Of a stretch of 64,000 nt of DNA, positions 1 to 64,000 are shown one piece after another. The notes under the pieces were generated by a model. The model did not search any database. It was not told the DNA's origin and saw only the letters and a program-made list of their open reading frames with translations. The stretch's first letter is position 1, and every line of letters begins with the position of its first letter. Where the stretch lies: contig PMOS01000024.1 in NCBI GenBank assembly GCA_003161435.1, positions 1 through 64,000 on the forward strand, in the 5' to 3' direction. The translations under genes were made by a program, and so were the position numbers. Source of the DNA: Vulcanimicrobiota bacterium (GTDB taxonomy: Bacteria > Vulcanimicrobiota > Vulcanimicrobiia > Vulcanimicrobiales > Vulcanimicrobiaceae).

Positions 1-944
1 AAGCCGAACGAATAGAAGTGCGCGGGGTTGAGTCCCGCAGCCGAAACGTAGACCGTCGAACCCGAGGCGAAGTCGTTCGACTTGGTCGTGAAGCCCGCGT
101 TCGAATACGTCGTGAAGTTCAACGTCCCCAGCACGACCGAGTACGCGACGGCTTCGTACTGGTTCGTCGCCGTGTTTTGCACGGCGATCGCCCAGACGCC
201 CGAGTAGGGATTGTCGTACGGAGGTCCGGCCGTCCGGGTCGGACCGATGCCGGTTATCGGATCCGGTGAGGCCGCAAGCGGTGTCTGAAGCGTGATTTCC
301 GCATACCACGGATACTGCGCCCCGCCGCTGACCTGTTCGCAGCGGCCGGTGGCGTCGGTGGTGAACGTCGCCGAATAGCCCGCCCCGGCGTAGTTGCGCG
401 ACTGCGCCTTGTACGCCGTGCCGTCGGGCGGGAAAACCAGGTACTGGTAGGTCGTCGACGGCTTGAGATTCTCGCAGAGCCAGTACACCTGCGCGCCGTA
501 CGACAGCGTTTGATCGTCCAAGTACGGGACGGACGACGTCCCGGTGAGCACGATCGTGCCGCCGCTGGCCGACTGCCGGAAGCGCGCCTTGTGGTGCAGC
601 AGATCCGACAGCTTGGGGATCGGCGGGCGCGGCCCGTGGTACGGAACGAAGCGCGTCGTGCGGCTCAGACGCAGCGCGGCCGGAAGGCGGGCGAACGCGC
701 TCAGCTCGTCGCCGTTGCGCCCACCGATGACGCTTCGCGAGCCGAGCGGACGCGACAGATCGCCCAAAGGCAGCGGCGGCGGGGTCGGAGCGGGAGCCAT
801 TGAGTTGGCGGCCGCGCGAACGCTGCCTGCAGAGCGCGCGGCCGGCTGCGCCGACGTTTGCGCGAGTGCGACGAACCCGTCGGCGCCGAACACTGCGGCG
901 GCGACAATGGCGACAAGCGCCACCGTTCGCGTGAGATGTGTCAT
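1..944 (-). CDS. exported protein of unknown function, C-terminus cut by window edge
   Basis: An open frame runs from ATG at 944 to the left edge without a stop, about 314 residues. GGAG lies six bases before the ATG. Residues 1-29 form a signal peptide (basic start, then an Ala/Val-rich core ending near LAQTSA), followed by an Ala/Pro-rich linker to about residue 60. The rest is rich in Thr, Ser, Tyr and Gly with beta-like alternation and two visible cysteines (WLCENL and GRCEQV). No family was recognised. It is the last gene of a minus-strand run after a chaperone-like and a barrel gene, so it may be a surface substrate or tip protein of that cluster; this is inferred from position only. 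Confidence 0.7.
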   Translation of the reverse strand, partial: MTHLTRTVALVAIVAAAVFGADGFVALAQTSAQPAARSAGSVRAAANSMAPAPTPPPLPLGDLSRPLGSRSVIGGRNGDELSAFARLPAALRLSRTTRFVPYHGPRPPIPKLSDLLHHKARFRQSASGGTIVLTGTSSVPYLDDQTLSYGAQVYWLCENLKPSTTYQYLVFPPDGTAYKAQSRNYAGAGYSATFTTDATGRCEQVSGGAQYPWYAEITLQTPLAASPDPITGIGPTRTAGPPYDNPYSGVWAIAVQNTATNQYEAVAYSVVLGTLNFTTYSNAGFTTKSNDFASGSTVYVSAAGLNPAHFYSFG

Positions 945-976
945 TGAATCTCCGGAATCCGTTCCGTGTCGGCGCG

Positions 977-1765
977 CTAGCGCACCGTGAGGTTCGCTTG
1001 ACCTGCGACGAGATTCGGACCCCCGTAGTCGACGAGCGCGACCACGGAGTACGAACCCGGCACTAATTTCTTTCCGACTGCATCGATCAGCCGCTTCCCG
1101 GATCGTTCGACCAGCATCCCTTGCGGGAAGGTGACGCGATCGACGACGGTACCGCCCTGTTTCACCTCGACGCGCCCGCTGAGATAGACGTGCGCGTTGC
1201 CGGTATTGCGGAAATCGACCAGATAGTGTTGACCGTCGGAGAGTGACTGCGTCTTGACGTCGTCGATCTCACCGCCGATTCGGGTGGAATCGGGGATGAT
1301 CACGTAGATCTTCGACGCGATCCGCTCCACGATCGAGAGCCCGCCGCCCTTGCGCGTCGGACGCGTCGTGAAGAAGACCAGGTTGCTGTACTCGCCGGCC
1401 GCGCTCGCCGGAACATCGACCGAGAATCGGACTTGAGTGAACGATCCCGGTTCGATGTCGAACTCGCGCGGGTTGATCGAGATGTCCTTCGAGAGCGAAA
1501 ACGGCGATTTACCCGGTGCCGTGAACGCGTAGTTTCCGGTCGGCCCTACCGCATAGTCCGAGAGCGACGCCACGATGTGCACCGCGGCGCCGCTCGTGTT
1601 TCGGACCGTGATCGGGAAGGTCTCCTGCTTGCCGGGCTGCGTTGTCAGCTCGTACTTCGCCGGAGAGACGTCGACCGAGATGTCCGCCGACGACGGCGTG
1701 GTCAGCGCGAGCCCGAGGGCGGCGAGCAGACCAACGACAGTGAGAACACGCGATATACGCATCAC
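977..1765 (-). CDS. periplasmic pilus-chaperone-like protein
   Basis: 262 residues with a clear signal peptide (about 1-27, ending SSA). The mature start (DISVDVSPAKYEL) and the following PITVRNTSG stretch fit an immunoglobulin-like fold as in PapD/FimC chaperones or DUF916-type proteins. NPREFDIEPGSFTQVRFSVDVP resembles the conserved chaperone strand region. A second beta domain spans about 170-262. The start is GTG 1765 or the adjacent ATG 1762. It lies 42 bases after a pilin-like gene and 32 bases before another exported protein, all on the minus strand downstream of an usher-like barrel gene. The context supports a chaperone guiding exported subunits, but similarity to classical PapD is only moderate. 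Confidence 0.6.
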   Translation of the reverse strand: MMRISRVLTVVGLLAALGLALTTPSSADISVDVSPAKYELTTQPGKQETFPITVRNTSGAAVHIVASLSDYAVGPTGNYAFTAPGKSPFSLSKDISINPREFDIEPGSFTQVRFSVDVPASAAGEYSNLVFFTTRPTRKGGGLSIVERIASKIYVIIPDSTRIGGEIDDVKTQSLSDGQHYLVDFRNTGNAHVYLSGRVEVKQGGTVVDRVTFPQGMLVERSGKRLIDAVGKKLVPGSYSVVALVDYGGPNLVAGQANLTVR

Positions 1766-1807
1766 TAAGTATTCTCGGCGTTTCCGTCGGACGGATTGAG
1801 GTGGGCT

Positions 1808-2581
1808 CTAGCTCGGGATCAGCGCGATCGTGATGACCTGCGTGTTCGCGCCCGACGGCGCCGCCGGACTCACGTTCATGCTGACGTCCTCGCCCATGTA
1901 GTTCCACCCCGCGGGCGGAGCCGCGGCGGTGTTGTACAGCGTGAGGCCGCCCGCCGTGTAGGTCGTCGCAGTCGGCGTACCCGCCGTGACGACCGTGGCC
2001 GGCACACCGGGGTTACCCTGCGCACCGAAGCCGGCACCCGCCGTCACCGCGCCGAGGCCGGTGAGCGCAGTACCCGCGCCGGGTCCGCCGGTAGCGGCCG
2101 GGCAGACGCCCGAACCGGCGATCGCCGTCGCAGCCGACTGGGTCGGCTTGTTCTTGGGCGTCGCGTCGATCGGATAGGCGCAGATCACCGTACCGGCCTG
2201 CACCGCATCGACGTACTCGACGACCTTCACGCCGGCCGAGTCGTTCGAGTTCACGCCGACCGAGAGGGCGTTCTTGTAGTAGCAGCTGGTATACGTGCCT
2301 GCGCCACCGGGTGGTGTGATGCCGCCGTACGTCAGCGTCGCATTCGACGCTTCGGCTACGCCGGCTGCGCAATTTCCGGCGGTCGACGCCAGAATCGATG
2401 ATGGCACGGCGGGCTGAATCGCGCCGTTCGCATCGTAGTTGACGGCGATCGAAATCGACGCCGTCGCATTGACGGTGTACTTGAGCTGAGCCGATCCATA
2501 GACCGTCGGGGCCGCGGAGCTGGGCGCTGCCGTGACGGTCGCGATCCCCAGCATGACGAGAGCAGCAACTGCTCTTTTCAC
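1808..2581 (-). CDS. small exported pilin-like surface protein
   Basis: 257 residues from GTG 2581, chosen because AAAGGA lies about eight bases upstream and the signal peptide then starts at residue 1 (basic VKR, Ala/Val core, ending SSAAP). The mature part begins with a beta-type stretch (YGSAQLKYTVNATASI) and contains four cysteines (GNC, TSC, VIC, GVC) that could form two disulfides. It is rich in Gly, Ala and Thr. No catalytic motif is visible. Size, low complexity and position between an usher-like and a chaperone-like gene suggest an assembled surface subunit. A coat-protein-U-like pilin is another possibility; the family assignment is inference. Confidence 0.5.
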   Translation of the reverse strand: MKRAVAALVMLGIATVTAAPSSAAPTVYGSAQLKYTVNATASISIAVNYDANGAIQPAVPSSILASTAGNCAAGVAEASNATLTYGGITPPGGAGTYTSCYYKNALSVGVNSNDSAGVKVVEYVDAVQAGTVICAYPIDATPKNKPTQSAATAIAGSGVCPAATGGPGAGTALTGLGAVTAGAGFGAQGNPGVPATVVTAGTPTATTYTAGGLTLYNTAAAPPAGWNYMGEDVSMNVSPAAPSGANTQVITIALIPS

Positions 2582-2695
2582 GTTCGAATCCTTTCGAGTG
2601 AGGGACGCTAAATGAGAGAGGCGGTCGACGCCCCTAAACACGTCATCGACCGGATCGATGCGAACGCTTAGCTGCTTATCGGACGACTGAAAGTC

Positions 2696-5600
2696 TTAAC
2701 GCAGACTTAGCGGATACTGCTGGCCGCGCTTGGTCACCAGCGTCGCGCCGTAGGGCAAGCCCTTGCGCCAAAGGCGGATGTCGAAGGTGAACACCCGACC
2801 GGTGGGCTTGGGCAGCGTCACCTTGTAGCCGTCCTCGAAGAGCAGCGCGTCGCCTTCGCCGACCGACGCGATCGCCTTGAGCATGACGCGCACCGTGTGG
2901 CCGGCCTCGGGATCACGCGGGCTCATGCGCACGGTGAAGAGCGGGACGCGCGGGTCGACCGGGACGAGCGCGGCGGCGTCGGTGACGTCGGTTCGGTGCG
3001 CGGTCACGCTGAAGGCGTAGTCGCCCTTGGCGAGCGGCGGCACGACGACCGAGCCGATCCAGCGCCCGATCCGCGGGTCGAGGCGAAGCGGGAACGAACC
3101 GAACACGTCGCTCTCGACGGCGAGCTCCTTGACGTCCTTGGCGGCGGTTTGCGCGACGATCCGCAACAGCGCGCCGGGCGGTGCGATTGCCGGATCGGTG
3201 GTGACTTGGATCGGCATGCGTTTGCCGTCGTTGAACGTGTACACCACGTCCTTCGCGCCGGCGCCGAGCTTGAAGACGATCCCCGCGACGGAGACGCCGC
3301 CGGCGACCGCGACCGGCCCGTCCGGGCCGGACAAGACCGACAAACCGTCGGGGATCGTGTCGGGATCGACGGTCAGCGTGTACTGGCCCGGCGGCATGTT
3401 GTCCATGACGTACGAACCGTCGTCGTCGGTGATGACGGCGTGCTCGCCGGGCTCGGCCACGACGTAAACATTGTGCAAGCCGACCAGCGATCCGAAACCG
3501 CCGTCGGCCGGCGCCATGACGTTGCCCGAGATCGAGCCCAGCGGCGTCGCGCTGAAATCGAGTGGGGTCGACGTACCCGCCGAGACCGTGACCGTCTTCT
3601 TCGTGTCGGACAAGAACGCCACGCTCGATGGCACCGTCGATTGCACGATCTCGATCGTGTGCGCGCCCGGCGTCAGGCGGCCGACCGAATAGTGGCCGTC
3701 GGGCGCCGTCATCACGCTCTGCACGCCGTCGATCGAGATCCCGATCCCGCCCAGCGGACGCTTCACGCCATTGGCATCCGTGGCGACGATGCTGCCCGTC
3801 ACGCCGGCGAAGTTGCCGACGGCGAACTGGACCGTCGCCGTCTGGCCGCCCATCACTTGCACGCTCTGGTACTCGCGGTCGGCGATCAGCCCGGGCGCGA
3901 TCGACGCGGGGTCGAGCCGAACCGTGTGGGGCCCTTGCGCAACGAACCGGAACTCGAACTCGCCGGACGAGTCGGTGCGCTGCGAGACGCGGCCGTCCAG
4001 GATGATGATCGCGTTGTTGTAGCCGCGCGCGCTCGACGCGTTGAACGCCAACCCGTTCGCTGCGCTCGCGAACGTCACGACGCCGCGGATGACCGCCGGC
4101 AAGTTCGGGTTCGAGCGTCCCGACGTGCTCGGCGCCTCGCCGAAACCGAACGGGCCGATCAGCGACGCGCTGAACGCGGTGCCCTTGCCGGCGCCCAGGC
4201 CCGTCTGCCGGAAAAATTCACCGCTGACCTGAACGGCGACGACGGCCGACAGCCGGCGCACGAGCGAAAGCGTCGTATCGAGCAGCCGCGACGGCGTTCC
4301 GTTGTTGGACGACGTCTCGATCGTCTGACTGATCTCCGCGTCGAGCTTACGCCCCAGCGAGCGGCGGTACGAGAACGTTTGCGCGCCGCCGTCGCCGTTG
4401 CTCGCGCCGCCCCCGGTCGAGGTGCTGCGGGAGAACTGATACGCGGCGGTGCCGCCGAACATCGGCCGGCTCACGCCTAGCGAGAGCTGCTTTTGCATCG
4501 CGGCGCCCGTTCCGCCGGCCACCGAGCTGGACTGCAGCGTCTCGAACAGCGACAGGCTGTGCAGGCTCTCGGTCAGGGTGAGCGCGGCGTTGCGCTGGAT
4601 CGACGTCGTGCCGTCGGAGTGCAGGCCGTCGATCCCGGTGACGTATTGGAAACCGAAGTTGGTCCAACTCTTGTTTCCCGACAGCGTGAGGTGATCGTCG
4701 TGCTGCACGTCGGAGTCGATGCGCTCGTCGCTATGGCCCACGTCGAGGTCGAGATCGCCGAGCTGGTCGGAGTGCTTGCGGATCGCGAGGTCGCCGGTGA
4801 AACCGCCTTGCAGCGCGCCGGTCAGCGTCTCGAAGCCGCCGGGCGAGAACTGCAGCTGGAGGCTGCTGAAGATCGACTTGCTCTGCCAGTCGGCATGAAA
4901 CGCGCCGGCCACGTTCGCCCCGTCGGGGACGTTGCCGACCGAGTGCACCGACGAAACCGCGAGCTCCGTATCGGTCGAGAGCGCCGCCCCGAAATGATGG
5001 AAGCCGAAGTCGGTGATCGCCTCGCGGCCGAGCCCGCCCTCGCCGGAGCCGAGATATTCAGAGGCGGACAGGAACCCGCCGAAGGCGTTCCAGTTCCGCC
5101 GCACGCCGTAGATGCGGTAGTCGGTCCCATCGGTCTGATTGGCGGTCGAGGTCAGGAACGAGAGGTCGCCGTTGCGCTCGGGGATGTCCAGGCTGATCCC
5201 GCGCGCGAAGCCGCCGATCTCGAGCTGACTGTCGCTCGGACCGGTGACCTGACCGTACGTCAGGCCGTACTGCGGCGTCCGGTAGCCGATGATGAGCGAG
5301 CCGGCGGCGGCGCCGCCGGCACCGTACCCGAACGCGTTCGACACCGAGAGCGAGGTCTGCTCCGTGCGCCGCTCGGCGACCAGCGATAGCGCGGTCGAAT
5401 AGTTGTCGATGCTCTCGCTGAACCCGTTGCGGCTCGAGCGATTGAGCCCGAGTTGATAGGTCCCCGTTCCCTTAAAGACGATGGGGCCGTCGCCCAAGAA
5501 CGAGCGCGGCCGAGGAGTTCCCGAGGGCCGCGGCCCCGGGGAAGCTGACGGCGCGGCCGACGCCGACGGTGCGGCCGACGGCGACGGCACGGCCGACGGC

Positions 5601-5827
5601 ACCGGCGCGCGCGGCAGCGGGCCGACCGACGGCAACGGCGCGAGCGACAGCACGGGCGCGGGCGAGGGCACGTTCAACGCGAGCACGGGAACCGCGATCG
5701 GAAAGTCGAGCCTGACCGCGAGAAGCGGGGCCGCTCGCAGCCCCGTGTCCGACGCCAGGAAGATCGTCGAGAGGGTCAGACAAGCGGAGCCCGCCGCCGC
5801 TATCAAGCGGCGTGCATGGGGTCGCAC
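2696..5827 (-). CDS. usher-like outer-membrane barrel protein with Cna-B-type repeats
   Basis: 1043 residues. Signal peptide about 1-32, then a Pro/Ser/Ala-rich linker (about 50-108). A long stretch of alternating hydrophobic and polar residues (about 110-570) is typical of an outer-membrane beta-barrel. The C-terminal part holds about three carboxypeptidase-regulatory/Cna-B-like domains, each with a turn like DSSGEFEF, APDGHYSVG or DDDGSYVMD. A final beta domain ends LYPLSLR-like at the C-terminus. The layout (barrel followed by C-terminal beta domains, next to a chaperone-like and a pilin-like gene) recalls FimD-type ushers, though no classical usher signature was recognised. Start is GTG 5827; its ribosome site is weak. 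It is the first gene of the minus-strand cluster and divergent from flagellin. Confidence 0.6.
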   Translation of the reverse strand: MRPHARRLIAAAGSACLTLSTIFLASDTGLRAAPLLAVRLDFPIAVPVLALNVPSPAPVLSLAPLPSVGPLPRAPVPSAVPSPSAAPSASAAPSASPGPRPSGTPRPRSFLGDGPIVFKGTGTYQLGLNRSSRNGFSESIDNYSTALSLVAERRTEQTSLSVSNAFGYGAGGAAAGSLIIGYRTPQYGLTYGQVTGPSDSQLEIGGFARGISLDIPERNGDLSFLTSTANQTDGTDYRIYGVRRNWNAFGGFLSASEYLGSGEGGLGREAITDFGFHHFGAALSTDTELAVSSVHSVGNVPDGANVAGAFHADWQSKSIFSSLQLQFSPGGFETLTGALQGGFTGDLAIRKHSDQLGDLDLDVGHSDERIDSDVQHDDHLTLSGNKSWTNFGFQYVTGIDGLHSDGTTSIQRNAALTLTESLHSLSLFETLQSSSVAGGTGAAMQKQLSLGVSRPMFGGTAAYQFSRSTSTGGGASNGDGGAQTFSYRRSLGRKLDAEISQTIETSSNNGTPSRLLDTTLSLVRRLSAVVAVQVSGEFFRQTGLGAGKGTAFSASLIGPFGFGEAPSTSGRSNPNLPAVIRGVVTFASAANGLAFNASSARGYNNAIIILDGRVSQRTDSSGEFEFRFVAQGPHTVRLDPASIAPGLIADREYQSVQVMGGQTATVQFAVGNFAGVTGSIVATDANGVKRPLGGIGISIDGVQSVMTAPDGHYSVGRLTPGAHTIEIVQSTVPSSVAFLSDTKKTVTVSAGTSTPLDFSATPLGSISGNVMAPADGGFGSLVGLHNVYVVAEPGEHAVITDDDGSYVMDNMPPGQYTLTVDPDTIPDGLSVLSGPDGPVAVAGGVSVAGIVFKLGAGAKDVVYTFNDGKRMPIQVTTDPAIAPPGALLRIVAQTAAKDVKELAVESDVFGSFPLRLDPRIGRWIGSVVVPPLAKGDYAFSVTAHRTDVTDAAALVPVDPRVPLFTVRMSPRDPEAGHTVRVMLKAIASVGEGDALLFEDGYKVTLPKPTGRVFTFDIRLWRKGLPYGATLVTKRGQQYPLSLR

Positions 5828-5899
5828 ATCCGTAGCATCGGCGACGCGCGGGTGCCTCTGTAGCGCCGCCGTTCAGATGTCGTTAAGGCGCCCACAACC

Positions 5900-5926
5900 T
5901 AAGCTGCGGCGGTACGATGCCGATAG
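5900..5926 (+). promoter_or_regulatory. sigma-28 (FliA-type) promoter of flagellin
   Basis: TAAG at 5900-5903 and GCCGATAG at 5919-5926 are separated by exactly 15 bases. This matches the known sigma-28 pattern TAAA-N15-GCCGATAA with one mismatch in each element. It lies about 75 bases before the flagellin start, so transcription would begin near 5933 and give a leader of roughly 67 bases. Confidence 0.75.
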
Positions 5927-5934
5927 GATTCATA

Positions 5935-5999
5935 GGGGACCTGGGGTCCTCACGCCCACGGACGCAGTACTTCCATGGAGGGAAGACCGCAAAGCCAGC
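5935..5999 (+). promoter_or_regulatory. structured 5' leader of flagellin mRNA with sequestered ribosome site
   Basis: Two hairpins can be drawn. One pairs 5935-5941 with 5945-5951 (GGACC with GGTCC at its core, three-base loop). The second pairs CTTCC (5970-5974) with GGAAG (5981-5985). The purine run GGAGGGAAG (5977-5985), the only Shine-Dalgarno-like sequence before the ATG, lies in the second hairpin's loop and 3' arm. Spacing from it to the ATG is long (14 or more bases). This suggests translational control of flagellin, which is inference from the drawn structure. Confidence 0.35.
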
Positions 6000-7253
6000 A
6001 TGGACGTCTTAGGCCTCTCCGGGATCGCGCTGAACGCGAGCCTGAAGACACAAAGCGCGCTGATGACGGAGACGGAACGTCTCTCGTCTGGTTTGCGCGT
6101 GAACACGGCCGCCGACGATCCAAGCGGACTGGCGATCGCGGAGAACCTCGCGACCAAGGTCGCCGGCCTCGATCAGGGCGCCCACGAGATTCAAAACGCG
6201 AACAACGCGCTGTCGGTCGCCGACGGCGCGCTCTCGACGATCTCCGACATCATTCAGCGCATGCGCGCGCTCGTCGTCGAATCCCGCAATGGCCTGCAGA
6301 GTGCCGCGGACCTGAGCAACACGCAGGACGAGCTCAACCAGCTCACCCAGGAGATCAACCAGATCGCGGCGAGCACGCAGTTCAACGGACGGCAGCTGCT
6401 CGACGGAAGCGCGTCGAGCATCCTCGCGCAGCCGACGCGCGCGCTGCTCGTGCTCAATCCCGCGGCCAGCGGCGGGGGCAACATCATCGACCAGAGCGTC
6501 GACCCGGCCGCACCCTACGTCGCGCCCAATGCGCCCCAGATGGTGCAGCAGGTGTCGGTGGATTCGTACGATCCGGTTTCGAACTCGCTGAACGTCACGG
6601 TCACCCTGGGCAGTCAGGAGTCGGCGTTCGGGCCCGAGCAGACGTATACGCTTCCGGTTGCGAACGGCACGAACTTCCCGACCGGCTTCAGCGCGCCGAC
6701 CCCGGGCAATCCGACCTTCGTGCAGCAATCCCAGAACGGGGGCGGCCCACAGGTCCTCGCCTTCAACATCGGCACGCTCACCCCGGCGGACGTCGGCAGC
6801 GTCGGGCTGCTGGTCACGCTTCCCGCGCAGAGCAAGGCGCCCGGTGCGGCACTGGACGTCAACAGCGGCGACGGCGAAGGGTCGATCGTCAGCGTCGACA
6901 TCCCCGGCGTCAGCGCGGTCAACCTCGGCGTCAACGAGGTGATCCTCGGCGACGACCTCGAGGACCAAGGCGCGGAGTATCGGCTCGACAACGCGATCAC
7001 CACGCTCGGCGGGATCCGCGCGACGGTCGGCGCGCAAATGGTTTCGCTCCAAGAAGCGGTCACCAACGGCAACACGGCCGCGGTGAACACGCAGATGTCC
7101 GAGAGCGCGATCCGCGACACGAATGTCGGCGCGGAGACAACCGCCTTCACCCGCGATCAGATCTTGAGCTCGTTCCAATCTAAGTTGGTCGCGAGCACCG
7201 AACGGATGTCCGCGATCGTCGCAACCCTGGTCGCCGACTCGATCGTCCGCTAG
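6000..7253 (+). CDS. fliC: flagellin
   Basis: 417 residues from ATG 6000, the start that gives the standard flagellin N-terminus. Residues 1-138 are the conserved helical D0/D1 region (ERLSSGLRVNTAADDPSGLA at 26-45, then the NANNALSVADGAL heptad region and TQFNGRQLLDG). Residues about 139-325 are a variable beta-rich domain exposed on the filament. The C-terminal D1/D0 segment follows (IRDTNVGAETTAFTRDQIL). It is exported through the flagellar type III apparatus and polymerises into the filament. No other flagellar gene is in the window, so it stands alone under its own sigma-28 promoter. A start further upstream is unlikely because that part has no flagellin similarity and contains the promoter. 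Confidence 0.95.
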   Translation: MDVLGLSGIALNASLKTQSALMTETERLSSGLRVNTAADDPSGLAIAENLATKVAGLDQGAHEIQNANNALSVADGALSTISDIIQRMRALVVESRNGLQSAADLSNTQDELNQLTQEINQIAASTQFNGRQLLDGSASSILAQPTRALLVLNPAASGGGNIIDQSVDPAAPYVAPNAPQMVQQVSVDSYDPVSNSLNVTVTLGSQESAFGPEQTYTLPVANGTNFPTGFSAPTPGNPTFVQQSQNGGGPQVLAFNIGTLTPADVGSVGLLVTLPAQSKAPGAALDVNSGDGEGSIVSVDIPGVSAVNLGVNEVILGDDLEDQGAEYRLDNAITTLGGIRATVGAQMVSLQEAVTNGNTAAVNTQMSESAIRDTNVGAETTAFTRDQILSSFQSKLVASTERMSAIVATLVADSIVR

Positions 7254-7259
7254 TTCAAA

Positions 7260-7724
7260 CTACGATTTCGTAGGGGCGTTGTCGCGTTCGGCCGGCGGCG
7301 GGATCGGCGCGATGATGCTGTTCTGCTGCGGATCGTAGTGCTCGCCGTCGGCGGCGTTGAGGACGCGGAAGACGACGTACTCGTGGCGCTTCTTTGCCGC
7401 TCGGCCGCCGGCGTCCAGACCCTCGCCGTCGTACACGACGAGGTGCGACCGGCCGTCGTCTCCGGTCGCCAGCGCGTAGCGCAGCCGCGCGCGCTCGGCC
7501 GGCGGGACCTTGGCCTCCGTCGCGAGGACCTCCGAGCGCTGGGCGGCATCGAGCGGGACCTGACCCGGCGCACCTGCGCGCGAAACCGGCGAGTTCATCG
7601 GCCCGTTCGAGGACGCGGCGGACGGCGAGGCGCTCGGGCCGCCGCTGGTGCCGTCCGCCCGGGTCCCGGAGCACGCGCAGAGCAACGCCGCCGCGGCAAA
7701 CCCTGCCGCGAGTCGGATCGACAT
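7260..7724 (-). CDS. small lipoprotein of unknown function
   Basis: 154 residues from ATG 7724. The N-terminus is a lipoprotein signal (basic start, Ala-rich core, then ALLCAC); the modified cysteine is probably C18, with a slightly unusual LCAC lipobox. A Ser/Ala/Pro-rich tether of about 35 residues follows. A compact charged domain (about 60-135) contains RLRYALATGDDGRSHLVVYD and EYVVFRVLNA, and the tail is Pro-rich. No family was recognised. It is convergent with flagellin (stops six bases apart) and divergent from the M-box riboswitch transcript. Confidence 0.65.
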   Translation of the reverse strand: MSIRLAAGFAAAALLCACSGTRADGTSGGPSASPSAASSNGPMNSPVSRAGAPGQVPLDAAQRSEVLATEAKVPPAERARLRYALATGDDGRSHLVVYDGEGLDAGGRAAKKRHEYVVFRVLNAADGEHYDPQQNSIIAPIPPPAERDNAPTKS

Positions 7725-7812
7725 GGCTCGGGAGCTTCACGCTCGCGCCGGGCCCTTCCCGTACGGGGTGCGCGAAACGTGCTTGACGCCTGAGGGTACA
7801 CTTGAGGTGGAT

Positions 7813-7979
7813 TCCTCGTTAGGTGAGGCGTCCACACGCAGATACGCCGCTGCCCGGAAAGGTCGAGAGACCCCGACGTGGTGACCAGGCTCCGCCGAAT
7901 CAAGGCGGCGCTTAATGCGGCTGAACCGGAGAAACGCTCCGGTTCGATGGCGTGTGGTGCTGAAGCTCGACGTTGAGGA
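7813..7979 (+). ncRNA. M-box (ykoK leader) magnesium riboswitch
   Basis: The conserved M-box landmarks occur in order. The closing P1 pairs TCCTC (7813-7817) with GAGGA (7975-7979). Next come GTTAGGTGAGGC (7818-7829), GCCGCTGCCCGGAAA with the following GGTCGAGAGACC hairpin, GCTTAATGC near 7910-7917, a CCGG/CCGG hairpin, and GTGCTGAAGCTC near 7958-7969. This RNA class folds around several Mg2+ ions and shuts off downstream Mg2+ uptake genes when Mg2+ is plentiful. It precedes an MgtE-N/CBS gene and an NRAMP-type transporter, which fits that role. Between 7725 and 7812 I see no gene and no convincing promoter. Confidence 0.93.
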
Positions 7980-8025
7980 CGTGACTCCGGCGCCGCGGCG
8001 CCGGTGGACGCCATCGCGCCGAGCC

Positions 8026-8057
8026 GCCGGACGGGAGAGATCCCAACCGGCTTTTTT
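8026..8057 (+). terminator. intrinsic terminator, expression platform of the M-box
   Basis: GCCGG (8026-8030) pairs with CCGGC (8047-8051). An inner GGGA/TCCC pair (8033-8036 with 8041-8044) extends the stem, and six T residues (8052-8057) follow directly. It sits between the M-box and the ribosome site of the next gene. A near-perfect palindrome at 7987-8004 could take part in the alternative fold. Confidence 0.8.
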
Positions 8058-8078
8058 GTTGGAGGGGGGTGCGGTCGA

Positions 8079-9374
8079 ATGGCGTTCCACGACGGATTCG
8101 TCTCGCAGCTCGTCGGGCGCACGGCGGTGATCGACCGCGACGGTGCGCGCACCTCGGTCGGCCGCGTCATCGACTTCGTGGTGGAGCATCCCGAGGACAC
8201 GTTCCCGCGGGTGGACGCGGTTGCGGTCAAGACGCGCGACGGCCGCAAGCTCGCGCCGATCGCCGACGTGATCGAGATCGAAGACGACGGCACGCTGCTG
8301 CTCTCCGCCCCGCCGACGATCGACGCGCCGCCCGACGACGAAACCCTCTATTTGGTCGAGGACCTGTTCGACAAACAGATCGTCGACGTCGACGGCCGCA
8401 AGGTCGTGCGCATCAACGACCTCGAGCTCGCCCGCACCACCGGCGCGATTCGCGTCGTCGCCGCCGATATCGGCGTCGGCGGGCTGCTGCGCCGCTTGGG
8501 CGCAGGGCGCCTTGCGCCGGGTTTGGTTGCGCGCATCCCGCGCATGCTCATCGCCTGGGACAACGTCGCGCCGCTGCACGATCTCAATCCCCTGCGGATC
8601 CAGCTCTCGGTGAGCCAGGGACGGTTGGCCCGAATGAGGCCTTCCGATCTCGCCGACATCATCGGCGAGCTCTCGGCGCAGGACGCCGCCCGGGTCGTCG
8701 GCTCGCTCGACGACGAGCGCGCCGCCGATGCGCTCGAGCATCTCGATCCCGAGAGGCAGCGCGCGGTCATCGATGATCTCGGCACGGAGCGTGCCGCCGA
8801 CATCATCGAGGAGATGGACTCGGACGATGCCGCCGACTTGCTCGGCGACCTTTCCGCCGACAAGCAGCAAGAACTGCTGGCCGAGATGGATCCGCAGACC
8901 GCCGAAGAGCTGCGCGAGCTGACCACCTACGACGAGGACACGGCCGGTGGTCTGATGACGACCGAGTTCGTGTGGATCTACCCGCACCGCACGGTCGAGG
9001 CGACGATCCAAAAGATCCGGCAAATCGCGCCGGAAACCGAGTTCATCTACTACCTTTACGTCATCGATCAAGCGAAGAAGCTGCTCGGCGTGCTATCGCT
9101 GCGCACCCTGCTCCTCGCCGATCCCAGCGCCGCGATCCATTCGGTGATGGAATCGGACCTGGTGAGCGTCTCGACCGACACGTCGTCGGAAGACGTCGCT
9201 TCGACGATCGCCCGCTACGACTTGTTGGCCTGCCCCGTGCTGAGCCCGACCGGGAAGATGCTCGGGCTGGTAACGGTCGACGACGCGATCGACGCGATCC
9301 TGCCTGAACGCCTGAAGCGCAAGCTGCCGCGCTTCACGCGGCATCACCAGCGCAACGCCGAGAAGGTCGGCTGA
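8079..9374 (+). CDS. PRC-barrel / MgtE N-domain / CBS-pair protein (Mg2+ sensor-like, no channel domain)
   Basis: 431 residues. ATG 8079 is chosen because GGAGGGGGG lies nine bases upstream and just after the riboswitch terminator. Residues about 5-160 contain PRC-barrel-like beta modules (TAVIDRDGARTSVGRVIDF, then LFDKQIVDVDGRKVVRIND). Residues about 190-300 are the MgtE superhelical N domain (repeats such as AADIIEEMDSDDAADLLGDL). Residues about 300-415 are a CBS pair (GGLMTTEFVWIYPHRTVEAT; LLACPVLSPTGKMLGLVTVDD). The MgtE pore domain is absent, and the frame ends three bases before the NRAMP gene. It is probably a cytosolic Mg2+/nucleotide-sensing partner of that transporter, controlled by the M-box. 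Confidence 0.85.
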   Translation: MAFHDGFVSQLVGRTAVIDRDGARTSVGRVIDFVVEHPEDTFPRVDAVAVKTRDGRKLAPIADVIEIEDDGTLLLSAPPTIDAPPDDETLYLVEDLFDKQIVDVDGRKVVRINDLELARTTGAIRVVAADIGVGGLLRRLGAGRLAPGLVARIPRMLIAWDNVAPLHDLNPLRIQLSVSQGRLARMRPSDLADIIGELSAQDAARVVGSLDDERAADALEHLDPERQRAVIDDLGTERAADIIEEMDSDDAADLLGDLSADKQQELLAEMDPQTAEELRELTTYDEDTAGGLMTTEFVWIYPHRTVEATIQKIRQIAPETEFIYYLYVIDQAKKLLGVLSLRTLLLADPSAAIHSVMESDLVSVSTDTSSEDVASTIARYDLLACPVLSPTGKMLGLVTVDDAIDAILPERLKRKLPRFTRHHQRNAEKVG

Positions 9375-9377
9375 AGG

Positions 9378-10697
9378 ATGCCCGAGATCGACAAGCCGCG
9401 CGGCGCCGCCGCGCGGCCGAAGCTCGTCCGCACGCTGCTGATGTTCTTCTCCGTCATCGGCCCGGGAATCATTACCGCCAATGCCGACAACGACGTCGGT
9501 GGGATTCAGACGTACTCGATCGCCGGCGCGCAGTTCGGTTACTCGATGCTATGGCTGCTGATCCCAGTGACGGTCGCGCTGATCGTCACGCAGGAGATGT
9601 GCGCGCGAATGGGCGCCGTAACGGGGAAGGGACTCGCCGATCTGATCCGCGAGAACTTCGGCGTCAAGGTAACGACGATCGTGCTTCTGCTGTTCGTGCT
9701 GTCCGATCTCGGTAACACGGCGGCGGAGTTCGCCGGCATCGCGTTCGCCTCACCAGTGTTCCAGCAGTACGTGCCCTTTCTGACCAAGTACCTGCTCGTG
9801 CCGGCGGCGGCGATCTTCGTCTTCACCATGGTGACGCGCGGCAACTATCGGGTCGTCGAGAAAATATTCTTCGTTTTCTGCTTCGTCTATCTGGCGTATG
9901 TGATCAGTGGCTTCGTGGTGCATCCGCCGTGGGGTGAGGTGCTCAAAGCCACGGTCTTCCCGCATTTCACGCCGACGCAATCGTACCTCACCACCGCGAT
10001 CGCCGTGATCGGCACGACGATCTCGCCGTGGATGCAGTTTTACATTCAGTCAGCGGTAGTCGAGAAGGGTGTGCGCATCAAGGACTATCCGTACTCGCGG
10101 ATCGACGTGATCACCGGCGCAATCATCACCGACGTGATCGCGTTCTTCATCGTCGTCGCCTGCGCCGCGACGATCTACGTGCACAATGCGCACCTCGCGC
10201 CCGGCGCGCACCCGCTGGGCGTAAGCACCGCCGGCGACGTCGCGACCGCCTTGCAGCCCCTGGCCGGGAAATACGCCTCGCTGCTGTTCGCGCTCGGCCT
10301 GCTCAACGCAGCGATTTTCACCGCGTCGATCCTGCCGCTCTCGACGGCCTACTATGTTTGCGAAGCGTTCGGGTTCGAATCGGGCGTGGAGAACTCGTTC
10401 CGACAGGCACCCGTTTTCTACGGTTTGTACGCGGGCCTCATCGTGATCGGCGGCGGCATCGTACTGGTCGCGTCGGATGCGTTCCAGAACGTGATCATTT
10501 TCTACTCGCAGGTGCTCAACGGTGTATTGCTGCCGCTGGTTCTCGTGCTGATGCTGCTGCTCATCAACAAACCCCGGTTGATGGGGAAGTACACCAACAA
10601 CCTGGCCTTCAACGTGATCGCGTGGGGGACCGTCGTCACCGTCGGCGGGCTGACGGTGCTGTCGACGGTTCAGCTCATCTTGGGCGGAGGCGGCTAG
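9378..10697 (+). CDS. NRAMP-family divalent metal transporter, probably Mg2+-related type
   Basis: 439 residues with about eleven hydrophobic segments. The family core is clear (VIGPGI at 27-31 and the following AGAQFGY). The metal site is not canonical. The first-helix DPGN of Mn2+/Fe2+ NRAMPs is replaced by DNDV (37-40), and the sixth-helix MPH region reads ISPWMQ (215-220), so the usual coordinating Met is missing. Such changes occur in NRAMP-related magnesium transporters. The M-box upstream and the MgtE-N/CBS partner three bases before support Mg2+ as substrate. Its stop codon overlaps the stop of the convergent protease gene. Confidence 0.88.
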   Translation: MPEIDKPRGAAARPKLVRTLLMFFSVIGPGIITANADNDVGGIQTYSIAGAQFGYSMLWLLIPVTVALIVTQEMCARMGAVTGKGLADLIRENFGVKVTTIVLLLFVLSDLGNTAAEFAGIAFASPVFQQYVPFLTKYLLVPAAAIFVFTMVTRGNYRVVEKIFFVFCFVYLAYVISGFVVHPPWGEVLKATVFPHFTPTQSYLTTAIAVIGTTISPWMQFYIQSAVVEKGVRIKDYPYSRIDVITGAIITDVIAFFIVVACAATIYVHNAHLAPGAHPLGVSTAGDVATALQPLAGKYASLLFALGLLNAAIFTASILPLSTAYYVCEAFGFESGVENSFRQAPVFYGLYAGLIVIGGGIVLVASDAFQNVIIFYSQVLNGVLLPLVLVLMLLLINKPRLMGKYTNNLAFNVIAWGTVVTVGGLTVLSTVQLILGGGG

Positions 10698-11941
10698 AGG
10701 GCGCCGGCTCCGTTGGGCGAGCCGTTTCCGGCCGGAGCGCTGTAGCCGGTCCCGGCTGCGCACAGGTACGTGCTGCACGCGCCGTTCCTGCCGGACGTTA
10801 CCGCGTTGAGCGCGGCGGCGTGCGCGTAGATGTACGACGCGTCGAGCAGCGTGCCTGTTCCGTTTCCGGCTAGCGCGATCGCGCCGGCGACGATCGGTGC
10901 CGCTGCGCTCGTTCCGCCGTAGGTGCGCCAACCCGGCGATTGCGAGAGATAGCTGTCGTAGACCGCGACGCCGGGGTTCGGGTCGGCGAAGGCGGCAATA
11001 TCGTTCGACGTGCGGTTCGCGCAGTCGGCGTCGTGCTGCCATGCGGGCTTCGCGATGTACGCGCTGCAACCGCCGCCGCTGCCGCTCCAGACCGTCTCCG
11101 ACCAGCCGCGCGCGCTGCCGTCGCGGACCAGCGAGGTCCCGCCGACGGCGATGACGCGCGATGAGGACGCCGGCCACTCCGCGGCCGCGCCCGTATCGCC
11201 GGCACCGAACACGAACGGCACGCCGATCGCGTACGCCGCGTCGTTTTCACCGCTCGACTCGCTCAAGGTGTAGCTGTCGCTGACGACGGTCGCGCCGCGC
11301 GCTACCGCGGTCTTGGCGGCAGCCAGCAGGTTTGCCGCGGAGTCGGACGTGGCTTCGACGACGACGATCTTGCAGTTCGGGCAGACCGCGGAGGCGAGCT
11401 GCGTGTCCATCGACGACTCCTGGCCCCAGCCTTGATTGCCTCCGAGCAGCGTGCCGAGCAGACCGGGACCGACCTTGGTGAAGCAGCCGTTTGCGGTGGT
11501 GCACGGCGGGAGGCCGAACTTCGCGCGGTAGACCGACAGGTCGGATTCGAGATCGGGGTCGTCGTACGCGACGGCGATGCCGATCTTCTGACCGTGGCCG
11601 GCGGTAGCCGACGACAAGCGGTACGCGCTCTGCAGATCGGCCGGATGAAGCCCGGGCAGGGCGGACGCCGCCGTCCCCGCCGGCAGCCCTTGCGGTCCGG
11701 TCCCCGGCAGCACGTGACACGTGATCCCGGCGGTGACGCCGCAGGCGAGGCCGGTCACGGCTCCGAGGAGGCCGCCCACGATGCTCACCGGTGTCGGCGA
11801 AGGCGACGGTTGGATCGGAACCGCCTTGAGCGTTTGGGCCTGTAGCAGGCCGCCGCCCGGGACGACGGCGCCGCCGGTTTGCGCGCATCCGGCCGCCGCG
11901 AACGCGACGGCGAGGGTAAGACACGGGAGCCCGAGCTTCAT
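10694..11941 (-). CDS. sedolisin-like (S53) serine protease lipoprotein
   Basis: 415 residues from ATG 11941, preceded by GGAAGGA. The lipobox AAGC puts the modified cysteine at C19, and a Pro/Ser-rich tether follows. HPADLQSAYRL (99-109) is the typical start of the sedolisin catalytic domain. The catalytic residues fit E175 and D179 (QESSMDTQLA), oxyanion D249 (FGAGDTG) and S345 (GGTSAAAP). The enzyme should cleave proteins outside the cell or in the periplasm. The usual sedolisin propeptide is missing or very short. A calcium-site DxxxG motif near the C-terminus was not identified. The stop codon overlaps that of the convergent NRAMP gene. Confidence 0.85.
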   Translation of the reverse strand: MKLGLPCLTLAVAFAAAGCAQTGGAVVPGGGLLQAQTLKAVPIQPSPSPTPVSIVGGLLGAVTGLACGVTAGITCHVLPGTGPQGLPAGTAASALPGLHPADLQSAYRLSSATAGHGQKIGIAVAYDDPDLESDLSVYRAKFGLPPCTTANGCFTKVGPGLLGTLLGGNQGWGQESSMDTQLASAVCPNCKIVVVEATSDSAANLLAAAKTAVARGATVVSDSYTLSESSGENDAAYAIGVPFVFGAGDTGAAAEWPASSSRVIAVGGTSLVRDGSARGWSETVWSGSGGGCSAYIAKPAWQHDADCANRTSNDIAAFADPNPGVAVYDSYLSQSPGWRTYGGTSAAAPIVAGAIALAGNGTGTLLDASYIYAHAAALNAVTSGRNGACSTYLCAAGTGYSAPAGNGSPNGAGAL

Positions 11942-12025
11942 GAGGTCCTTCCATGGAAACAACGAGCGCGTGGTGGGGCGCGCTCGTCCACGCTTCCAGC
12001 GTGCGATGCTGGTCCTTACCCGATA

Positions 12026-12964
12026 TTAGGTCTTTTGTCCTGCTACTAACGCAACCATTGCATCAACGATTTCGGGATCGAACTGGGTCCCGCGGTGGGC
12101 ATTCAGCTCCGCGAGAGCCTGGGACGGAGCCATCGGCAAGCGGTAGGGGCGCCGCCCGATCATCGCGTTGAAGCAGTCGGCGACCGCGACCACGCGCGCC
12201 ATCACGGGGATCGCCGACGCCGGCAACTGGTCTGGGTAGCCGCGGCCGTCGAGGCGTTCGTGGTGGCTGCGCACGGCGGGCGCGAAGGCGCGCAGCGCCG
12301 GAATCTTGCGCACGATCGCCTCGCCGGCCGCCGCGTGCGCGCGCATTATCGTCCATTCACGCTCGTCGAGCGCCCGGGGCGCGTTGAGCACGGCCAGCGG
12401 CGTGGCGACCTTTCCGATGTCGTGCAGCAGCCCGCAGCGGCGGGCGAAGGTGATGCCGGAAGCATCCAGACCCAGGCGCCGCCCCAGCCGCGCGCACCAC
12501 GCCGCGACCGCCCGCGAGTGCTCGGAGGTGAGCGGATCGCGAGCCTCGAGCTGGCCGATGAGCGCGTCGATGCGCGCGTCGACCTCGTCGAGCGGTTCGT
12601 CGGCGACGCGGGTCAGCGGCCGCCACGCCAGTTCGACGACCTGTCGCACATCATCGGCGAGCGCATCGACCGCCGTTGCCGGCGGGGACGCTCCACCAAG
12701 GTCACGGGCCGTGCGCGCGAGGGCTTCGGGAAGCTCTAACAGCGTACCGCGCAGGGCCGTGACGTCACCGTAGGAAGCGCAGATGTCGCCGAGCCAGACG
12801 AGCAAGTCGGCTCGACCGTCCGCGGCGGGTTCGCCGACGACCCGGCGGACGAAGGCGTCCACGACGGCGCCCGAGATCGTCGGGGCATTCGAACGCAAGA
12901 GGCGGCGGCGCACCGCTGCCGCGAGGGGCGCCGCTTGGTCGGCCGGGACGTGCCACGGCGTCAT
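12026..12964 (-). CDS. HD-GYP domain cyclic-di-GMP phosphodiesterase
   Basis: 312 residues. The N-terminal 125 residues are helical and unrecognised. The HD-GYP domain (about 125-310) has HDIGK at 181-185, HAAAGE at 210-215, HHERLDGRGYP at 234-244 and DCFNAMIGRRPYR at 263-275. All metal and GYP residues are present, so it is probably active in hydrolysing cyclic-di-GMP. There are no membrane segments. Its ATG overlaps the stop of the upstream MalT-like ATPase gene as ATGA, so the two are translationally coupled and the ATPase protein may control it. It may affect motility or surface proteins, but nothing here links it directly to the flagellin. Confidence 0.9.
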   Translation of the reverse strand: MTPWHVPADQAAPLAAAVRRRLLRSNAPTISGAVVDAFVRRVVGEPAADGRADLLVWLGDICASYGDVTALRGTLLELPEALARTARDLGGASPPATAVDALADDVRQVVELAWRPLTRVADEPLDEVDARIDALIGQLEARDPLTSEHSRAVAAWCARLGRRLGLDASGITFARRCGLLHDIGKVATPLAVLNAPRALDEREWTIMRAHAAAGEAIVRKIPALRAFAPAVRSHHERLDGRGYPDQLPASAIPVMARVVAVADCFNAMIGRRPYRLPMAPSQALAELNAHRGTQFDPEIVDAMVALVAGQKT

Positions 12965-15291
12965 GCGCGCCGCCCCGGTAGCGCGGCGAAGAGCTTCGCC
13001 ATCCCGGCCAGCTCCTGTCGACCGAGGTCGTCGAGAGCGTCGAGCAGCGTCGCCGCCTCAGCCTCTCCGCGCCGGTGCGCGACGACCGCATCGACCGCGC
13101 GCGCCAGCGTCCCCAGCCGGCCGGCCGGCGTGATGACGCGTTGCGGCGCGGGCCGGCCGATGAGCTCGGCCGCGAGGCGCCCGAGGATCGCGCCGCGGAC
13201 GGCATGGTCGGTCGCGTCCTCGTCACGCCCGAACGCGTCGTCGAACCGGTGGAGCGCGTCGGCTGCGGCGTCACGCAGACCGGCCGCGCTCGCGTACAGT
13301 GCGATCTCCGCCCAGCGCAAGGCTTCGCGCCCTGCCGGCGTCTGATGCGGCCCGCTCGGCGCGAGGATCTCGTACGCCGAGTCGAACGCTCCGCTCCACG
13401 CTTCGACGAGCGCGCGCGACGGAATCAACCCTTCGAGGGCGGCCGACGCACCGTAGTGCACGTCGAACTCGCGCAGATCGCGTTCCAGCCGCTCGATCGC
13501 GACGAGATCGCCACGCTCGACCTGCAGTTCGTACGCCGCGGCCAGCGCGTAGAGCTGAAAGTCGAGATTGCCCGACCGCACCGCGCATTCGCCGAGCCGT
13601 CCTAGACACTCCAGGCTCTCGGACGGCCCGGCATCCTCGTACGCGATGTTGTAGAGTACGCTGTACGCGCCGAACGCGACGACGTACAAGCTCGTCTGCT
13701 CGGCGAGCGCGCCGCCTTCGGTCGCGTACTCGCGCGCCCGCTCGCGATCACCCGCGTACAGCTCGACGTACGACGCCCGCGTCAGGAGAGACGCGCGCGC
13801 CGCGGCGTCGAGTTCTCCGGCGCGAGCCAGCGCGCGTCGCAGCGCCGCGTGCGCGTCGTCGGGCCGCTGTGCGATCAGATACGATTCGGCCAGCACCGCC
13901 AGGATCGCCGAACGCTGCGCCTCCGCCAGCGTTTCGTCGTCTGCGTACGGCTCCAGGAGCTCGACCGCGTCGGCGCGACCGCGGCGCACGAGCTCGCGCG
14001 CGAGCCGGTACGCCGCTTCCGCCGAGATGGCGCGCGATTCGGCGCGCGCGATCGCATGCCTGAACCACGCTTCCGACGTATCGGTGCGGCCGAGGCGCGA
14101 CTCGCGGGTCGCGCGTAACAGGACGACGACCGCATCGTCGATCTCAGCGGGCAGCAACTCGAGTGCGGCCTCGACGGCGTCCGTGTCCCCGCGGTCTTCG
14201 AGATCGAGGCCATGCAGCCGCAAGAGCTGGTGCACGCGGCCCAACAGGTTCGCGGTGCCGGCCAGATCGAGCGCCTCGCGAACCCGTCCGGTGAGCTCCA
14301 GCGCGTCGACCGTGCGCTCCGCGGTGCGCCGGTACGCTGCGGGATTCGCACGGAGCGCGGCTTGCGCGCGGACGCGCAGTGCGTCGTCGTAGCGATAGCC
14401 TTCCGCTTGCGACCGCACGGCCAAACCGCCGAGCCGCGAGCTCGTGCCGAGCAGCGGGTTGAACGGGATCCCGATCGCCACGAGCACACGGTCGTCGAAC
14501 GACGGCAGCAAGCACGTCTCGAGCACGTACGCGCGCTCCTCCGGCGTCAAGCTCTTGAACAAGGTTTCGTCCGGATCGTCGTCGGACGGCGGCGCACCGG
14601 TGCGCAACGCGTAGAGCAACTCGAACGCTCGCCCGTTCGACGCTTCGACGATCCGCGCCAGCGCGGATTCGTCGCCTCCGAAATCGAGACGTCGGGCGGC
14701 ATCCCGCACCTCCGCCGCCGTCCAGCGCAACGCGTTCGCGTCGATCGGCAGCGCGATCACGTCATCGGCGAACCAACGCGGGATCGGCAGGTCGGCGTCG
14801 TCGCGCGTACCGAGCACGAGATGCGGCGCAGCCGTCCCGGACGTCGCCAGCGCCTCGGCGAACTCGGCGAAGACGCGCGCGTCGTCACCCAGCCGATCGA
14901 TCGAATCGATGACCAGCGTGACGCCGCTGCGTTCGAGGTGCCGGCCCAGCCAGTGCGCCAACGACTTGGCGCGATCGCCGCGTTCCGCGGCGCGCGCGTA
15001 CGCTCCGGCAAAGGTCAGCCGGGGACCCGGTAGGACGAAGCGCAGCGCTTCGCACAGCGCGCGCACCGCACCACGAAACGTGGCGGCGTCGCGGCCGATA
15101 TCGACCAGCACCGCCTTTTCGTGCCGGGCCGCGAACGCGCGCAAGAGCGCGCTCTTGCCGAATCCGGCAGGCGCGACGACGACCGCGATCGGCCGCCGCG
15201 CCGCATCGCGCAGTTGCGCCAAGGCGCGCGGTCGAATCGCCTTCGCCTTGCGAACGGCACTTGCGTGCGGCTGTCTGCGTGCTCCGAGCAT
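12961..15291 (-). CDS. MalT/LuxR-type signalling ATPase without HTH
   Basis: 776 residues from ATG 15291 (GGAAG upstream). The Walker A motif APAGFGKS is at 40-47. VTLVIDSIDRLGDD resembles a Walker B strand, and HLVLGTRDD resembles sensor motifs of STAND ATPases of the MalT class. From about residue 330 on it is an alpha-helical repeat (TPR/MalT sensor-like) region rich in Ala, Arg and Glu. The C-terminus lacks the LuxR helix-turn-helix, so it is unlikely to bind DNA itself. It ends in an ATGA overlap with the HD-GYP gene, suggesting a ligand-sensing module that works with that phosphodiesterase. The open frame upstream of 15291 overlaps the PucR and glutamine synthetase genes in antisense and is not part of the gene. 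Confidence 0.8.
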   Translation of the reverse strand: MLGARRQPHASAVRKAKAIRPRALAQLRDAARRPIAVVVAPAGFGKSALLRAFAARHEKAVLVDIGRDAATFRGAVRALCEALRFVLPGPRLTFAGAYARAAERGDRAKSLAHWLGRHLERSGVTLVIDSIDRLGDDARVFAEFAEALATSGTAAPHLVLGTRDDADLPIPRWFADDVIALPIDANALRWTAAEVRDAARRLDFGGDESALARIVEASNGRAFELLYALRTGAPPSDDDPDETLFKSLTPEERAYVLETCLLPSFDDRVLVAIGIPFNPLLGTSSRLGGLAVRSQAEGYRYDDALRVRAQAALRANPAAYRRTAERTVDALELTGRVREALDLAGTANLLGRVHQLLRLHGLDLEDRGDTDAVEAALELLPAEIDDAVVVLLRATRESRLGRTDTSEAWFRHAIARAESRAISAEAAYRLARELVRRGRADAVELLEPYADDETLAEAQRSAILAVLAESYLIAQRPDDAHAALRRALARAGELDAAARASLLTRASYVELYAGDRERAREYATEGGALAEQTSLYVVAFGAYSVLYNIAYEDAGPSESLECLGRLGECAVRSGNLDFQLYALAAAYELQVERGDLVAIERLERDLREFDVHYGASAALEGLIPSRALVEAWSGAFDSAYEILAPSGPHQTPAGREALRWAEIALYASAAGLRDAAADALHRFDDAFGRDEDATDHAVRGAILGRLAAELIGRPAPQRVITPAGRLGTLARAVDAVVAHRRGEAEAATLLDALDDLGRQELAGMAKLFAALPGRRA

Positions 15292-15407
15292 CCGTGTCTT
15301 CCGTCCCTGGTGGCCAGGGTCGATAGTACCAAAATGCACGGTCGGGGCGGAGATCCCGCGCAGCGACTTAACCGAGCCTTCGCAATCGGTTCGCGCCTTC
15401 GGCGCTC

Positions 15408-15755
15408 CTAGATGCCGGCGTACCCGGCCCGGACCGCCCCTTGGCCGACCGCGAAGGCGATCAGGAGCAACAGCGACGAGACGCCGGTCACGAGCAGGAT
15501 CGTGCGCCGCTCGCTGCCGCGGCGGGCCATCGCGTTGGCCACCATGTAGCCGACCCACGCCAGGATCGCCAACCCGTAGTGGTACCAGGGGACCTTGAGG
15601 CCCTCGACCATCAGCACCACGCCGAGCGCCAGTTGGAGCGTCACGACGTACAGGGTGATGCGCCGGCCTGGTCGCTGCCAGACGGCCAGCACCGCCAGCG
15701 CCACGACAACGGTCCCGATCCAAAGATGCAACGTCAGGAGGTTCACGCCGAGCAT
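15408..15755 (-). CDS. small four-helix membrane protein of unknown function
   Basis: 115 residues from ATG 15755. Four hydrophobic segments are visible: LLTLHLWIGTVVVALAVLAV, ITLYVVTLQLALGVVLMVEG, YGLAILAWVGYMVANAM and TILLVTGVSSLLLLIAFAVG. A His in helix 1 (LHLWIG) and a HYG before helix 3 could bind haem or metal, but no family was recognised. It is divergent from the PucR regulator, with 67 bases between starts, and lies 116 bases past the start of the ATPase gene on the same strand. The ribosome site is weak, so the start is moderately sure. Confidence 0.65.
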   Translation of the reverse strand: MLGVNLLTLHLWIGTVVVALAVLAVWQRPGRRITLYVVTLQLALGVVLMVEGLKVPWYHYGLAILAWVGYMVANAMARRGSERRTILLVTGVSSLLLLIAFAVGQGAVRAGYAGI

Positions 15756-15822
15756 TTTCGCTGCTCGGGCACGATCGACTCCCGGGCCGGAAGTGGCGAA
15801 GCGACACCGCGCTTTTGTGCAT

Positions 15823-17142
15823 ATGGCTAACCGGCACTCGGTGCACCGATCGGTGCCGATCCTTCCGTCCGCAGGAGCGGGGCGCCGGCACGGAAACCTT
15901 CGGAACTTGCAGGACGACATTGCGGTCCCCGTTCGGCCGCTGCGCCGCGATCGCTCGGAAGCGTTGCTCGCCTTCGCCGAAGCGCTGGCCCGCGTCGCCG
16001 CGAGCGGCGGCGGAGCGCAGGCCCTGGCCGGTCATCTCGCCGCTGCGATCGACGCAGCGGTGCTGGTCGAGGACGCGCAATGGCGGCACCTCGCCGTCGC
16101 CGGGACCGGCGAGCGGGCGATCCCGCCGTCGGTGCGCGACCTGCTGCCCAAGGATGCCGACGGCGAGGAGAGCGTCGCGCTCGCCTCGCCCGGGATGCCG
16201 CGGGCCCGCGCCTATCCGTTGCGCGCCGGTGAGGCACGGCTGGGCTGGCTCTCCGTCTTCCCGACCGGCACTCGCAGCCTCGAGGAACGCACCGGTCTGA
16301 TCCGGCTGACCGCCTTGCAGATCGCAGTCGAGCTCTCGCGCGACGCGGGCGGCGGACGCGGCCGGCGGCGCGGCTTCTGGGATCGCCTGCTGGCCCGCGC
16401 CTACGAAGATCCGCTCGAAGCGCGCGAGGACGCGCAGGCGCGCGGCATCGCGCTCGCGCCCGGCTACGTCGCGGTCGCCGTCGAGGGCGAAGGCCTCGAC
16501 GAGACGGTCGCCGCGCAGCGGAACGCCGAGATCCGGCGGGTCTGCCTGGACACGCTGGGATCGCGTACCGGCGACGTCGTCGTGGTAGAGCGTGGCGGCG
16601 GGTTCTTCTTCCTCGTCCCGGCGCCGCTCGAGGTCGACGCCGCCAACGCGCGCACCGCGGCGACGATGATCCCGCGCGGGATGCACCGCGCCGGTCTCGA
16701 CGTCAAAGTGGTCGGCGGGGTCGGGCGGCACGCCGAGATGATCGGCGTGGCGCGCAGCGTCGACGAAGCGCACGAGGCGATGATCATCGCGCGCCGCATG
16801 TTCGGCGGCGGCCGCGTGATCCCGTACGACGACCTCGGCGTCTATCCGCTGCTGCACCGCACCGGCGCGACGCGTGAGGACTGGCGGACCTTCGCGACGC
16901 GCGTGCTCGACCCGCTGCGCGCGTACGATGACAAACACCAGACCGAGCTGGTGCGCACGCTCAAACTGTTCTTCGACGTAGGGCAGAACATCAAAGAGGC
17001 CGCCGCGAAGTTGAACGTGCATCGGCACACGGTGTTCTATCGGCTGCGCCAGATCGGCGAGATCGGCCGGCTGGACCTGGATTCGCCGCACGATCAGCTC
17101 ACCGTTCGCGCCGCGCTCGCAGTCGATGAGCTCGACGGCTAG
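15823..17142 (+). CDS. PucR-family transcription regulator
   Basis: About 439 residues if ATG 15823 is the start; TTG 15907 is a possible later start, since the first 30 residues look unconserved. Residues about 45-200 form a GAF-like sensory part (AIDAAVLVEDAQWRHLAVAG). A middle GGDEF-like beta/alpha domain (about 210-340, GRHAEMIGVARSVDEAHEAM) is typical of PucR/CdaR proteins. The C-terminus carries the PucR helix-turn-helix (TLKLFFDVGQNIKEAAAKLN followed by VHRHTVFYRL). It sits six bases before a glutamine synthetase gene on the same strand, which points to control of nitrogen or amine metabolism. Confidence 0.85.
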   Translation: MANRHSVHRSVPILPSAGAGRRHGNLRNLQDDIAVPVRPLRRDRSEALLAFAEALARVAASGGGAQALAGHLAAAIDAAVLVEDAQWRHLAVAGTGERAIPPSVRDLLPKDADGEESVALASPGMPRARAYPLRAGEARLGWLSVFPTGTRSLEERTGLIRLTALQIAVELSRDAGGGRGRRRGFWDRLLARAYEDPLEAREDAQARGIALAPGYVAVAVEGEGLDETVAAQRNAEIRRVCLDTLGSRTGDVVVVERGGGFFFLVPAPLEVDAANARTAATMIPRGMHRAGLDVKVVGGVGRHAEMIGVARSVDEAHEAMIIARRMFGGGRVIPYDDLGVYPLLHRTGATREDWRTFATRVLDPLRAYDDKHQTELVRTLKLFFDVGQNIKEAAAKLNVHRHTVFYRLRQIGEIGRLDLDSPHDQLTVRAALAVDELDG

Positions 17143-17148
17143 CGGCGC

Positions 17149-18462
17149 GTGCTGACGACGGTGAAAGATGCAGCTGCGGCACGGCGCCACGCCTTGTCGA
17201 CCGCCAAGGAACGCGGAGTGCGCTGGGTGCGGCTCGCGTTCGTCGACGTGCTCGGCATCGAGAAGAGCGTATCGATTCCGGTTTCCGAGCTCGATCGCGC
17301 GTTGGCCGGAAACGTGACGTTCGACGGCGGATCGATCGACGGCTTCGTGCGCGGTGAAGAGATCGACATGGTGTTGCGGCCCGACGCGGCGACCTTCACC
17401 GTGCTGCCGTGGACGACCGACGGCCAAGTCGAAGCGCGCGTCTTGTGTGACATCGAGACGCCCGACGGAACGCCGTTCGAAGGCGATCCGCGCTCGACGC
17501 TCAAGCGCGTGCTCGAAGACGCCGGCGACGTACTGCAAACGCTGCGGGCCGGCCTCGAGGTCGAGTTCTACTTGTTCGCGCTCGACGCCGACGGAATGCC
17601 GTCGACACGCACCAGCGACGCCGGATCGTACTTCGATTTCTCGGCCAGCGATCGCGGCGAAGAGGCCCGGCTGGCCACCAGCGTCGCGCTCGAGGCGATG
17701 GGGATCCCGGTTTCGTCGGCGCACCACGAGCACGGCGCCGGTCAGCACGAGCTCGACCTCGCCGCCGCGACCGTGCTCGCCACCGCCGACCGGCTGGTCA
17801 CCGTGCGCGGCGTCGTCAAACGCATCGCCGAACGGTACGGCCTGCACGCGACGTTCATGCCCAAGCCGCTCGAAGCGCAAGCCGGCAGCGGGCTTCACAT
17901 CTACTTCGCGCTCGGTGAGATCGACGAGGTCGTGCGGCTGCACGCGGTCGCGGGACTACTCGAGCACGCCGCCGGCTTCACTGCGATCTGCAACCCGACC
18001 GTCAACTCGTACAAACGTTTGGTCGCCGCTTGGGACGCGCCTGTATATACGGTGTGGTCGCACCACAGCGCGAACGCGCTGGTGCGCGTCCCGCCGGCGT
18101 TCGGCGGCGAACCGCCGTTGATCGAGGTGCGCAGCCCCGACGCGGCCTGTAATCCGTATCTGGCGATGGCGGTGCTCGTCGAAGCGCTGGCCGACGGGGT
18201 CCGGACGCGCAGTCTGCCCGGCGATCCGTTCACCGGCTCGACGTACGAGCTGGGTGACCGCTTCCGCGCCGAGCACGGGATTCGCCAACTTCCCAAGTCG
18301 CTGCGCCAAGCGCTGGCTGCGCTCGAGGAGGACCTCGTGATCCGCGGCGCGCTGGGCGATCACATCTATCACGCCTTTCGCGACGCAAAGCTCGCCGAGT
18401 ACGAGCGCTACCGCCGCGCCGTCCACCCCTGGGAACGCGAAGCCTACCTGCGCACGTTTTGA
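17149..18462 (+). CDS. glnA: glutamine synthetase family protein
   Basis: 437 residues from GTG 17149. Glutamine synthetase landmarks occur in order: DGGSIDGF (59-66, beta-grasp), EVEFYLF, HHEHGAGQHELDL (metal and glutamate site), FMPKP, GSGLHIYF, NPTVNSYKRL and the late EVRSPDAACNPYLA. The reaction joins ammonia or an amine to glutamate using ATP. The PucR regulator just upstream suggests it could serve a specialised substrate, such as a gamma-glutamyl-amine synthetase in polyamine or amine use, rather than bulk ammonium assimilation. The adenylylation-site Tyr region typical of enterobacterial GlnA was not recognised. Cytoplasmic, normally a dodecamer. Confidence 0.88.
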   Translation: MLTTVKDAAAARRHALSTAKERGVRWVRLAFVDVLGIEKSVSIPVSELDRALAGNVTFDGGSIDGFVRGEEIDMVLRPDAATFTVLPWTTDGQVEARVLCDIETPDGTPFEGDPRSTLKRVLEDAGDVLQTLRAGLEVEFYLFALDADGMPSTRTSDAGSYFDFSASDRGEEARLATSVALEAMGIPVSSAHHEHGAGQHELDLAAATVLATADRLVTVRGVVKRIAERYGLHATFMPKPLEAQAGSGLHIYFALGEIDEVVRLHAVAGLLEHAAGFTAICNPTVNSYKRLVAAWDAPVYTVWSHHSANALVRVPPAFGGEPPLIEVRSPDAACNPYLAMAVLVEALADGVRTRSLPGDPFTGSTYELGDRFRAEHGIRQLPKSLRQALAALEEDLVIRGALGDHIYHAFRDAKLAEYERYRRAVHPWEREAYLRTF

Positions 18463-18513
18463 GCAGCGCTATCAGGGTAGCGGTGCTGGTTCGCGAAAGA
18501 AACGGCCTGTCGG

Positions 18514-18580
18514 CCCTTCGACCAGCTCGGGGACGACAAACGCGAGGGCGCGGTCCTCGTTCGACAAGCTCACCATGACG
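18514..18580. repeat. two degenerate copies of a dispersed palindromic repeat
   Basis: CCCTTCGACCAGCTCGGGG (from 18514) and TTCGACAAGCTCACCATGAC (18560-18579) are diverged copies of the CCTTCGACAAGCTCAGGGTGAC-type element. Clearer copies are found at 60850-60872 and, in reverse orientation, at 45910-45933. They fill the gap between glutamine synthetase and the convergent VOC gene. Confidence 0.6.
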
Positions 18581-18588
18581 ACGCGACG

Positions 18589-18969
18589 TTAGCGGCAGAC
18601 GATTTCTAAACGGTTGCCGTCGGGATCTTCGAAGAACGACGCGTAGTAGGGATCGGCGATCTCGGGGCACGGCGCGGGCGGTTCGTACGCGCGTGCGCCG
18701 GCGCGCTCCGCGATCGCGGCGAGCCGGTCGACCTCGGCCGGCGACGCCGCACAAAACGCGAGGCGCGTCGCGTTGGGACGGTGGCCGGCGTCGGGAATCA
18801 GCGCGATCGCTTCGCGAACGACGCGATCTTCGAGCCGGTAGTAGACGCGCGCGCCGTCGGGTTGCGCTTTGCCGCGGAAGCCGAACGCGCGTAGTAACGC
18901 ATCGTAAAACGCGCGACACCGTTCGACGTCGGCGACACGCAAGTCGACGTGATCGAACACCATCATCAT
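18589..18969 (-). CDS. VOC (glyoxalase/bleomycin-resistance fold) protein
   Basis: 126 residues. The N-terminal FDHVDLRVADVERCRAFYDA and C-terminal FFEDPDGNRLEIVC are the two halves of a vicinal oxygen chelate domain. H7 (in FDHVD) and the late Glu of NRLEIV are the likely metal ligands. One domain makes up the whole protein, so it would act as a dimer. Substrate unknown; such proteins include glyoxalases, isomerases and antibiotic-resistance proteins. The start could be any of three consecutive ATGs (18969, 18966, 18963). It is coupled by an ATGA overlap to the upstream small gene. Confidence 0.8.
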   Translation of the reverse strand: MMMVFDHVDLRVADVERCRAFYDALLRAFGFRGKAQPDGARVYYRLEDRVVREAIALIPDAGHRPNATRLAFCAASPAEVDRLAAIAERAGARAYEPPAPCPEIADPYYASFFEDPDGNRLEIVCR

Positions 18970-19241
18970 GCGTCCGGGTGCTTCTGCAAGTAATCGAGAT
19001 AGACGGGGCGCAAGGCGTGAACCAGGTTGGGATCGCGCTTCACGGCGTCCGCGACCTGCTGCGATGGATGAAGGATGTCGGCAATAGCTTGCTTTGCCTC
19101 GCCCTCAACCGCCTCGGCGGCCGGCATCATCTCGATGAGGTTCCAAAAGAATCCCACATCCAGATGACGCTCCGCATACCTGTAGGCCCGGTCGTGGAGC
19201 TCTTGCGAGCTGAAGCGGTCGAGTTCTTCGAACGAGCTCAT
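18966..19241 (-). CDS. small helical protein of unknown function
   Basis: 91 residues from ATG 19241. The sequence is mostly helical and acidic (MSSFEELDRFSSQELHDRAY, then MPAAEAVEGEAKQAIADIL). There is no signal peptide or membrane segment. GAAGGG directly abuts the ATG, which is close for a ribosome site, so the start is uncertain. The stop overlaps the VOC start (ATGA), so the two are probably co-translated. No family was recognised. Confidence 0.55.
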   Translation of the reverse strand: MSSFEELDRFSSQELHDRAYRYAERHLDVGFFWNLIEMMPAAEAVEGEAKQAIADILHPSQQVADAVKRDPNLVHALRPVYLDYLQKHPDA

Positions 19242-19377
19242 CCCTTCGTGTGCGCCCTGGGTGCTCGAAATACCCTGCCCGGCCGGATGCGTGCACAGCC
19301 CGTCCACACGTCGCCGGCGAAGTTCCGGAAAACTTTGTAGAACGCGAGACGGCGCGGCGCTAGGATCATTGGCAGCG

Positions 19378-19638
19378 ATGCCTTCGTACACCGTCTTTCT
19401 CACCAAGGGAACCTACGTCGTCGACGCGTCCGACGCCGAGCGCATCCGCTCGGCCGTGGCGTCGCGCACACCGTTCGTCGAAGTCGGCGTCGATCTGCGC
19501 TGCGACGGCGCGGCCGCGCACCGCGCGGAGATCGCGACCGCGCACGTGGTCACGCTCGTGCGCGTCCCGGATGCGCTCGAGGTTCCCGCCGAGGACTCGC
19601 GGCCGGCGAACGTGCGCCGGCTCTTCTCAGCCTTCTAG
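19378..19638 (+). CDS. small conserved-looking cytosolic protein
   Basis: 86 residues from ATG 19378. The sequence begins MPSYTVFLTKGTYVVDASDA and continues as alternating beta strands and helices (ERIRSAVASRTPFVEVGVDL; AHVVTLVRVPDALEV). No cysteines, signal or membrane segment. The fold may be a small alpha/beta domain; no function was recognised. An upstream in-frame GTG at 19261 is unlikely because that stretch is basic and overlaps the divergent gene. The 3' end overlaps the convergent gene by 12 bases. Confidence 0.55.
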   Translation: MPSYTVFLTKGTYVVDASDAERIRSAVASRTPFVEVGVDLRCDGAAAHRAEIATAHVVTLVRVPDALEVPAEDSRPANVRRLFSAF

Positions 19639-20187
19639 GGCGCTGGGAAGCTCGTCGAACCGCAGCGCGATCGCGTCGTCGAGCAGCGTCCAGCGCACCG
19701 GATCGGTCATCTGCGCGGCGAGCATGTCGCCGTCGAAGAACCACTCAGCGTAGCGTCGCCGTATGCGCGCGAGCGTCTCGGGTGTGCGCGCGCGCTCATC
19801 GCGGCACTGCGCGCAGACGAGCGCGACGAAACCGTCGTCGACGAACGCGCGCAACGCATCGCTCGCGCCGGCGAGTGCGGCCGGCTCGAGCGCGATCCCG
19901 TTGTCCGGCCGAAGCTCGGACCGTTCCCACGCGAGCGCCGCTTCGGCCCGCAACTGCGGCGTCAGCAGCGGGAACCAACGTTCCGGCCGCGCGTGCAATT
20001 CGGGGTTCTTGCGAAAGTAGTCGCGCAACTCGGCTGCCAGGCGGGAACGATGCTCGATGATCCAGGCGCGCAGTGCGAGCTGATCGCCGAACGCCGCGAA
20101 CGGCGGCGTCTTACAATCGGCGCATCGTGCGGCGACGTCGCGCAGTTCGTGCTCGAGCGTCCGGCGACGCGATGGCGAGATCGGCAT
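19627..20187 (-). CDS. hypothetical protein with two CxxC pairs
   Basis: 186 residues from ATG 20187. It carries two CxxC pairs, RCADCKT near residue 25 and VCAQCRDE near residue 138, which could together hold one zinc ion. Between them are amphipathic helices rich in Arg, Glu and Ala (DQLALRAWIIEHRSRLAAEL). A WFFDGDM motif lies near the C-terminus. There is no signal or membrane segment. No family was recognised. It lies 86 bases downstream of the PLP decarboxylase start-proximal neighbour region on the same strand and overlaps the end of the convergent 86-residue gene. Confidence 0.55.
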   Translation of the reverse strand: MPISPSRRRTLEHELRDVAARCADCKTPPFAAFGDQLALRAWIIEHRSRLAAELRDYFRKNPELHARPERWFPLLTPQLRAEAALAWERSELRPDNGIALEPAALAGASDALRAFVDDGFVALVCAQCRDERARTPETLARIRRRYAEWFFDGDMLAAQMTDPVRWTLLDDAIALRFDELPSALEG

Positions 20188-20273
20188 ACGCTCGGTCTTG
20201 TTCGAAACCGGCTGGGCAGCTTTCGAACGCGCGTTCGAAGACCAAGGCGTCGTAGTCGAACGGGTGTTCGACG

Positions 20274-21743
20274 CTAGATAGCGGTAAAGGTTCGGTAAAC
20301 CGTCACCGCTTCTCGCCGCAACAGGTCCCACGCGAGGGCGACGTCGGCTTGGGTGGTACGTTCGTTGCCGATCGCGATCCGCAGCACGACGCGGCCGTGC
20401 AAGCGGGTCGAGCTCAAGAATACCTCGCCCGTCGCGTTGACCGCGTGCATGATCGCGACGTTGAGCTCGTCGACGGCTGTTTGCTCGAGCGCAGGATCGG
20501 GCTCGTATCGAAAGCACACGACGGAGAGTGGGTGCGGCGCAGCGATGCTCCAGCCCGGTTCGGCTTCGATCCACGACGCGAGCTCTTGTGCCAGCGCGAT
20601 ATGCTTGCGCAGCCGCTCTTGCATTCCGTGCACGCCATAGGTGCGTAGCGCGAACCACAGCTTGAGCGCGCGAAATCTCCGGCCGAGCTGCAAGCCGTAG
20701 TCCATGTAGTTGTGCACGCCGGCCTCGTACGTGGTGAGCACGTCGGACGTCAAGCTGAACGTGCGCCGCAGCAGCTCAGGGTCGCGCACGTACAGCACCG
20801 AGAGGTCGACCGGGACGAACATCCACTTGTGCGGGTTGACCACGATCGAGTCGGCGTCGTGCGCGGGATCGAGCAGCCAGCGGAACTCCGGCAGGATCGC
20901 GGCCGGACCACCGTACGCCGCGTCGACGTGCAGCCATACGCCGCGCTCGCGGGTCACCGCGCGGATTGCCGCGACCGGGTCGGTCGACGTCGTCGATGTC
21001 GTACCGACCGTCGCGACCGCGCACATCGGCATCCTTCCGGCGGCGCGATCGTCGTCGATCGCGCGCGCCAACGCGTCGGGCAGCATCGCGAACCGGTCGT
21101 CGACCGGAATCGTCACGACGTTCTCGCGGCCGATTCCGAGCGCGATTGCGCCCTTCTCGATGTGCGAGTGCGTGTGCTCGGTGAGGTACACGCGCAGCGC
21201 CGGCAGATCGGCGCGGCCCGCCATGCCGCGCGCGCGTATGTCGAGGTCGAGCGCTTCGCGCGCGGCGGCGAGCGCGGTGAAGCCTCCGATCGACGCCGTG
21301 TCGTACACGATGCCGGCAAACGCGTCGGGCAGCCCGAGCATGCGGCGCAGCCATGCCAGCGTCACGTCCTCGAGCTCGGTCGCGGCCGGCGACGTGCGCC
21401 ACAGCATCGCGTTCACGTCGAGCGCTGCGGCGAGCGCTTCGGCGAGGACCGTCACCGGCGCCGCGCTGATCGCGAAATAGGCGAAAAAGCGCGGGTGATT
21501 CCAATGCGTGATCCCGGGCATGACGAGCCGCTCGAAGTCGTCGAAGATGCGGTCGAACGGCTCGCCGTCGAGCGGCGCTTCGGCCGGCAGCGCGCGCACG
21601 AGGTCGCCGGGCTCGGCCCGCGAGAGAACCGGATAGCGCCGCGTGTCCCGGTAGTAGTCCTCGATCCAGGCCGTCACGCGCGCGAACGCGTCGTGGAACT
21701 CGGCGTCGGGAACGATCGCGGGGGCGTCGGTGGGCGAAGACAC
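20274..21743 (-). CDS. PLP-dependent aromatic-L-amino-acid-type decarboxylase
   Basis: 489 residues from GTG 21743 (AGG upstream), the usual length for group II decarboxylases. GITHWNHPRFFAYF (77-90) is a family signature. The PLP site is complete: the HTHSHIEK motif (190-197) for ring stacking, HVDAAYGG (272-279) with the PLP-binding Asp, and NPHKW with Schiff-base K306. It probably decarboxylates an aromatic or related amino acid (tryptophan, tyrosine, DOPA or phenylalanine) in the cytosol; substrate is not readable from sequence. It is divergent from an aldo/keto reductase with 60 bases between starts. Confidence 0.88.
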   Translation of the reverse strand: MSSPTDAPAIVPDAEFHDAFARVTAWIEDYYRDTRRYPVLSRAEPGDLVRALPAEAPLDGEPFDRIFDDFERLVMPGITHWNHPRFFAYFAISAAPVTVLAEALAAALDVNAMLWRTSPAATELEDVTLAWLRRMLGLPDAFAGIVYDTASIGGFTALAAAREALDLDIRARGMAGRADLPALRVYLTEHTHSHIEKGAIALGIGRENVVTIPVDDRFAMLPDALARAIDDDRAAGRMPMCAVATVGTTSTTSTDPVAAIRAVTRERGVWLHVDAAYGGPAAILPEFRWLLDPAHDADSIVVNPHKWMFVPVDLSVLYVRDPELLRRTFSLTSDVLTTYEAGVHNYMDYGLQLGRRFRALKLWFALRTYGVHGMQERLRKHIALAQELASWIEAEPGWSIAAPHPLSVVCFRYEPDPALEQTAVDELNVAIMHAVNATGEVFLSSTRLHGRVVLRIAIGNERTTQADVALAWDLLRREAVTVYRTFTAI

Positions 21744-21803
21744 GGTGCCTGCGAAGTTGGTCGGCGGGGCGGCCGTTCCCCGGTCCCGAATCGTTCTCGT
21801 GTC

Positions 21804-22856
21804 ATGAAATACCGCACGCTTCCCAACACCGATGTGACGGTCAGCGAGGTCGGTTTCGGCTTGTGGACGACCTCGACCGGTTGGTGGGGTGAGACGAGCG
21901 ACGACGAAGCCGTCGCGCTCTTGCGCGAGGCGCTCGAGCTCGGCGTCACGACCTTCGACGCGGCCGACACCTACGGCAACGGGCGCAGCGAGGAGCAGCT
22001 GGCCAAGGCCTTCGGCGGGCAGCGCGAGCGGGTCGTCTACGCGACGAAGTTCGGATACGACTGGTACAACCACGCCGGCGAGCGCAAGGGCCAGAACGAG
22101 ATCGAACAAGATTTCTCGCCGGCGTTCGTGCGCTACGCGCTCGAGCAGTCGTTAGCGCGGCTGCAGACCGATTACATCGACGTCTATCAGATGCACAACG
22201 CACGGATGGAGCAGATCCTCGACGGCGCGCTGTTCGAGCTGCTCGACGCGTTCAAAGCGGAGGGTAAGATCCGCACCTGGGGGGTCGCGCTGGGGCCCGC
22301 GATCGGCTGGCTGTGGGAAGGCGTCGAAGCCGCGCGCCGCAACGTGCCGATGGTCCAAATGATCTGGAACCTGCTCGAACCGTTTCCCGGCGACCGGATG
22401 GTCGCAGCCGCCGACGAGTTCGACGCCGACACGACATACTTCATCCGCGTGCCGCACAGCTCGGGGATGCTCGAAGGACACTACACCAAAGACACCGTGT
22501 TCCCGCCGACCGATCACCGCAGCCACCGCCCGCGCCAGTGGCTGATCAACGGCGTCGACAAAGTCGAACGATTGCGCTTCCTCGAACAGCCGGGCCGCAC
22601 GCTGGGCCAAGCTGCGCTGCAGTGGCTGCTGGCCGAGCCGCGCGTGATGACGGTGCTGCCGAACATCTACGACCGCGCGCAGCTGCGCGAGTTCGCCGCC
22701 GCGCCCGAGACGCCGCGGCTCACCGCCGACGAGCTGGCGAAGATCGCCGAGCTGGCCAAGGACAACTTCGGCGTCGGCCCCGAGCAGGCGCGCTATAAAG
22801 GGACGATGACTCCGCCGGGTGCCGCGCCGCCGCTCGCCGAGCCGACCCGCGCGTGA
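21804..22856 (+). CDS. aldo/keto reductase
   Basis: 350 residues from ATG 21804. The catalytic tetrad fits D52, Y57, K82 and H131 (FDAADTYGNG; YATKFGYD; YQMHNA). The rest follows the AKR (alpha/beta)8 barrel with a C-terminal cofactor part (LGQAALQWLLAEPRVMTVLP). It resembles the Kv-beta/general stress AKR group. NADPH is the usual cofactor, reducing aldehydes or ketones. The stop codon overlaps the start of ridA (GTGA), and the divergent gene is a PLP decarboxylase. The three could act on amine- or aldehyde-type products; this is inferred from proximity. Confidence 0.88.
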   Translation: MKYRTLPNTDVTVSEVGFGLWTTSTGWWGETSDDEAVALLREALELGVTTFDAADTYGNGRSEEQLAKAFGGQRERVVYATKFGYDWYNHAGERKGQNEIEQDFSPAFVRYALEQSLARLQTDYIDVYQMHNARMEQILDGALFELLDAFKAEGKIRTWGVALGPAIGWLWEGVEAARRNVPMVQMIWNLLEPFPGDRMVAAADEFDADTTYFIRVPHSSGMLEGHYTKDTVFPPTDHRSHRPRQWLINGVDKVERLRFLEQPGRTLGQAALQWLLAEPRVMTVLPNIYDRAQLREFAAAPETPRLTADELAKIAELAKDNFGVGPEQARYKGTMTPPGAAPPLAEPTRA

Positions 22857-23239
22857 GCGCGCGCGAAACGATCCACACCAGCGCGGCGCCGCAGGCGATC
22901 GGGCCCTACTCGCAAGCCGTCGCGGCGGGGCCCTACGTGTTCACCTCCGGTCAGATCGGGCTCGATCCGGCCGGCGGCACGATCGTCGACGGCGACGTCG
23001 CCGCGCAGACGCGCCAAGTGATGGCCAACATCGCGGCGGTGCTCGCCGCTGCCGGGCTGACCTTCGCCGACGTCGTCAAGACGACGATCTTCCTCGCCGA
23101 CATGAACGACTTCGCCGCCGTCAACGCGGTCTACGCCGAGTCGTTCGCCGCCGCACCGCCGGCACGCTCGACCGTCGCAGCCGCCGGCCTACCGCGCGGC
23201 GCGCTCGTCGAGATCGAAACGATCGCGCTCCGCCGCTAG
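22853..23239 (+). CDS. ridA: RidA family reactive enamine/imine deaminase
   Basis: 128 residues from GTG 22853, overlapping the reductase stop as GTGA. RidA features are complete: IGPYSQAV (17-24), TSGQIGLDP, catalytic R105 in ARSTV and E120 in ALVEIET. It hydrolyses 2-aminoacrylate and other reactive enamines or imines made by PLP enzymes. That suits its location near a PLP decarboxylase. Trimeric cytosolic protein. The stop codon overlaps the stop of the convergent glycine-rich gene. Confidence 0.93.
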   Translation: MSARETIHTSAAPQAIGPYSQAVAAGPYVFTSGQIGLDPAGGTIVDGDVAAQTRQVMANIAAVLAAAGLTFADVVKTTIFLADMNDFAAVNAVYAESFAAAPPARSTVAAAGLPRGALVEIETIALRR

Positions 23240-25689
23240 AACTGGATTGCGCTGAAGGAGAACTGTGAGTTCTGGCTCGCGGTGAGCGTCGGCCAGTTCG
23301 AGGTGACCTTGAAGACTTTGTTGGTGGTGTTGTAGTTCGCCGGGAACGACGCCGAGCTCGTTGCGTTGTAGTAGTACGTCACCGTCGTCGGCGCCGTGCC
23401 GGTCGACGAGTAGCCCGGCGTGTTCAGGTAACCGCCGTCCTTCGCCCAGGAGGTGTTGTTGTTCGTGCCGTCGTCGCTCAGCAACAGGCTGTTCGCGGTC
23501 AGCGTCGCCGAGGCCGGCGTCGTGCCGTTAGCGGCGACTGCAATGTTGCGCACGTCGATCGTGTACTTGAGCGTCGCGCCCGGGCACCACGTGCCGGCCG
23601 GAACCCCACCCGAGCAGTTGGTCGCGGTGATCGTGTACGACTTCGTCTGCACGACGTAGCCCGAGTACAGCTCGTCGTGGACCTCGTTGTTGTTGCTCGT
23701 GTTGCCGGAGTCGATCACGGCGAGCAACGCGTCGAAACGGTTGAACGCCTGTACTCCGCTCGGTGCGGCGTACACCGTCCAGACGAAATAATCCGCGCCG
23801 GCGCCGGCCGCCTCCGTGGTCGTCGTCTGGTAGGTGTTCGAGCTGGCCGTGCCGCCGATCTGCGCGCCCAAGACACCCGCGTTGTCGATGTTCACGCTCA
23901 CCGTCCAGCCGCTCGGGGCCTGGACGTAGAAGATCACGTTGGACGTCGCGGCACCGTAGTTGTGCACTTGATGCCGCAACGAGATACCGCTGACCGCCGA
24001 CGTGTAGGTATTCCCGTTCGGGCTGCCGACGGTCGTCGAGCTGTTGATCGCGTTGAAACCGGCCGGCGCGAACGACTTCTCGACGAAATCGTCGTTGTTG
24101 GTCGTCGCGACGTTGCCGTCGTAGCTGCCGGTCGCGTTGGGCGCGCCAACCGGCCCGATCAACAGCCCGGTTGCCGACGACGATCCGCACTCGGCGCCCG
24201 ATGACGCGCCCGGTATGCTGCTGTAGCCGATCGTGTACGTCTGACCGCTCGCGCCGGCCGCGGCACCGTAGTGCGCGTCCGGATCCGGACTGCCGTCGGT
24301 GACCCCGGCGACGCCGCCGGTCAGCGTGGTCGCGAGGCCGCCGCTCTGCACGACGACGCCGCCGCCGCCGCCGCCACCGGGGCCATGCGCGGCACCGCCG
24401 GCATTGAGCACGTCGGCGTCGGTACCGTTCGCACCGGTCGCCGTCACGGTGATCCCGGTCAGCGTCGCGAGGCCGGTGATCATGACCGTCCCGCCCGCGC
24501 CACCTCCGCCGCCGCCGTCGTTGTCCGGGTCGACGCCCATCAGACCGTTGGCGTTGATCGTGACGGTACCGACGACGCCGGCGACTCGCATCATGACGAT
24601 CGCTCCGCCGCTGCCTCCCGACGCCATCGATCCGCTGCTGTTGTTGCGCACGCCGGCGCCGCCGCCGCCACCCATCACGACCTGCGTCGCCGATGGCGTG
24701 AAGGTTCCGCCGTGACCGCCGTCCGCGATGTCGGAGCTCCACGACTTGCCGCCGCCGCCGCCGGCGCCGCCGTTGCCGCCGCCGCCGCCGCCGGTGTTCT
24801 GATCGTTGGCGGAAGGATCAGCATCGGAGCCGCCGCCGCCCGCGTTGCCGGGCGCGCCGCGCCCCATGTCTCCGCCGGTGTAGCCGTCGGCGGTCCCCGA
24901 ACCCGTCTCGGTCGCCGTCACCGATGAATACAGATAGGTCGGCGTTCCCGCCGTCCCCTCGCCTTTTTGGCCGTGCGCGTTCTTCGCGTTCGAGTTGACC
25001 CAGTCGCCGGCGCCGGCCGTCGCGTCGCCGCTCAGCTGGCGCGCGCCGCCGCCACGAAATCCGTGCCCGCTGGCGTTTACCGTCGCGCCGCCGGAGTTGA
25101 CGAGGTTCGACGCGTCGATCACCAGCACGCCGCCGGCGGTGCCGGTCCATGCGAGCGGCGCCAAGCCCGACGCGATCGTCGGCGCGGCGTACTGCGGGAC
25201 GCGGATCACCTGAAAGTGGGTGCCGCTGCCGGTCGTGTACGCGTTGATCAGCCCGTTGCTCGTGCCGGTACCTTTGATCGTGACGCTGCCGCCGGTGTTC
25301 GCGACGGCGCTCTGCGCGACGACGTACTCGTACCGCCCGGCGGTGGTCGAGATCGCGCCGCTACCCGTGCCGGTTCCGTCCCCGTACGACGACGTGTTGG
25401 TCGTGTTGATCGTCGCGCCTTGCATCTGGATGACCAGCAGCAAGTCGCCGCTGGCGATCGCCGTGCCCGCGTCACCGGTTGCGTGCGCGCCGACGCTGAT
25501 CGAGGTCGCGCCCGCGGCGGCGTTCGCGCTGCCGGTGTAATACGTGTCGACGACGGTGCTGATCGTCGGGCTGCCGTCGCGCCCTGGTGTACCGCACAGC
25601 GCGGCGGCGCGCGCCGGCGCGCGAACCGACACGACCAGCGTCGCAGTGAGCGCGAACGCCGTCAACGCGGCGCCGAGGCGACGAATCAC
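23236..25689 (-). CDS. large glycine-rich exported surface protein
   Basis: 817 residues with signal peptide about 1-28 (ending ARAA). Residues about 40-210 are beta-rich with repeated TGSA/SISVG-type strands. Residues about 210-450 are very glycine-rich (runs such as GGGGGGNGGAGGGGG; the DNA here is GCC-rich for that reason). The rest (about 480-817) is beta-sandwich-like, with LRHQVHNYG and LKYTIDVRNIA segments like DUF11 modules. Four cysteines lie in the last third. No catalytic motif. It is the last gene of the DUF11 operon, and its ATG overlaps the barrel gene's stop. Likely an adhesin or structural surface protein displayed by that system. Confidence 0.65.
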   Translation of the reverse strand: MIRRLGAALTAFALTATLVVSVRAPARAAALCGTPGRDGSPTISTVVDTYYTGSANAAAGATSISVGAHATGDAGTAIASGDLLLVIQMQGATINTTNTSSYGDGTGTGSGAISTTAGRYEYVVAQSAVANTGGSVTIKGTGTSNGLINAYTTGSGTHFQVIRVPQYAAPTIASGLAPLAWTGTAGGVLVIDASNLVNSGGATVNASGHGFRGGGARQLSGDATAGAGDWVNSNAKNAHGQKGEGTAGTPTYLYSSVTATETGSGTADGYTGGDMGRGAPGNAGGGGSDADPSANDQNTGGGGGGNGGAGGGGGKSWSSDIADGGHGGTFTPSATQVVMGGGGGAGVRNNSSGSMASGGSGGAIVMMRVAGVVGTVTINANGLMGVDPDNDGGGGGGAGGTVMITGLATLTGITVTATGANGTDADVLNAGGAAHGPGGGGGGGVVVQSGGLATTLTGGVAGVTDGSPDPDAHYGAAAGASGQTYTIGYSSIPGASSGAECGSSSATGLLIGPVGAPNATGSYDGNVATTNNDDFVEKSFAPAGFNAINSSTTVGSPNGNTYTSAVSGISLRHQVHNYGAATSNVIFYVQAPSGWTVSVNIDNAGVLGAQIGGTASSNTYQTTTTEAAGAGADYFVWTVYAAPSGVQAFNRFDALLAVIDSGNTSNNNEVHDELYSGYVVQTKSYTITATNCSGGVPAGTWCPGATLKYTIDVRNIAVAANGTTPASATLTANSLLLSDDGTNNNTSWAKDGGYLNTPGYSSTGTAPTTVTYYYNATSSASFPANYNTTNKVFKVTSNWPTLTASQNSQFSFSAIQF

Positions 25690-28600
25690 CGCCGGCCCCA
25701 GCCGAAGAGCCGATCGACGACGGTCGTCACCGTCGTGTAGAAGCCGCGATGGGTCGGCGCCGTCGCGAGGGACGGGTCGGCCGTCGCGCGGAGATTGTAT
25801 CCGACACCGATCCGAGTGCTGTCGCCCAAGCGCACGCCGCCTTCGACGGCGAGCGCGGTTGCGCTTGCCCCGTCGATGCCGCGCACGTCGGCCCGGCGTA
25901 CCTCGGCCCCGATATCCAACCGCGAGCCGACCCGCTGATCGATCCGCAGCCCGGCCAGCGAGCTGCGCGCCGCGTAGAACGCGTCGCCGTCGACCTTGTA
26001 TGCGTAGCGCGCGATCACTTCGGTGCGTTCGCGCACGCGCAGCACCTGCTCGAGCGACAGGACGCCGCCCTCGGTGTTGTCCAGCACGGCGGTTCCGTCG
26101 GTGCGCTCGAACTGCAGCAACGTCACGCCGGCGTCGCTGCGCGACGGCCGCCAGGCCAACCCGACCCGTTCGTCGGCTTGGTCGGCGCCGGCCGCGCGTG
26201 CGTCGTTGACGCTGGCGAAGGCCGAGATATCGGGCGAGAGCGCACCGGTCGCGGCGAGCGAGATCGAGACGCCGGCGCCGTTGCCCGTGCGCATCTGCGC
26301 CGATCCGCTGGCGCGGAACTTGTTCGCCGGGTCACCGTAGGTGAGCGAAAGCCCATAGAGATCGAAACCGCCGCCCCCGCCGGTGTCGGCGTTGCCGATC
26401 GCCGTTGCGTGCTGTATGAACGCGTCACCTTTGACGCTGCCCAGCGACAGCCGCTCGCGCACGCCCATCGCCGCGTAGACATCTCCCCCGTTGAGCGTAT
26501 GGTCGACGAGGTACGACGTGTCGACCGTCGTCGCGCCACCGAGCGGCCGGGCCAGCCCGATCTCGGTCGTGCGCATCCCGCCGGTTTCCGCGGTCAGCGC
26601 CTGCGTCGAGGCGGCGAAGCTCGCGATCGGCGACGAGCTCCAGCGCTCGCGCACGTACGCGCGTCCGCCTTTGCCCAAATCGTACGTCAACTGCGCGTCG
26701 GTCTGCGTCGGCTGCACGTCGTTTTCGCCGCTGAGCGTTTGCACGCGGTTCACGCTCAGGTCGACGGTGTGCGTCGCCTTCCAGTCGACGCCCATCGAAG
26801 CTTGCGTCGACGATTGGTTCGTCAACGGCACGTACGGTGTGGTGAGCCCGTTGAGCGTGATCGGCAGGGGCGTCGCACCCGGCGACGGCAGCAGGTTCAC
26901 CGTCTGCGGCCCGAACGTCGGGCCGTTCGCCGCGCTGGTCGCGATGCGGCGCTCGAGCGATGCGGTGAGCGTGACGCGCTTGCCGAGCGTCCGGTGCGAG
27001 CGCAGCGTCGCGGTCGTCTCGGTGCTGCCGGGGATGCCGATCCCGGCGTTGGCTTCGTGACCGAACTCGAACGCGGTCTCAGCCTGCCCGTTCTCGTACT
27101 TGTGCGCGTACGTCAGGTGTTCGTTGAGCAGACCCGGCGTCGCCAAACCGCCGAACGGATCGTAGTAACCGGCATCGGTGCGGTCGTACACCAGCGAGAG
27201 CCGGTTCGCGCCGACGGCGCGGGTGAGCTGCGCGTGCAGCGCGCTGCCGCCGTCGCCGGCGATCGGAGCGTCCGACGACGTCGCCAGCAGTGCGCCGTGG
27301 CTGGTGGCGTGCGCGATCTGCCACGAGCCGCCGGTGATCGTTCCGTTCAGGTCCTCGGTGGCCATCGCGATGTTCCCCGCACCCGAGGTGTCGTTGACGT
27401 ACCCAAAGCCGAGTTTGATCGCATGGTTCGGGCCGAACGACGTCTCGGCACGGCCGCCGATCGTGCGCGCGGTGTTGCCCGGCGAATCGAACTCGTAGGT
27501 GATGATGATCTCGCGCGGGTTGAAGGCTTCGTCGAGCGGCAGCGGGATTTCGATGAACGCCAGCTGTCCGGTTGCGTACTCGATCGAATAGTCGACGCCG
27601 CGCGTCATCACGGTCTGCATGACGATCGCGCCGCTGCGAGCGTCGAGCGTGGCGAGCGTGACGACCTCCGACCCGACCACGATGTCGGGGCGCAGGATCA
27701 CGCCGTTGGCGAGCCCGGTCGGCGCGAACACGCGCCGGTCGTAGCCGACGTCGTTGCGCGCGGCGAACACCGTCGCGTGGCCGGTGTTGCTGCCCAGCTC
27801 CACCCTTGCACCATCGACGAGTTGATCGAACGCGCCCAGCGTGCTCGCGTCGCTGCCGGTGCGCGCACGGAACTCGCCCCACTGCGCGGTGCTCTGACCG
27901 TTGTCGATCCGCGCGAAGAGATGATCGCGCGACAGGGCGTCGTCGCGGCGCAGGCTGGTGTCGCCGGTCGTGTCGTACGGCTTGTCGCTCGGATCGCCTT
28001 CGTACGTGCCGAGTGCGCCGCCGTACTCCGAGCTGCGCTGCAGCGTGTCGGCCGTGTCGTAGGCAAAGGTCGCAAGCGAGTTGCCGACCGCGCCGGTGCC
28101 GAACAGCGCGACGCGTCCGCGCCGTGAGTTCGTTCCGTCGGGCTCGCCGGGGTCTTCGTCGGGGATGCCGGGGACGGCTCCGGCGCCGGCGGTCACCAAG
28201 CCGCTCACGAACGGTTTGCGCAGGTTGGGTGCGAGGAAGAAGCGCGTCTCACGGCTTGCGTCGCCGCACTCCGAACGCAGCACGACCGCGCCGGGGGTGA
28301 TCCCCGGGACGAGCCGGAGCGTCGCTTCGCCGTCGGCGTCGAGGACGACGTCGACCGCTTGGCGGATCACGCCGGCCGCCGCGATCCCCGGTGACGACGA
28401 CGCCGACGGGACCGGCGTAGGTGCGCTCGGCGCCGCGACGGGACCGTTCGCGTTCGTTCGTTCGATGTGCGCGTCGCCTTGCAGCAGCGTGACGTGGACG
28501 ACGCTCCCCGATGCGGCACGATGCCCCCAAGCGTCGTGCCCTTCGATCTGGATCCGGTCGACGCTCTTGCCGTCGGCGCGGAACGCGCCGCTCCCGATTA

Positions 28601-29216
28601 CCGCGAGCTTGGTCGGCCGGCCCGGCGCGAAGATGCGGTGTGCCGTCGCCGCACCGCGCGCGTCGCCGGCGCCCAGCGGCGTGAGCGTCACGGTGTTCGG
28701 TCCGGGTTGCAGCGCCACGCCGTAGTACGTGTAGCGCGTCGTGCCCGTCTTCGCATCGACCGTGCGCTTCCCGATTCTCGAGAACGGGATCACGCTGTCG
28801 CCGACCCTGAGCTCGACGCCGGCGCCTTTGACGGTTTCGACCTCGACGCTGGCCGAGATCGACGACGCGACGTCGTCATCGACGGGGTCGACGAGCGACG
28901 CGACCAATCCGTCCGTCGCGGTGAAGACGAGATGGGTGAGGTCGCCGCCTTCGGGCTCCTTGACCGCGGCGCCGACGGCGACCGCCTCGGGTGACGCGGC
29001 GACGGTGTCCGGCGCGGCGACCGGCGGTGCCGACGCCGGCGGTTCCGGCGGCCGGCTCGCCGGCGGTTCCGGCGACGGGCTCGTCGCCGCGATGCGCGTC
29101 TCGTCGGCGAACGCGCCGGGAATCTCGCCCGCCGGGTTCACGTCGGCGGTCGACAAAACCATCCCCATCATCACCAGGGCCGTGCCGCTGCGGCGTACGC
29201 GAGCGCGCCAGCTCAT
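25686..29216 (-). CDS. large outer-membrane beta-barrel protein of the DUF11 operon
   Basis: 1176 residues. Signal sequence about 1-38, then a Pro/Ser/Ala-rich linker (about 45-80, PEPPASRPPEPPASAPPVAA). Immunoglobulin-like modules span about 90-320, with a Pro/Ser insert near 270. GVDYSIEYATGQLAFIEIPL (about 535-555) is a motif seen in barrel proteins that accompany DUF11 proteins. From about 560 to the end, alternating strands and short turns predict a barrel of many strands. It is probably the outer-membrane anchor or exporter for the neighbouring exported proteins. ATGA overlaps join it to the genes on both sides. The usher-like protein at 2696-5827 shares this layout. Function is inferred from family context only. 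Confidence 0.7.
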   Translation of the reverse strand: MSWRARVRRSGTALVMMGMVLSTADVNPAGEIPGAFADETRIAATSPSPEPPASRPPEPPASAPPVAAPDTVAASPEAVAVGAAVKEPEGGDLTHLVFTATDGLVASLVDPVDDDVASSISASVEVETVKGAGVELRVGDSVIPFSRIGKRTVDAKTGTTRYTYYGVALQPGPNTVTLTPLGAGDARGAATAHRIFAPGRPTKLAVIGSGAFRADGKSVDRIQIEGHDAWGHRAASGSVVHVTLLQGDAHIERTNANGPVAAPSAPTPVPSASSSPGIAAAGVIRQAVDVVLDADGEATLRLVPGITPGAVVLRSECGDASRETRFFLAPNLRKPFVSGLVTAGAGAVPGIPDEDPGEPDGTNSRRGRVALFGTGAVGNSLATFAYDTADTLQRSSEYGGALGTYEGDPSDKPYDTTGDTSLRRDDALSRDHLFARIDNGQSTAQWGEFRARTGSDASTLGAFDQLVDGARVELGSNTGHATVFAARNDVGYDRRVFAPTGLANGVILRPDIVVGSEVVTLATLDARSGAIVMQTVMTRGVDYSIEYATGQLAFIEIPLPLDEAFNPREIIITYEFDSPGNTARTIGGRAETSFGPNHAIKLGFGYVNDTSGAGNIAMATEDLNGTITGGSWQIAHATSHGALLATSSDAPIAGDGGSALHAQLTRAVGANRLSLVYDRTDAGYYDPFGGLATPGLLNEHLTYAHKYENGQAETAFEFGHEANAGIGIPGSTETTATLRSHRTLGKRVTLTASLERRIATSAANGPTFGPQTVNLLPSPGATPLPITLNGLTTPYVPLTNQSSTQASMGVDWKATHTVDLSVNRVQTLSGENDVQPTQTDAQLTYDLGKGGRAYVRERWSSSPIASFAASTQALTAETGGMRTTEIGLARPLGGATTVDTSYLVDHTLNGGDVYAAMGVRERLSLGSVKGDAFIQHATAIGNADTGGGGGFDLYGLSLTYGDPANKFRASGSAQMRTGNGAGVSISLAATGALSPDISAFASVNDARAAGADQADERVGLAWRPSRSDAGVTLLQFERTDGTAVLDNTEGGVLSLEQVLRVRERTEVIARYAYKVDGDAFYAARSSLAGLRIDQRVGSRLDIGAEVRRADVRGIDGASATALAVEGGVRLGDSTRIGVGYNLRATADPSLATAPTHRGFYTTVTTVVDRLFGWGRR

Positions 29217-31435
29217 GCCGCAGGTTCGACCGCAAAGTTGACGTCGTGCATCAACCCCGCATCGTACAGTCCGTGCAGCAAGCGCTGCAGGCTGCGCGGG
29301 CTGTCGTAGCGCCGATCGTCGTAAGGACGCACGCCGGCCGGCAGCGTCGTCGTATCGACGCGCAGGACATGCTGCCCGGGATGCACCGACGGAAACGTGA
29401 AGCGGCCGTAGTTGTCGGTCGCCACCGACTCGCCGTCCTCGAGGTACACGCGCACGCCGGCGAGCCCGTGATCGCCGGCGCGAAAGCGACCGGTGCCCGC
29501 GACGTCGACGAAGACGCGACCGGTGATGACGATGCGGTTCCCGAGCGCCCCCGCGACGACGCGCGTATCGGCGCTCGCCGACGCGCGCACGCGCGCGCCG
29601 CCGCCGCCCGACTGTGCGTCGACGTCGACCACGTTGATCAGCGTCGAGCCTTCAGGGGTGAACGGCATGACGACGCAGGCGTACACGATCGTGTGCTGCG
29701 CGCCCAGGGTTGGAAAGTTCCAGCTCAGGATGCGCCCGTTGCGCTGCGGTTCGGCGGCCACGCCGTCGACGCGGGCCGTGCCCGGCGCGTAGACGACGCC
29801 GGCCGGAAGCGTATCGACGACTTGCGTCGCGCCGAGCTGCGCGCCGCTGTTGCCGACCTGCAGCGTGTACAGCAGACGATCGCCGCCCGAGGCAACGTCG
29901 CGGTCGACGGTCTTGGAGACGGCCAACGGGTGCGGAGCGAACATCGGTAAGTTCCCGAGCAAACCGAATACCTCGGACAGCGAGACGGAGTTGGTGACCA
30001 GCGAGAAACCACCGGGCGCGGCCAGCAGCATCTGGTCGAGCTCTACGAGCGTAGCGTTGTAGAGCAGCCCGCTCGCATCGGGGCTGATCGTGACCTCGAT
30101 CCGGCGATCGCGATAGCCCGGCGCCGAGATGTCGAGCTCGTACTGCGCGGCGAGCGACTGCGACCCGAGTTGGCTCGCGGCGAAGACGAAGCTGTACGCA
30201 CCGTCGCTGCCGGTGGTGAACGGGTTGGCGTTCGCGTTGTTCGGCGCCAGGCCGCCGGCCGGCACGCCGATCAGCGCGTCGAGCGGCGCGCGCAGCAGCG
30301 AGGACTGTCCCGGCGACGTGACCGACGGCAGCGCCACGACGGCCTTGGTGTGGAAGTCGCGTAGCGTCAGCACCGCACCGTTGACCGGCGAGCCGGAGCC
30401 CGAGTATCCGTCGTACACGACGTTCCCGAGCCCGACCAGTACGCTGGCCGGGGTCGTCGTCACCGGGGCCAGCCCGTCGGCCGTGAGCGACGCGACGTTG
30501 ACGAACGACGCGCCGGCGATCGTGCCGCTTTGCACCACCGCGTCGAAGGTGAGCGTGCCGACCGCGCCGATCGGCAGCGTGCCGACCTTGACGGTGAGCC
30601 GCTGTCCGACGAGCGTCGCGCCGGCCGACGCGTTCACGGCATTGAGCGCGACCGTTGCCGGCAGCGCGGTGATCCCAACCGGAACGTCGTCGACGATCGC
30701 GACGTTGGACGCCGGCGAGCCGCCGTAGTTCTTGAAGGCGATCGAGTAGGTAACGGTCTCGCCGGGGTTCGCGGTGTGCGTTCGCACTTGATCGACGAGC
30801 TTGCTGATCGCCGTGTCGGGGCCGAGCGGCCCGGCGATCGCGGCGCCCGCTTGGGGCATTGCCCATTCCTTGCCGCTGTCGCTCACCAAGCCGTTCGCGA
30901 CCGACGTATTCGTCGACCGCGCGACGAGCGAGATCGGAAACGCCGCGCCGACGGCGATCCCGACGGTCGTGATGATGACCTGCACGCGAATCGAATCGCC
31001 CGGCTGCAGCGGCGGCGAGATCGTCGCGCCGACCGTCACCGGAACGTTTCCCGAAGCGGTGAGGAACGCAACCGACGTCACGGTGCCCGCGCCCGGCGCG
31101 ACCGACGCGATCGTGTACGCATCGGCGGCGTTGCCGGTGTTGGTGATGGTGAAGGTTCGCGTGATCGGCGAACCGGCCGGATACCCTTCCGCGGCCGGAT
31201 CGACCGCCGTTTCCTTCGGAGAGACGACGACCGCGCCGACCGCCGCGACCGAGACGCGCAAGGTGTTCGATTGCGCGCCGTACGTGAGCCCGTGCGCGTC
31301 CGTGTACTGTGCGGTCACGGTGTTGCTGATGACCACGCCCGCCGCGGGAGAGGCTTCGCCGCTCTCCGCCGCGGTCGCGAACAGAGCCAAGGCGAAGCCC
31401 ATCGTGCGCACGAGGCGCGCGAAGACTCCCGGCAT
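29213..31435 (-). CDS. DUF11 repeat surface protein with SdrD-B/Cna-B-like domain
   Basis: 740 residues. Signal peptide about 1-29, then AGVVISNTVTAQYTDAHG, the typical opening of DUF11 surface proteins. DUF11 modules are seen near 220-330 (NPGETVTYSIAFKNYGG with VIVDDVP-like end) and 510-625 (GGDRLLYTLQVGNSGAQLGA, then VDTLPAGVVY). A Cna-B/carboxypeptidase-regulatory insert occurs near 335-480. An SdrD-B-like domain lies near 640-705 (FRAGDHGLAGVRVYLEDGES). It is exported and may be associated with the barrel encoded next, with which it shares an ATGA overlap. The C-terminus is not hydrophobic, so there is no sortase-type anchor. Confidence 0.8.
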   Translation of the reverse strand: MPGVFARLVRTMGFALALFATAAESGEASPAAGVVISNTVTAQYTDAHGLTYGAQSNTLRVSVAAVGAVVVSPKETAVDPAAEGYPAGSPITRTFTITNTGNAADAYTIASVAPGAGTVTSVAFLTASGNVPVTVGATISPPLQPGDSIRVQVIITTVGIAVGAAFPISLVARSTNTSVANGLVSDSGKEWAMPQAGAAIAGPLGPDTAISKLVDQVRTHTANPGETVTYSIAFKNYGGSPASNVAIVDDVPVGITALPATVALNAVNASAGATLVGQRLTVKVGTLPIGAVGTLTFDAVVQSGTIAGASFVNVASLTADGLAPVTTTPASVLVGLGNVVYDGYSGSGSPVNGAVLTLRDFHTKAVVALPSVTSPGQSSLLRAPLDALIGVPAGGLAPNNANANPFTTGSDGAYSFVFAASQLGSQSLAAQYELDISAPGYRDRRIEVTISPDASGLLYNATLVELDQMLLAAPGGFSLVTNSVSLSEVFGLLGNLPMFAPHPLAVSKTVDRDVASGGDRLLYTLQVGNSGAQLGATQVVDTLPAGVVYAPGTARVDGVAAEPQRNGRILSWNFPTLGAQHTIVYACVVMPFTPEGSTLINVVDVDAQSGGGGARVRASASADTRVVAGALGNRIVITGRVFVDVAGTGRFRAGDHGLAGVRVYLEDGESVATDNYGRFTFPSVHPGQHVLRVDTTTLPAGVRPYDDRRYDSPRSLQRLLHGLYDAGLMHDVNFAVEPAA

Positions 31436-31441
31436 GGGGTA

Positions 31442-33679
31442 CTACTTGACCTGGACTTTGAACGTACACGTCCCCGATGAGCCGGCCGCGAGCGCACCGA
31501 CCGTGTCGGTGAACTTCGACGAGCCCGCGGCACCCGGACCGGGGTTGTAGCCGCCCAGCGTGCCGCCGTTCGAGTCGACCGGCGCCGCGTACAGACCGTT
31601 CGAGTTGACGGACCAGTTGTTCGTGTACACCGTTCCGCCGCTGCCGCCCGAGGCCGTTCCGTCTTCGGTGATGACGAACGTGCTCGCCGCCAGCGTGATG
31701 TTGTTCGTCCCGCCTGACGGCGCGACGTTGACGTACGCGATGCTGTACTGGACGCAGTCACCCGGGTTGACGCTCGCCGAGCCGGGGGTGAACACGGTCG
31801 CCGTCGCGCAGGGCTGTAACAGCGCCACCGACAGCGACTTGGTCAGCTTCACGAAGCCGCCCACGAAGATCTCATCGATCGTGTTGTTGGTCTTCGTGTT
31901 GTCGTTGGTCGACGTCGCGGTGACCGCGTCGCCGTACGGCGCGTACGAGTTGAACGTCGTCGCGCTGGCCGGCGGGGTGTAGATCGTGCGGTAATTCTGC
32001 GTCGCGCCCGACGGGACGCAGACCGACGTGATCACCGTTCCCGCCGTGACCGCAGCGCAGGTTCCGCTCGCGCCCTGACCGGCGCTCTGGAACGAGACCA
32101 CCCAGCCCGCCGGCAGCGCCGTGAGGCCCGTCCCGGTCGCCGCGGTGAGGTTGTACGTGTCGTCTTTGTTGCCGGTGTTCTGGAGCGAGTTGACGACCGT
32201 GAGCGCCGCGGCACTCGCGGGCACCGTAACCGTCGCACCGTTCACCGCCGCGAGGATCGTGCCGGCGTTGGTGTACGAAACCGCGGTGTAGTCGGTGTTG
32301 GTCGTCGTGTCCGGACCGGTCGCACCCGGGAAGCCATTGGGTCCGTTGAGGACCGAGTTCGCCACCGGCGACGCGGCCGACACGATGAACGCCGAACCCG
32401 TGAGCGTGCCGGTGGTGTTGGCCACCGCCGGCGCCGTTTGGGCGGTCGTCGCCGACGCGCTGTTCGTCACGATCTGATACGTGATCCCGGGACCCTCGAT
32501 GAAGCCGCTCTGATCGGCGTAGATCGAGTTCACGACGTTGGTGATCGCCGTCGGGTTCGCTGCACCGCTGGCGGTCGAGCCGTTGATCGTGTAGGTGAAG
32601 GCAGCCTGCGCTTGGCCTGCGGTCACACTGCCCTGCGACGAGCCGGGATTCGACGCGCCGAAGCTGCCGGTGATCGCTGACGCCGGGATGAACGCCCCGA
32701 CGTAGACGGCGCCGGTGCTCGTGTTGGTCCAGTTGACACCGTCGGTCGAGTAGATGAAGACCGCACCCGTCGGCTGCGTCACCCACGACGGCGTGCCGTT
32801 GAGCGTGAGCTGCGTCGCGTTGTACGACGGGATCTTGTCGGTGAGCACGATGCCGCAAGCGATGTTCGACGGACACGAGGCGCCGTACGATCCGGTGGGC
32901 AAACCGCTCCTGAAGACGGCGGCCATCGCACGGCTGCCGCCGTTGTTGGCGCGCACGGTGTACTGCACCGTCGGCGCGACGACCGTGCCGCCGACCGTCG
33001 CGAGCTTCTGCGCGTCCATTCGCGCGTCGGCGACGACGTTGTCGTTGTACTGGCCGACGGTGTTCGGCGTCGACGTCGCCACGGTCGTTCCGGAACCGGC
33101 CGGCTGCGTGATGTTGGCGGTAACGTTAGTCGTGATCGTGCCCGACGCGCCGGACTGCGCCGCGTAGGTAACGCCGATCGTGATCGTGCCGTTGATCGCG
33201 GTGAGAAACGGGCCGCCCGCGTTTCCGGTCGACAGGTAATTGTTCAGCGCGGCGACCGTGGCGAAGCTCTGATTGCCGCTGCCGGCGTTCACCACAAAGG
33301 TGGTGAACGTTCCCTGCCCGGCGGTGACGCCGTCGTTGGTGCCCAGCGTGCCGGCCATCTGGAAGTAGCCGGCGCCGTTCCCGGTATTGGTGAGGGTGTA
33401 GTTGTCGGTGATGCTGCCGCCGGGGCTGACCGTATTGGCGCCCGGGGTGCTCTGCGGCGGGGCGATCGTCATCGCCGGAGCGTTCTGTACGGTGGTGGTG
33501 ACGGTGTTCGACTGCGAGTTGTAGCTGTTCGTACCGTCGGAGTAAGTCGCCGTCGCGGTGTTGGAGATCGCCGTTCCGGCGGCGGTGGCCGCGAACGCCG
33601 GAGCGGCGGTCGCGAGCCCGAGGCCCACGACCACCGGCGCGATGACGGCGGCGGATAGACGAATCAGGGTGCGGATCAT
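31442..33679 (-). CDS. DUF11-type exported surface protein
   Basis: 745 residues with signal peptide about 1-30 (ending AFAATA). The mature start AGTAISNTATATYSDGTNSY is the DUF11 opening and nearly repeats the neighbouring 740-residue protein. The body is a chain of beta-sandwich modules rich in Thr, Ser, Asn and Gly (SPGGSITDNYTLTNTGNGAG; VVNSLQNTGNKDDTYNL). Cysteines occur in a few pairs (SCPSNIAC; CAAV/SVC), possibly disulfides. It ends GTCTFKVQVK, similar to the end of the small upstream protein. It is an exported structural or adhesive protein. Six bases separate it from the next gene, and its start overlaps the preceding stop (ATGA). Confidence 0.78.
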   Translation of the reverse strand: MIRTLIRLSAAVIAPVVVGLGLATAAPAFAATAAGTAISNTATATYSDGTNSYNSQSNTVTTTVQNAPAMTIAPPQSTPGANTVSPGGSITDNYTLTNTGNGAGYFQMAGTLGTNDGVTAGQGTFTTFVVNAGSGNQSFATVAALNNYLSTGNAGGPFLTAINGTITIGVTYAAQSGASGTITTNVTANITQPAGSGTTVATSTPNTVGQYNDNVVADARMDAQKLATVGGTVVAPTVQYTVRANNGGSRAMAAVFRSGLPTGSYGASCPSNIACGIVLTDKIPSYNATQLTLNGTPSWVTQPTGAVFIYSTDGVNWTNTSTGAVYVGAFIPASAITGSFGASNPGSSQGSVTAGQAQAAFTYTINGSTASGAANPTAITNVVNSIYADQSGFIEGPGITYQIVTNSASATTAQTAPAVANTTGTLTGSAFIVSAASPVANSVLNGPNGFPGATGPDTTTNTDYTAVSYTNAGTILAAVNGATVTVPASAAALTVVNSLQNTGNKDDTYNLTAATGTGLTALPAGWVVSFQSAGQGASGTCAAVTAGTVITSVCVPSGATQNYRTIYTPPASATTFNSYAPYGDAVTATSTNDNTKTNNTIDEIFVGGFVKLTKSLSVALLQPCATATVFTPGSASVNPGDCVQYSIAYVNVAPSGGTNNITLAASTFVITEDGTASGGSGGTVYTNNWSVNSNGLYAAPVDSNGGTLGGYNPGPGAAGSSKFTDTVGALAAGSSGTCTFKVQVK

Positions 33680-34164
33680 TTGACGCGCACCTCATAGCTG
33701 TAGACAGCGCTGCGGTGCGCCGGGAGCGCGCCGTCGCTGATGAACCGCACGGTCGTGTAGAGTGCGGGATCTGCTTTCTTCACCACCGTCGTGCCATTGG
33801 GTTCCTTGACGGTCACGGTCGGCGACGGCGACCACGTCTTGCCGCCGTCCAGCGAGAACTCGGCGTGCGCACCGACGGCCTTTGCCGATCCGCCGACGTA
33901 CGCCGTGCCGGCCGGTACCCTGCCGACCGGGACGAGATGCAACGCCGGCGACGTGCCGGCGTTGCTCGCGGCGATGTCGTACTGGATCTCGTCGCCCGAT
34001 TTCGGCGGCGCATCTTCGACCGGGGTGAGCGTCGTGTGACCGTCGGCGGCCCTGGAGACGATCGCTCCGGTGAGCTTGAGCGTGACGCTGGGTTTGGCCG
34101 ACGCGATCCCCGGAAGGACCAACGCAAGGACCACGAGCGACGAAGCCGCGATGCTACGCTTCAA
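33676..34164 (-). CDS. small exported DUF11-like protein, first gene of surface operon
   Basis: 162 residues with a signal peptide (about 1-23, ending ASA). One beta-sandwich domain follows: KSGDEIQYDIAASNAGTSPA is the DUF11-type strand pair, and the C-terminus AVYSYEVRVK resembles the end of the 745-residue protein. It has no cysteines in the mature part. Being first in the operon and one module long, it could be a major repeating subunit or a periplasmic chaperone-like partner. The start ATG 34164 has AAGATGGACTCC upstream regionally, with GGAG-like purines (GAGGAGTCC) nine bases before it. Confidence 0.72.
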   Translation of the reverse strand: MKRSIAASSLVVLALVLPGIASAKPSVTLKLTGAIVSRAADGHTTLTPVEDAPPKSGDEIQYDIAASNAGTSPALHLVPVGRVPAGTAYVGGSAKAVGAHAEFSLDGGKTWSPSPTVTVKEPNGTTVVKKADPALYTTVRFISDGALPAHRSAVYSYEVRVK

Positions 34165-34277
34165 GATGGACTCCTCGTGACATAGGGAACGCCGCTGTCA
34201 ATGCAGGCAGCGGCCGACGCTTAGCCTAGCAGCGCCCGCCGGTGGGGAGTCGAAACCAAGCGGGCGCTCGACATAAA

Positions 34278-34305
34278 GTAAACGGCGCCCTGACACGCCG
34301 TTTAC
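34278..34305. repeat. perfect 10-base inverted repeat between two minus-strand genes
   Basis: GTAAACGGCG (34278-34287) and CGCCGTTTAC (34296-34305) are exact inverted copies around an eight-base loop. It lies 57 bases past the TPR gene stop and 114 bases before the start of the DUF11 operon. As minus-strand RNA it forms a strong hairpin followed by TTTAT, so it may be a terminator of the TPR gene. An operator site for the DUF11 operon is the other possibility. Nothing else was recognised in 34165-34361. Confidence 0.6.
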
Positions 34306-34361
34306 AATCGAAACCATTTTCGGCGTTGGGTGCCGCCGAAAGCGAGGACAGCTTTACACGG

Positions 34362-35540
34362 TCACTGCGTCGGGAGCAAGGCGAGCTCTGCCCGCGCAGC
34401 GCGCACGACGATCGGCTCTTCCGAGGCTAGCGCGTGTTGGTACTGGTCGCGCGCGAGCGCGATCTTGCCCTGGACGTTATAGGTCACCGCGAGCAGGTAG
34501 TGGAGGCGACCGTCGTCCACTGAGACGCTCAGTCCGTTGAGGTAGGCGGCCTCAGCCAGCGGGAAGAGCCGGTGCTCGTTGTAGTCGTAGCCCAGGTCGA
34601 TGTACGCTTCGGGGCGCATCGGATCGGAGCGAATCGCTCGGTTGTAGTATGTGATGGCGGTTTTCCAATCGCCCAGTGCGTCGTAGATGAAACCGATGTC
34701 GACCAGCGCCTCCGGACCCTCCGGACGCAGCGCCAACGCGCGCGCGAGATACGGCCGCGCGGCTTCGTAGTCGGCCTTCTCGAGATAGGCTTCGCCGAGG
34801 TTGACGACGGCCGGATAGCAATTCGCATCCACCGCGAGGCAGGCTTTGAGGTGGACGATCGCCGGATCGATCCGGCTCAGGTCGACCAGCGCGTTGGCGA
34901 CGTCGACGCGCGCGGCGCACGACGAGGGCCGGATCGCCGCGACGTGGTTGAAAGCCGCGAGCGCGAGCTGAGGATTGTGCAGCGCGCGCTCGGCCTGGCC
35001 GAGCTCGGCCCACTTCGCGACATCGAACGGGTGCTGATCCGTTTCGTACTGGAGGCCGGCCAGATATTGCGGCAGGTCGCCGGTGCGCTTGTGAATCATC
35101 ACCAGGCCGACGTAACCGCTGCGGCTCGGCAGGCTCGACTGGAACTCGGCCATCGAAGCGCCGATGCGGTCCTCCACGGCGTAGAGCGCGCCCAAGCGGC
35201 TGTGCGTCTCGCGATCCTCGGGGGTCGCGGCGACTAGGGCCTTCCAAATCTTCTCCGCCTTGCGGTAATCAGGGACTCGGAAGTACAGATCGCCGAGCAG
35301 ACGGCCTGCAGCGGCGTCGCCCGGATGGGCGGCGACGTACGGCGCCAAACCGTCGATCGCGCCTTTCGTGTCGCCCGCGGCGACCTTCGCGCGGGCTGCG
35401 TCGAGGACGACCGGGTCGCCCTTGGTCGTCTCGGCGTCGGCGGGAGTCGACGGCGCGGGGGTCGCCGGTGCGGCGAACGCCGGCCCGGTCTGGACGACGA
35501 CGAGAGCGGCAATGAAGGCAAGGACGTGCGGCAGACGCAT
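34362..35540 (-). CDS. exported TPR-repeat protein
   Basis: 392 residues from ATG 35540, with GGAGGAG nine bases upstream. Signal peptide about 1-27 (ending AFA). From about residue 50 on there are around nine tetratricopeptide repeats (for example [20 protein letters not shown] and [20 protein letters not shown]). It is probably a periplasmic scaffold that binds other proteins. It is divergent from fumarase and lies upstream of the DUF11 operon on the same strand, so it might assist surface assembly; that link is only positional. Confidence 0.8.
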
Positions 35541-35655
35541 GAGCGACGCTCCTCCGGGTGGGATGAGTATACGAGAGATGGCGTGTCGGCGCAAAGCCCG
35601 GTGCGACGTTTCTCGCGGAGTGTCCGGGTGCCGGGCCGCCGAAGCGTGGCACGCT

Positions 35656-37083
35656 ATGGCCAACACGCAGACGAACGGCTCGATCGGGCGCTCGCGCGTC
35701 GAGAGCGACTCGATGGGCAAGATCGACGTCCCCGCCGACAAGTACTACGGCGCGCAGTCCGCGCGCTCGCTGATCCACTTCGATATCGGGGACGATGCGA
35801 CGCCGCGCGACGTGATGCCGCGCGAGATCATTCGCGCGATGGCGGTGCTCAAGAAGGCCGCCGCGCTGGTCAACCGTGATCTGGGCAAGCTCGACGACGA
35901 GAAGACCGAGCTGATCGCGCAGGCCGCCGACGAGGTGATCGCCGGCAAACTGCAAGACCATTTTCCGCTGCGCGTCTGGCAGACCGGCTCGGGCACGCAG
36001 ACCAACATGAACGTCAACGAGGTGATCTCGAACCGCGCGATCGAGATCGCCGGCGGCGAGATGGGCTCGAAGAAACCGATCCACCCGAACGACCACGTCA
36101 ACATGTCGCAGTCGTCGAACGACACGTTCCCGACCGCGATGCACATGGCGGCGGCCGAGGCGATGGTGAAGATGCTCCCGGCGGTCGCGAAGCTGCGCGA
36201 CGCGCTCGACGCCAAAGCGAAGCACTGGAAGGACATCGTCAAGGTCGGGCGGACGCACTTGCAGGACGCGACGCCGCTCACGCTGGGTCAGGAGTTCTCC
36301 GGCTACGTGAGCCAGCTCGATCGCGACCTCAAGCGCTTGAATCAGTCGCTCGACGATCTCTATGACCTCGCGATCGGCGGAACCGCCGTCGGGACGGGGC
36401 TCAACGCGCATCCCGAGTTCGCCGAGCGGGCCGCGCGCAAGATCGCCGAGCTGACCGGTCTGCCGTTCCGCTCGCACCCCAACAAGTTCGCCGCGCTGGC
36501 TTCGCACGACGAAGTCGTCGCCGCATCGGGTTCGCTCAAGACGCTCGCCGCGTCGCTGATGAAGATCGCCAACGACATCCGCTGGTTGGCTTCGGGGCCG
36601 CGCGCCGGGATCGGCGAGCTGATCCTGCCCGAGAACGAGCCCGGGTCGTCGATCATGCCCGGCAAAGTCAACCCGACGCAATCCGAGGCGATGACGATGG
36701 TCTGCGTCCAAGTGTTCGGCAACGATGTCGCGATCGGTTTCGGCGGCGCGCAGGGCAATTTCGAGCTCAACGTGTTCAACCCAGTGATGATCTACAACTT
36801 CCTGCACTCGTGCCGGCTGCTGCAGGACGCGTGCACGATGTTCCGCGAGCACGCAGTCGAAGGGCTCGAAGCCAACGAGCCGGTGATCGCGAAGTACTTG
36901 GCCGAATCGCTGATGACCGTCACGGCGCTCACGCCCAAGATCGGCTACGACAAGGCGGCCGAGATCGCCAAGAAGGCGCACCACGAAGGCACGACGCTCA
37001 AGGAGGCCGCGCTCTCGCTGGGCTACATCGGTTCCGACGAGTTCGACGCCTCCGTCGTCCCGGTCAACATGACCCATCCCTGA
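35656..37083 (+). CDS. fumC: class II fumarate hydratase
   Basis: 475 residues from ATG 35656, close to the usual length of about 465. The fumarase/aspartase signature [11 protein letters not shown] is at about 330-340. Other family segments are [35 protein letters not shown], and [20 protein letters not shown]. It reversibly hydrates fumarate to L-malate in the citric acid cycle. It is iron-free and a tetramer in the cytosol. The N-terminal extension of about 15 residues ([14 protein letters not shown]) precedes the usual RVESDSMG start. Confidence 0.96.
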
Positions 37084-37155
37084 GTCTCGACTAGCACGAA
37101 GATGTGAGCCCTCTGTGAAAACGGGGGCTCGCCGTTTCGCGTGGAAGGTCGGTGG

Positions 37156-37665
37156 ATGATCGTGCGGCGCCTTCTCGCCGGCCTGCTCTTGACCGGGCTC
37201 GCCGTACCCGCGCTCGCTTCCGCGCCGCACCCCCGCGAGTCGCGTCCAGCGGAGATCGTGCAACTCCCGACGACGGCGAGCCGCGTGTTCATGCGGGCCG
37301 AGGCCTCGGACGACGCCGAGCCCCCGGCCCGGGGCCCCGCTACCGCAGCGTCGACCCCCTCGACGGAAGTCGCGGCCCGTGCGCGCGCCGTCTTCGAAGC
37401 CAACCGCGCTGGGAAGATCGATCGTTCGCAGTATACGGACGAGATGAACGGCTACATCGACGACAAGTCCCTTGCGACTGCGTCGGCTCAGCTGACGGGC
37501 CTGGGCGAGGTGAAGAACTTCAACCAGGTGCGCAAGATCACGCAAGGTCGCACGACGGTGTACGTATTCCGGATCGATTTCGTCAAAGGATCGACCATCG
37601 AAGAGGCGGTCGGCTGGAACCCGGCCGGTAAGGTCGACTTCCTGCAGTTCACCGCACCGCGATGA
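37156..37665 (+). CDS. exported protein of unknown function
   Basis: 169 residues from ATG 37156; GGAAGG lies seven bases upstream, which decides against the GTG at 37141. Signal peptide about 1-22 (RRLLAGLLLTGLAVPALASA). A Pro/Ala linker precedes a small domain (about 75-169). ARAVFEANRAGKIDRSQYTD and the following MNGYIDDKSL resemble small periplasmic domains that modulate other proteins. The rest is beta-strand-like (TTVYVFRIDFVKGS). No family was assigned. Its stop overlaps the hydrolase start (ATGA), so the two are coupled. Confidence 0.6.
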   Translation: MIVRRLLAGLLLTGLAVPALASAPHPRESRPAEIVQLPTTASRVFMRAEASDDAEPPARGPATAASTPSTEVAARARAVFEANRAGKIDRSQYTDEMNGYIDDKSLATASAQLTGLGEVKNFNQVRKITQGRTTVYVFRIDFVKGSTIEEAVGWNPAGKVDFLQFTAPR

Positions 37666-38486
37666 ACCCTCCCGATCCATACGAAGCGTCGGCGACGGTC
37701 GACGATCCCACGATCTTCTTCCGCCGCTGGCGCACGTGGAGCGACGACGTCCGCGCCCGCACGCTGCATGCGCGCGACCTGCGGTACGGGCCAAGCGAAG
37801 CCGAGACGCTCGACCTGTTCGTACCGCACGCCGGAGCGCCGCTGGTCGTGTTCTTTCACGGCGGTTACTGGCGCCGGCTGCACAAGGACGACCACACGTT
37901 CGTCGCCCGTGCGCTCGCGCCGCACGGCGTCGCCTGCGCGATCGTCAACTACGCGCTATCACCGGCCGTCCCGCTCGAGGAGATCGTCGCGCAGGCGCGC
38001 CGGTCGGTCGCGTGGCTGCGCGAGAACGCGAAAGAGCACGGCGCCGATCCGGCCCGCATCGTCGTCGCCGGCCACTCCGCGGGCGGCCAGCTCGCGGCGA
38101 TGTGCGCGGTCGACGCGCCGGTCGCCGGCGTCGTGACGTTGAGCGGGCTGCACGATCTGCGCCCGCTCATCCACTCGTTCGCGCAAGCATGGCTGCAGCT
38201 CGACGACGCGCGCGCCGCGGCGTTGAGCCCCGCGCTGCTCGCGCCCGCGGCACCGACGACCGTCGTCGCCCTTGCCGGTGCGCGCGAGCCCGACGTGTTC
38301 AAGTGGCAAGGCGCCGAGCTCGTGCGGGACTGGCGCGCGCTCGGCTGCGACGCGTCGTACGCCGATAGTCCGGGCGACAATCACTTCACTCTACTGGAGC
38401 GCCTCAACGACGCGAACGATCCGCTCGTCGTGCGAATCGCCGAGCTGGCGCTCGCGGCGCAGATTCCGCAAGTCAGCCTGTCCTAG
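37662..38486 (+). CDS. alpha/beta hydrolase, arylformamidase (kynurenine formamidase)-like
   Basis: 274 residues, no signal. HGGYW (66-70) is the oxyanion motif typical of arylformamidases and BD-FAE carboxylesterases, and the nucleophile is S139 in GHSAGG. The late DNHF (about 251-254) provides the catalytic His, and an Asp near REPD is a candidate third residue. Arylformamidases release formate from N-formylkynurenine in tryptophan breakdown; no other kyn gene is nearby, so the substrate is open. The start overlaps the stop of the exported-protein gene. The stop overlaps the stop of the convergent gene at 38483. Confidence 0.8.
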   Translation: MNPPDPYEASATVDDPTIFFRRWRTWSDDVRARTLHARDLRYGPSEAETLDLFVPHAGAPLVVFFHGGYWRRLHKDDHTFVARALAPHGVACAIVNYALSPAVPLEEIVAQARRSVAWLRENAKEHGADPARIVVAGHSAGGQLAAMCAVDAPVAGVVTLSGLHDLRPLIHSFAQAWLQLDDARAAALSPALLAPAAPTTVVALAGAREPDVFKWQGAELVRDWRALGCDASYADSPGDNHFTLLERLNDANDPLVVRIAELALAAQIPQVSLS

Positions 38487-39289
38487 GGTTTGCGCAGGGT
38501 GATCGTCTTGCCGTCGTCGCCCAGGTCGAAGCGGAGCGTGCCGCGCCGGATGACGCCGTCGGGCCAACGCACGCGGTAGAGGTAGTCGCCGGCGACCGAT
38601 TGCAGTTTGCCTTCGATCGCTTCGCGCCAGCGCGGACAGGAACTCGGATCGTCGGCGTTTTGCTTCTCGACTTTGCACAGCTGGTAGAAGAACGTCGGGA
38701 TGAACAGGACCTGGCCGCCGATGGGCACCGTCGCGATGATCACGGTCCCTTCACCTGCGCCGCAACCGCCGACGTCAATGATTCGCGGCAGCCCCGGATG
38801 CGATGCGCGGTACGCGTTCAACCGCCGCACTATCATTCGGCCGAAGGCGGCCGCGATGGGGTCTTCGTCCGAAGGCGCCGCGGCGGCGATCGTACGATCG
38901 ACTTCCTTTCGCTCGTAGTCGGTCAGCGGCTGCTGCCACGTCGAGGCCGGAAACCCGAGCCGCCGAAATGCCGTGCGCCAGGTGATGACGTCGAGGGCGA
39001 CGTCGGCAAACGCCGAGTTCGCGTCGTGTTTGGCGTCGCCGCCCGTGTACTCGGATCCACGAAAGCAGTTCGCGATGTCGTACGTCGTGCTGCGTTCGAG
39101 CTGCTGCGGCGGGACGCGCGACGGCGAGAGCTTTGCGCTGTCGGCGTCGTAGAGCTGCTGCATGACGGTCTTGACCGCAAAGTAGCCCGCCCACGAGCGA
39201 TCCGGCGGTGGGGTCGCCTCCGCGCGCACGGCGGTCGAACCGACGGCGAGCGCGACGGCGATGAAGACGAGGCGACGCAGATGTGTCAT
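38483..39289 (-). CDS. exported partner protein coupled to the TIR gene
   Basis: 268 residues from ATG 39289. Signal peptide about 1-22 (MTHLRRLVFIAVALAVGSTA with AEA following). The mature part is mixed helix and strand: WAGYFAVKTVMQQLYDADSA, then QPLTDYERKEVDRTIAAAAP and a Cys-containing DVGGCGAGEGTVIIATVP. Four cysteines appear in all (ANCF, GGCG, LCK, SCP). No family was recognised. Its ATG overlaps the TIR gene's stop (ATGA), so the two are made together and may meet at the membrane. Confidence 0.55.
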   Translation of the reverse strand: MTHLRRLVFIAVALAVGSTAVRAEATPPPDRSWAGYFAVKTVMQQLYDADSAKLSPSRVPPQQLERSTTYDIANCFRGSEYTGGDAKHDANSAFADVALDVITWRTAFRRLGFPASTWQQPLTDYERKEVDRTIAAAAPSDEDPIAAAFGRMIVRRLNAYRASHPGLPRIIDVGGCGAGEGTVIIATVPIGGQVLFIPTFFYQLCKVEKQNADDPSSCPRWREAIEGKLQSVAGDYLYRVRWPDGVIRRGTLRFDLGDDGKTITLRKP

Positions 39290-40308
39290 GTGCGTGTTCC
39301 GGCTGCTCGCAATTCGTTGGAGGCTGCCGCGACGAGCACCGCGAGGGCGGCGAAGGCGAATGACCACAGGAGCAACAGCACGATCTGCACGATTGCAATC
39401 GACTGCGCCGTCCAGAGCCGCTCGGCTTCGTATTCGGCCTCGCGGAGCTCGTCGAGGCCGAGGTTCGGGCACTTGTCCTTGTAGACGCGTTGCCCCTCCG
39501 CCGTGCAGACGAAGCCCTTCGCCAGCCGGATGCTCGTCTTGGGTACTTCGTAGACGTAGGCGGAGCTCGCGAACAGATAGCCGGAAGCGCTCACGACGAG
39601 CAGCACGCCGGCGACGGCGATCGCGCGTATCCGTGCGGCCGGGCGCGCCGACCGCAAGAGCGCTCGCGCCGCTGCGACGACGGCTCCGCCCAAAGCCGCG
39701 GTCTCGATCCAGATGCCGGCCGGCCACGGCGGCTCGATCCCCGCCGCCGCCGCGCCGGCCGGAAGCGCGAAGACGACCGCAAATGCGGCGAACACACGCA
39801 GGCGTCGGGCGAGCGGGGTGATCGGCGGCGGCGGAGGGGGCGGTGCCTTCGGGCCCAGAATCGCGTCGAGCGCGGCGATCAGACGGCCGGCGTGATAGTC
39901 GAAATCACGGCCCGTATCGACGCTCGTCGCGTTGATGTACGGAAATTGGGCGAGCGACTCGGGAAGATCCGTTGCGCTCGGCATCTTCGCGCCGTCGACC
40001 AGAACCGGGAACAGCGGCGTCCCTGCAACGATCGCCGATTCGATTTCGACCCGCACCGGATCGTCGTCGTCGCAGATGCGGGCACGGCCGCCGCCGGCGC
40101 CGAGCCATGCAGGCCCGACGACCGCGAGGACGACGTCGGTGCGCTCGAGCGTCTGCCGGATGTGACTGCGGAAGTCCACCCCGACCGGAATGTCGTCGAC
40201 GTCGAGAAAGACGGCTTCTGCACCGTACCGCGCGACGAGCCGGTCGTAGATGCGGCCGACGATCGCCGCCGAGTCGGCCCGGCGGTACGAGATCAAGATG
40301 TTGGCCAA
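39286..40308 (-). CDS. membrane-anchored TIR-domain protein
   Basis: 340 residues. TTG 40308 is chosen because it places the TIR strand ILISYRR a few residues from the start; no clear ribosome site supports it. TIR domain about 1-150: NILISYRRAD (3-12), FLDVDDIPVGVDF (34-46), VVLAVVGPAW and DPVRVEIESAI (83-93), with an acidic pair that could include the NAD-cleaving Glu. After a run of prolines (about 155-165), there are about four hydrophobic segments in the C-terminal half. An extracytoplasmic loop holds two Cys. Such proteins can degrade NAD or act as signalling adaptors. The stop overlaps the next gene (ATGA). Confidence 0.75.
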   Translation of the reverse strand: MANILISYRRADSAAIVGRIYDRLVARYGAEAVFLDVDDIPVGVDFRSHIRQTLERTDVVLAVVGPAWLGAGGGRARICDDDDPVRVEIESAIVAGTPLFPVLVDGAKMPSATDLPESLAQFPYINATSVDTGRDFDYHAGRLIAALDAILGPKAPPPPPPPITPLARRLRVFAAFAVVFALPAGAAAAGIEPPWPAGIWIETAALGGAVVAAARALLRSARPAARIRAIAVAGVLLVVSASGYLFASSAYVYEVPKTSIRLAKGFVCTAEGQRVYKDKCPNLGLDELREAEYEAERLWTAQSIAIVQIVLLLLWSFAFAALAVLVAAASNELRAAGTRT

Positions 40309-40348
40309 CCAGGCGGCGTTTCGCGCGGTCGGCTGGGCGCTCCCTCGC

Positions 40349-40801
40349 TCAGAACCGTTTGGCGTAATGCCGGTGCGCGATCGCAAACCCTCGCCGCGCG
40401 TAGAAGCGCTGTGCGTCCACATTCGTGTCGACGACGTTGAGGGTCATGAGCCGGTGGCCGCGTGACCGCGACCAGGCTTCGGCGGCGTCCATCAGCGCGG
40501 CGCCGGTTCCGTCGCCGCTGCGCGTGACGGCGATCTCCGAGACGTGCACGTACTCTTCGTCGGTGAAGAAGTCGCGTTCGGTCACCGCATAGACGAAGCC
40601 CGACGGCGTGCCGCGCTCGTCGGTCGCGATCAGCAGCAGCTCGCCGGGACGCTGCGCGTGCAAGGCCTCGCGCAGGACGCGCGCCGTCCCCTCGACGACC
40701 TCGTCGCGCGTATGGCCGCCGGCGATTCCGCTCTCGACGAAGCGGGGAACGAGCCCAACGATGAAATCTTCGTCGCCGACGTCCGCAGCGCGGATCGTCA
40801 T
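40349..40801 (-). CDS. GNAT family N-acetyltransferase
   Basis: 150 residues from ATG 40801, overlapping the nuoN stop (ATGA), so it is attached to the complex I operon. The GNAT fold is visible: VHVSEIAVTRSGDGTGAALM (acetyl-CoA pyrophosphate loop in RSGDGTG, about 92-98), LNVVDTNVDAQRFYARRGF, then the final HRHYAKRF. It transfers an acetyl group from acetyl-CoA to an unknown amine. There is no signal. The TIR gene begins about 40 bases downstream on the same strand. Confidence 0.8.
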   Translation of the reverse strand: MTIRAADVGDEDFIVGLVPRFVESGIAGGHTRDEVVEGTARVLREALHAQRPGELLLIATDERGTPSGFVYAVTERDFFTDEEYVHVSEIAVTRSGDGTGAALMDAAEAWSRSRGHRLMTLNVVDTNVDAQRFYARRGFAIAHRHYAKRF

Positions 40802-42231
40802 TTCACCAGCGGCAGAACGTTCGACGGGGTGTACGGAACCAGGCCGAGTGCGAACGTGACGACGACGCAGACGGTGACGGCGATCCAGGGCAGCGGGTTG
40901 GACGAACGCTCGTCCCGCACGTGCGCGAGGTCGGCCCGCGCGAACATCACGCGCACGATCTTGAAGTAGACGTAGGCCGAGATCGCGGTCCCCAGAATCA
41001 GGATGCCCGCCAGCCACGCGTAGCCCGCGCCGACGGTCGCCGCGAGGATCAGGATCTTGCCGGTGAAACCGATCGTCGGCGGCAAACCCGCCAGACCGAT
41101 CAGGAAGAACGTCATCGCCGCGGCGAGCCACGGGCGCCGGTAGGCGAGCCCGGCGAAGCGCGGCAAGCCGACGACGGCATCGCCGTCGCGCGCCATGAGC
41201 GCGACGACCGCGAACGCGCCCAGGTTCATCGCCGTATAGCCGGCCAGATAGAGGATCGCGTAGCGCAAGCCGAGCGCGGTCGTGCCGGCGAACGCCGTCA
41301 CGATGTAGCCGACCTGCGCGATCCCCGAGTACGCCAACAGCCGCTTCATGTCGGTCTGCGCGAGCGCGCCGAGGTTGCCGATCAGCATCGACAGCGCGGC
41401 GAGCACCCACAGCGGTGCGAGGATCGCCGCCGCGTGATCCGAGGGAAGCGCCGCGTACGCGAAGCGCGCCAGCACCGCCAGCGTCCCGGCCTTGGTGACG
41501 ACCGACATGAACGCCGTCACCGGCAACGGCGCGCCCTCGTACACGTCGGGGGTCCAGGCGTGGAACGGCACGAGGCTGAGCTTGAACGCGAGCCCGACCA
41601 GGAACAGGCCGGCACCGACGGCCAGCACCGGCGTGACCGGCGCGGTCGCGAGGACCGCGAACGCGACCGATCCCGTCGCGCCGAACAGCAGCGCCGAACC
41701 GTACAGCAAGAAGCCCGACGCCATCGAGCTCAGGATCAGATACTTGAGCGCCGACTCGCGCGCCGTCGACCGCACGGAGATCGCGCACAGGCAGTACAAT
41801 GCGAGCGAGAGCAGCTCCAGGCCGAGGAAAACGATCATCAGGTTCGCCGCGCCCGCCATCAACATCGCGCCGCTCGCGCTCCACAACAGCAGTGCGGTGG
41901 TACCCGCGACCTGATCGGATCGGCCGACACCGATCGAGAGCAGCAACGTCGCGATCGTCGCGACGATCACGATCTCGCTGAACACGATCGAGAAGCCGCC
42001 CTGCACGAACGCGCCGCCGAACGCGGCGTACTCGTGCGGATACTGTCCCGCGGCGAGCGCGCCCGCGACGACCAGCCCGACGATCGCCAGCCCGACCGCG
42101 ACGCCGCGCCGCGCCGCGCTCGCATCCTTGAAGAACAGGTCGACGAACAGGATCAGCAGCGGGACGATCGCGACGACGAACCACGGCAGCAGCGCGGCGT
42201 AGTCGGCCGCGACCGGAAAACTACCGAGCAC
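40798..42231 (-). CDS. nuoN: NADH-quinone oxidoreductase subunit N
   Basis: 477 residues from GTG 42231. About 14 membrane helices; one of three antiporter-like proton-pumping subunits of complex I. The family helices contain the key lysines and glutamate (MIVFLGLELLSLALYCLCA, LAFKLSLVPFHAWTPDVYEG, TDMKRLLAYSGIAQVGYI). It pumps protons across the inner membrane as electrons pass from NADH to quinone. It is the last nuo gene; its start overlaps nuoM by 11 bases and its stop overlaps the acetyltransferase start. Confidence 0.96.
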   Translation of the reverse strand: MLGSFPVAADYAALLPWFVVAIVPLLILFVDLFFKDASAARRGVAVGLAIVGLVVAGALAAGQYPHEYAAFGGAFVQGGFSIVFSEIVIVATIATLLLSIGVGRSDQVAGTTALLLWSASGAMLMAGAANLMIVFLGLELLSLALYCLCAISVRSTARESALKYLILSSMASGFLLYGSALLFGATGSVAFAVLATAPVTPVLAVGAGLFLVGLAFKLSLVPFHAWTPDVYEGAPLPVTAFMSVVTKAGTLAVLARFAYAALPSDHAAAILAPLWVLAALSMLIGNLGALAQTDMKRLLAYSGIAQVGYIVTAFAGTTALGLRYAILYLAGYTAMNLGAFAVVALMARDGDAVVGLPRFAGLAYRRPWLAAAMTFFLIGLAGLPPTIGFTGKILILAATVGAGYAWLAGILILGTAISAYVYFKIVRVMFARADLAHVRDERSSNPLPWIAVTVCVVVTFALGLVPYTPSNVLPLVK

Positions 42232-43645
42232 TGACGTTCACCGGAGCGGCGGTATGCGCGCCGATCGTCAGCGAGGTGATCGGCCCGGGATCGACGCCCA
42301 GCGCCAGGAACGCGATCACCAGTGGCGCGATCGCGAAACCTTCGAGCCAGGTCATGTCGCGGCGCTCGGGCAGATCGGGGACGTCCGGCCCGTTCATGAC
42401 GCCTTGGAACAACCGCAGCATGTACGCCGACGCCAGAATCACCGCGATCAGACCGACCAGCGCCGGCCACACCACGCCCGCACTGAAGAGGCCGGTCAGA
42501 ATCAAGATCTCGCCGGCAAATCCGGCCAGGCCCGGCAAGCCCAGCGCCGCCAGCGCGCCGATGACGAGCGCACCGGCGAGCTTGGGGTTGCGGCTGCCCA
42601 GGCCTCCGAGCCGGAGCAGATCGCGCGTCTCCTCGCGCTGCTCGACCGCGCCCAGGACGAGGAACAGCGCGGCGCTGAACAGCCCGTGCGCGACGATGTA
42701 GACCACCGCGCCTTGGATCGCAAGCTGCGAACCGGTGAACACCGCCAACAGGATCAGCCCCAAGTGCGAGAGCGAGCTGTACGCAACGATGCGCTTCGTG
42801 TCGCGTTCGGCCAGCGACGCGAGGGCACCGTAGATCAGCGCGATCGCGCCGAGGACGAACATCAGCGTGCGCGCCTGTAGCATCTCCGGCCGGAAGAACA
42901 CGCTGCAGATCACGATCAAGCCGTACAGGCCGGCCTTCGACTGCACCGCGGAAACGACCGCAACCATCGGCGTCGGCAGCTCGGCGTACGTGTCGGGCAT
43001 CCAGGTGTGGAACGGAAAGACCGGCGTCTTGATCAAGAACGCGAACGCGAAGCCGGCGAAGATCCAGGTGCCCCACACGATGCCGATCGCGATGTGCGCG
43101 TTCGGATCGTAAAGGACGTCCGTGGAGCCGCTCACCATGCCGAACGCGGCCGTCGCGAGCAGCAGCGCCAGGCCGCCGGCCAGGTTGTAGATCAGGTACT
43201 TCCAGGCGGCATGCGCGTGCGGTCCACCGTCGAGCAGCACCAAGAACACCGGCAACAGCATCAGATCCCAGAACAGCGCGAACAGCAGCAGGTCCTTCGC
43301 CAGGAACAGCCCGTTCATCGCGCCCTGCAATACGAGCAGCTGCACCGCAATGTTGCGCGCCCGCGGGCCGTTCAGCGCGAGCGCGGCGCCGAACGTCACC
43401 AGCGCGAGCAGCAGCACGATCCAGAACGAGATCGGGTTGAAGCCCAGATGGAACGACGCGACGAACGGCCGCGATAGCCAGCGCAGCGACGCATCCGGCG
43501 CCGCCGGGTCGTATGCCGCCAGCGCGAACGCGAGCGCCGCGACCGCCGCGGCGATGATGCGCACCAGGACGATCCGTTCGCGCGGGACGGCGTAGAGCGC
43601 GAGCCCGATCACGATCGGGCCGAGCACGAGAGCGGTGACGATCAT
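42221..43645 (-). CDS. nuoM: NADH-quinone oxidoreductase subunit M
   Basis: 474 residues from ATG 43645, in ATGA overlap with the nuoL stop. About 14 membrane helices; antiporter-like proton-pumping subunit. Typical segments are LFWDLMLLPVFLVLLDGGPH, FLIKTPVFPFHTWMPDTYAE and ERDTKRIVAYSSLSHLG, which hold the helix-break Lys and Glu. The length is slightly shorter than E. coli NuoM (about 509). Confidence 0.96.
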   Translation of the reverse strand: MIVTALVLGPIVIGLALYAVPRERIVLVRIIAAAVAALAFALAAYDPAAPDASLRWLSRPFVASFHLGFNPISFWIVLLLALVTFGAALALNGPRARNIAVQLLVLQGAMNGLFLAKDLLLFALFWDLMLLPVFLVLLDGGPHAHAAWKYLIYNLAGGLALLLATAAFGMVSGSTDVLYDPNAHIAIGIVWGTWIFAGFAFAFLIKTPVFPFHTWMPDTYAELPTPMVAVVSAVQSKAGLYGLIVICSVFFRPEMLQARTLMFVLGAIALIYGALASLAERDTKRIVAYSSLSHLGLILLAVFTGSQLAIQGAVVYIVAHGLFSAALFLVLGAVEQREETRDLLRLGGLGSRNPKLAGALVIGALAALGLPGLAGFAGEILILTGLFSAGVVWPALVGLIAVILASAYMLRLFQGVMNGPDVPDLPERRDMTWLEGFAIAPLVIAFLALGVDPGPITSLTIGAHTAAPVNVSAR

Positions 43646-45591
43646 CGGCCGACTCCGAACGCGAAGGCGTAGTACGCGACGACGCACACGACGCCGAACG
43701 CGAGCGAGAGCGCGTACGCGCGGACCAGCCCGGTCTGGAAGCTACGGAACAGGTGGCCCAGCCACTGCGCGGAGATCGCCACCTCGCGCACGGCGGCGTC
43801 GAGGACGTGCGGATCGAAGACGCGCACGAACCATGCGCCCACCGCGCGCGCCGGCCGGACCAGCAGCGCGTCGTAGGCCGCGTCGAAGTAGTAGGCGTTG
43901 ACGAGCACGCGCGGCATGTGGATCGTCTCGCCGCGCAGCCGCGCGACCGCGCCGGCATGCGCGGCGCGCGTTCCGTAGCGCACGTATGCGACGCCGATGC
44001 CGATCGCGACGACGGCCAGGACCAGCCCGGTCGAGGCCAGCTCGCCCAGCGGCGGCGCGACCTCGGCGACGCGCGGGAAGAACCCGGCGAAGAACCGCTG
44101 CCAGGGCGCGTTCGCGCCGCCGGCGTCGAGCCAGCCGATGAGGATCGACGGGACGATCAAGATCCCGACCGGCACCGACATCAGCCACGACGGCGCGTGA
44201 TGGTGCGGCTCTTCTTCCTCGGGATGATGACCTGAGCTGGCCGCCGTTCCGGCCAACTCGGGATGACGGATCCCCAGATCCGACGGGTCGACTTCACCAC
44301 GATACGCGCCGAGGAACGTCACGAACAATAGCCGGAACATGTAGTAGGCGGTGATTCCTGCGGTGATAACACCGACGGCGTACAGCCACGGATGCCCGGT
44401 GACGAGCGCGCCGTAGATGACGGCGTCCTTGCTGAAGTAGCCGCTGAAACCGGGGATGCCGCAGATGGCGAGCACGCCGACAGCCATCGCGATGAAGGCG
44501 AACGGCAAGCGCCGCCACAGTCCGCCCATCCGGCGCACGTCCTGCTCGTTGGCCAGCGCATGGATCACGATTCCCGCACCCAGGAACAGTTGGGCTTTGA
44601 AGAAGGCGTGGGTGAGGAAGTGGAACACGCCGGCGTCGTACGCCCCGACGCCGACGCCCATGATCATGTAGCCGATCTGCGACATCGTCGAGTAGGCCAG
44701 GATCCGTTTGATGTCCCACTGCGCGCAGCCCAGGATCGCGCCGGCGATCGCGGTGAGGGCGCCAATGACGCCGACCAGCTCCTGGGCGTCGGCCGACGCC
44801 GACCACAACGGCGCGAAGCGCGCGATCAGGTAGACGCCGGCGGTGACCATTGTCGCCGCGTGGATCAGCGCGGAGACCGGCGTCGGGCCCTCCATCGCGT
44901 CGGGCAGCCAGGTGTGCAGCGGAATCTGCGCCGACTTGGCGGCGCAGCCGATGAACAGCCCGAGGCAAACCAGGAACAGCTCCTGCTGCGTGAAGGCGGT
45001 CGCGAAGCGTGCAAAAATGTCGGCGTAGCCGATCGAGCCGACCTTCGCGACGATGATGAAGACCGCGAACATGATCCCGACGTCGCCGACGACGTTCATG
45101 ACGAACGCCTTGCGCGCGGCGGCGACCGCCGACGGCCGCTCGAACCAGAACCCGATCAGGAAATACGACGCGAGCCCGACCAGCCCCCAACCGACCAGCA
45201 GCCCGACGACGTTGTCGCTGAGCACCAGCGTGAGCATGGCGAACACGAAGAAGTTCATGTACGCGAAGAAGCGCGCGTAGGCGCGGTCGCCGTCCATGTA
45301 GCCCATCGAGTACACGTGGATGAGGAAGCCGACGCCGGTGATGATCAGCGTCCAGACGAGCGAGAGCCGGTCCAACTGCAGCCCGAACGCCCAGCCGGAG
45401 AGCCACGACACGAGGTGCAGGTTGAGCCCGGCGCCGGTCGTCGCATCGCCCCACAGCATGACGGCCGCGACGAACGGGACGCCGATCAGCGCCGAGCCGA
45501 TCGGGCCGGCCCACGACCGCAGCTGCGGGCCGAAGGCCCAGAGCAGAACGCCGCCGACCAGCGGGAAGAGCCATATCAGGAGCAGCAGCAC
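43642..45591 (-). CDS. nuoL: NADH-quinone oxidoreductase subunit L
   Basis: 649 residues if GTG 45591 is the start. The largest antiporter-like subunit, with the lateral C-terminal helix. Motifs include SAQIPLHTWLPDAMEGPTPV, WDIKRILAYSTMSQIGYMIM and FFKAQLFLGAGIVIHAL. A His/Glu-rich loop (about 455-470, HHPEEEEPHHHAP) is in a cytoplasmic or periplasmic loop. The frame is also open to CTG 45603, which overlaps the nuoK stop as CTGA and would add four residues; the GTG is the first ordinary start. The stop overlaps nuoM (ATGA). Confidence 0.95.
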   Translation of the reverse strand: MLLLLIWLFPLVGGVLLWAFGPQLRSWAGPIGSALIGVPFVAAVMLWGDATTGAGLNLHLVSWLSGWAFGLQLDRLSLVWTLIITGVGFLIHVYSMGYMDGDRAYARFFAYMNFFVFAMLTLVLSDNVVGLLVGWGLVGLASYFLIGFWFERPSAVAAARKAFVMNVVGDVGIMFAVFIIVAKVGSIGYADIFARFATAFTQQELFLVCLGLFIGCAAKSAQIPLHTWLPDAMEGPTPVSALIHAATMVTAGVYLIARFAPLWSASADAQELVGVIGALTAIAGAILGCAQWDIKRILAYSTMSQIGYMIMGVGVGAYDAGVFHFLTHAFFKAQLFLGAGIVIHALANEQDVRRMGGLWRRLPFAFIAMAVGVLAICGIPGFSGYFSKDAVIYGALVTGHPWLYAVGVITAGITAYYMFRLLFVTFLGAYRGEVDPSDLGIRHPELAGTAASSGHHPEEEEPHHHAPSWLMSVPVGILIVPSILIGWLDAGGANAPWQRFFAGFFPRVAEVAPPLGELASTGLVLAVVAIGIGVAYVRYGTRAAHAGAVARLRGETIHMPRVLVNAYYFDAAYDALLVRPARAVGAWFVRVFDPHVLDAAVREVAISAQWLGHLFRSFQTGLVRAYALSLAFGVVCVVAYYAFAFGVGR

Positions 45592-45599
45592 GATCGCGC

Positions 45600-45905
45600 T
45601 CAGCCTCGCAGCGCCGAGACTTCGTCGACGTCGACGTGCGCCGAGCGGCGGAACGTCATCGTGACGATCGCGAGGCCGATCGCGGCCTCTGCGGCGGCGA
45701 CGGTGATCACGAGGAATGCGAAGACGTGGCCCGTGTTGTTCACCCACGCGCGCGCGTAGGCCACCAGGGCGAGGTTCGCGGCGTTGAACAGCAGCTCGAT
45801 CGACATCAGCATGATCAGCGGATTGCGCCGCGCGATCACCCCGACGACGCCGATGAAGAACAGGACGGCGGAGAGCGCGACGTAGCTCTCGGGCGACACG
45901 GTCAT
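45600..45905 (-). CDS. nuoK: NADH-quinone oxidoreductase subunit K
   Basis: 101 residues, standard length. Three membrane helices with the conserved glutamates of the E-channel (LMSIELLFNAANLALVAYA; AAAEAAIGLAIV). It helps carry coupling energy from the quinone site to the pumps. Start ATG 45905 overlaps the nuoJ stop (ATGA). Confidence 0.97.
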   Translation of the reverse strand: MTVSPESYVALSAVLFFIGVVGVIARRNPLIMLMSIELLFNAANLALVAYARAWVNNTGHVFAFLVITVAAAEAAIGLAIVTMTFRRSAHVDVDEVSALRG

Positions 45906-46513
45906 CCGTTGTCATCCTGAGCTTGTCGAAGGGCCTTCACGATCGGCTCGCGCACGCCGGGGCGGCGTTTCTTCCGTCGCCCCTCGACCGCACCGGGAGT
46001 GGCGTCACCGGCGATCAGCACGACGCCGATCACGGCCACCATCAGGATGAACGCGGTGACTTCGAACGGCAGCAGGTTGGTGGTGAACAGCGCCGCACCG
46101 AAATTGGCGACGCTGCCGAACGCGTTCGCGTCGCCGGTCGTGCCGTTGGTCGTGGCTGTCGACACGACGGTGATCGGCGTGTGCAGCGCGGTGACGGTGA
46201 GCCCGGCCAGCGTCAGCACGGCGATCGCCAGCGCGGGGATGAGGATGCGCGGTGCCTTGTCGGGGCCGACCTCGAACGGCCGCGTACCGCTCGACAGCAG
46301 CGCGATGACGAACACGAACAGGATCAGGATCGCGCCGCTGTACACGACGATCTGCATCACCGCCAGGAACTCCGCCTGCAGCGTGAGGTACATGGCGGCG
46401 AGCGCGATGAAGTTCGCCAGCAGCCCGACGACCGAGTAGACCGGCTTCTGCGCCGTCACCGTGAACACCGCGCTCGCGATCAGGACCAGGGCAAGGATCC
46501 CGAAGACGATCAC
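45902..46513 (-). CDS. nuoJ: NADH-quinone oxidoreductase subunit J
   Basis: 203 residues from GTG 46513, in a GTGA overlap with the nuoI stop. Five membrane helices; the third has the conserved MQIVVYSGAILILFVFVI stretch with the pi-bulge region. A loop of about 30 residues rich in Thr/Asn (STATTNGTTGDANAFG) precedes helix four. The C-terminal tail is basic (GRRKKRRPG) and ends ALRQAQDDNG. Those last residues are encoded by a copy of the dispersed palindromic repeat, an unusual end for this subunit. Confidence 0.95.
   Translation of the reverse strand: MIVFGILALVLIASAVFTVTAQKPVYSVVGLLANFIALAAMYLTLQAEFLAVMQIVVYSGAILILFVFVIALLSSGTRPFEVGPDKAPRILIPALAIAVLTLAGLTVTALHTPITVVSTATTNGTTGDANAFGSVANFGAALFTTNLLPFEVTAFILMVAVIGVVLIAGDATPGAVEGRRKKRRPGVREPIVKALRQAQDDNG
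45910..45933 (-). repeat. dispersed palindromic repeat forming the 3' end of nuoJ
   Basis: On the minus strand the segment reads CCCTTCGACAAGCTCAGGATGACA, a close match to the repeat arm at 60850-60872. It is translated as ALRQAQDD at the end of NuoJ. Confidence 0.75.
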
Positions 46514-47133
46514 CGCGGCTCATCCTGCGTTTGTCGGAGGGCGGCGAGTCCGCGGCGCTGGGTGCGCAAGATGTGACCGCGGTTCGTCGCGTCGTAGCCC
46601 TCGGCGATGTCGACCGTATCCTTCGCGCGCATCACGCCGCCCAGGTCGGCCGGGATCCCGTTGGGCCGCTCGTCGGGCGGCGTGCCGGTGCCGGCTTCGG
46701 GCGGGACGAGCAAACGATCTTTGGCGTACACGAACGCGCCGCGCCGGTAGTCGGCCATCTCGAAGCGCGGCGTGAGCACGATCGCGTCGGTCGGACACGC
46801 TTCTTCGCACAGACCGCAGAAGATACAGCGCAGCTCGTCGATCTCGTAGCGCGCGGCGTACCGCTCGCCCGGCGAGCGGCGGTCTTCGGGCGTGTTCTCG
46901 GCCCCGATCACGGTGATCGCGTTGGCCGGGCAGGCGATCGCGCACAGCTCGCAGCCGATGCAGCGCTCCTTGCCGTCGTCGTAACGGCGCAGCTCGTGCA
47001 GCCCGTGGAAGCGCGGCGCGTGCTGCTTCTTGACCGACGGGTACTGGATCGTCGGCATCTTCTTGAACATGTAGCTGAACGTCGTCGAGAACCCGCGCAT
47101 CAGGGCGCCGACGTTGAAGAGGTTCTTACGCAT
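46510..47133 (-). CDS. nuoI: NADH-quinone oxidoreductase subunit I
   Basis: 207 residues. Two 4Fe-4S ferredoxin motifs: C58, C61, C64, C68 (CIGCELCAIACP) and C103, C106, C109, C113 (CIFCGLCEEACP). They hold clusters N6a and N6b, which pass electrons toward NuoB. The N-terminal amphipathic helix (about 8-24) sits on the membrane. The tail after about residue 165 ends LAALRQTQDEPR, where a degenerate repeat copy supplies the last codons. The start ATG 47133 overlaps the nuoH end by eight bases. Confidence 0.96.
   Translation of the reverse strand: MRKNLFNVGALMRGFSTTFSYMFKKMPTIQYPSVKKQHAPRFHGLHELRRYDDGKERCIGCELCAIACPANAITVIGAENTPEDRRSPGERYAARYEIDELRCIFCGLCEEACPTDAIVLTPRFEMADYRRGAFVYAKDRLLVPPEAGTGTPPDERPNGIPADLGGVMRAKDTVDIAEGYDATNRGHILRTQRRGLAALRQTQDEPR
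46516..46539 (-). repeat. degenerate palindromic repeat forming the 3' end of nuoI
   Basis: The minus strand reads CCCTCCGACAAACGCAGGATGA, differing from the nuoJ copy at a few positions. It is read in the same frame (ALRQTQDE) as in nuoJ. Confidence 0.5.
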
Positions 47134-48139
47134 GGGTCGGCCACACCGCCACGGCTACCGCCGTCAGGATCAAGTTGAGGGTCGCGACCGGGAGCAGCAC
47201 TTTCCACCCGAAGTCCATCAGGCGGTCGTAACGGAAGCGCGGCAGCGTCGAGCGCAACCAGATGTAGAAAAACAAGAACGCGGCCGCCTTGAGGATGAAC
47301 CACCCCAGGCCGACGAAACCGCCCGACGGCAGCCCCGGGATCGGCGAGTTCCAGCCGCCCAAGAAGAGCAGCGTCGCCAAGCACGAAACCGTGATCATGT
47401 TGAGGTACTCGGCGATGAAGAACAGTCCGAACCGCAGCCCCGAGTACTCGGTGTGGAACCCGCCGACCAGCTCGGTTTCCGCTTCGACCAGGTCGAACGG
47501 CGCGCGGTTGGTTTCGGCGACCGCCGTTATCACGTAGATCAGGAAGCCGATGATCTGCGGGATGACGAACCACAGCCGAAGCTGCGCGTTGACGATGTCG
47601 CCGAGCGCCGTCGAACCGGTGAGGATCAGCACGCCGATCACCGACATCGTCATCGACAGCTCGTACGAGATCATCTGCGCGGTGGAGCGCACCGACCCGA
47701 GCAGCGGAAACTTCGAGCCCGACGCCCAGCCGGCCAGCGAGATCCCGTAGACGCCGATCGAGCCGATCGCGAAGATGAACAGGATCCCCGCGTTGACGTT
47801 GCCGACTGACCACAACGTCCCGTCGGCACTGGCCGAGAACGGGATGATCGCGAACACTCCCATCGCGCAGATCAGCGAGATGAAGGGCGCGAGCCGGTAG
47901 ATCAGCGGGTCGGCGGTGTCGGGGGTGAGGTCTTCCTTGAAGATCATCTTCACCGCGTCCGCTGCCGGCTGCAGCAGGCCCCAAGGCCCGACCCGGTTCG
48001 GTCCCGGCCGCAGCTGCATCCAGCCCATCACCTTGCGCTCGGCCAGCATCGAGTAGGCGAAGGTCGTGATCACGACCCCCAGCACGACCGCGGATTTGAT
48101 CAGCACGACGATCCAGATCGGGATCGCGCTCACGCTCAC
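47126..48139 (-). CDS. nuoH: NADH-quinone oxidoreductase subunit H
   Basis: 337 residues from GTG 48139, in GTGA overlap with the nuoG stop; a second GTG lies two codons later. About eight membrane helices. Family marks are ERKVMGWMQLRPGPNRVGPW (34-53), KMIFKEDLTP, AETNRAPFDLVEAETELVGG (quinone-site acidic loop) and the LRSTLPRFRYDRLM end. It forms the quinone chamber with NuoB and NuoD and links to the E-channel. Confidence 0.97.
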   Translation of the reverse strand: MSVSAIPIWIVVLIKSAVVLGVVITTFAYSMLAERKVMGWMQLRPGPNRVGPWGLLQPAADAVKMIFKEDLTPDTADPLIYRLAPFISLICAMGVFAIIPFSASADGTLWSVGNVNAGILFIFAIGSIGVYGISLAGWASGSKFPLLGSVRSTAQMISYELSMTMSVIGVLILTGSTALGDIVNAQLRLWFVIPQIIGFLIYVITAVAETNRAPFDLVEAETELVGGFHTEYSGLRFGLFFIAEYLNMITVSCLATLLFLGGWNSPIPGLPSGGFVGLGWFILKAAAFLFFYIWLRSTLPRFRYDRLMDFGWKVLLPVATLNLILTAVAVAVWPTHA

Positions 48140-50355
48140 GCGCTCACCAAGGACTTCTCGACGCGGACCGCCGCGGTACCCAGCGCGTTGAGCGGCGCGC
48201 CCGGGAGTCCGTCGACGAGCGCGACCGCGCCGGCCGGGATGCGCGGGTCGACGACCACGACGAGCTCGCGCAGGGTAGCACCGCCCGCCGCCGCGACGTT
48301 CACCAGATCGCCGGCCTCGACGCCGATTGCGACTGCGGTCTTCGGGCAAATCGACGCGCGCGGTCGCGTTCGCAACTCGGCGATGCGCGGATCGAACGCG
48401 AGCGTCCCGCCGCCGGTGAAGATCGTGTGCTCGGCGATCACGCGCAACTCGCCGGGCCCGCCGGCGGCGCGCGGCTGCGCGATGAGGTCGGCGGCCGCCG
48501 GTGCCGCCGGCGGAGTGCGCACCAGCTCGCGCACGCGCGCTTCGACGGCATCGGGCAGCGGCAGATCGATGCCCAGCTTCTCGGCCAGCTCGACGATCAC
48601 GTCGCCGTCGGCGAGTAGCCCCTCCGGCGAGCGCACCGATCCGAGGACCGGCAGGACGTCGCCGGCGAAATCGGTCGTCGTCCCGCTCTTCTCGAACGCG
48701 CTGCACACCGGCAGGACGAGGTTCGCGAACTCGGCGGTCTCGGTCATGAACAGCTCGGTGACGACGACGAACGGCGTCGCGCGCAGCGCCGCCTCGACCA
48801 GCGAACGATCGGGGAAACGCAGCATCGGATTGGCACCGAGGATCGCCAGGACGCCGAGTTTTCCGTCGCGCGCGGCTTCGAGCATCGCGCGCGTGTTGAG
48901 CGCGCCGTCGTGCGGGCGCATGCCGAGCGCATCGGCGCCGCGGCCGTTCGGCGTCTCGGGCAGCACGTAACGATCGGCGGGAAAGGCGTGCAAAGGCGCG
49001 GTCAGCTCCGGGCCGCCGGGGATCATCACGCCGTCCCAGATCACCGCCATCTTGCCCGGCGCGTCACCGAGCGCGGCCCGCAGCTCGTCGGTGGTCGACG
49101 CATGGGTTTCGGGGACGAAGCTGTTCGCGTAGTGATCGCCGACCGAGATCAGCCGCGCGCCGTTGCGCGAGACAGCCTTGCGGATGCGCAGATCGAGCAC
49201 CGGGGCGAGCTCTGACGGCGGGCGACCGATCGTCACGATCGTGCTCGCGTGCTCGAGGTCGACGTGGTTGGCGAACGAGTCACTGTGCACGATGCTCTGC
49301 TCGCCGACGCGATGGTCGATGTTCTCGATCCCCAGCGCGCGGAACAGGTGCTGCGCAAGGTAGGCCTCTTCGTTGAGCAGCCGGCCGCCGCCGATGACGC
49401 CCGCATTCGCGCCGGCCTTCTTCAGCTCGGCGGCCCACAGCGCGAGCGCATCGTCCCAGTCGATCTGCACCCAGACACCATCTTGCTTGAGCAGCGGCGA
49501 GCTCAAGCGCCGCTCGTCCTGCACGAAGCCGATGTTGTAGCGCCCGCGGTCGCACAGCCAGGAGTCCGAGAGCGCGTCGTCCTCGGGGACGCTCATCGTG
49601 CGCAAGAGCGCGTCGCCGCGCTCGTCGACGTGCATCTGACAGCCGACCGCGCACTGCGTGCACGAGGTGGTGGTGCGGTGATTGTCCCACGGTCGCGAAC
49701 GGAACCGGTACGTCTTGGAGGTGAGCGCGCCGACCGGGCACAGCTCGGTGACGTTGCCGGTGAAGTCCGAGACGTACGGTTTTCCGGTCGCCGTCGCAAT
49801 GATCACGTGCGCGCCGCGGTCGTCGGTGCGCAGCGACTGCTCGCGCGTGATGATGTCGTCGAAGCGCACGCAGCGCTGGCAGACGATGCAGCGCTCCTCG
49901 TCGAGCACGATCGTGGGCCCGAGGTCGACCGCCTTGGGCTTGGGCATTTTCGGCTCGAGCATCCGCGAGGCGCCCTGGCCCCACGCCATCGCGTAGTCCT
50001 GGAGATCGCATTCGCCGCCCTTGTCGCAGATCGGGCAGTCCAGCGGGTGGTTGAGCAGGAAGAACTCGAGGATCGCGCGCCGCCCGTCGTCGACCCGCGG
50101 GTTCTGCGTGTGCACCTTCATCCCGTCGGCGACGGGCGTGTTGCACGCGATCTGCAGCTTGGGCATCCCGTCGATCTCGACCAAGCAGATGCGGCACAGC
50201 CCGGCCGGGCCGAGCTTCTCATGATAGCAGTACACCGGGATGTCGGTGTTGATCGCCTTGGCGGCCTCGACCAGCAGCGTCCCCTTGGGCACGCGCACGT
50301 CGACGCCGTCGATCGTGACGGTGACGAGATCGGTCTGCGGCACGGTGGCGGACAC
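48136..50355 (-). CDS. nuoG: NADH-quinone oxidoreductase subunit G
   Basis: 739 residues from GTG 50355. The N-terminal 2Fe-2S domain has CYHEKLGPAGLCRIC then ACNTP (cluster N1b). Next is the His/Cys-bound 4Fe-4S site HPLDCPICDKGGECD, the CIVCQRC...CPVGAL site, and CTQCAVGC in the molybdopterin-type domain (N7-like cluster). The remainder is the molybdopterin oxidoreductase-type fold without cofactor. It carries electrons between NuoF and NuoI in the peripheral arm. It starts directly after the stop of a tiny membrane gene. Confidence 0.96.
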   Translation of the reverse strand: MSATVPQTDLVTVTIDGVDVRVPKGTLLVEAAKAINTDIPVYCYHEKLGPAGLCRICLVEIDGMPKLQIACNTPVADGMKVHTQNPRVDDGRRAILEFFLLNHPLDCPICDKGGECDLQDYAMAWGQGASRMLEPKMPKPKAVDLGPTIVLDEERCIVCQRCVRFDDIITREQSLRTDDRGAHVIIATATGKPYVSDFTGNVTELCPVGALTSKTYRFRSRPWDNHRTTTSCTQCAVGCQMHVDERGDALLRTMSVPEDDALSDSWLCDRGRYNIGFVQDERRLSSPLLKQDGVWVQIDWDDALALWAAELKKAGANAGVIGGGRLLNEEAYLAQHLFRALGIENIDHRVGEQSIVHSDSFANHVDLEHASTIVTIGRPPSELAPVLDLRIRKAVSRNGARLISVGDHYANSFVPETHASTTDELRAALGDAPGKMAVIWDGVMIPGGPELTAPLHAFPADRYVLPETPNGRGADALGMRPHDGALNTRAMLEAARDGKLGVLAILGANPMLRFPDRSLVEAALRATPFVVVTELFMTETAEFANLVLPVCSAFEKSGTTTDFAGDVLPVLGSVRSPEGLLADGDVIVELAEKLGIDLPLPDAVEARVRELVRTPPAAPAAADLIAQPRAAGGPGELRVIAEHTIFTGGGTLAFDPRIAELRTRPRASICPKTAVAIGVEAGDLVNVAAAGGATLRELVVVVDPRIPAGAVALVDGLPGAPLNALGTAAVRVEKSLVSA

Positions 50356-50580
50356 TTAGCGCGACCTCCTGGTCGTCAAAAAGAAGATGATGGCGGCCAG
50401 CAAGAACCCGCCGGCGAGCCCGTAGAGCTTCCCGACCGTTTGGCTGTGCGCGTTGCTGCGCGCCAACAGCGAGGCGGTGATGTCGAGCACGCACGCAGCG
50501 GCAACGCAGGCAAACAGGATCCGCTGCTTCCCGCGCGGCGTGCTCACGAAGAGAGAGTACCGGCGGCCGAGATCGTTCAT
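50356..50580 (-). CDS. tiny two-helix membrane protein inside the nuo operon, copy B
   Basis: 74 residues from ATG 50580, in ATGA overlap with its paralogue upstream. Its stop abuts the nuoG start. The N-terminus MNDLGRRYSLFVSTPRGKQR is nearly the same as that of the upstream gene. Two hydrophobic helices (about 21-40 and 53-68) and a basic tail (TTRRSR) predict both ends in the cytoplasm. No known complex I subunit of this type was recognised. The tight coupling on both sides suggests a lineage-specific accessory subunit or assembly factor of complex I. Confidence 0.75.
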   Translation of the reverse strand: MNDLGRRYSLFVSTPRGKQRILFACVAAACVLDITASLLARSNAHSQTVGKLYGLAGGFLLAAIIFFLTTRRSR

Positions 50581-50807
50581 CGGGCGGCCTTCCGGTTCAC
50601 GAACATGAACACGACGGCGACCAGGACCAAACCGAGCCCGGCACCGGTGAGCGCGTGCAGCAGCTTGACGTCCGCGTACGGAGTGTTCCCCAGCAGTACG
50701 CTTGCGAGGTTCAGCAAGACGCCCACGGTGAGGATGAGTTTGACGATGAGCTGCTTGCCGGCCTTCGTACTCGCGAAGAGCTGATAGCGGCGGCCAAGAT
50801 CGTTCAT
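50577..50807 (-). CDS. tiny two-helix membrane protein inside the nuo operon, copy A
   Basis: 76 residues from ATG 50807, overlapping the nuoF stop by one base (TGATG). MNDLGRRYQLFASTKAGKQ is shared with copy B in 14 of 19 positions or so. The helices are about 21-41 and 49-70, with a basic RKAAR tail. The pair clearly arose by tandem duplication. Unknown function. Insertion between the genes for the NADH-binding subunit and NuoG, with translational coupling, points to stoichiometric production with complex I. Confidence 0.75.
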   Translation of the reverse strand: MNDLGRRYQLFASTKAGKQLIVKLILTVGVLLNLASVLLGNTPYADVKLLHALTGAGLGLVLVAVVFMFVNRKAAR

Positions 50808-52081
50808 CAGACCGCGACCTGCTGCGCCGGCCGTTTGATGTAGGCGCGGAACTGGTCTTCGTAGCGGGTGATCACCGACGCCAGGAACGGTTCGATCGAG
50901 TCGCCCAGCGCGCACAGGTTCAATCCGGTCAGCTGGTGCGCGGCGGATTTGATCACGTCGACGTCCGAGTCGACGCCGCGGCCGTCGAGGATGCGCTCGA
51001 GCGTGCGCTGCAACCAGTGTCCGCCTTCGCGGCACGGCGTGCACTGTCCGCACGACTCGTGCGAGAAGAACCGGATCAGCGCGTAGGAGGCCTTCACGAA
51101 ATCGGTCGTGTCGTCGAACACGACCATCGCGCCCGAACCCAGCATCGAGCCCGCTTTGGTGACCGAGTCGAAGTCGTACGAGACGTCGAGGTGCTCTTCG
51201 AACAGACAGGCCGACGAACCGCCGCCCGGCTGCACGCCCATGAACGTGCGCCCCGGGCGCAGTCCCCCGGCGCAATCGTAGATCAGTTGCCGAATCGTGG
51301 TGCCGAGTGCAACCTCGTAGTTGCCGGGCTTGGCGACGTGGCCCGAGATCGAGACGACCTTGTAGCCCGGCGAGCGCTCGGGGCCGACTTTGGCGAACCA
51401 CTCCGCGCCGTTGCGCATGATGTACGGCAGATATGCGAGCGTCTCGACGTTGTTCACGACGGTCGGTTCACCGTACAAGCCTTTGACGGCCGGGAACGGC
51501 GGCTTCAACCGCGGCTCGCCGCGCTTGCCCTCGAGCGAGTTCAACAGACCCGTCTCTTCGCCGCAGATGTACGCACCAGCGCCGCGGTGGATGGTGAGCT
51601 CGAGATTCGTGTCCGTGCCGAACAGCTTCTCGCCGATGAAGCCGGCATCGCGCGCTTGGCGGACGGCGTCGCGCATGATCTCGTACCCGCGCTTGAACTC
51701 GCCCCGAATGTAGATGTATGCGTGCGTGCAGCCGATCGCGTACGCGCCGATCAACATCCCCTCGATGATTTGATGCGGCGTCTGCTCGAGCAGCATGTGG
51801 TCTTTGAACGTGCCGGGCTCGGCTTCGTCGCAGTTGCACACCAGGTAGCGCGGGTGCCCGTTGTTGGGCAGGAACGACCACTTGCGTCCGGTCGGAAACC
51901 CGGCTCCGCCGCGACCGCGCAGGTTCGAGCCGTTGCAGATGTCAGACACCGCTTTGGGCGACAGCTCGGCGATCGCGCGGCGCAGTTGCTCGTAGCCGCC
52001 TTGGGCCGCATAGACGGCGAGGTCGCGCAGGTTCAACTCGCCGATGCCCTTGGTGAGGACCGGCGTGATCAGCTCCGGCAT
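50807..52081 (-). CDS. nuoF: NADH-quinone oxidoreductase subunit F
   Basis: 424 residues. NADH/FMN site: RGRGGAGFPTGRKW (about 55-68) and the following CNCDEAEPGTFKD. GAGAYICGEETGLLNSLEG is the FMN/NAD Rossmann-like signature. The 4Fe-4S cluster N3 is held by ESCGQCTPCREG plus a later Cys in LNLCALGD. It oxidises NADH and passes electrons to NuoE/NuoG clusters. Start ATG 52081 overlaps the nuoE stop by one base (TGATG). Confidence 0.97.
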   Translation of the reverse strand: MPELITPVLTKGIGELNLRDLAVYAAQGGYEQLRRAIAELSPKAVSDICNGSNLRGRGGAGFPTGRKWSFLPNNGHPRYLVCNCDEAEPGTFKDHMLLEQTPHQIIEGMLIGAYAIGCTHAYIYIRGEFKRGYEIMRDAVRQARDAGFIGEKLFGTDTNLELTIHRGAGAYICGEETGLLNSLEGKRGEPRLKPPFPAVKGLYGEPTVVNNVETLAYLPYIMRNGAEWFAKVGPERSPGYKVVSISGHVAKPGNYEVALGTTIRQLIYDCAGGLRPGRTFMGVQPGGGSSACLFEEHLDVSYDFDSVTKAGSMLGSGAMVVFDDTTDFVKASYALIRFFSHESCGQCTPCREGGHWLQRTLERILDGRGVDSDVDVIKSAAHQLTGLNLCALGDSIEPFLASVITRYEDQFRAYIKRPAQQVAV

Positions 52082-52917
52082 CAGTGATCCGCCTCGGCGA
52101 GCTCGGGGCGCAGCGCCGTCTCGTGCACCAGCCGTTCATTCGAGCGCGTCTCGTACTGCGGACGGCCGACGATGAGATCGAACATCACCAAGCCGCTCGC
52201 ATCGCCGACGCCGCCGGCGTTGTTCGGATTCGACACGCCCAAGGCCCCGGCCGACTTGAGGCCCGTGTCTTGCGCGACTTTCCAGCTGCGGCCCGGCCGC
52301 ACCGTCTGCGGCAGCGGCGCGATCTCGTAGCTTCCCGCGCGAATTGCGGCCAGCATGGCGTCGACCGACTCGCGGGTGAGGTCGTAGACGAACTCGAGGT
52401 TCACCTGTGCGCACGGCGCGCGATCGCAGGCGGCGAGGCACTCGACCTCTTCGTACGACATCAGGCCGTCGGCCGTCGTCTCATGATGCTGAACGCCGAT
52501 CTGCTCGCGGGCGTACGCCATGATCTCTTCCGCGCCGTTGAGCATGCACGACAGATTCCGGCAGATCTGGATCATGTACTTGCCGACCGGGCGGCGGAAC
52601 AGCAGCGTGTAGAACGAGATCGTCGACTCGACGGTCGCCGGCGTTTCGCCGACCAGATGCGCGATCGCCGCCAGCGCGTCGGCCGAGACGTAGCCTTCCT
52701 GCTCTTGGAACAAGTGCGCCAGCGGGATCAGCGCGGAGCGCTTCTGCTCGTACTGCGCGATCATCGGTTCGATCTGCGGCAACAGTTGCGCGTAGAGCGC
52801 ATCGAAAGCGTTCCCCGCACGCTGGACATACGGCGACCAGTCGGCCGGCGCGATGGCTGCGGCGACCGCGTCGGGGCCAGGGTGGACGCCGGTCGCGGCG
52901 TCGGACTGGGTGGTCAC
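52081..52917 (-). CDS. nuoE: NADH-quinone oxidoreductase subunit E
   Basis: 278 residues from GTG 52917, longer than the usual 160-180. The thioredoxin-like 2Fe-2S domain (about 45-205) has C119, C124, C160 and C164 (CRNLSC; ECLAACDRAPC). There is an N-terminal extension of about 40 residues and a C-terminal one of about 70 (GLKSAGALGVSNPNNAGG and after) with no recognised domain. Cluster N1a lies here. It is the first gene of the second nuo block and begins the nuoEF-x-y-GHIJKLMN run. Confidence 0.95.
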   Translation of the reverse strand: MTTQSDAATGVHPGPDAVAAAIAPADWSPYVQRAGNAFDALYAQLLPQIEPMIAQYEQKRSALIPLAHLFQEQEGYVSADALAAIAHLVGETPATVESTISFYTLLFRRPVGKYMIQICRNLSCMLNGAEEIMAYAREQIGVQHHETTADGLMSYEEVECLAACDRAPCAQVNLEFVYDLTRESVDAMLAAIRAGSYEIAPLPQTVRPGRSWKVAQDTGLKSAGALGVSNPNNAGGVGDASGLVMFDLIVGRPQYETRSNERLVHETALRPELAEADH

Positions 52918-53058
52918 CGGTGATCCGCCCGTAGGTCCGAAGAGTGAACGAGAAAGCGCGGCATCGACCGGCTTTCCTTCGGATTGTAAAGCGCCCGCGC
53001 CTTCGGATCGTGCGCCTGTTTGGGCACGACATTTGTCGCACCAGCCGATGGCGTACGG

Positions 53059-53226
53059 TCAGAGCCAGTAGCCTTGGCCCCAGTCGAGCTCGCAACTCTT
53101 GGGGCGCGGCGGTAACGGCACGACGCCGCCGGTGACGTCGCAGCGCAGCACGTTATTGGAGTAGACACAGCCGATGCCGTGCGACGGCGTTCGCGACCGA
53201 GCGACGGCTTCTTTTTCTCCGCGGCG
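53059..53226 (-). pseudogene. remnant of a small secreted Cys-rich (DUF6636-like) protein
   Basis: In the minus strand directly after the SDR stop, an open frame of 55 codons with no ATG, GTG or TTG at its beginning encodes GIGCVYSNNVLRCDVTGG and then PPRPKSCELDWGQGYW before a stop. This matches what I remember of the core of DUF6636-type exported proteins (GNIGCVYS...LRCD...DCD.DWG). Signal peptide and the usual C-terminal half are missing. A downstream segment in another frame (HDPKARALYN) could be the rest after a frameshift. The region 52918-53226 otherwise shows no gene. Confidence 0.4.
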
Positions 53227-53997
53227 CTACAGCAGCGACCGCACGAAGCCGCCGTCGACGGCGATCGTCTGCCCGGTGACGTACCGTGCGCCCTCGCCGC
53301 ACAAGAACGCGACCAGCGGCGCGAACTCTTCGGGCGTACCCACCCTCTTCATCGGGACCTCGGCTTGCGCCGCTGCACGAATCGCGTCGTCGTCTCCCCC
53401 GTAGATCTGCCGCAACCGGTCGGTGAGGATGCGGCCGGTCGCGATCACGTTGATCGTGACGCCGTCGGGCGCGACTTGCCCCGAGAGCGTCTTGAGCGCA
53501 GCGACCAGCGCCGTGCGATACGCGTTGGAGAGCACGAGATTGGGGATCGGCGCCTTGACCGAGGTCGACGTCAGCGCGACGACGCGGCCCCAGCCGCGCT
53601 CGCGCATCGCCGGCACCGTCGCGTACACCAGGTCGAGCATGCTGCGCAGCGTCCCGTGATAGGCGGCGTCCCAGTCGGGGAGCGTCATATCCAAGAACGT
53701 GCCGGGCTTCGGTCCACCGCCGTTGGCGATCACGATGTCGACGCCGCCGAACGCGTCGCGCACCTCGTCGACGAGCTTGGCCATCGCACCGGGCTCGTTC
53801 TGGTCGACCGCAAACGCGCGCGCTTTTTTCGCGCCGAGCGTCAGCGCGTCGCCGGCGAGCTGTTCCAAGCGATCGCGGCGGCGCGCGGCGAGCGCCAGGG
53901 TCGCGCCCTCGCAGGCGAGTTGCTTGGCGACGGCCTCGCCGATCCCCGAGCTGGCACCGGTGACGAGCGCAACCTTACCGACGATCTCCAAGTCCAC
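53227..53997 (-). CDS. short-chain dehydrogenase/reductase with altered active site
   Basis: 256 residues. Rossmann start with TGASSGIG (13-20) for NAD(P) binding, NGGG (about 92-95) in place of NAG, and the C-terminal [18 protein letters not shown] typical of FabG-like SDRs. At the active site the usual YxxxK is missing: the TSTSV serine strand is followed by [11 protein letters not shown], so Ser and Arg appear to sit where Tyr and Lys are expected. This LSNxxR pattern marks a known atypical SDR subgroup. Substrate unknown. It lies between the two nuo blocks on the same strand. Confidence 0.85.
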
Positions 53998-54119
53998 GAA
54001 CGACCTCCGAACGGGCTTCGATACTCTTCGCTTAGACCGCAGCGTGGGTGAGGCCCCCGCTGCCGTGCCGAGAGGCCGAGCAAGCTAGCCAGAGAATGGC
54101 CCCGGTCCGGAGGATACCC

Positions 54120-54656
54120 ATGCGTTTGTTGACGACGTCCTTGATGTTCGGCGCGGCCCTGCTGCTCGGTGGGCAGGCGCTCGCGCAGACCCCCGCGCCC
54201 ACCAACCCGCCGTCCGGCGGAACCCCCGAGCAGATGCCCTTCTTCATCCCCTACGGTCCATCGATCACCGCCGACCGGGCAGTGACGATCGCCGCGGCCG
54301 TGCTCGCCGAAGCGCGCAAACACCCGACGTGGAGGTTCGCGATTTCGGTCGTCGGCCCGTCGGGCGACCTCGTCTACTTCTACAAGATGGACGACACGCA
54401 ACTGGCGTCGGTCGCCATCTCGCAGGGCAAGGCGCGTACCGCCGTGCGCTTCCGTCGCGAGAGCCGGCTGTTCTACAACGCGTACGAAACCGGGCACGCC
54501 TACGTGCAGACGCTCGACCCCGGACTCGTCGCGTCGCCCGGCGGTTACCCGCTCGTCGAAAACGGTAAGTTGGTCGGCGCCCTTGGCTGCAGCGGCGGCA
54601 CCGGCGACCAAGACGCCTTCGTGTGCGGAGTCGGCGCGGCCAGCTTCAACAAATAG
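54120..54656 (+). CDS. exported GlcG/HbpS-type haem-binding domain protein
   Basis: 178 residues from ATG 54120 with GGAGG eight bases upstream. Signal peptide about 1-23 (ending ALAQ). The GlcG/HbpS domain (about 55-178) has ITADRAVTIAAAVLAEARKH, FAISVVGPSGDLVYFYKMDD, SVAISQGKARTAVRFRRES and the C-terminal GYPLVENGKLVGALGCSGG with GTGDQDAFVC. Members bind haem or flavin-like compounds and protect against oxidative stress. It is on the plus strand, opposite to the complex I genes around it, and convergent with the small gene after nuoD. Confidence 0.82.
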   Translation: MRLLTTSLMFGAALLLGGQALAQTPAPTNPPSGGTPEQMPFFIPYGPSITADRAVTIAAAVLAEARKHPTWRFAISVVGPSGDLVYFYKMDDTQLASVAISQGKARTAVRFRRESRLFYNAYETGHAYVQTLDPGLVASPGGYPLVENGKLVGALGCSGGTGDQDAFVCGVGAASFNK

Positions 54657-54657
54657 T

Positions 54658-54864
54658 CTAGCGCGCGCCGTGGCCGAGGTGCCAACCGTGCTTCTTGCAC
54701 GGATACGGCGCCAGGCCCACGGCCGTGCGCGGGATCGCGCGTTCGGCGAGCTTCTTCGTCGCGAAAGCGGCCTTCGGCGCGCCGCTCTTGTTGTAGCACG
54801 TCCGCGTGCCGCCAGTCTTGCGCGGCTTCGGCGGTTGCGGTTGGTCGCCGGAACGCGCGATCAG
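54658..54864 (-). CDS. small Cys/His protein with C-terminal GWHLGH motif, apparent CTG start
   Basis: 68 residues. Two cysteines and a C-terminal CKKHGWHLGHGAR, with a preceding AFATKKLAERAI helix, match a known class of tiny proteins that end in YxCxxCxxWHLGH-like motifs. There is no ATG, GTG or TTG in frame. The only candidate is CTG 54864, which overlaps the nuoD stop as CTGA; an AUC one base later is another. The conserved motif argues that the frame is real. Coupling to nuoD by the overlapping stop is likely. Possibly a zinc or nucleic-acid-binding protein. Confidence 0.6.
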   Translation of the reverse strand: MIARSGDQPQPPKPRKTGGTRTCYNKSGAPKAAFATKKLAERAIPRTAVGLAPYPCKKHGWHLGHGAR

Positions 54865-56093
54865 CGATCGACCTCGCCGAAGACGGGGTCGAGCGAGCCG
54901 ATCATCACGACCATGTCGGCGATCAGCTCGCCGACCGCGATCTTCTTGAGCACCTGCAAGTTGTACATCGAGGGCGGCCGCGTGCGCACGCGCCACGGCC
55001 GGTTGTCGCCGTTGGACACGACGTAGTAGCCCAGCTCGCCGCGCGGTCCTTCGACCGCTTGGTAGACGTCGCCGGGCGGGACGCGGAACGACTCGGAGAC
55101 GAGCTTGAAGTGGTGGATCAGCGCCTCCATCGAGAGCGCGATCGTCTCCTTGGGCGGCGGCGCGAACTTCGTGTCGGGGATCTGCCAGGCGCCCGGAGTG
55201 TCGAGCTGCTTGCGCACCTGGCGGATGATGCGCATCGCCTCGTCCATCTCGTCGAGCCGCACCAGGAAGCGCGCGTACGCATCGCCTTCGGTGCGCGTCG
55301 GCACGTCGAACTCGTAGTCGCCGTAGCCGCTGTACGGGAAGGCGCGCCGCACGTCGTACGGGATGCCGGTCGCGCGCAGCGTCGGACCGGTCAGCGACCA
55401 CGCGAGCGCGTCGTCGGACGACAGGATCCCGACGTCGATCATGCGGTCTTGCAGGATCGGGTTCTTCTGCAGCAGCCGCCGCACGTCGCGCATTCGCGGT
55501 TCGTACATCGCGATCACGCCGTCGAGCTTGTCCAGGAATCCGCGCGGCAGATCCTGACCCAGGCCGCCGACGCGAATGTAGTTGGGGTGCATCCGCGCCC
55601 CGCCCGACGCTTCGAATAGATCCAAAATCCGTTCGCGCAGATCGAAGCAATAGAAGAATCCGGTCAGCGCGCCCAGGTCGATCCCGCCCGTGCCGAGCCA
55701 CACGCAGTGCGACGCGATGCGCGAGAGCTCGCACAACAACACGCGCACCTGTTGCGCGCGGGGCGGGATGCGATCGTCGATCCCCAGCAGCTTCTCGACC
55801 GCGAGGTAGTAGCACAGCGCGTTGGTGAGCGGCGAGAGGTAGTCCATCCGCTCGATGACGGTCGACGCCTGCGACCAGAACAGGTTCTCGGCGCTCTTCT
55901 CGATCCCGGTGTGCAGGTAGCCGATCTCCGGCGAGGCTTTGGTGACGATCTCGCCTTCGATCTCGGTGATGATCTGCAGTACGCCGTGCGTCGACGGGTG
56001 CTGCGGACCCATCGAGAGCACCATGCGGTTCCCCGTGCGCTCGACGACGTCGACGGAGTAGCTCGATTCAGGTACGACGGTCGAGGTCGTCAC
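54861..56093 (-). CDS. nuoD: NADH-quinone oxidoreductase subunit D
   Basis: 410 residues from GTG 56093, overlapping the nuoC stop (GTGA). The quinone-binding hinge GPQHPSTHG (about 29-37) and the 49-kDa-subunit segments GYLHTGIEKSAENLFWSQAS, YGDYEFDVPTRTEGDAYAR and the C-terminal IGSLDPVFGEVDR are present. With NuoB it forms the quinone reduction site. Not fused to NuoC. Confidence 0.97.
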   Translation of the reverse strand: MTTSTVVPESSYSVDVVERTGNRMVLSMGPQHPSTHGVLQIITEIEGEIVTKASPEIGYLHTGIEKSAENLFWSQASTVIERMDYLSPLTNALCYYLAVEKLLGIDDRIPPRAQQVRVLLCELSRIASHCVWLGTGGIDLGALTGFFYCFDLRERILDLFEASGGARMHPNYIRVGGLGQDLPRGFLDKLDGVIAMYEPRMRDVRRLLQKNPILQDRMIDVGILSSDDALAWSLTGPTLRATGIPYDVRRAFPYSGYGDYEFDVPTRTEGDAYARFLVRLDEMDEAMRIIRQVRKQLDTPGAWQIPDTKFAPPPKETIALSMEALIHHFKLVSESFRVPPGDVYQAVEGPRGELGYYVVSNGDNRPWRVRTRPPSMYNLQVLKKIAVGELIADMVVMIGSLDPVFGEVDR

Positions 56094-56710
56094 TTGGAGT
56101 TGTCCTCGGTCTTGTTGCCGCGGGCTTGGGCGATCTGGCGCTGCAGTGCCGCCGCGGTCTTCCCGGACGCCGGCGTTCCGGCCGCGACGTTGGACTTGAG
56201 CGCGAACGATGGGCGCGGCGTCCGCTCGCGCGCGGGGCCGCGCAGCGGGTAATCCTTGCGCAGGGGATAGCCTTCCCAGTCGTCGGGCATCTGGATGCGG
56301 CGCATGTCCGGGTGACCATTGAAGCGCACGCCGTAGAGATCGTAGATCTCGCGTTCGGCCCAATCGGCCGACGGCCACAGATCGGTGACGGTCGGCAGGG
56401 CCGGGTCGGGCTCGCCGACGGCGCACAGCACGCGCACGCGTTCGGGCGTGCCGACCGCGGCGATCGTCGTCGCGTCGACCGGGAGTCGCAGCAGATGATA
56501 CACGACGTCGAAGCGTGCCGGCTCGCGGCCCGGATAGTCGGCGCCGCCGACGTCGAGCAGCATGGCGAACCCTTCGCCTTTGAGCTGCTCGAGCGTCGCG
56601 CGCAGCTCGGCCGGCATGACGCGCAGGATTCGCGCGTCGGCGATGTCGGGACGCACGGCGGTCGGGTCGAGCGCGGTCGCGCCGGCCGGCGGCGTTTGTG
56701 ACGACGGCAT
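56090..56710 (-). CDS. nuoC: NADH-quinone oxidoreductase subunit C
   Basis: 206 residues from ATG 56710, overlapping the nuoB stop by one base. The 30-kDa signature region DWAEREIYDLYGVRFNGHPD (about 123-142) with RIQMPDDWEGYPLRKDYPL is present. The C-terminal tail after about 165 (Ala/Gln/Lys-rich) is long and probably disordered. It helps hold NuoD and NuoB in the connecting arm. Confidence 0.95.
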   Translation of the reverse strand: MPSSQTPPAGATALDPTAVRPDIADARILRVMPAELRATLEQLKGEGFAMLLDVGGADYPGREPARFDVVYHLLRLPVDATTIAAVGTPERVRVLCAVGEPDPALPTVTDLWPSADWAEREIYDLYGVRFNGHPDMRRIQMPDDWEGYPLRKDYPLRGPARERTPRPSFALKSNVAAGTPASGKTAAALQRQIAQARGNKTEDNSK

Positions 56711-57192
56711 CAGGCGCGGGCCAGGATCCCGCCGCGGCCGCCCTGTTTGATCTGCTGCTGGATCAAGTTGACCGCGTACAGCAGGCCATCGGGCGTGGGC
56801 GGGCAGCCGGGGACGTACACATCGACCGGGATGATCGTGTCGACGCCTTGGACGATCGCGTAGTTGTCGAATACGCCGCCGCTCGAGGCGCAGGCGCCCA
56901 TCGAGATGACCCACTTCGGATCGGCCATCTGATCGTACAGACGTTTCACGATCGGGGCCATCTTGCGCGCCACGCGGCCCGAGACGATCATCAAGTCCGC
57001 CTGGCGCGGCGACGCGCGGAAGACCTCCGAGCCGAGCCGCGCAATGTCGTACTCCGGCGCCGTCGCGGTCATCATCTCGATCGCGCAGCAGGCCAGCCCC
57101 ATCGTCAACGGCCACACGCTCGACGACTGGGCCCAACGGGCGACCGAGTCGACCGTGGTGAGCAAGAAGTCGCCGCCGCTGCCTAACGCCAC
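56710..57192 (-). CDS. nuoB: NADH-quinone oxidoreductase subunit B
   Basis: 160 residues from GTG 57192, overlapping the nuoA end by ten bases. Ligands of the terminal 4Fe-4S cluster N2 are C35, C36, C101 and C130 ([26 protein letters not shown]). It passes electrons to quinone. Confidence 0.97.
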
Positions 57193-57536
57193 TGGAATCC
57201 GCCTCTCTTCCAGACGTAAGCATACCCGATCGCCAGCACGATCACGAAGATCAACATCTCAGCCAGACCGAACAGGCGCAGGGCGTGCATCTGCACGGCC
57301 CAGGGGTAGAACGACGCGGCCTCGACGTCGAAGATCACGAACAGCATCGCGATCAGGTAGAACCGAACCGGGAATCGGCCGGAGACGTCGGAGGTCGGTT
57401 CGACGCCGCACTCGTACGCTTCCGACTTCACCGGATTGGGTTTTTTGCGAGCCACGGTTCCCGGCAGCAGGCAGAAGGCCAGGGCTGCCAGGAACGCGAC
57501 GGCGAGATAGATAGCGACCGGACCGTAGGGAGACAT
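57183..57536 (-). CDS. nuoA: NADH-quinone oxidoreductase subunit A
   Basis: 117 residues from ATG 57536 (AGG five bases upstream). Three membrane helices. The loop between helices 1 and 2 has [20 protein letters not shown], the conserved quinone-chamber loop, and the second helix has [15 protein letters not shown]. First gene of the complex I operon; only 22 bases separate it from the divergent lipoprotein gene, so its promoter must overlap that gene's coding region. Confidence 0.96.
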
Positions 57537-57558
57537 CGACCTGAAGATATACACGAAA

Positions 57559-57921
57559 TTGACCCGCCGTGCCTCCGTCGTCGCGCTGATCGTCGCCTCG
57601 ATCGGGCTGCTGGGCGCGAAGGGCTGCGACAACCCCAACGGGCAGGGCGTCACCGACCGCGGACGCGTGGTCGGCACGCTCGTCAACGCCGCGCACCCGA
57701 CCGAGCCGCTAAACACCGCGACGATCCAGATCGGCACGCAAGTCACCCGGATCTCGCCGGCGGACAAGGGCAGCTTTCACCTCGACGAGGTCCCGACGGG
57801 GACGCAGACGGTGCAGATCAGCTCGCCCGGTTTCAGCACGTACTCGGCCCCGGTGGTCGTGCGGAAGGGCGAAACCACCGACCTCAACGTGGTCGGCCTC
57901 ACCTCGCAGACCGGCCTCTGA
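57559..57921 (+). CDS. lipoprotein with carboxypeptidase-regulatory-like domain
   Basis: 120 residues from TTG 57559. Lipoprotein signal: basic MTRR, hydrophobic core, then GLLGAKGC (modified C23). The single domain (about 33-112) has GRVVGTLVNAAHPTEPLNTA, the FHLDEVPTGTQTVQIS turn and a final strand, as in Cna-B/CarboxypepD_reg modules. A cell-surface or periplasmic structural piece. Its stop overlaps the CTG of the next frame (CTGA). Confidence 0.7.
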   Translation: MTRRASVVALIVASIGLLGAKGCDNPNGQGVTDRGRVVGTLVNAAHPTEPLNTATIQIGTQVTRISPADKGSFHLDEVPTGTQTVQISSPGFSTYSAPVVVRKGETTDLNVVGLTSQTGL

Positions 57922-59000
57922 TCTTCCTCGACATCGCGGCGGCGCTGGCGGGCGCCGCCCTGGTGCTGTCGTCGCTCGCCGATCTTTTCTTGTCGGTCGT
58001 CGTCCCGCGCTCGGTCAGCGCGCGCTTCCGGCCGAGCACGATCTTCTCGCGCACGGGCTGGCCGCTGTGGCGCGACCGGTCGATGACGATCGCCGACCCG
58101 GAGAAGCGCGAGGACACGCTCGCAATGTTCGCCCCGTTGCTGCTGGTGACGCTGCTGGCATACTGGGTCGCGTCGCAGATGGTCGGTTACGGGCTGATCT
58201 TCTGGGCGCTGCGCGGCGGCCTGCGGCCCGAACCCGGCATCGGCGGCGCGATCTACTTCGCCGGGTCGTCGATGCTCACGATCGGTTACGGCGACATCGT
58301 GCCGGTGCACAGCTATACGCGCGCGATCGCCCTGTTCGCCGCCGGCGGGGGACTCGCGACGTTCGCGATCGTCACCACCTTTCTATTCCAGACGTTCGGC
58401 GCGTTTCAGCGCCGCGAGGCGTTCGTGGTGACGATCTCCGAACGCACGGGCGCGCCGCCGAGCGGGCTCGAGTTCGTCCTGCGCCACTACAAGCTCGGCT
58501 TGATGCGCGATCTCGACCCGATCCTGCGCGAGTCGCAGCGCTGGATCGCCGAAGTGATGGAGACGCACCTGGCGTATCCGGTGCTCACCTATTTCCGTTC
58601 GAGCCATGACGACGAGTCTTGGGTCGGGACGGTGGGTGCCTTGCTCGACGCCGCCACGCTCCTCATCACGACGGTCGATCTGGATCACCGTGGGCAGGCC
58701 GAGATCACCGCGCGGATAGGAACGCATCTCGTGCGCGATTTCGGTAACTTCTTCCAGCTGCCGGCCGAGGATTCGGCCGGGGTCGAGTACGACGAGTTCA
58801 CCGCAGCGTACGCGGTGCTCGAGGGGTTGGGCGTGCCGCTGCATCCGGTAGTTGACGCGTGGCCCGCGTTCGCCGCCAAGCGCGCGACGTACGCGATGCA
58901 GCTCGGCGCGATGGCGGCGTGGTGGCGAATCCCACCGGCACGCTGGATCGGCGACCGCTCGCGCGTGCGGATGCACGTCAACGCCGGCGTCTCCCACTAG
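57918..59000 (+). CDS. K+ channel-like membrane protein, apparent CTG start
   Basis: 360 residues if CTG 57918 starts it; the first ordinary start (GTG, about 15 codons later) would remove half of the first helix. Helix 1 about 2-28, helix 2 about 72-98, pore and filter SSMLTIGYGDIVPVH (117-131), helix 3 about 136-160. TIGYGD is the standard potassium selectivity filter. The C-terminal 200 residues are cytosolic, helical and unrecognised (PILRESQRWIAEVMETHLAY). Probably a potassium channel of the two-pore-helix type with one extra N-terminal helix. It follows a lipoprotein gene on the same strand. Confidence 0.8.
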   Translation: MIFLDIAAALAGAALVLSSLADLFLSVVVPRSVSARFRPSTIFSRTGWPLWRDRSMTIADPEKREDTLAMFAPLLLVTLLAYWVASQMVGYGLIFWALRGGLRPEPGIGGAIYFAGSSMLTIGYGDIVPVHSYTRAIALFAAGGGLATFAIVTTFLFQTFGAFQRREAFVVTISERTGAPPSGLEFVLRHYKLGLMRDLDPILRESQRWIAEVMETHLAYPVLTYFRSSHDDESWVGTVGALLDAATLLITTVDLDHRGQAEITARIGTHLVRDFGNFFQLPAEDSAGVEYDEFTAAYAVLEGLGVPLHPVVDAWPAFAAKRATYAMQLGAMAAWWRIPPARWIGDRSRVRMHVNAGVSH

Positions 59001-59009
59001 GAGAAGCGA

Positions 59010-59414
59010 ATGCCCGAACGAGACTTCACGTCGTTGCGAACCTTCCTCGGCCGGATGCCGGCGATCGAACAACCGGTCGAAACCGGGACGGGCGACGACG
59101 GCCGGTGGTCGGTGAAGTTCAGCATCGATATCGACCACGCCCTGGCGTGGAACGTCGTGCAAGAGCTGGGCTGCGTGTTGAACTACCTCTCGCTCGGCGA
59201 ACGGTTGCCGACGGTCTTCATGCCCGTGTCGCCGGCGCCGTATCTCAACGGCGGACCGCGCGATTATCTCTCGTGGGTCATCGAATCGACCGACCCGGCG
59301 TTCGCGCCCGACAAGTGTCGCGAGTGGCTGGAGAGCCGGCTGCCGAACCCGGTTGACGATCCGTCGCAATGGGAGTCGGACGATGACGACGACGACGCTG
59401 CCGACGATGATTGA
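59010..59414 (+). CDS. small protein with poly-acidic tail
   Basis: 134 residues from ATG 59010; AGGAG lies seven bases before it. The fold looks alpha/beta: RWSVKFSIDIDHALAWNVVQ and ELGCVLNYLSLGERLPTVF. The C-terminus is ESDDDDDDAADDD, a run of aspartates that would be disordered and could bind metal or a basic partner. No signal or membrane segment. No family was recognised. It follows the channel gene by nine bases, so the two may be co-expressed. Confidence 0.6.
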   Translation: MPERDFTSLRTFLGRMPAIEQPVETGTGDDGRWSVKFSIDIDHALAWNVVQELGCVLNYLSLGERLPTVFMPVSPAPYLNGGPRDYLSWVIESTDPAFAPDKCREWLESRLPNPVDDPSQWESDDDDDDAADDD

Positions 59415-59423
59415 ACGGCCGTC

Positions 59424-60335
59424 ATGATCGAGCCGTCGGTCCTGTTCGTCGGTCTGGGAAACATGGGCGGGCCGATGTCGGCGCGGATCGCCGCCGCGGG
59501 CTATCCGCTCGCGGTTTCCGACCTGCGTTCCGAGTTGCTCGGCCCGTACGCGCAGCGCGGCGCGCAAACCGGGACGCGACCGTCCGAGCTGCACGGCGAC
59601 GTCGTGATCACGATGCTCCCGACCGATGCGAACGTCGCCGACGCGCTGTTCGGCGAAGCGGGAGCGATGGAGCGATCGCGGCGAGCCGTCATCGACATGT
59701 CGAGCTCCGCACCGCGTGGAACGCTCGCCATCGCGGCCCGCCTCGCCGAGCGCGGCGTGGCATTTCTCGACGTTCCGGTCTCGGGCGGCGTTCCGCGCGC
59801 GAAGATCGGTGAGCTCACCGCCATGGCCGGCGGCGACGCGGCAACGCTCGAAAGCTATCGTCCGCTGCTCGAGTCGATGTGCGCGAACGTCCGGCTCGTC
59901 GGCGCCGTCGGCGCCGGCGTCACGATGAAAGCGCTCAACAACTTTCTCTCGGCCAGCGCGCTGTGGGCGTCGTGCGAAGCGCTCGTCGCGGGCGCGAAAG
60001 CCGGCTTGGATCCGCAGACGATGATCGATGTGTGGTCGATGTCGACCGCGCGATCGCATGCGGTCGACGTGAAGATCCCCAAAGCCGTCCTGCCGCGGAC
60101 GTTCGATTACGGCTTCGCGCTGGGGTTGATGGCCAAAGACCTCGGGATCGCCGCCGGGATCGCGCGTCAGAACGACGTCGCCGCGCCGATGATCGCCCAG
60201 ACACACGCCGCCTTCGCGCTCGCCGCCGACGCGTTGGGAGAGGCGGCCGACCTCACCACGATTCTCACCCTGATCGAGCGGTGGTCGGCCTTCGCCCTCC
60301 CCGCAACCACCGAGAAGGAGCACCCACCATCATGA
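59424..60335 (+). CDS. NAD(P)-dependent 3-hydroxyisobutyrate dehydrogenase-type oxidoreductase
   Basis: 303 residues. Dinucleotide-binding GLGNMGGPM (10-18), the substrate loop DVPVSGGVPRAKIGEL (about 114-129) and the catalytic Lys in GAGVTMKALNN (about 171) are all present. The C-terminal helical domain (MAKDLGIAAGIARQ) ends the fold. It oxidises a beta-hydroxyacid or reduces tartronate semialdehyde-like substrates; exact substrate unknown. The stop overlaps the next gene's start (ATGA). Confidence 0.87.
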   Translation: MIEPSVLFVGLGNMGGPMSARIAAAGYPLAVSDLRSELLGPYAQRGAQTGTRPSELHGDVVITMLPTDANVADALFGEAGAMERSRRAVIDMSSSAPRGTLAIAARLAERGVAFLDVPVSGGVPRAKIGELTAMAGGDAATLESYRPLLESMCANVRLVGAVGAGVTMKALNNFLSASALWASCEALVAGAKAGLDPQTMIDVWSMSTARSHAVDVKIPKAVLPRTFDYGFALGLMAKDLGIAAGIARQNDVAAPMIAQTHAAFALAADALGEAADLTTILTLIERWSAFALPATTEKEHPPS

Positions 60336-60724
60336 ACGAGGCTGAACGCATCGAGAAGGGCCGCGCGATCCGGCGCGAGGTGCTGGGCGCAGACTACGTC
60401 GACCGGCCAGGCCCGACGCCGACCAAGCTGCAGGCGGCGTTTCGCGCCTTCACCACCGAGCACTGCTGGGGCACGGTGTGGGTGCGCGACGGACTCTCCC
60501 GCAAGCAGCGCAGCATGCTCAACCTCGCGATGCTCTCGGTGATGGCGCGCTGGCACGAGTTCGAAGTCCACGTGCGCGGCGCGCTCAACAACGGCGTAAC
60601 CGACGACGAGATCGTCGAGATCCTCCTGCAGGCCGGCGTCTACGCGGGCGTGCCGATCGCCTCGGAGGGATTCCGCATCGCGGACCGCGTCATCGCCGAG
60701 TACGCCAAATCAAACGCTCAATAA
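60332..60724 (+). CDS. carboxymuconolactone decarboxylase family protein
   Basis: 130 residues from ATG 60332. The CMD/AhpD fold is visible: AFTTEHCWGTVWVRDGLSRK, then QRSMLNLAMLSVMARWHEFE with the HVRGALNNGVTDDEI helix. It resembles PcaC (4-carboxymuconolactone decarboxylase, protocatechuate branch) more than AhpD, since the AhpD CxxC is absent. It shares an ATGA overlap with the beta-hydroxyacid-type dehydrogenase upstream, which suggests one catabolic pair for an aromatic or organic acid. No other pca gene is in the window. Confidence 0.8.
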   Translation: MNEAERIEKGRAIRREVLGADYVDRPGPTPTKLQAAFRAFTTEHCWGTVWVRDGLSRKQRSMLNLAMLSVMARWHEFEVHVRGALNNGVTDDEIVEILLQAGVYAGVPIASEGFRIADRVIAEYAKSNAQ

Positions 60725-60762
60725 GCAAATGACGCAACGAGGCGCCACAGCAAACACCGCAA

Positions 60763-60872
60763 TGTCACCCTGAGCTCGGCGAAGGACGACTGAGGCGGTC
60801 GTCGTTTTCGGCAACCGCCTTTGGGTGTTGCCAAGGCTCGACTAGTCGCCCTTCGACAAGCTCAGGGTGACA
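60763..60872. repeat. inverted pair of the dispersed palindromic repeat
   Basis: Arm 60763-60785 (TGTCACCCTGAGCTCGGCGAAGG) has been read in the reverse orientation of arm 60850-60872; they are inverted copies with two mismatches and a 64-base spacer. The 185-base gap between the convergent genes 60332-60724 and 60910-61674 has no gene. The pair can form a long hairpin and may act as a bidirectional terminator. Confidence 0.8.
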
Positions 60873-60909
60873 TCACAATTCTTTCTGCGTCGCCAATGAG
60901 CTTTGCGTA

Positions 60910-61674
60910 TTACGTCACCGCGTCGCGCAGCGCGTAGACGGATTCGCTTACTGGGGTGAGGTGGGTGAGGATCTCGGGATCGTGGCCGGGGAACCAGCGT
61001 CCGCCGGTTGCGAGACGCTCGATCGCGGCGAACCCGCGCTGGTACTCGTCGTAACGATAGATGATCGCGCTGGGCGTGCGCGTCTTCACGTTCGCGTAGA
61101 GGTGCGATGCGTCGCACGCGAAGACGATCTGGCCGCTGTCCCGCTCGAGCACGATCAATTGCGAGCCGGGCGTGTGACCGCCGACGCGCACCACGCTCAT
61201 GCCGTCGCCGAGCGCCTTGTCGCCGTCGAGCAGCTCGACGCGACCGTCACGCCGTAAGTCCGCCAACGCCGCGATGCTCGGCGGATCGGCGAGCCGGCCC
61301 GCCGGGTGCGTCGCGCCCGCACCAGAGAAATAGGCGACGTCGTCGTGCTGGACGATGAAACGCGCGTTCGGAAAGCGCTCCGGCACGCCAAAATGGTCGA
61401 AGTGCAGGTGCGAAACCAAAATCTGCTCGACGTCGCCGGGATCGATGCCGATCTCGGCCAACAGCGCGGTCGGATCGCGGTAGTCGCCGATCCCGCGCTG
61501 CTCGGCCGCGGCGGCGGAAAATCCGGTGTCGATCAGCGTCACGCGCCGCGGGCCGCGCAGGATCCAAAACGGATAGATCAGCCCGACGGTATCGTGCGCC
61601 GGCGACAGATGAAACATCAAGCAGCGCGAACGCTCGGCCCGGCCGACGATCGCGGCAAAGATCTCGGTCGTCAA
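60910..61674 (-). CDS. metallo-beta-lactamase fold hydrolase
   Basis: 254 residues from TTG 61674, overlapping the upstream stop (TTGA). Metal ligands: HLHFDH (89-94), the His in VGGHTPGSQ, Asp in FACDASHLY and His in FPGHDPEI. DTGF (49-52) is the typical N-terminal strand turn. The pattern resembles lactonases of the AHL-degrading (AiiA-like) group. Two zinc or iron ions would hydrolyse an ester or lactone; the true substrate is unknown. No signal. Confidence 0.85.
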   Translation of the reverse strand: MTTEIFAAIVGRAERSRCLMFHLSPAHDTVGLIYPFWILRGPRRVTLIDTGFSAAAAEQRGIGDYRDPTALLAEIGIDPGDVEQILVSHLHFDHFGVPERFPNARFIVQHDDVAYFSGAGATHPAGRLADPPSIAALADLRRDGRVELLDGDKALGDGMSVVRVGGHTPGSQLIVLERDSGQIVFACDASHLYANVKTRTPSAIIYRYDEYQRGFAAIERLATGGRWFPGHDPEILTHLTPVSESVYALRDAVT

Positions 61675-62435
61675 CGTCGCACCGCTTGCACGCGCGCGTG
61701 CAGCGCTAGGAAGCGGGTCGCGGCATCGATCGGGGTGGCGAAGCCGATCGCACGCTCTTCCTCGAAGCGCGACTCCGCGATACCGATCACCTCGCCGTTG
61801 CTCGCGTCGAAGACCGGCCCGCCGCTCTCGCCTGGGATGATCGCGACGTCGAGCTCGAGCGCGCCTTTGCGCAGGCTCGCGACCCGGCCGGTGTAAAGCG
61901 AGACGGTGCGCCCGAGATGCTCGTCCTCGAACGCGTCGGGGATCGGGTACCCCAGGACGCCGATCGCCGTCCCGGGCTCGAGGTGCGCGATGCTGCCGAG
62001 TATAGCCGCCTTTTGATTCTTGAGCGCGACGTCGACGATCGCCAAGTCCTCATCCTCACCCGTCTTCGCAATGACGCGGGCGGGCGCGCGGGGTCCGTCG
62101 CCGATCGTCGCGACCAGGTCCCGCGCGCCTTCGACTACGTGCGCGTCGGTGAGGATCCGCGAACCCCACGAGCCGCTCTCGACCACGACGCCGCTGCCGT
62201 ACGCATCGTCCCATTCGCCTTTGCGCTTGGGATCGTCGGCGGGGATTCGCATCGTGAGCAGGACGACCGAAGGATGCAGCTGTTCGTAGACCGCGACGTA
62301 GCGATCGCTCTGTGTCTGGGTCGGGCTGATCTCGTGCGCGCAACCCGCCACGACGACGGCGGCCACCGAAGCCACGAGACGTCCGGCGATCGCGACGTGC
62401 GACGTGCACGCCACGCTACGCACCCCGTCCCGCAT
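61671..62435 (-). CDS. trypsin-like (DegP-type) serine protease lipoprotein
   Basis: 254 residues from ATG 62435. Lipobox VAGC with C32. Catalytic triad H99 (TDAHVV), D130 (EDLAIVDV) and S204 (PGESGGPVF). There is no PDZ domain after the protease domain, unlike DegP. It should act in the periplasm, anchored to the membrane. Its start lies 20 bases inside the 3' end of hflX, and its stop overlaps the metallo-hydrolase start, so the three genes form one unit. Confidence 0.85.
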   Translation of the reverse strand: MRDGVRSVACTSHVAIAGRLVASVAAVVVAGCAHEISPTQTQSDRYVAVYEQLHPSVVLLTMRIPADDPKRKGEWDDAYGSGVVVESGSWGSRILTDAHVVEGARDLVATIGDGPRAPARVIAKTGEDEDLAIVDVALKNQKAAILGSIAHLEPGTAIGVLGYPIPDAFEDEHLGRTVSLYTGRVASLRKGALELDVAIIPGESGGPVFDASNGEVIGIAESRFEEERAIGFATPIDAATRFLALHARVQAVRR

Positions 62436-63546
62436 GCGCCGGCGGCGTGATGCGCTCGGCGATCGCGGCGCGCAGCGCGTCGATGCCGTCGCCGTTCTTC
62501 GCGCTCACCTCGAGCGCGCCGGCCGGCAGCGCCGCGCGTTCGCCGGCGTCCAGCCGGTCGACCTTGTTGAAAACGTCGATCAACGGCTTTTCGTCGAGCT
62601 TGAGCTCGCGCAGGATCGACTCGACCGACGCCTTCTGGCGCGGCCAATCCGGATTCGCCGCGTCGTGCACGTGCACGAGCACGTCGGCGGCGTCGAGCTC
62701 TTCGAGCGTCGCACGAAACGCGTTGACCAGCTCCTGCGGTAACGCGGTGATGAACCCGACGGTATCGGCGAGACGAACGTTGACCCCCGGCGCCACGTAG
62801 GCGCGCCGCAGCGTCGGGTCGAGGGTCGCGAACGGCTGGTCGGCGACGAACGCGCCCTCGCCTTGTCCCGATCCCGCCAGCCGGTTGAGCAGCGACGACT
62901 TGCCGACGTTGGTATAACCGACGAGCGCCACGAACGGATCGCGCCCGCGGCCGGAGCGACGCGTCTCACGCTGCTTGCGAACGTCGTCGAGCTGATGTCC
63001 GAGCAGCGAAACGCGCTGCTGGATCTTGCGCCGGTCGACTTCGAGCTTCGTCTCGCCGGGACCGCGCGTGCCGACGCCGCCGCCCAGCCGCGAGAGCGCC
63101 TCGCCGGCACCGATCAAGTTCGACTGCCGGTAGCGCAGTTGTGCGAGCTCGACCTGGAGCTGGCCCTCGCGCGAGCGCGCGTGCTGGGCGAAGATGTCCA
63201 GGATCAGCATGGTGCGGTCGACGATCGGCAGCGGAACGATCTTCTCGAGGTTCGTGCGCTGGCGCGGTCGCAGATCGTTGTACACGAACAGCACGTCGGC
63301 TCGGAGCTCGGTCGCGCGCTCGGCGATCTCGCGCGCTTTGCCGCTGCCGACCAGCGTGGCGGGATCGACGTGCGCCAGCTTCTGCACGACCTCGCCGACG
63401 ACCGTCGCGCCCGCCGCTTTGGCGAGCGCGATGAACTCGGCCAGCTCGGGCGCAAGCGCACGCCGCGGGTCTTGCAGATCGACCGCGACCACGAGCGCGC
63501 GCTGCGCGGCGGGACCGGTCGGATAGAGCCGGCGATCCTGGTTCAC
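62416..63546 (-). CDS. hflX: ribosome-associated GTPase HflX
   Basis: 376 residues from GTG 63546, overlapping the binding-protein stop (GTGA). HflX glycine-rich motif GGGVGTRGPGE (155-165). GTPase motifs: G1 GYTNVGKS (210-217), G3 DTVGF (261-265), and the G4 NKVD in the C-terminal half. It splits stalled 70S ribosomes under stress. The N-terminal domain (ALVVAVDL...ELAEFIALAKAAGATVVGE) fits the family. Confidence 0.95.
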   Translation of the reverse strand: MNQDRRLYPTGPAAQRALVVAVDLQDPRRALAPELAEFIALAKAAGATVVGEVVQKLAHVDPATLVGSGKAREIAERATELRADVLFVYNDLRPRQRTNLEKIVPLPIVDRTMLILDIFAQHARSREGQLQVELAQLRYRQSNLIGAGEALSRLGGGVGTRGPGETKLEVDRRKIQQRVSLLGHQLDDVRKQRETRRSGRGRDPFVALVGYTNVGKSSLLNRLAGSGQGEGAFVADQPFATLDPTLRRAYVAPGVNVRLADTVGFITALPQELVNAFRATLEELDAADVLVHVHDAANPDWPRQKASVESILRELKLDEKPLIDVFNKVDRLDAGERAALPAGALEVSAKNGDGIDALRAAIAERITPPAHAGRGA

Positions 63547-64000
63547 GTCGACACGTTCGCGAGCGTCGCGACAAGCCAGGCGAGGCCGTCGTTGTAGCGC
63601 GGGCCGGGCCGCTCGAGGATCGCCGCGTCGGGCAGCACGTAGAGATGGTGCTCGCGCACCGCGCGCAGCGCGGTCCACGGCGCTTGGCCCAGCACGTCGT
63701 GCAGGTGGATGTCGGGATCGGCGATCAACACGTCGGGCTGGCGCGCGACGAGCGCCTCTGCGCTGTAGCGCGCGTACGGCGCGTTGATGTCGGCGGCGGC
63801 GTTGCGTCCGCCCGCCATTGCGATAAGCGTGTCGATGTAGGAACCCTTGCCGACGGTAAAGATCGGCGCCGTGCCGAGCACGACGAACACCGACGGCGGA
63901 CGCTTGTGCGGCTTGACGGCACGCAGGATCGTGGCCGTGCGCGCGCGCAGCCGGCGAACGTACGCCTCGGCGTCGCGGCGGTGGTCGGTCACCACGCCCA
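63543..64000 (-). CDS. periplasmic substrate-binding protein, BtuF-like, N-terminus beyond window
   Basis: The last 150 or so residues of a binding protein whose start lies past the right edge. Family marks of cobalamin/iron-siderophore binding proteins are FVVLGTAPIFTVGKGSYIDT, EALVARQPDVLIADPD and PWTALRAVREHHLYVLPDAA, then RPGPRYNDGLAWLV. It would capture cobalamin or a related corrinoid or siderophore for an ABC importer. GTGA overlap with hflX. Confidence 0.78.
   Translation of the reverse strand, partial: GVVTDHRRDAEAYVRRLRARTATILRAVKPHKRPPSVFVVLGTAPIFTVGKGSYIDTLIAMAGGRNAAADINAPYARYSAEALVARQPDVLIADPDIHLHDVLGQAPWTALRAVREHHLYVLPDAAILERPGPRYNDGLAWLVATLANVST

Follow-up and report, generated by a model that had tools for sequence, protein, structure and literature searches.

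Introduction

Tiny transmembrane (TM) peptides, such as CydX, are encoded beside other respiratory enzymes; CydX has one TM helix, is widely conserved, and has a demonstrated function. In complex I, the NADH module is assembled separately from the membrane arm. Unidentified reading frames are present in the nuo operons of both Paracoccus and Rhodobacter capsulatus. The usual description of prokaryotic complex I gives it 14 subunits (PMC8762328). For cyanobacteria, NdhP, a TM peptide of less than 5 kDa, has been described as a component of NDH-1L that is needed for this complex (PMC4131877). The complex I of Paracoccus has been reported to carry the supernumerary subunits NDUFS4, NDUFS6, NDUFA12, and PIMT, three of which are thought to stabilize the NADH module (PMC11522691).

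Here, we describe two small genes, x and y, located between nuoF and nuoG in the draft genome (83% complete, 44 contigs) of a soil bacterium of the Vulcanimicrobiota (Eremiobacterota). They resemble CydX as genes for tiny TM proteins beside an enzyme gene, and differ from it in having two predicted helices. Like NdhP, which we regard by analogy as the nearest in kind, x and y are small proteins encoded with complex I genes, their TM character being predicted. NdhP and NdhQ, the single-TM peptides (<5 kDa) described for cyanobacterial NDH-1, share with x and y the tiny size and the tie to a complex I-type enzyme (PMC4131877), but x and y have two TM segments by prediction, and their tie to complex I is one of gene location. 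The supernumerary subunits reported from Paracoccus are likewise extra, lineage-restricted proteins beside the bacterial 14-subunit core; in contrast to x and y, they belong to the hydrophilic arm or heel, are not TM hairpins, and have no sequence match to either protein (PMC11522691). Among open-access titles and the openings of abstracts, a range that excludes most subscription papers, we found no report of extra small membrane genes between nuoF and nuoG.

Gene Organization of the Locus

In the window, a stretch of 64,000 nucleotides (contig PMOS01000024.1, positions 1 to 64,000), the minus strand carries the full nuo operon, with matches to all 14 complex I subunit types. The order is nuoA-B-C-D, a short-chain dehydrogenase gene, nuoE, nuoF, x, y, nuoG, and nuoH to nuoN.

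nuoA, B, C, D, 54861..57767, minus strand: ORF bounds, start codons unrefined
Short-chain dehydrogenase gene, 53227..53997, minus strand: between nuoD and nuoE
nuoE, 52081..52917, minus strand: Pfam 2Fe-2S_thioredx (E 8.4e-46)
nuoF, 50807..52081, minus strand: Pfam Complex1_51K (E 2.3e-47); stop overlaps the x start
x, 50577..50807, minus strand: type-A protein of 76 aa, predicted to form a membrane hairpin; first in the tandem
y, 50356..50580, minus strand: type-A protein of 74 aa, predicted to form a membrane hairpin; second in the tandem
nuoG, 48136..50355, minus strand: Pfam Molybdopterin, Fer2_4, and Fer4_Nqo3; start directly after the y stop
nuoH-I-J-K-L-M-N, 40798..48145, minus strand: compact, without inserts; nuoH start approximate; nuoM and nuoN, both matching Proton_antipo_M, told apart by order

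The initial annotation had described two coupled ORFs of 76 and 74 aa at this position, and we confirmed both ORFs and the coupling of every junction. The nuoF stop and the x start have one base in common (TGATG), the x stop and the y start overlap by four bases (ATGA), and the TAA stop of y is followed without a spacer by the GTG start of nuoG. An AGGAGG ribosome-binding-site-like motif lies within the final codons of y, upstream of nuoG. The earlier statement that x and y are not standard Nuo subunits also holds, as neither matched a Nuo model and all 14 types were found elsewhere in the operon. Dinucleotide shuffles of the two ORFs remained open in 197 and 395 of 1000 cases, which makes openness by itself a weak argument. 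The strong evidence is the membrane character: an open frame with two TM segments arose in 0/1000 shuffles of either ORF, and likewise in 0/1000 for every type-A member with two helices (six in all). Both x and y look like real genes.

With x as the query, a search of its own genome returned y (E 9.7e-9, 37% identity) and, at E up to 10, no other match, in line with the earlier description of a duplicated pair; on sequence grounds, x and y are paralogues. Codons 2–19 comprise nine identical codons, five synonymous differences, and four non-synonymous differences, and 44/57 bases of the first 19 codons are identical. Such closeness would suit a recent tandem duplication without specific meaning beyond dosage, but over 73 codons the x–y identity (25) falls below that of y with its homologues in the related genomes G001 (32) and G010 (30). 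Either the duplication is an older one, therefore, or x and y have diverged to an unusual degree. Moreover, genome G009 also has two ORFs at this junction, only one of which is type A, and we consider a recent duplication of this kind very improbable.

Neither protein gave a match above the cut-offs of Pfam, NCBIfam, or PHROGs, and no named PHROG family was obtained; x had three weak PHROG matches of unknown function (best E 0.042) and y had none. DUF3188 (PF11384) is, like x and y, a small protein of unknown function. Its weak match to x (residues 30–73) scored 12 bits against a cut-off of 24.6 (E 0.16), y showed no match, and membership was rejected. No match was found for x among plasmids or for the profile among 177635 PDB sequences at E up to 1, and neither PDB sequences nor Pfam and NCBIfam revealed homology to a known complex I accessory subunit. 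The best Foldseek hit in the PDB (E 1.9) is uninformative for a helix hairpin. No RNA element was recognized at the locus, as Rfam gave no match at the gathering score within 46000–54000.

Predicted Membrane Topology

The AlphaFold2 model of x, computed from seven aligned sequences, has a short helix at the N-terminus, followed by a hairpin of two helices (helices 2–13, 15–40, and 47–75; mean pLDDT 84.7). As a prediction, the proposal that x and y are membrane proteins was thus borne out by two TM segments and the hairpin model. In six sequences, the net charge was +3 or +4 for residues 1–20, 0 to +2 for the loop, and +2 or +3 for the C-terminus. The charge at both ends favors a topology in which both termini are cytoplasmic.

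The N-terminal block, a basic short helix with a DLGRRYxLFxxTxxGK-like motif, is the most conserved part in x, y, and the G001 and G010 proteins; it is weak in G009 and largely lost in G006 and G008. An unusually amphipathic character of this helix was rejected, since 1123/5000 shuffles reached the value of x; the G009 copy was the exception (248/5000).

Occurrence among Relatives

A scan of genome contigs with x alone yielded no relative; divergence within the genus is too great for the patterns that it uses, and the scan was uninformative on distribution. In a search of 98 genomes, the source genome included, x detected homologues in G010 (E 6.8e-9, 36% identity) and G001 (E 1.6e-8, 38% identity), both of the same genus. 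Each genome has a single copy, which lies precisely at the nuoF–nuoG junction and has ATGA and GTGA overlaps. A four-row profile built without G006 and G008 recovered both of these at the junction (6.7e-6 and 2.2e-9), and in G009 the type-A gene was recognized, by reading the junction, as the second of two small ORFs. A seven-row profile run against 149 phylum genomes gave 9e-33 to 4e-25 for type A, values that are circular as the profile includes the type-A rows themselves, and 4.6e-4 for the next best match. Among the candidates scored in this search (in some genomes, the best 39 of up to 59), no comparable homologue lay away from the junction. All convincing homologues from the profile searches of up to 149 phylum genomes were located between nuoF and nuoG, rather than mostly away from nuo genes, the outcome that the initial annotation had named as counterevidence.

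Ten junctions were resolved in the genus: six contain type A, one contains a 33-aa remnant, and three are empty. In 6/6 type-A genomes, the inserted frames overlap or directly abut nuoF and nuoG. In G003, G004, and G007 (91, 95, and 95% complete), nuoF and nuoG abut or overlap without type A, and no type-A match was found elsewhere in these genomes at E up to 0.1. G005 (99% complete) has a coupled frame of 33 aa that begins with MND and ends in a segment resembling the second helix, best read as a type-A remnant. G002 gave no nuoF match at E 1e-150. Judging from these homology searches, type A was found in one genus only among the genomes examined. On a 27-row NuoF–NuoG tree, the presence of type A required four changes and that of any TM microprotein eight, counts that cannot separate gain from loss. 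Because type A is absent in some relatives, an accessory rather than a core role fits better. The restriction to one genus, the gaps within it, and the fact that in sister genera the junction also takes repeats and unrelated genes count against a general role.

The first ORF in the G009 gap (L184) encodes a 60-aa membrane protein and precedes the type-A gene. Common ancestry with type A was not supported (hhalign probability 0.7%), although short TM proteins may be related beyond detection. Its weak match to the Pfam family YiaAB (E 0.0048), like that of the G008 protein to PAP2 (E 0.0023), lies below the cut-off and was set aside.

Codon-Level Constraint and Translational Coupling

The small proteins share 29–39% identity with x (22% for G009), and a single residue is invariant across the seven type-A sequences. 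NuoF of G010, G001, G006, and G008 (L118, L116, L114, and L115) is 85–91% identical to that of the window; the G009 row (L184) comes from a contig end, which makes its branch and its 66% NuoF identity unreliable. For 19/21 type-A pairs, compared on protein-guided alignments that favor amino-acid similarity, no more than 9/2000 redistributions of the same substitutions attained the observed BLOSUM score, the exceptions being G010–G006 (204/2000) and G010–G008 (32/2000). On plain identity, 14/21 pairs were at 100/2000 or below. The cleanest pairs, without internal gaps, were y–G001 (9/2000) and y–G010 (5/2000), and G001–G010 (363/2000) was significant on BLOSUM only. As judged from these codon comparisons, the type-A proteins are under amino-acid-level constraint despite their fast divergence. 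The NRR codons conserved at the C-terminus fall on the ribosome-binding-site-like motif that precedes nuoG (CCGGAGAG); the C-terminal conservation may therefore reside in part at the DNA level.

This motif raises the question of a translational relay, in which the frame would lead ribosomes that finish nuoF on to the nuoG start and supply the ribosome-binding site of nuoG, with the peptide being incidental. A motif of this type occurs in the last codons in 6/6 type-A genomes, compared with 19/37 insert-free loci, and five inserts without TM segments hold an ORF running from the nuoF stop to 4–7 bases past the estimated nuoG start. The latter frames, however, would be open by chance in 255–406/1000 shuffles, and the ORF in G038 ends 67 bp short of nuoG. 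Most insert-free relatives have nuoF and nuoG overlapping or abutting, which makes a relay unneeded, and neither the TM character nor the amino-acid constraint would be explained. We therefore regard a relay as distinctly improbable.

Inserts at the nuoF–nuoG Junction

We compared the junctions of 81 operons, comprising 80 named loci and the window and including records titled Omnitrophota (L190), Lysobacterales (L192), and Gammaproteobacteria (L193). Inserts of at least 90 bp were present at nuoF–nuoG in 18/81 operons, compared with 0–5 at each other junction: 5/50 at nuoK–nuoL, 2/72 at nuoE–nuoF, 1/43 at nuoM–nuoN, and none at the other five (n = 60, 56, 51, 50, and 44).

Within the taxonomic family, the nuoF–nuoG junction was resolved in 90/99 genomes, the other nine having no nuoF match at E 1e-150. 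Gaps of at least 90 bp occurred in 23/90, with nuoG starts outside the genus extrapolated from alignments and the gaps of G048 and G135 (165 and 124) being unsure. They contain a TM microprotein (13), the remnant (1), a protein of 155–168 aa (2), ORFs without TM segments (5), or no ORF (2). The 13 TM microproteins comprise six of type A, four of type B, and three single cases, namely two-helix proteins in G038 and G040 and a one-helix protein in G032; those without a detectable relationship to type A are found at the same junction in seven other genera. Type B, with one helix, occurs in G047, G017, G026, and G024, which form a supported clade of four genera. Its AlphaFold2 model is poor (pLDDT 64.7, a single long helix at 25–47), and in the codon test 6/6 type-B pairs were at 0/2000 on BLOSUM and 5/6 at 22 or below on identity. 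hhalign did not support a shared origin of type A with type B (probability 1.2%) or with the G038 protein (5.8%), although kinship of such short TM proteins beyond detection is possible.

The protein of 155–168 aa is found in two genomes of one genus (G057, L086; G127, L146/L226), in gaps of 451 and 490 bp and with an ATGA overlap. It has a signal-like N-terminus; as this is its one hydrophobic segment, the protein was left out of the TM microprotein count. The insert in G042 (L136, 11246–11430), one of those without TM segments, is a dispersed repeat with at least eight matches in its genome, itself included, at 73–100% identity among the best 40 of 88 candidates scored. A frame similar to it lies in G124 (L144/L219).

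The strongest rival to a role in complex I is that nuoF–nuoG is the most permissive point of the operon, where genes would ride as passengers on nuo expression with an unrelated function or little function. We hold this to be possible. The excess of inserts at this junction is in its favor, as is the mixed content of the 23 family gaps, with a secreted-looking protein, ORFs without TM segments, and the dispersed repeat of G042. So are the different microproteins of the genera, which show no detectable kinship, and the repeated absence of type A inside its own genus. Against passengers, TM microproteins make up 13/18 of the nuoF–nuoG inserts of at least 90 bp, compared with 0/7 at nuoE–nuoF and nuoK–nuoL, whose inserts contain no TM ORF (Fisher p 0.0016, uncorrected for relatedness and leaving out the 1471-bp nuoM–nuoN insert of L171). 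The amino-acid-level constraint in types A and B and the sharing of type B by a supported four-genus clade also argue against passengers. The junction is permissive in general, yet membrane microproteins are over-represented there.

A bolder proposal is that the junction repeatedly recruits unrelated, possibly newly born membrane microproteins for one job, namely drawing the translation of nuoF/nuoG, or the NADH module as it forms, to the membrane for docking on the membrane arm. We think this unlikely. If it were true, non-homologous one- and two-helix proteins would be functional substitutes, and the accessory layer of complex I would have been reinvented repeatedly.

Possible Role in Complex I

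Our best single guess, to which we assign a probability of roughly 45%, is that x and y are lineage-specific, dispensable proteins made by translational coupling that serve complex I, with which we infer them to be associated, as accessory or assembly factors. They would be small inner-membrane proteins with two TM helices, cytoplasmic ends, and a basic N-terminal helix, as the predicted topology suggests. Translational coupling would produce them in step with NuoF and NuoG, with the hairpin placed in the membrane beside the membrane arm or close to it. On the cytoplasmic side, the N-terminus might then contact either newly synthesized NuoE-F-G, the NADH module, or the foot of the peripheral arm, and x and y may thereby help to dock or stabilize the NADH module. 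Alternatively, they might act as a small peripheral subunit that stabilizes the complex once it is assembled.

If the microproteins do bind complex I, this would be a case of accessory subunits coming and going over a short time, inside a single genus; the gain and loss of mitochondrial accessory subunits, by contrast, can be inferred from deep branches only. The finding is real and new in detail: beyond the initial annotation, the trait is confined to one genus among the genomes searched, fast-evolving, dispensable, and situated in a high-turnover junction. A relative in culture, Vulcanimicrobium alpinus WC8-2, for which a gap-free genome of 3.50 Mbp has been reported (PMC9758169), may open the question to experiment.

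Further Observations on the Operon

The nuoK–nuoL junction appears as a second, weaker insertion site, with inserts of 216–517 bp without TM ORFs in 5/50 operons (L127, L130, L142, L166, and L169). The short-chain dehydrogenase gene of the window had no copy detectable by tblastn at E 1e-20 in 80 relative loci, some of which end short of the region. Directly downstream of nuoN, the 3' part of an ORF on the minus strand (40349–42184) matches GNAT acetyltransferase models, below their cut-offs, over residues 518–607.
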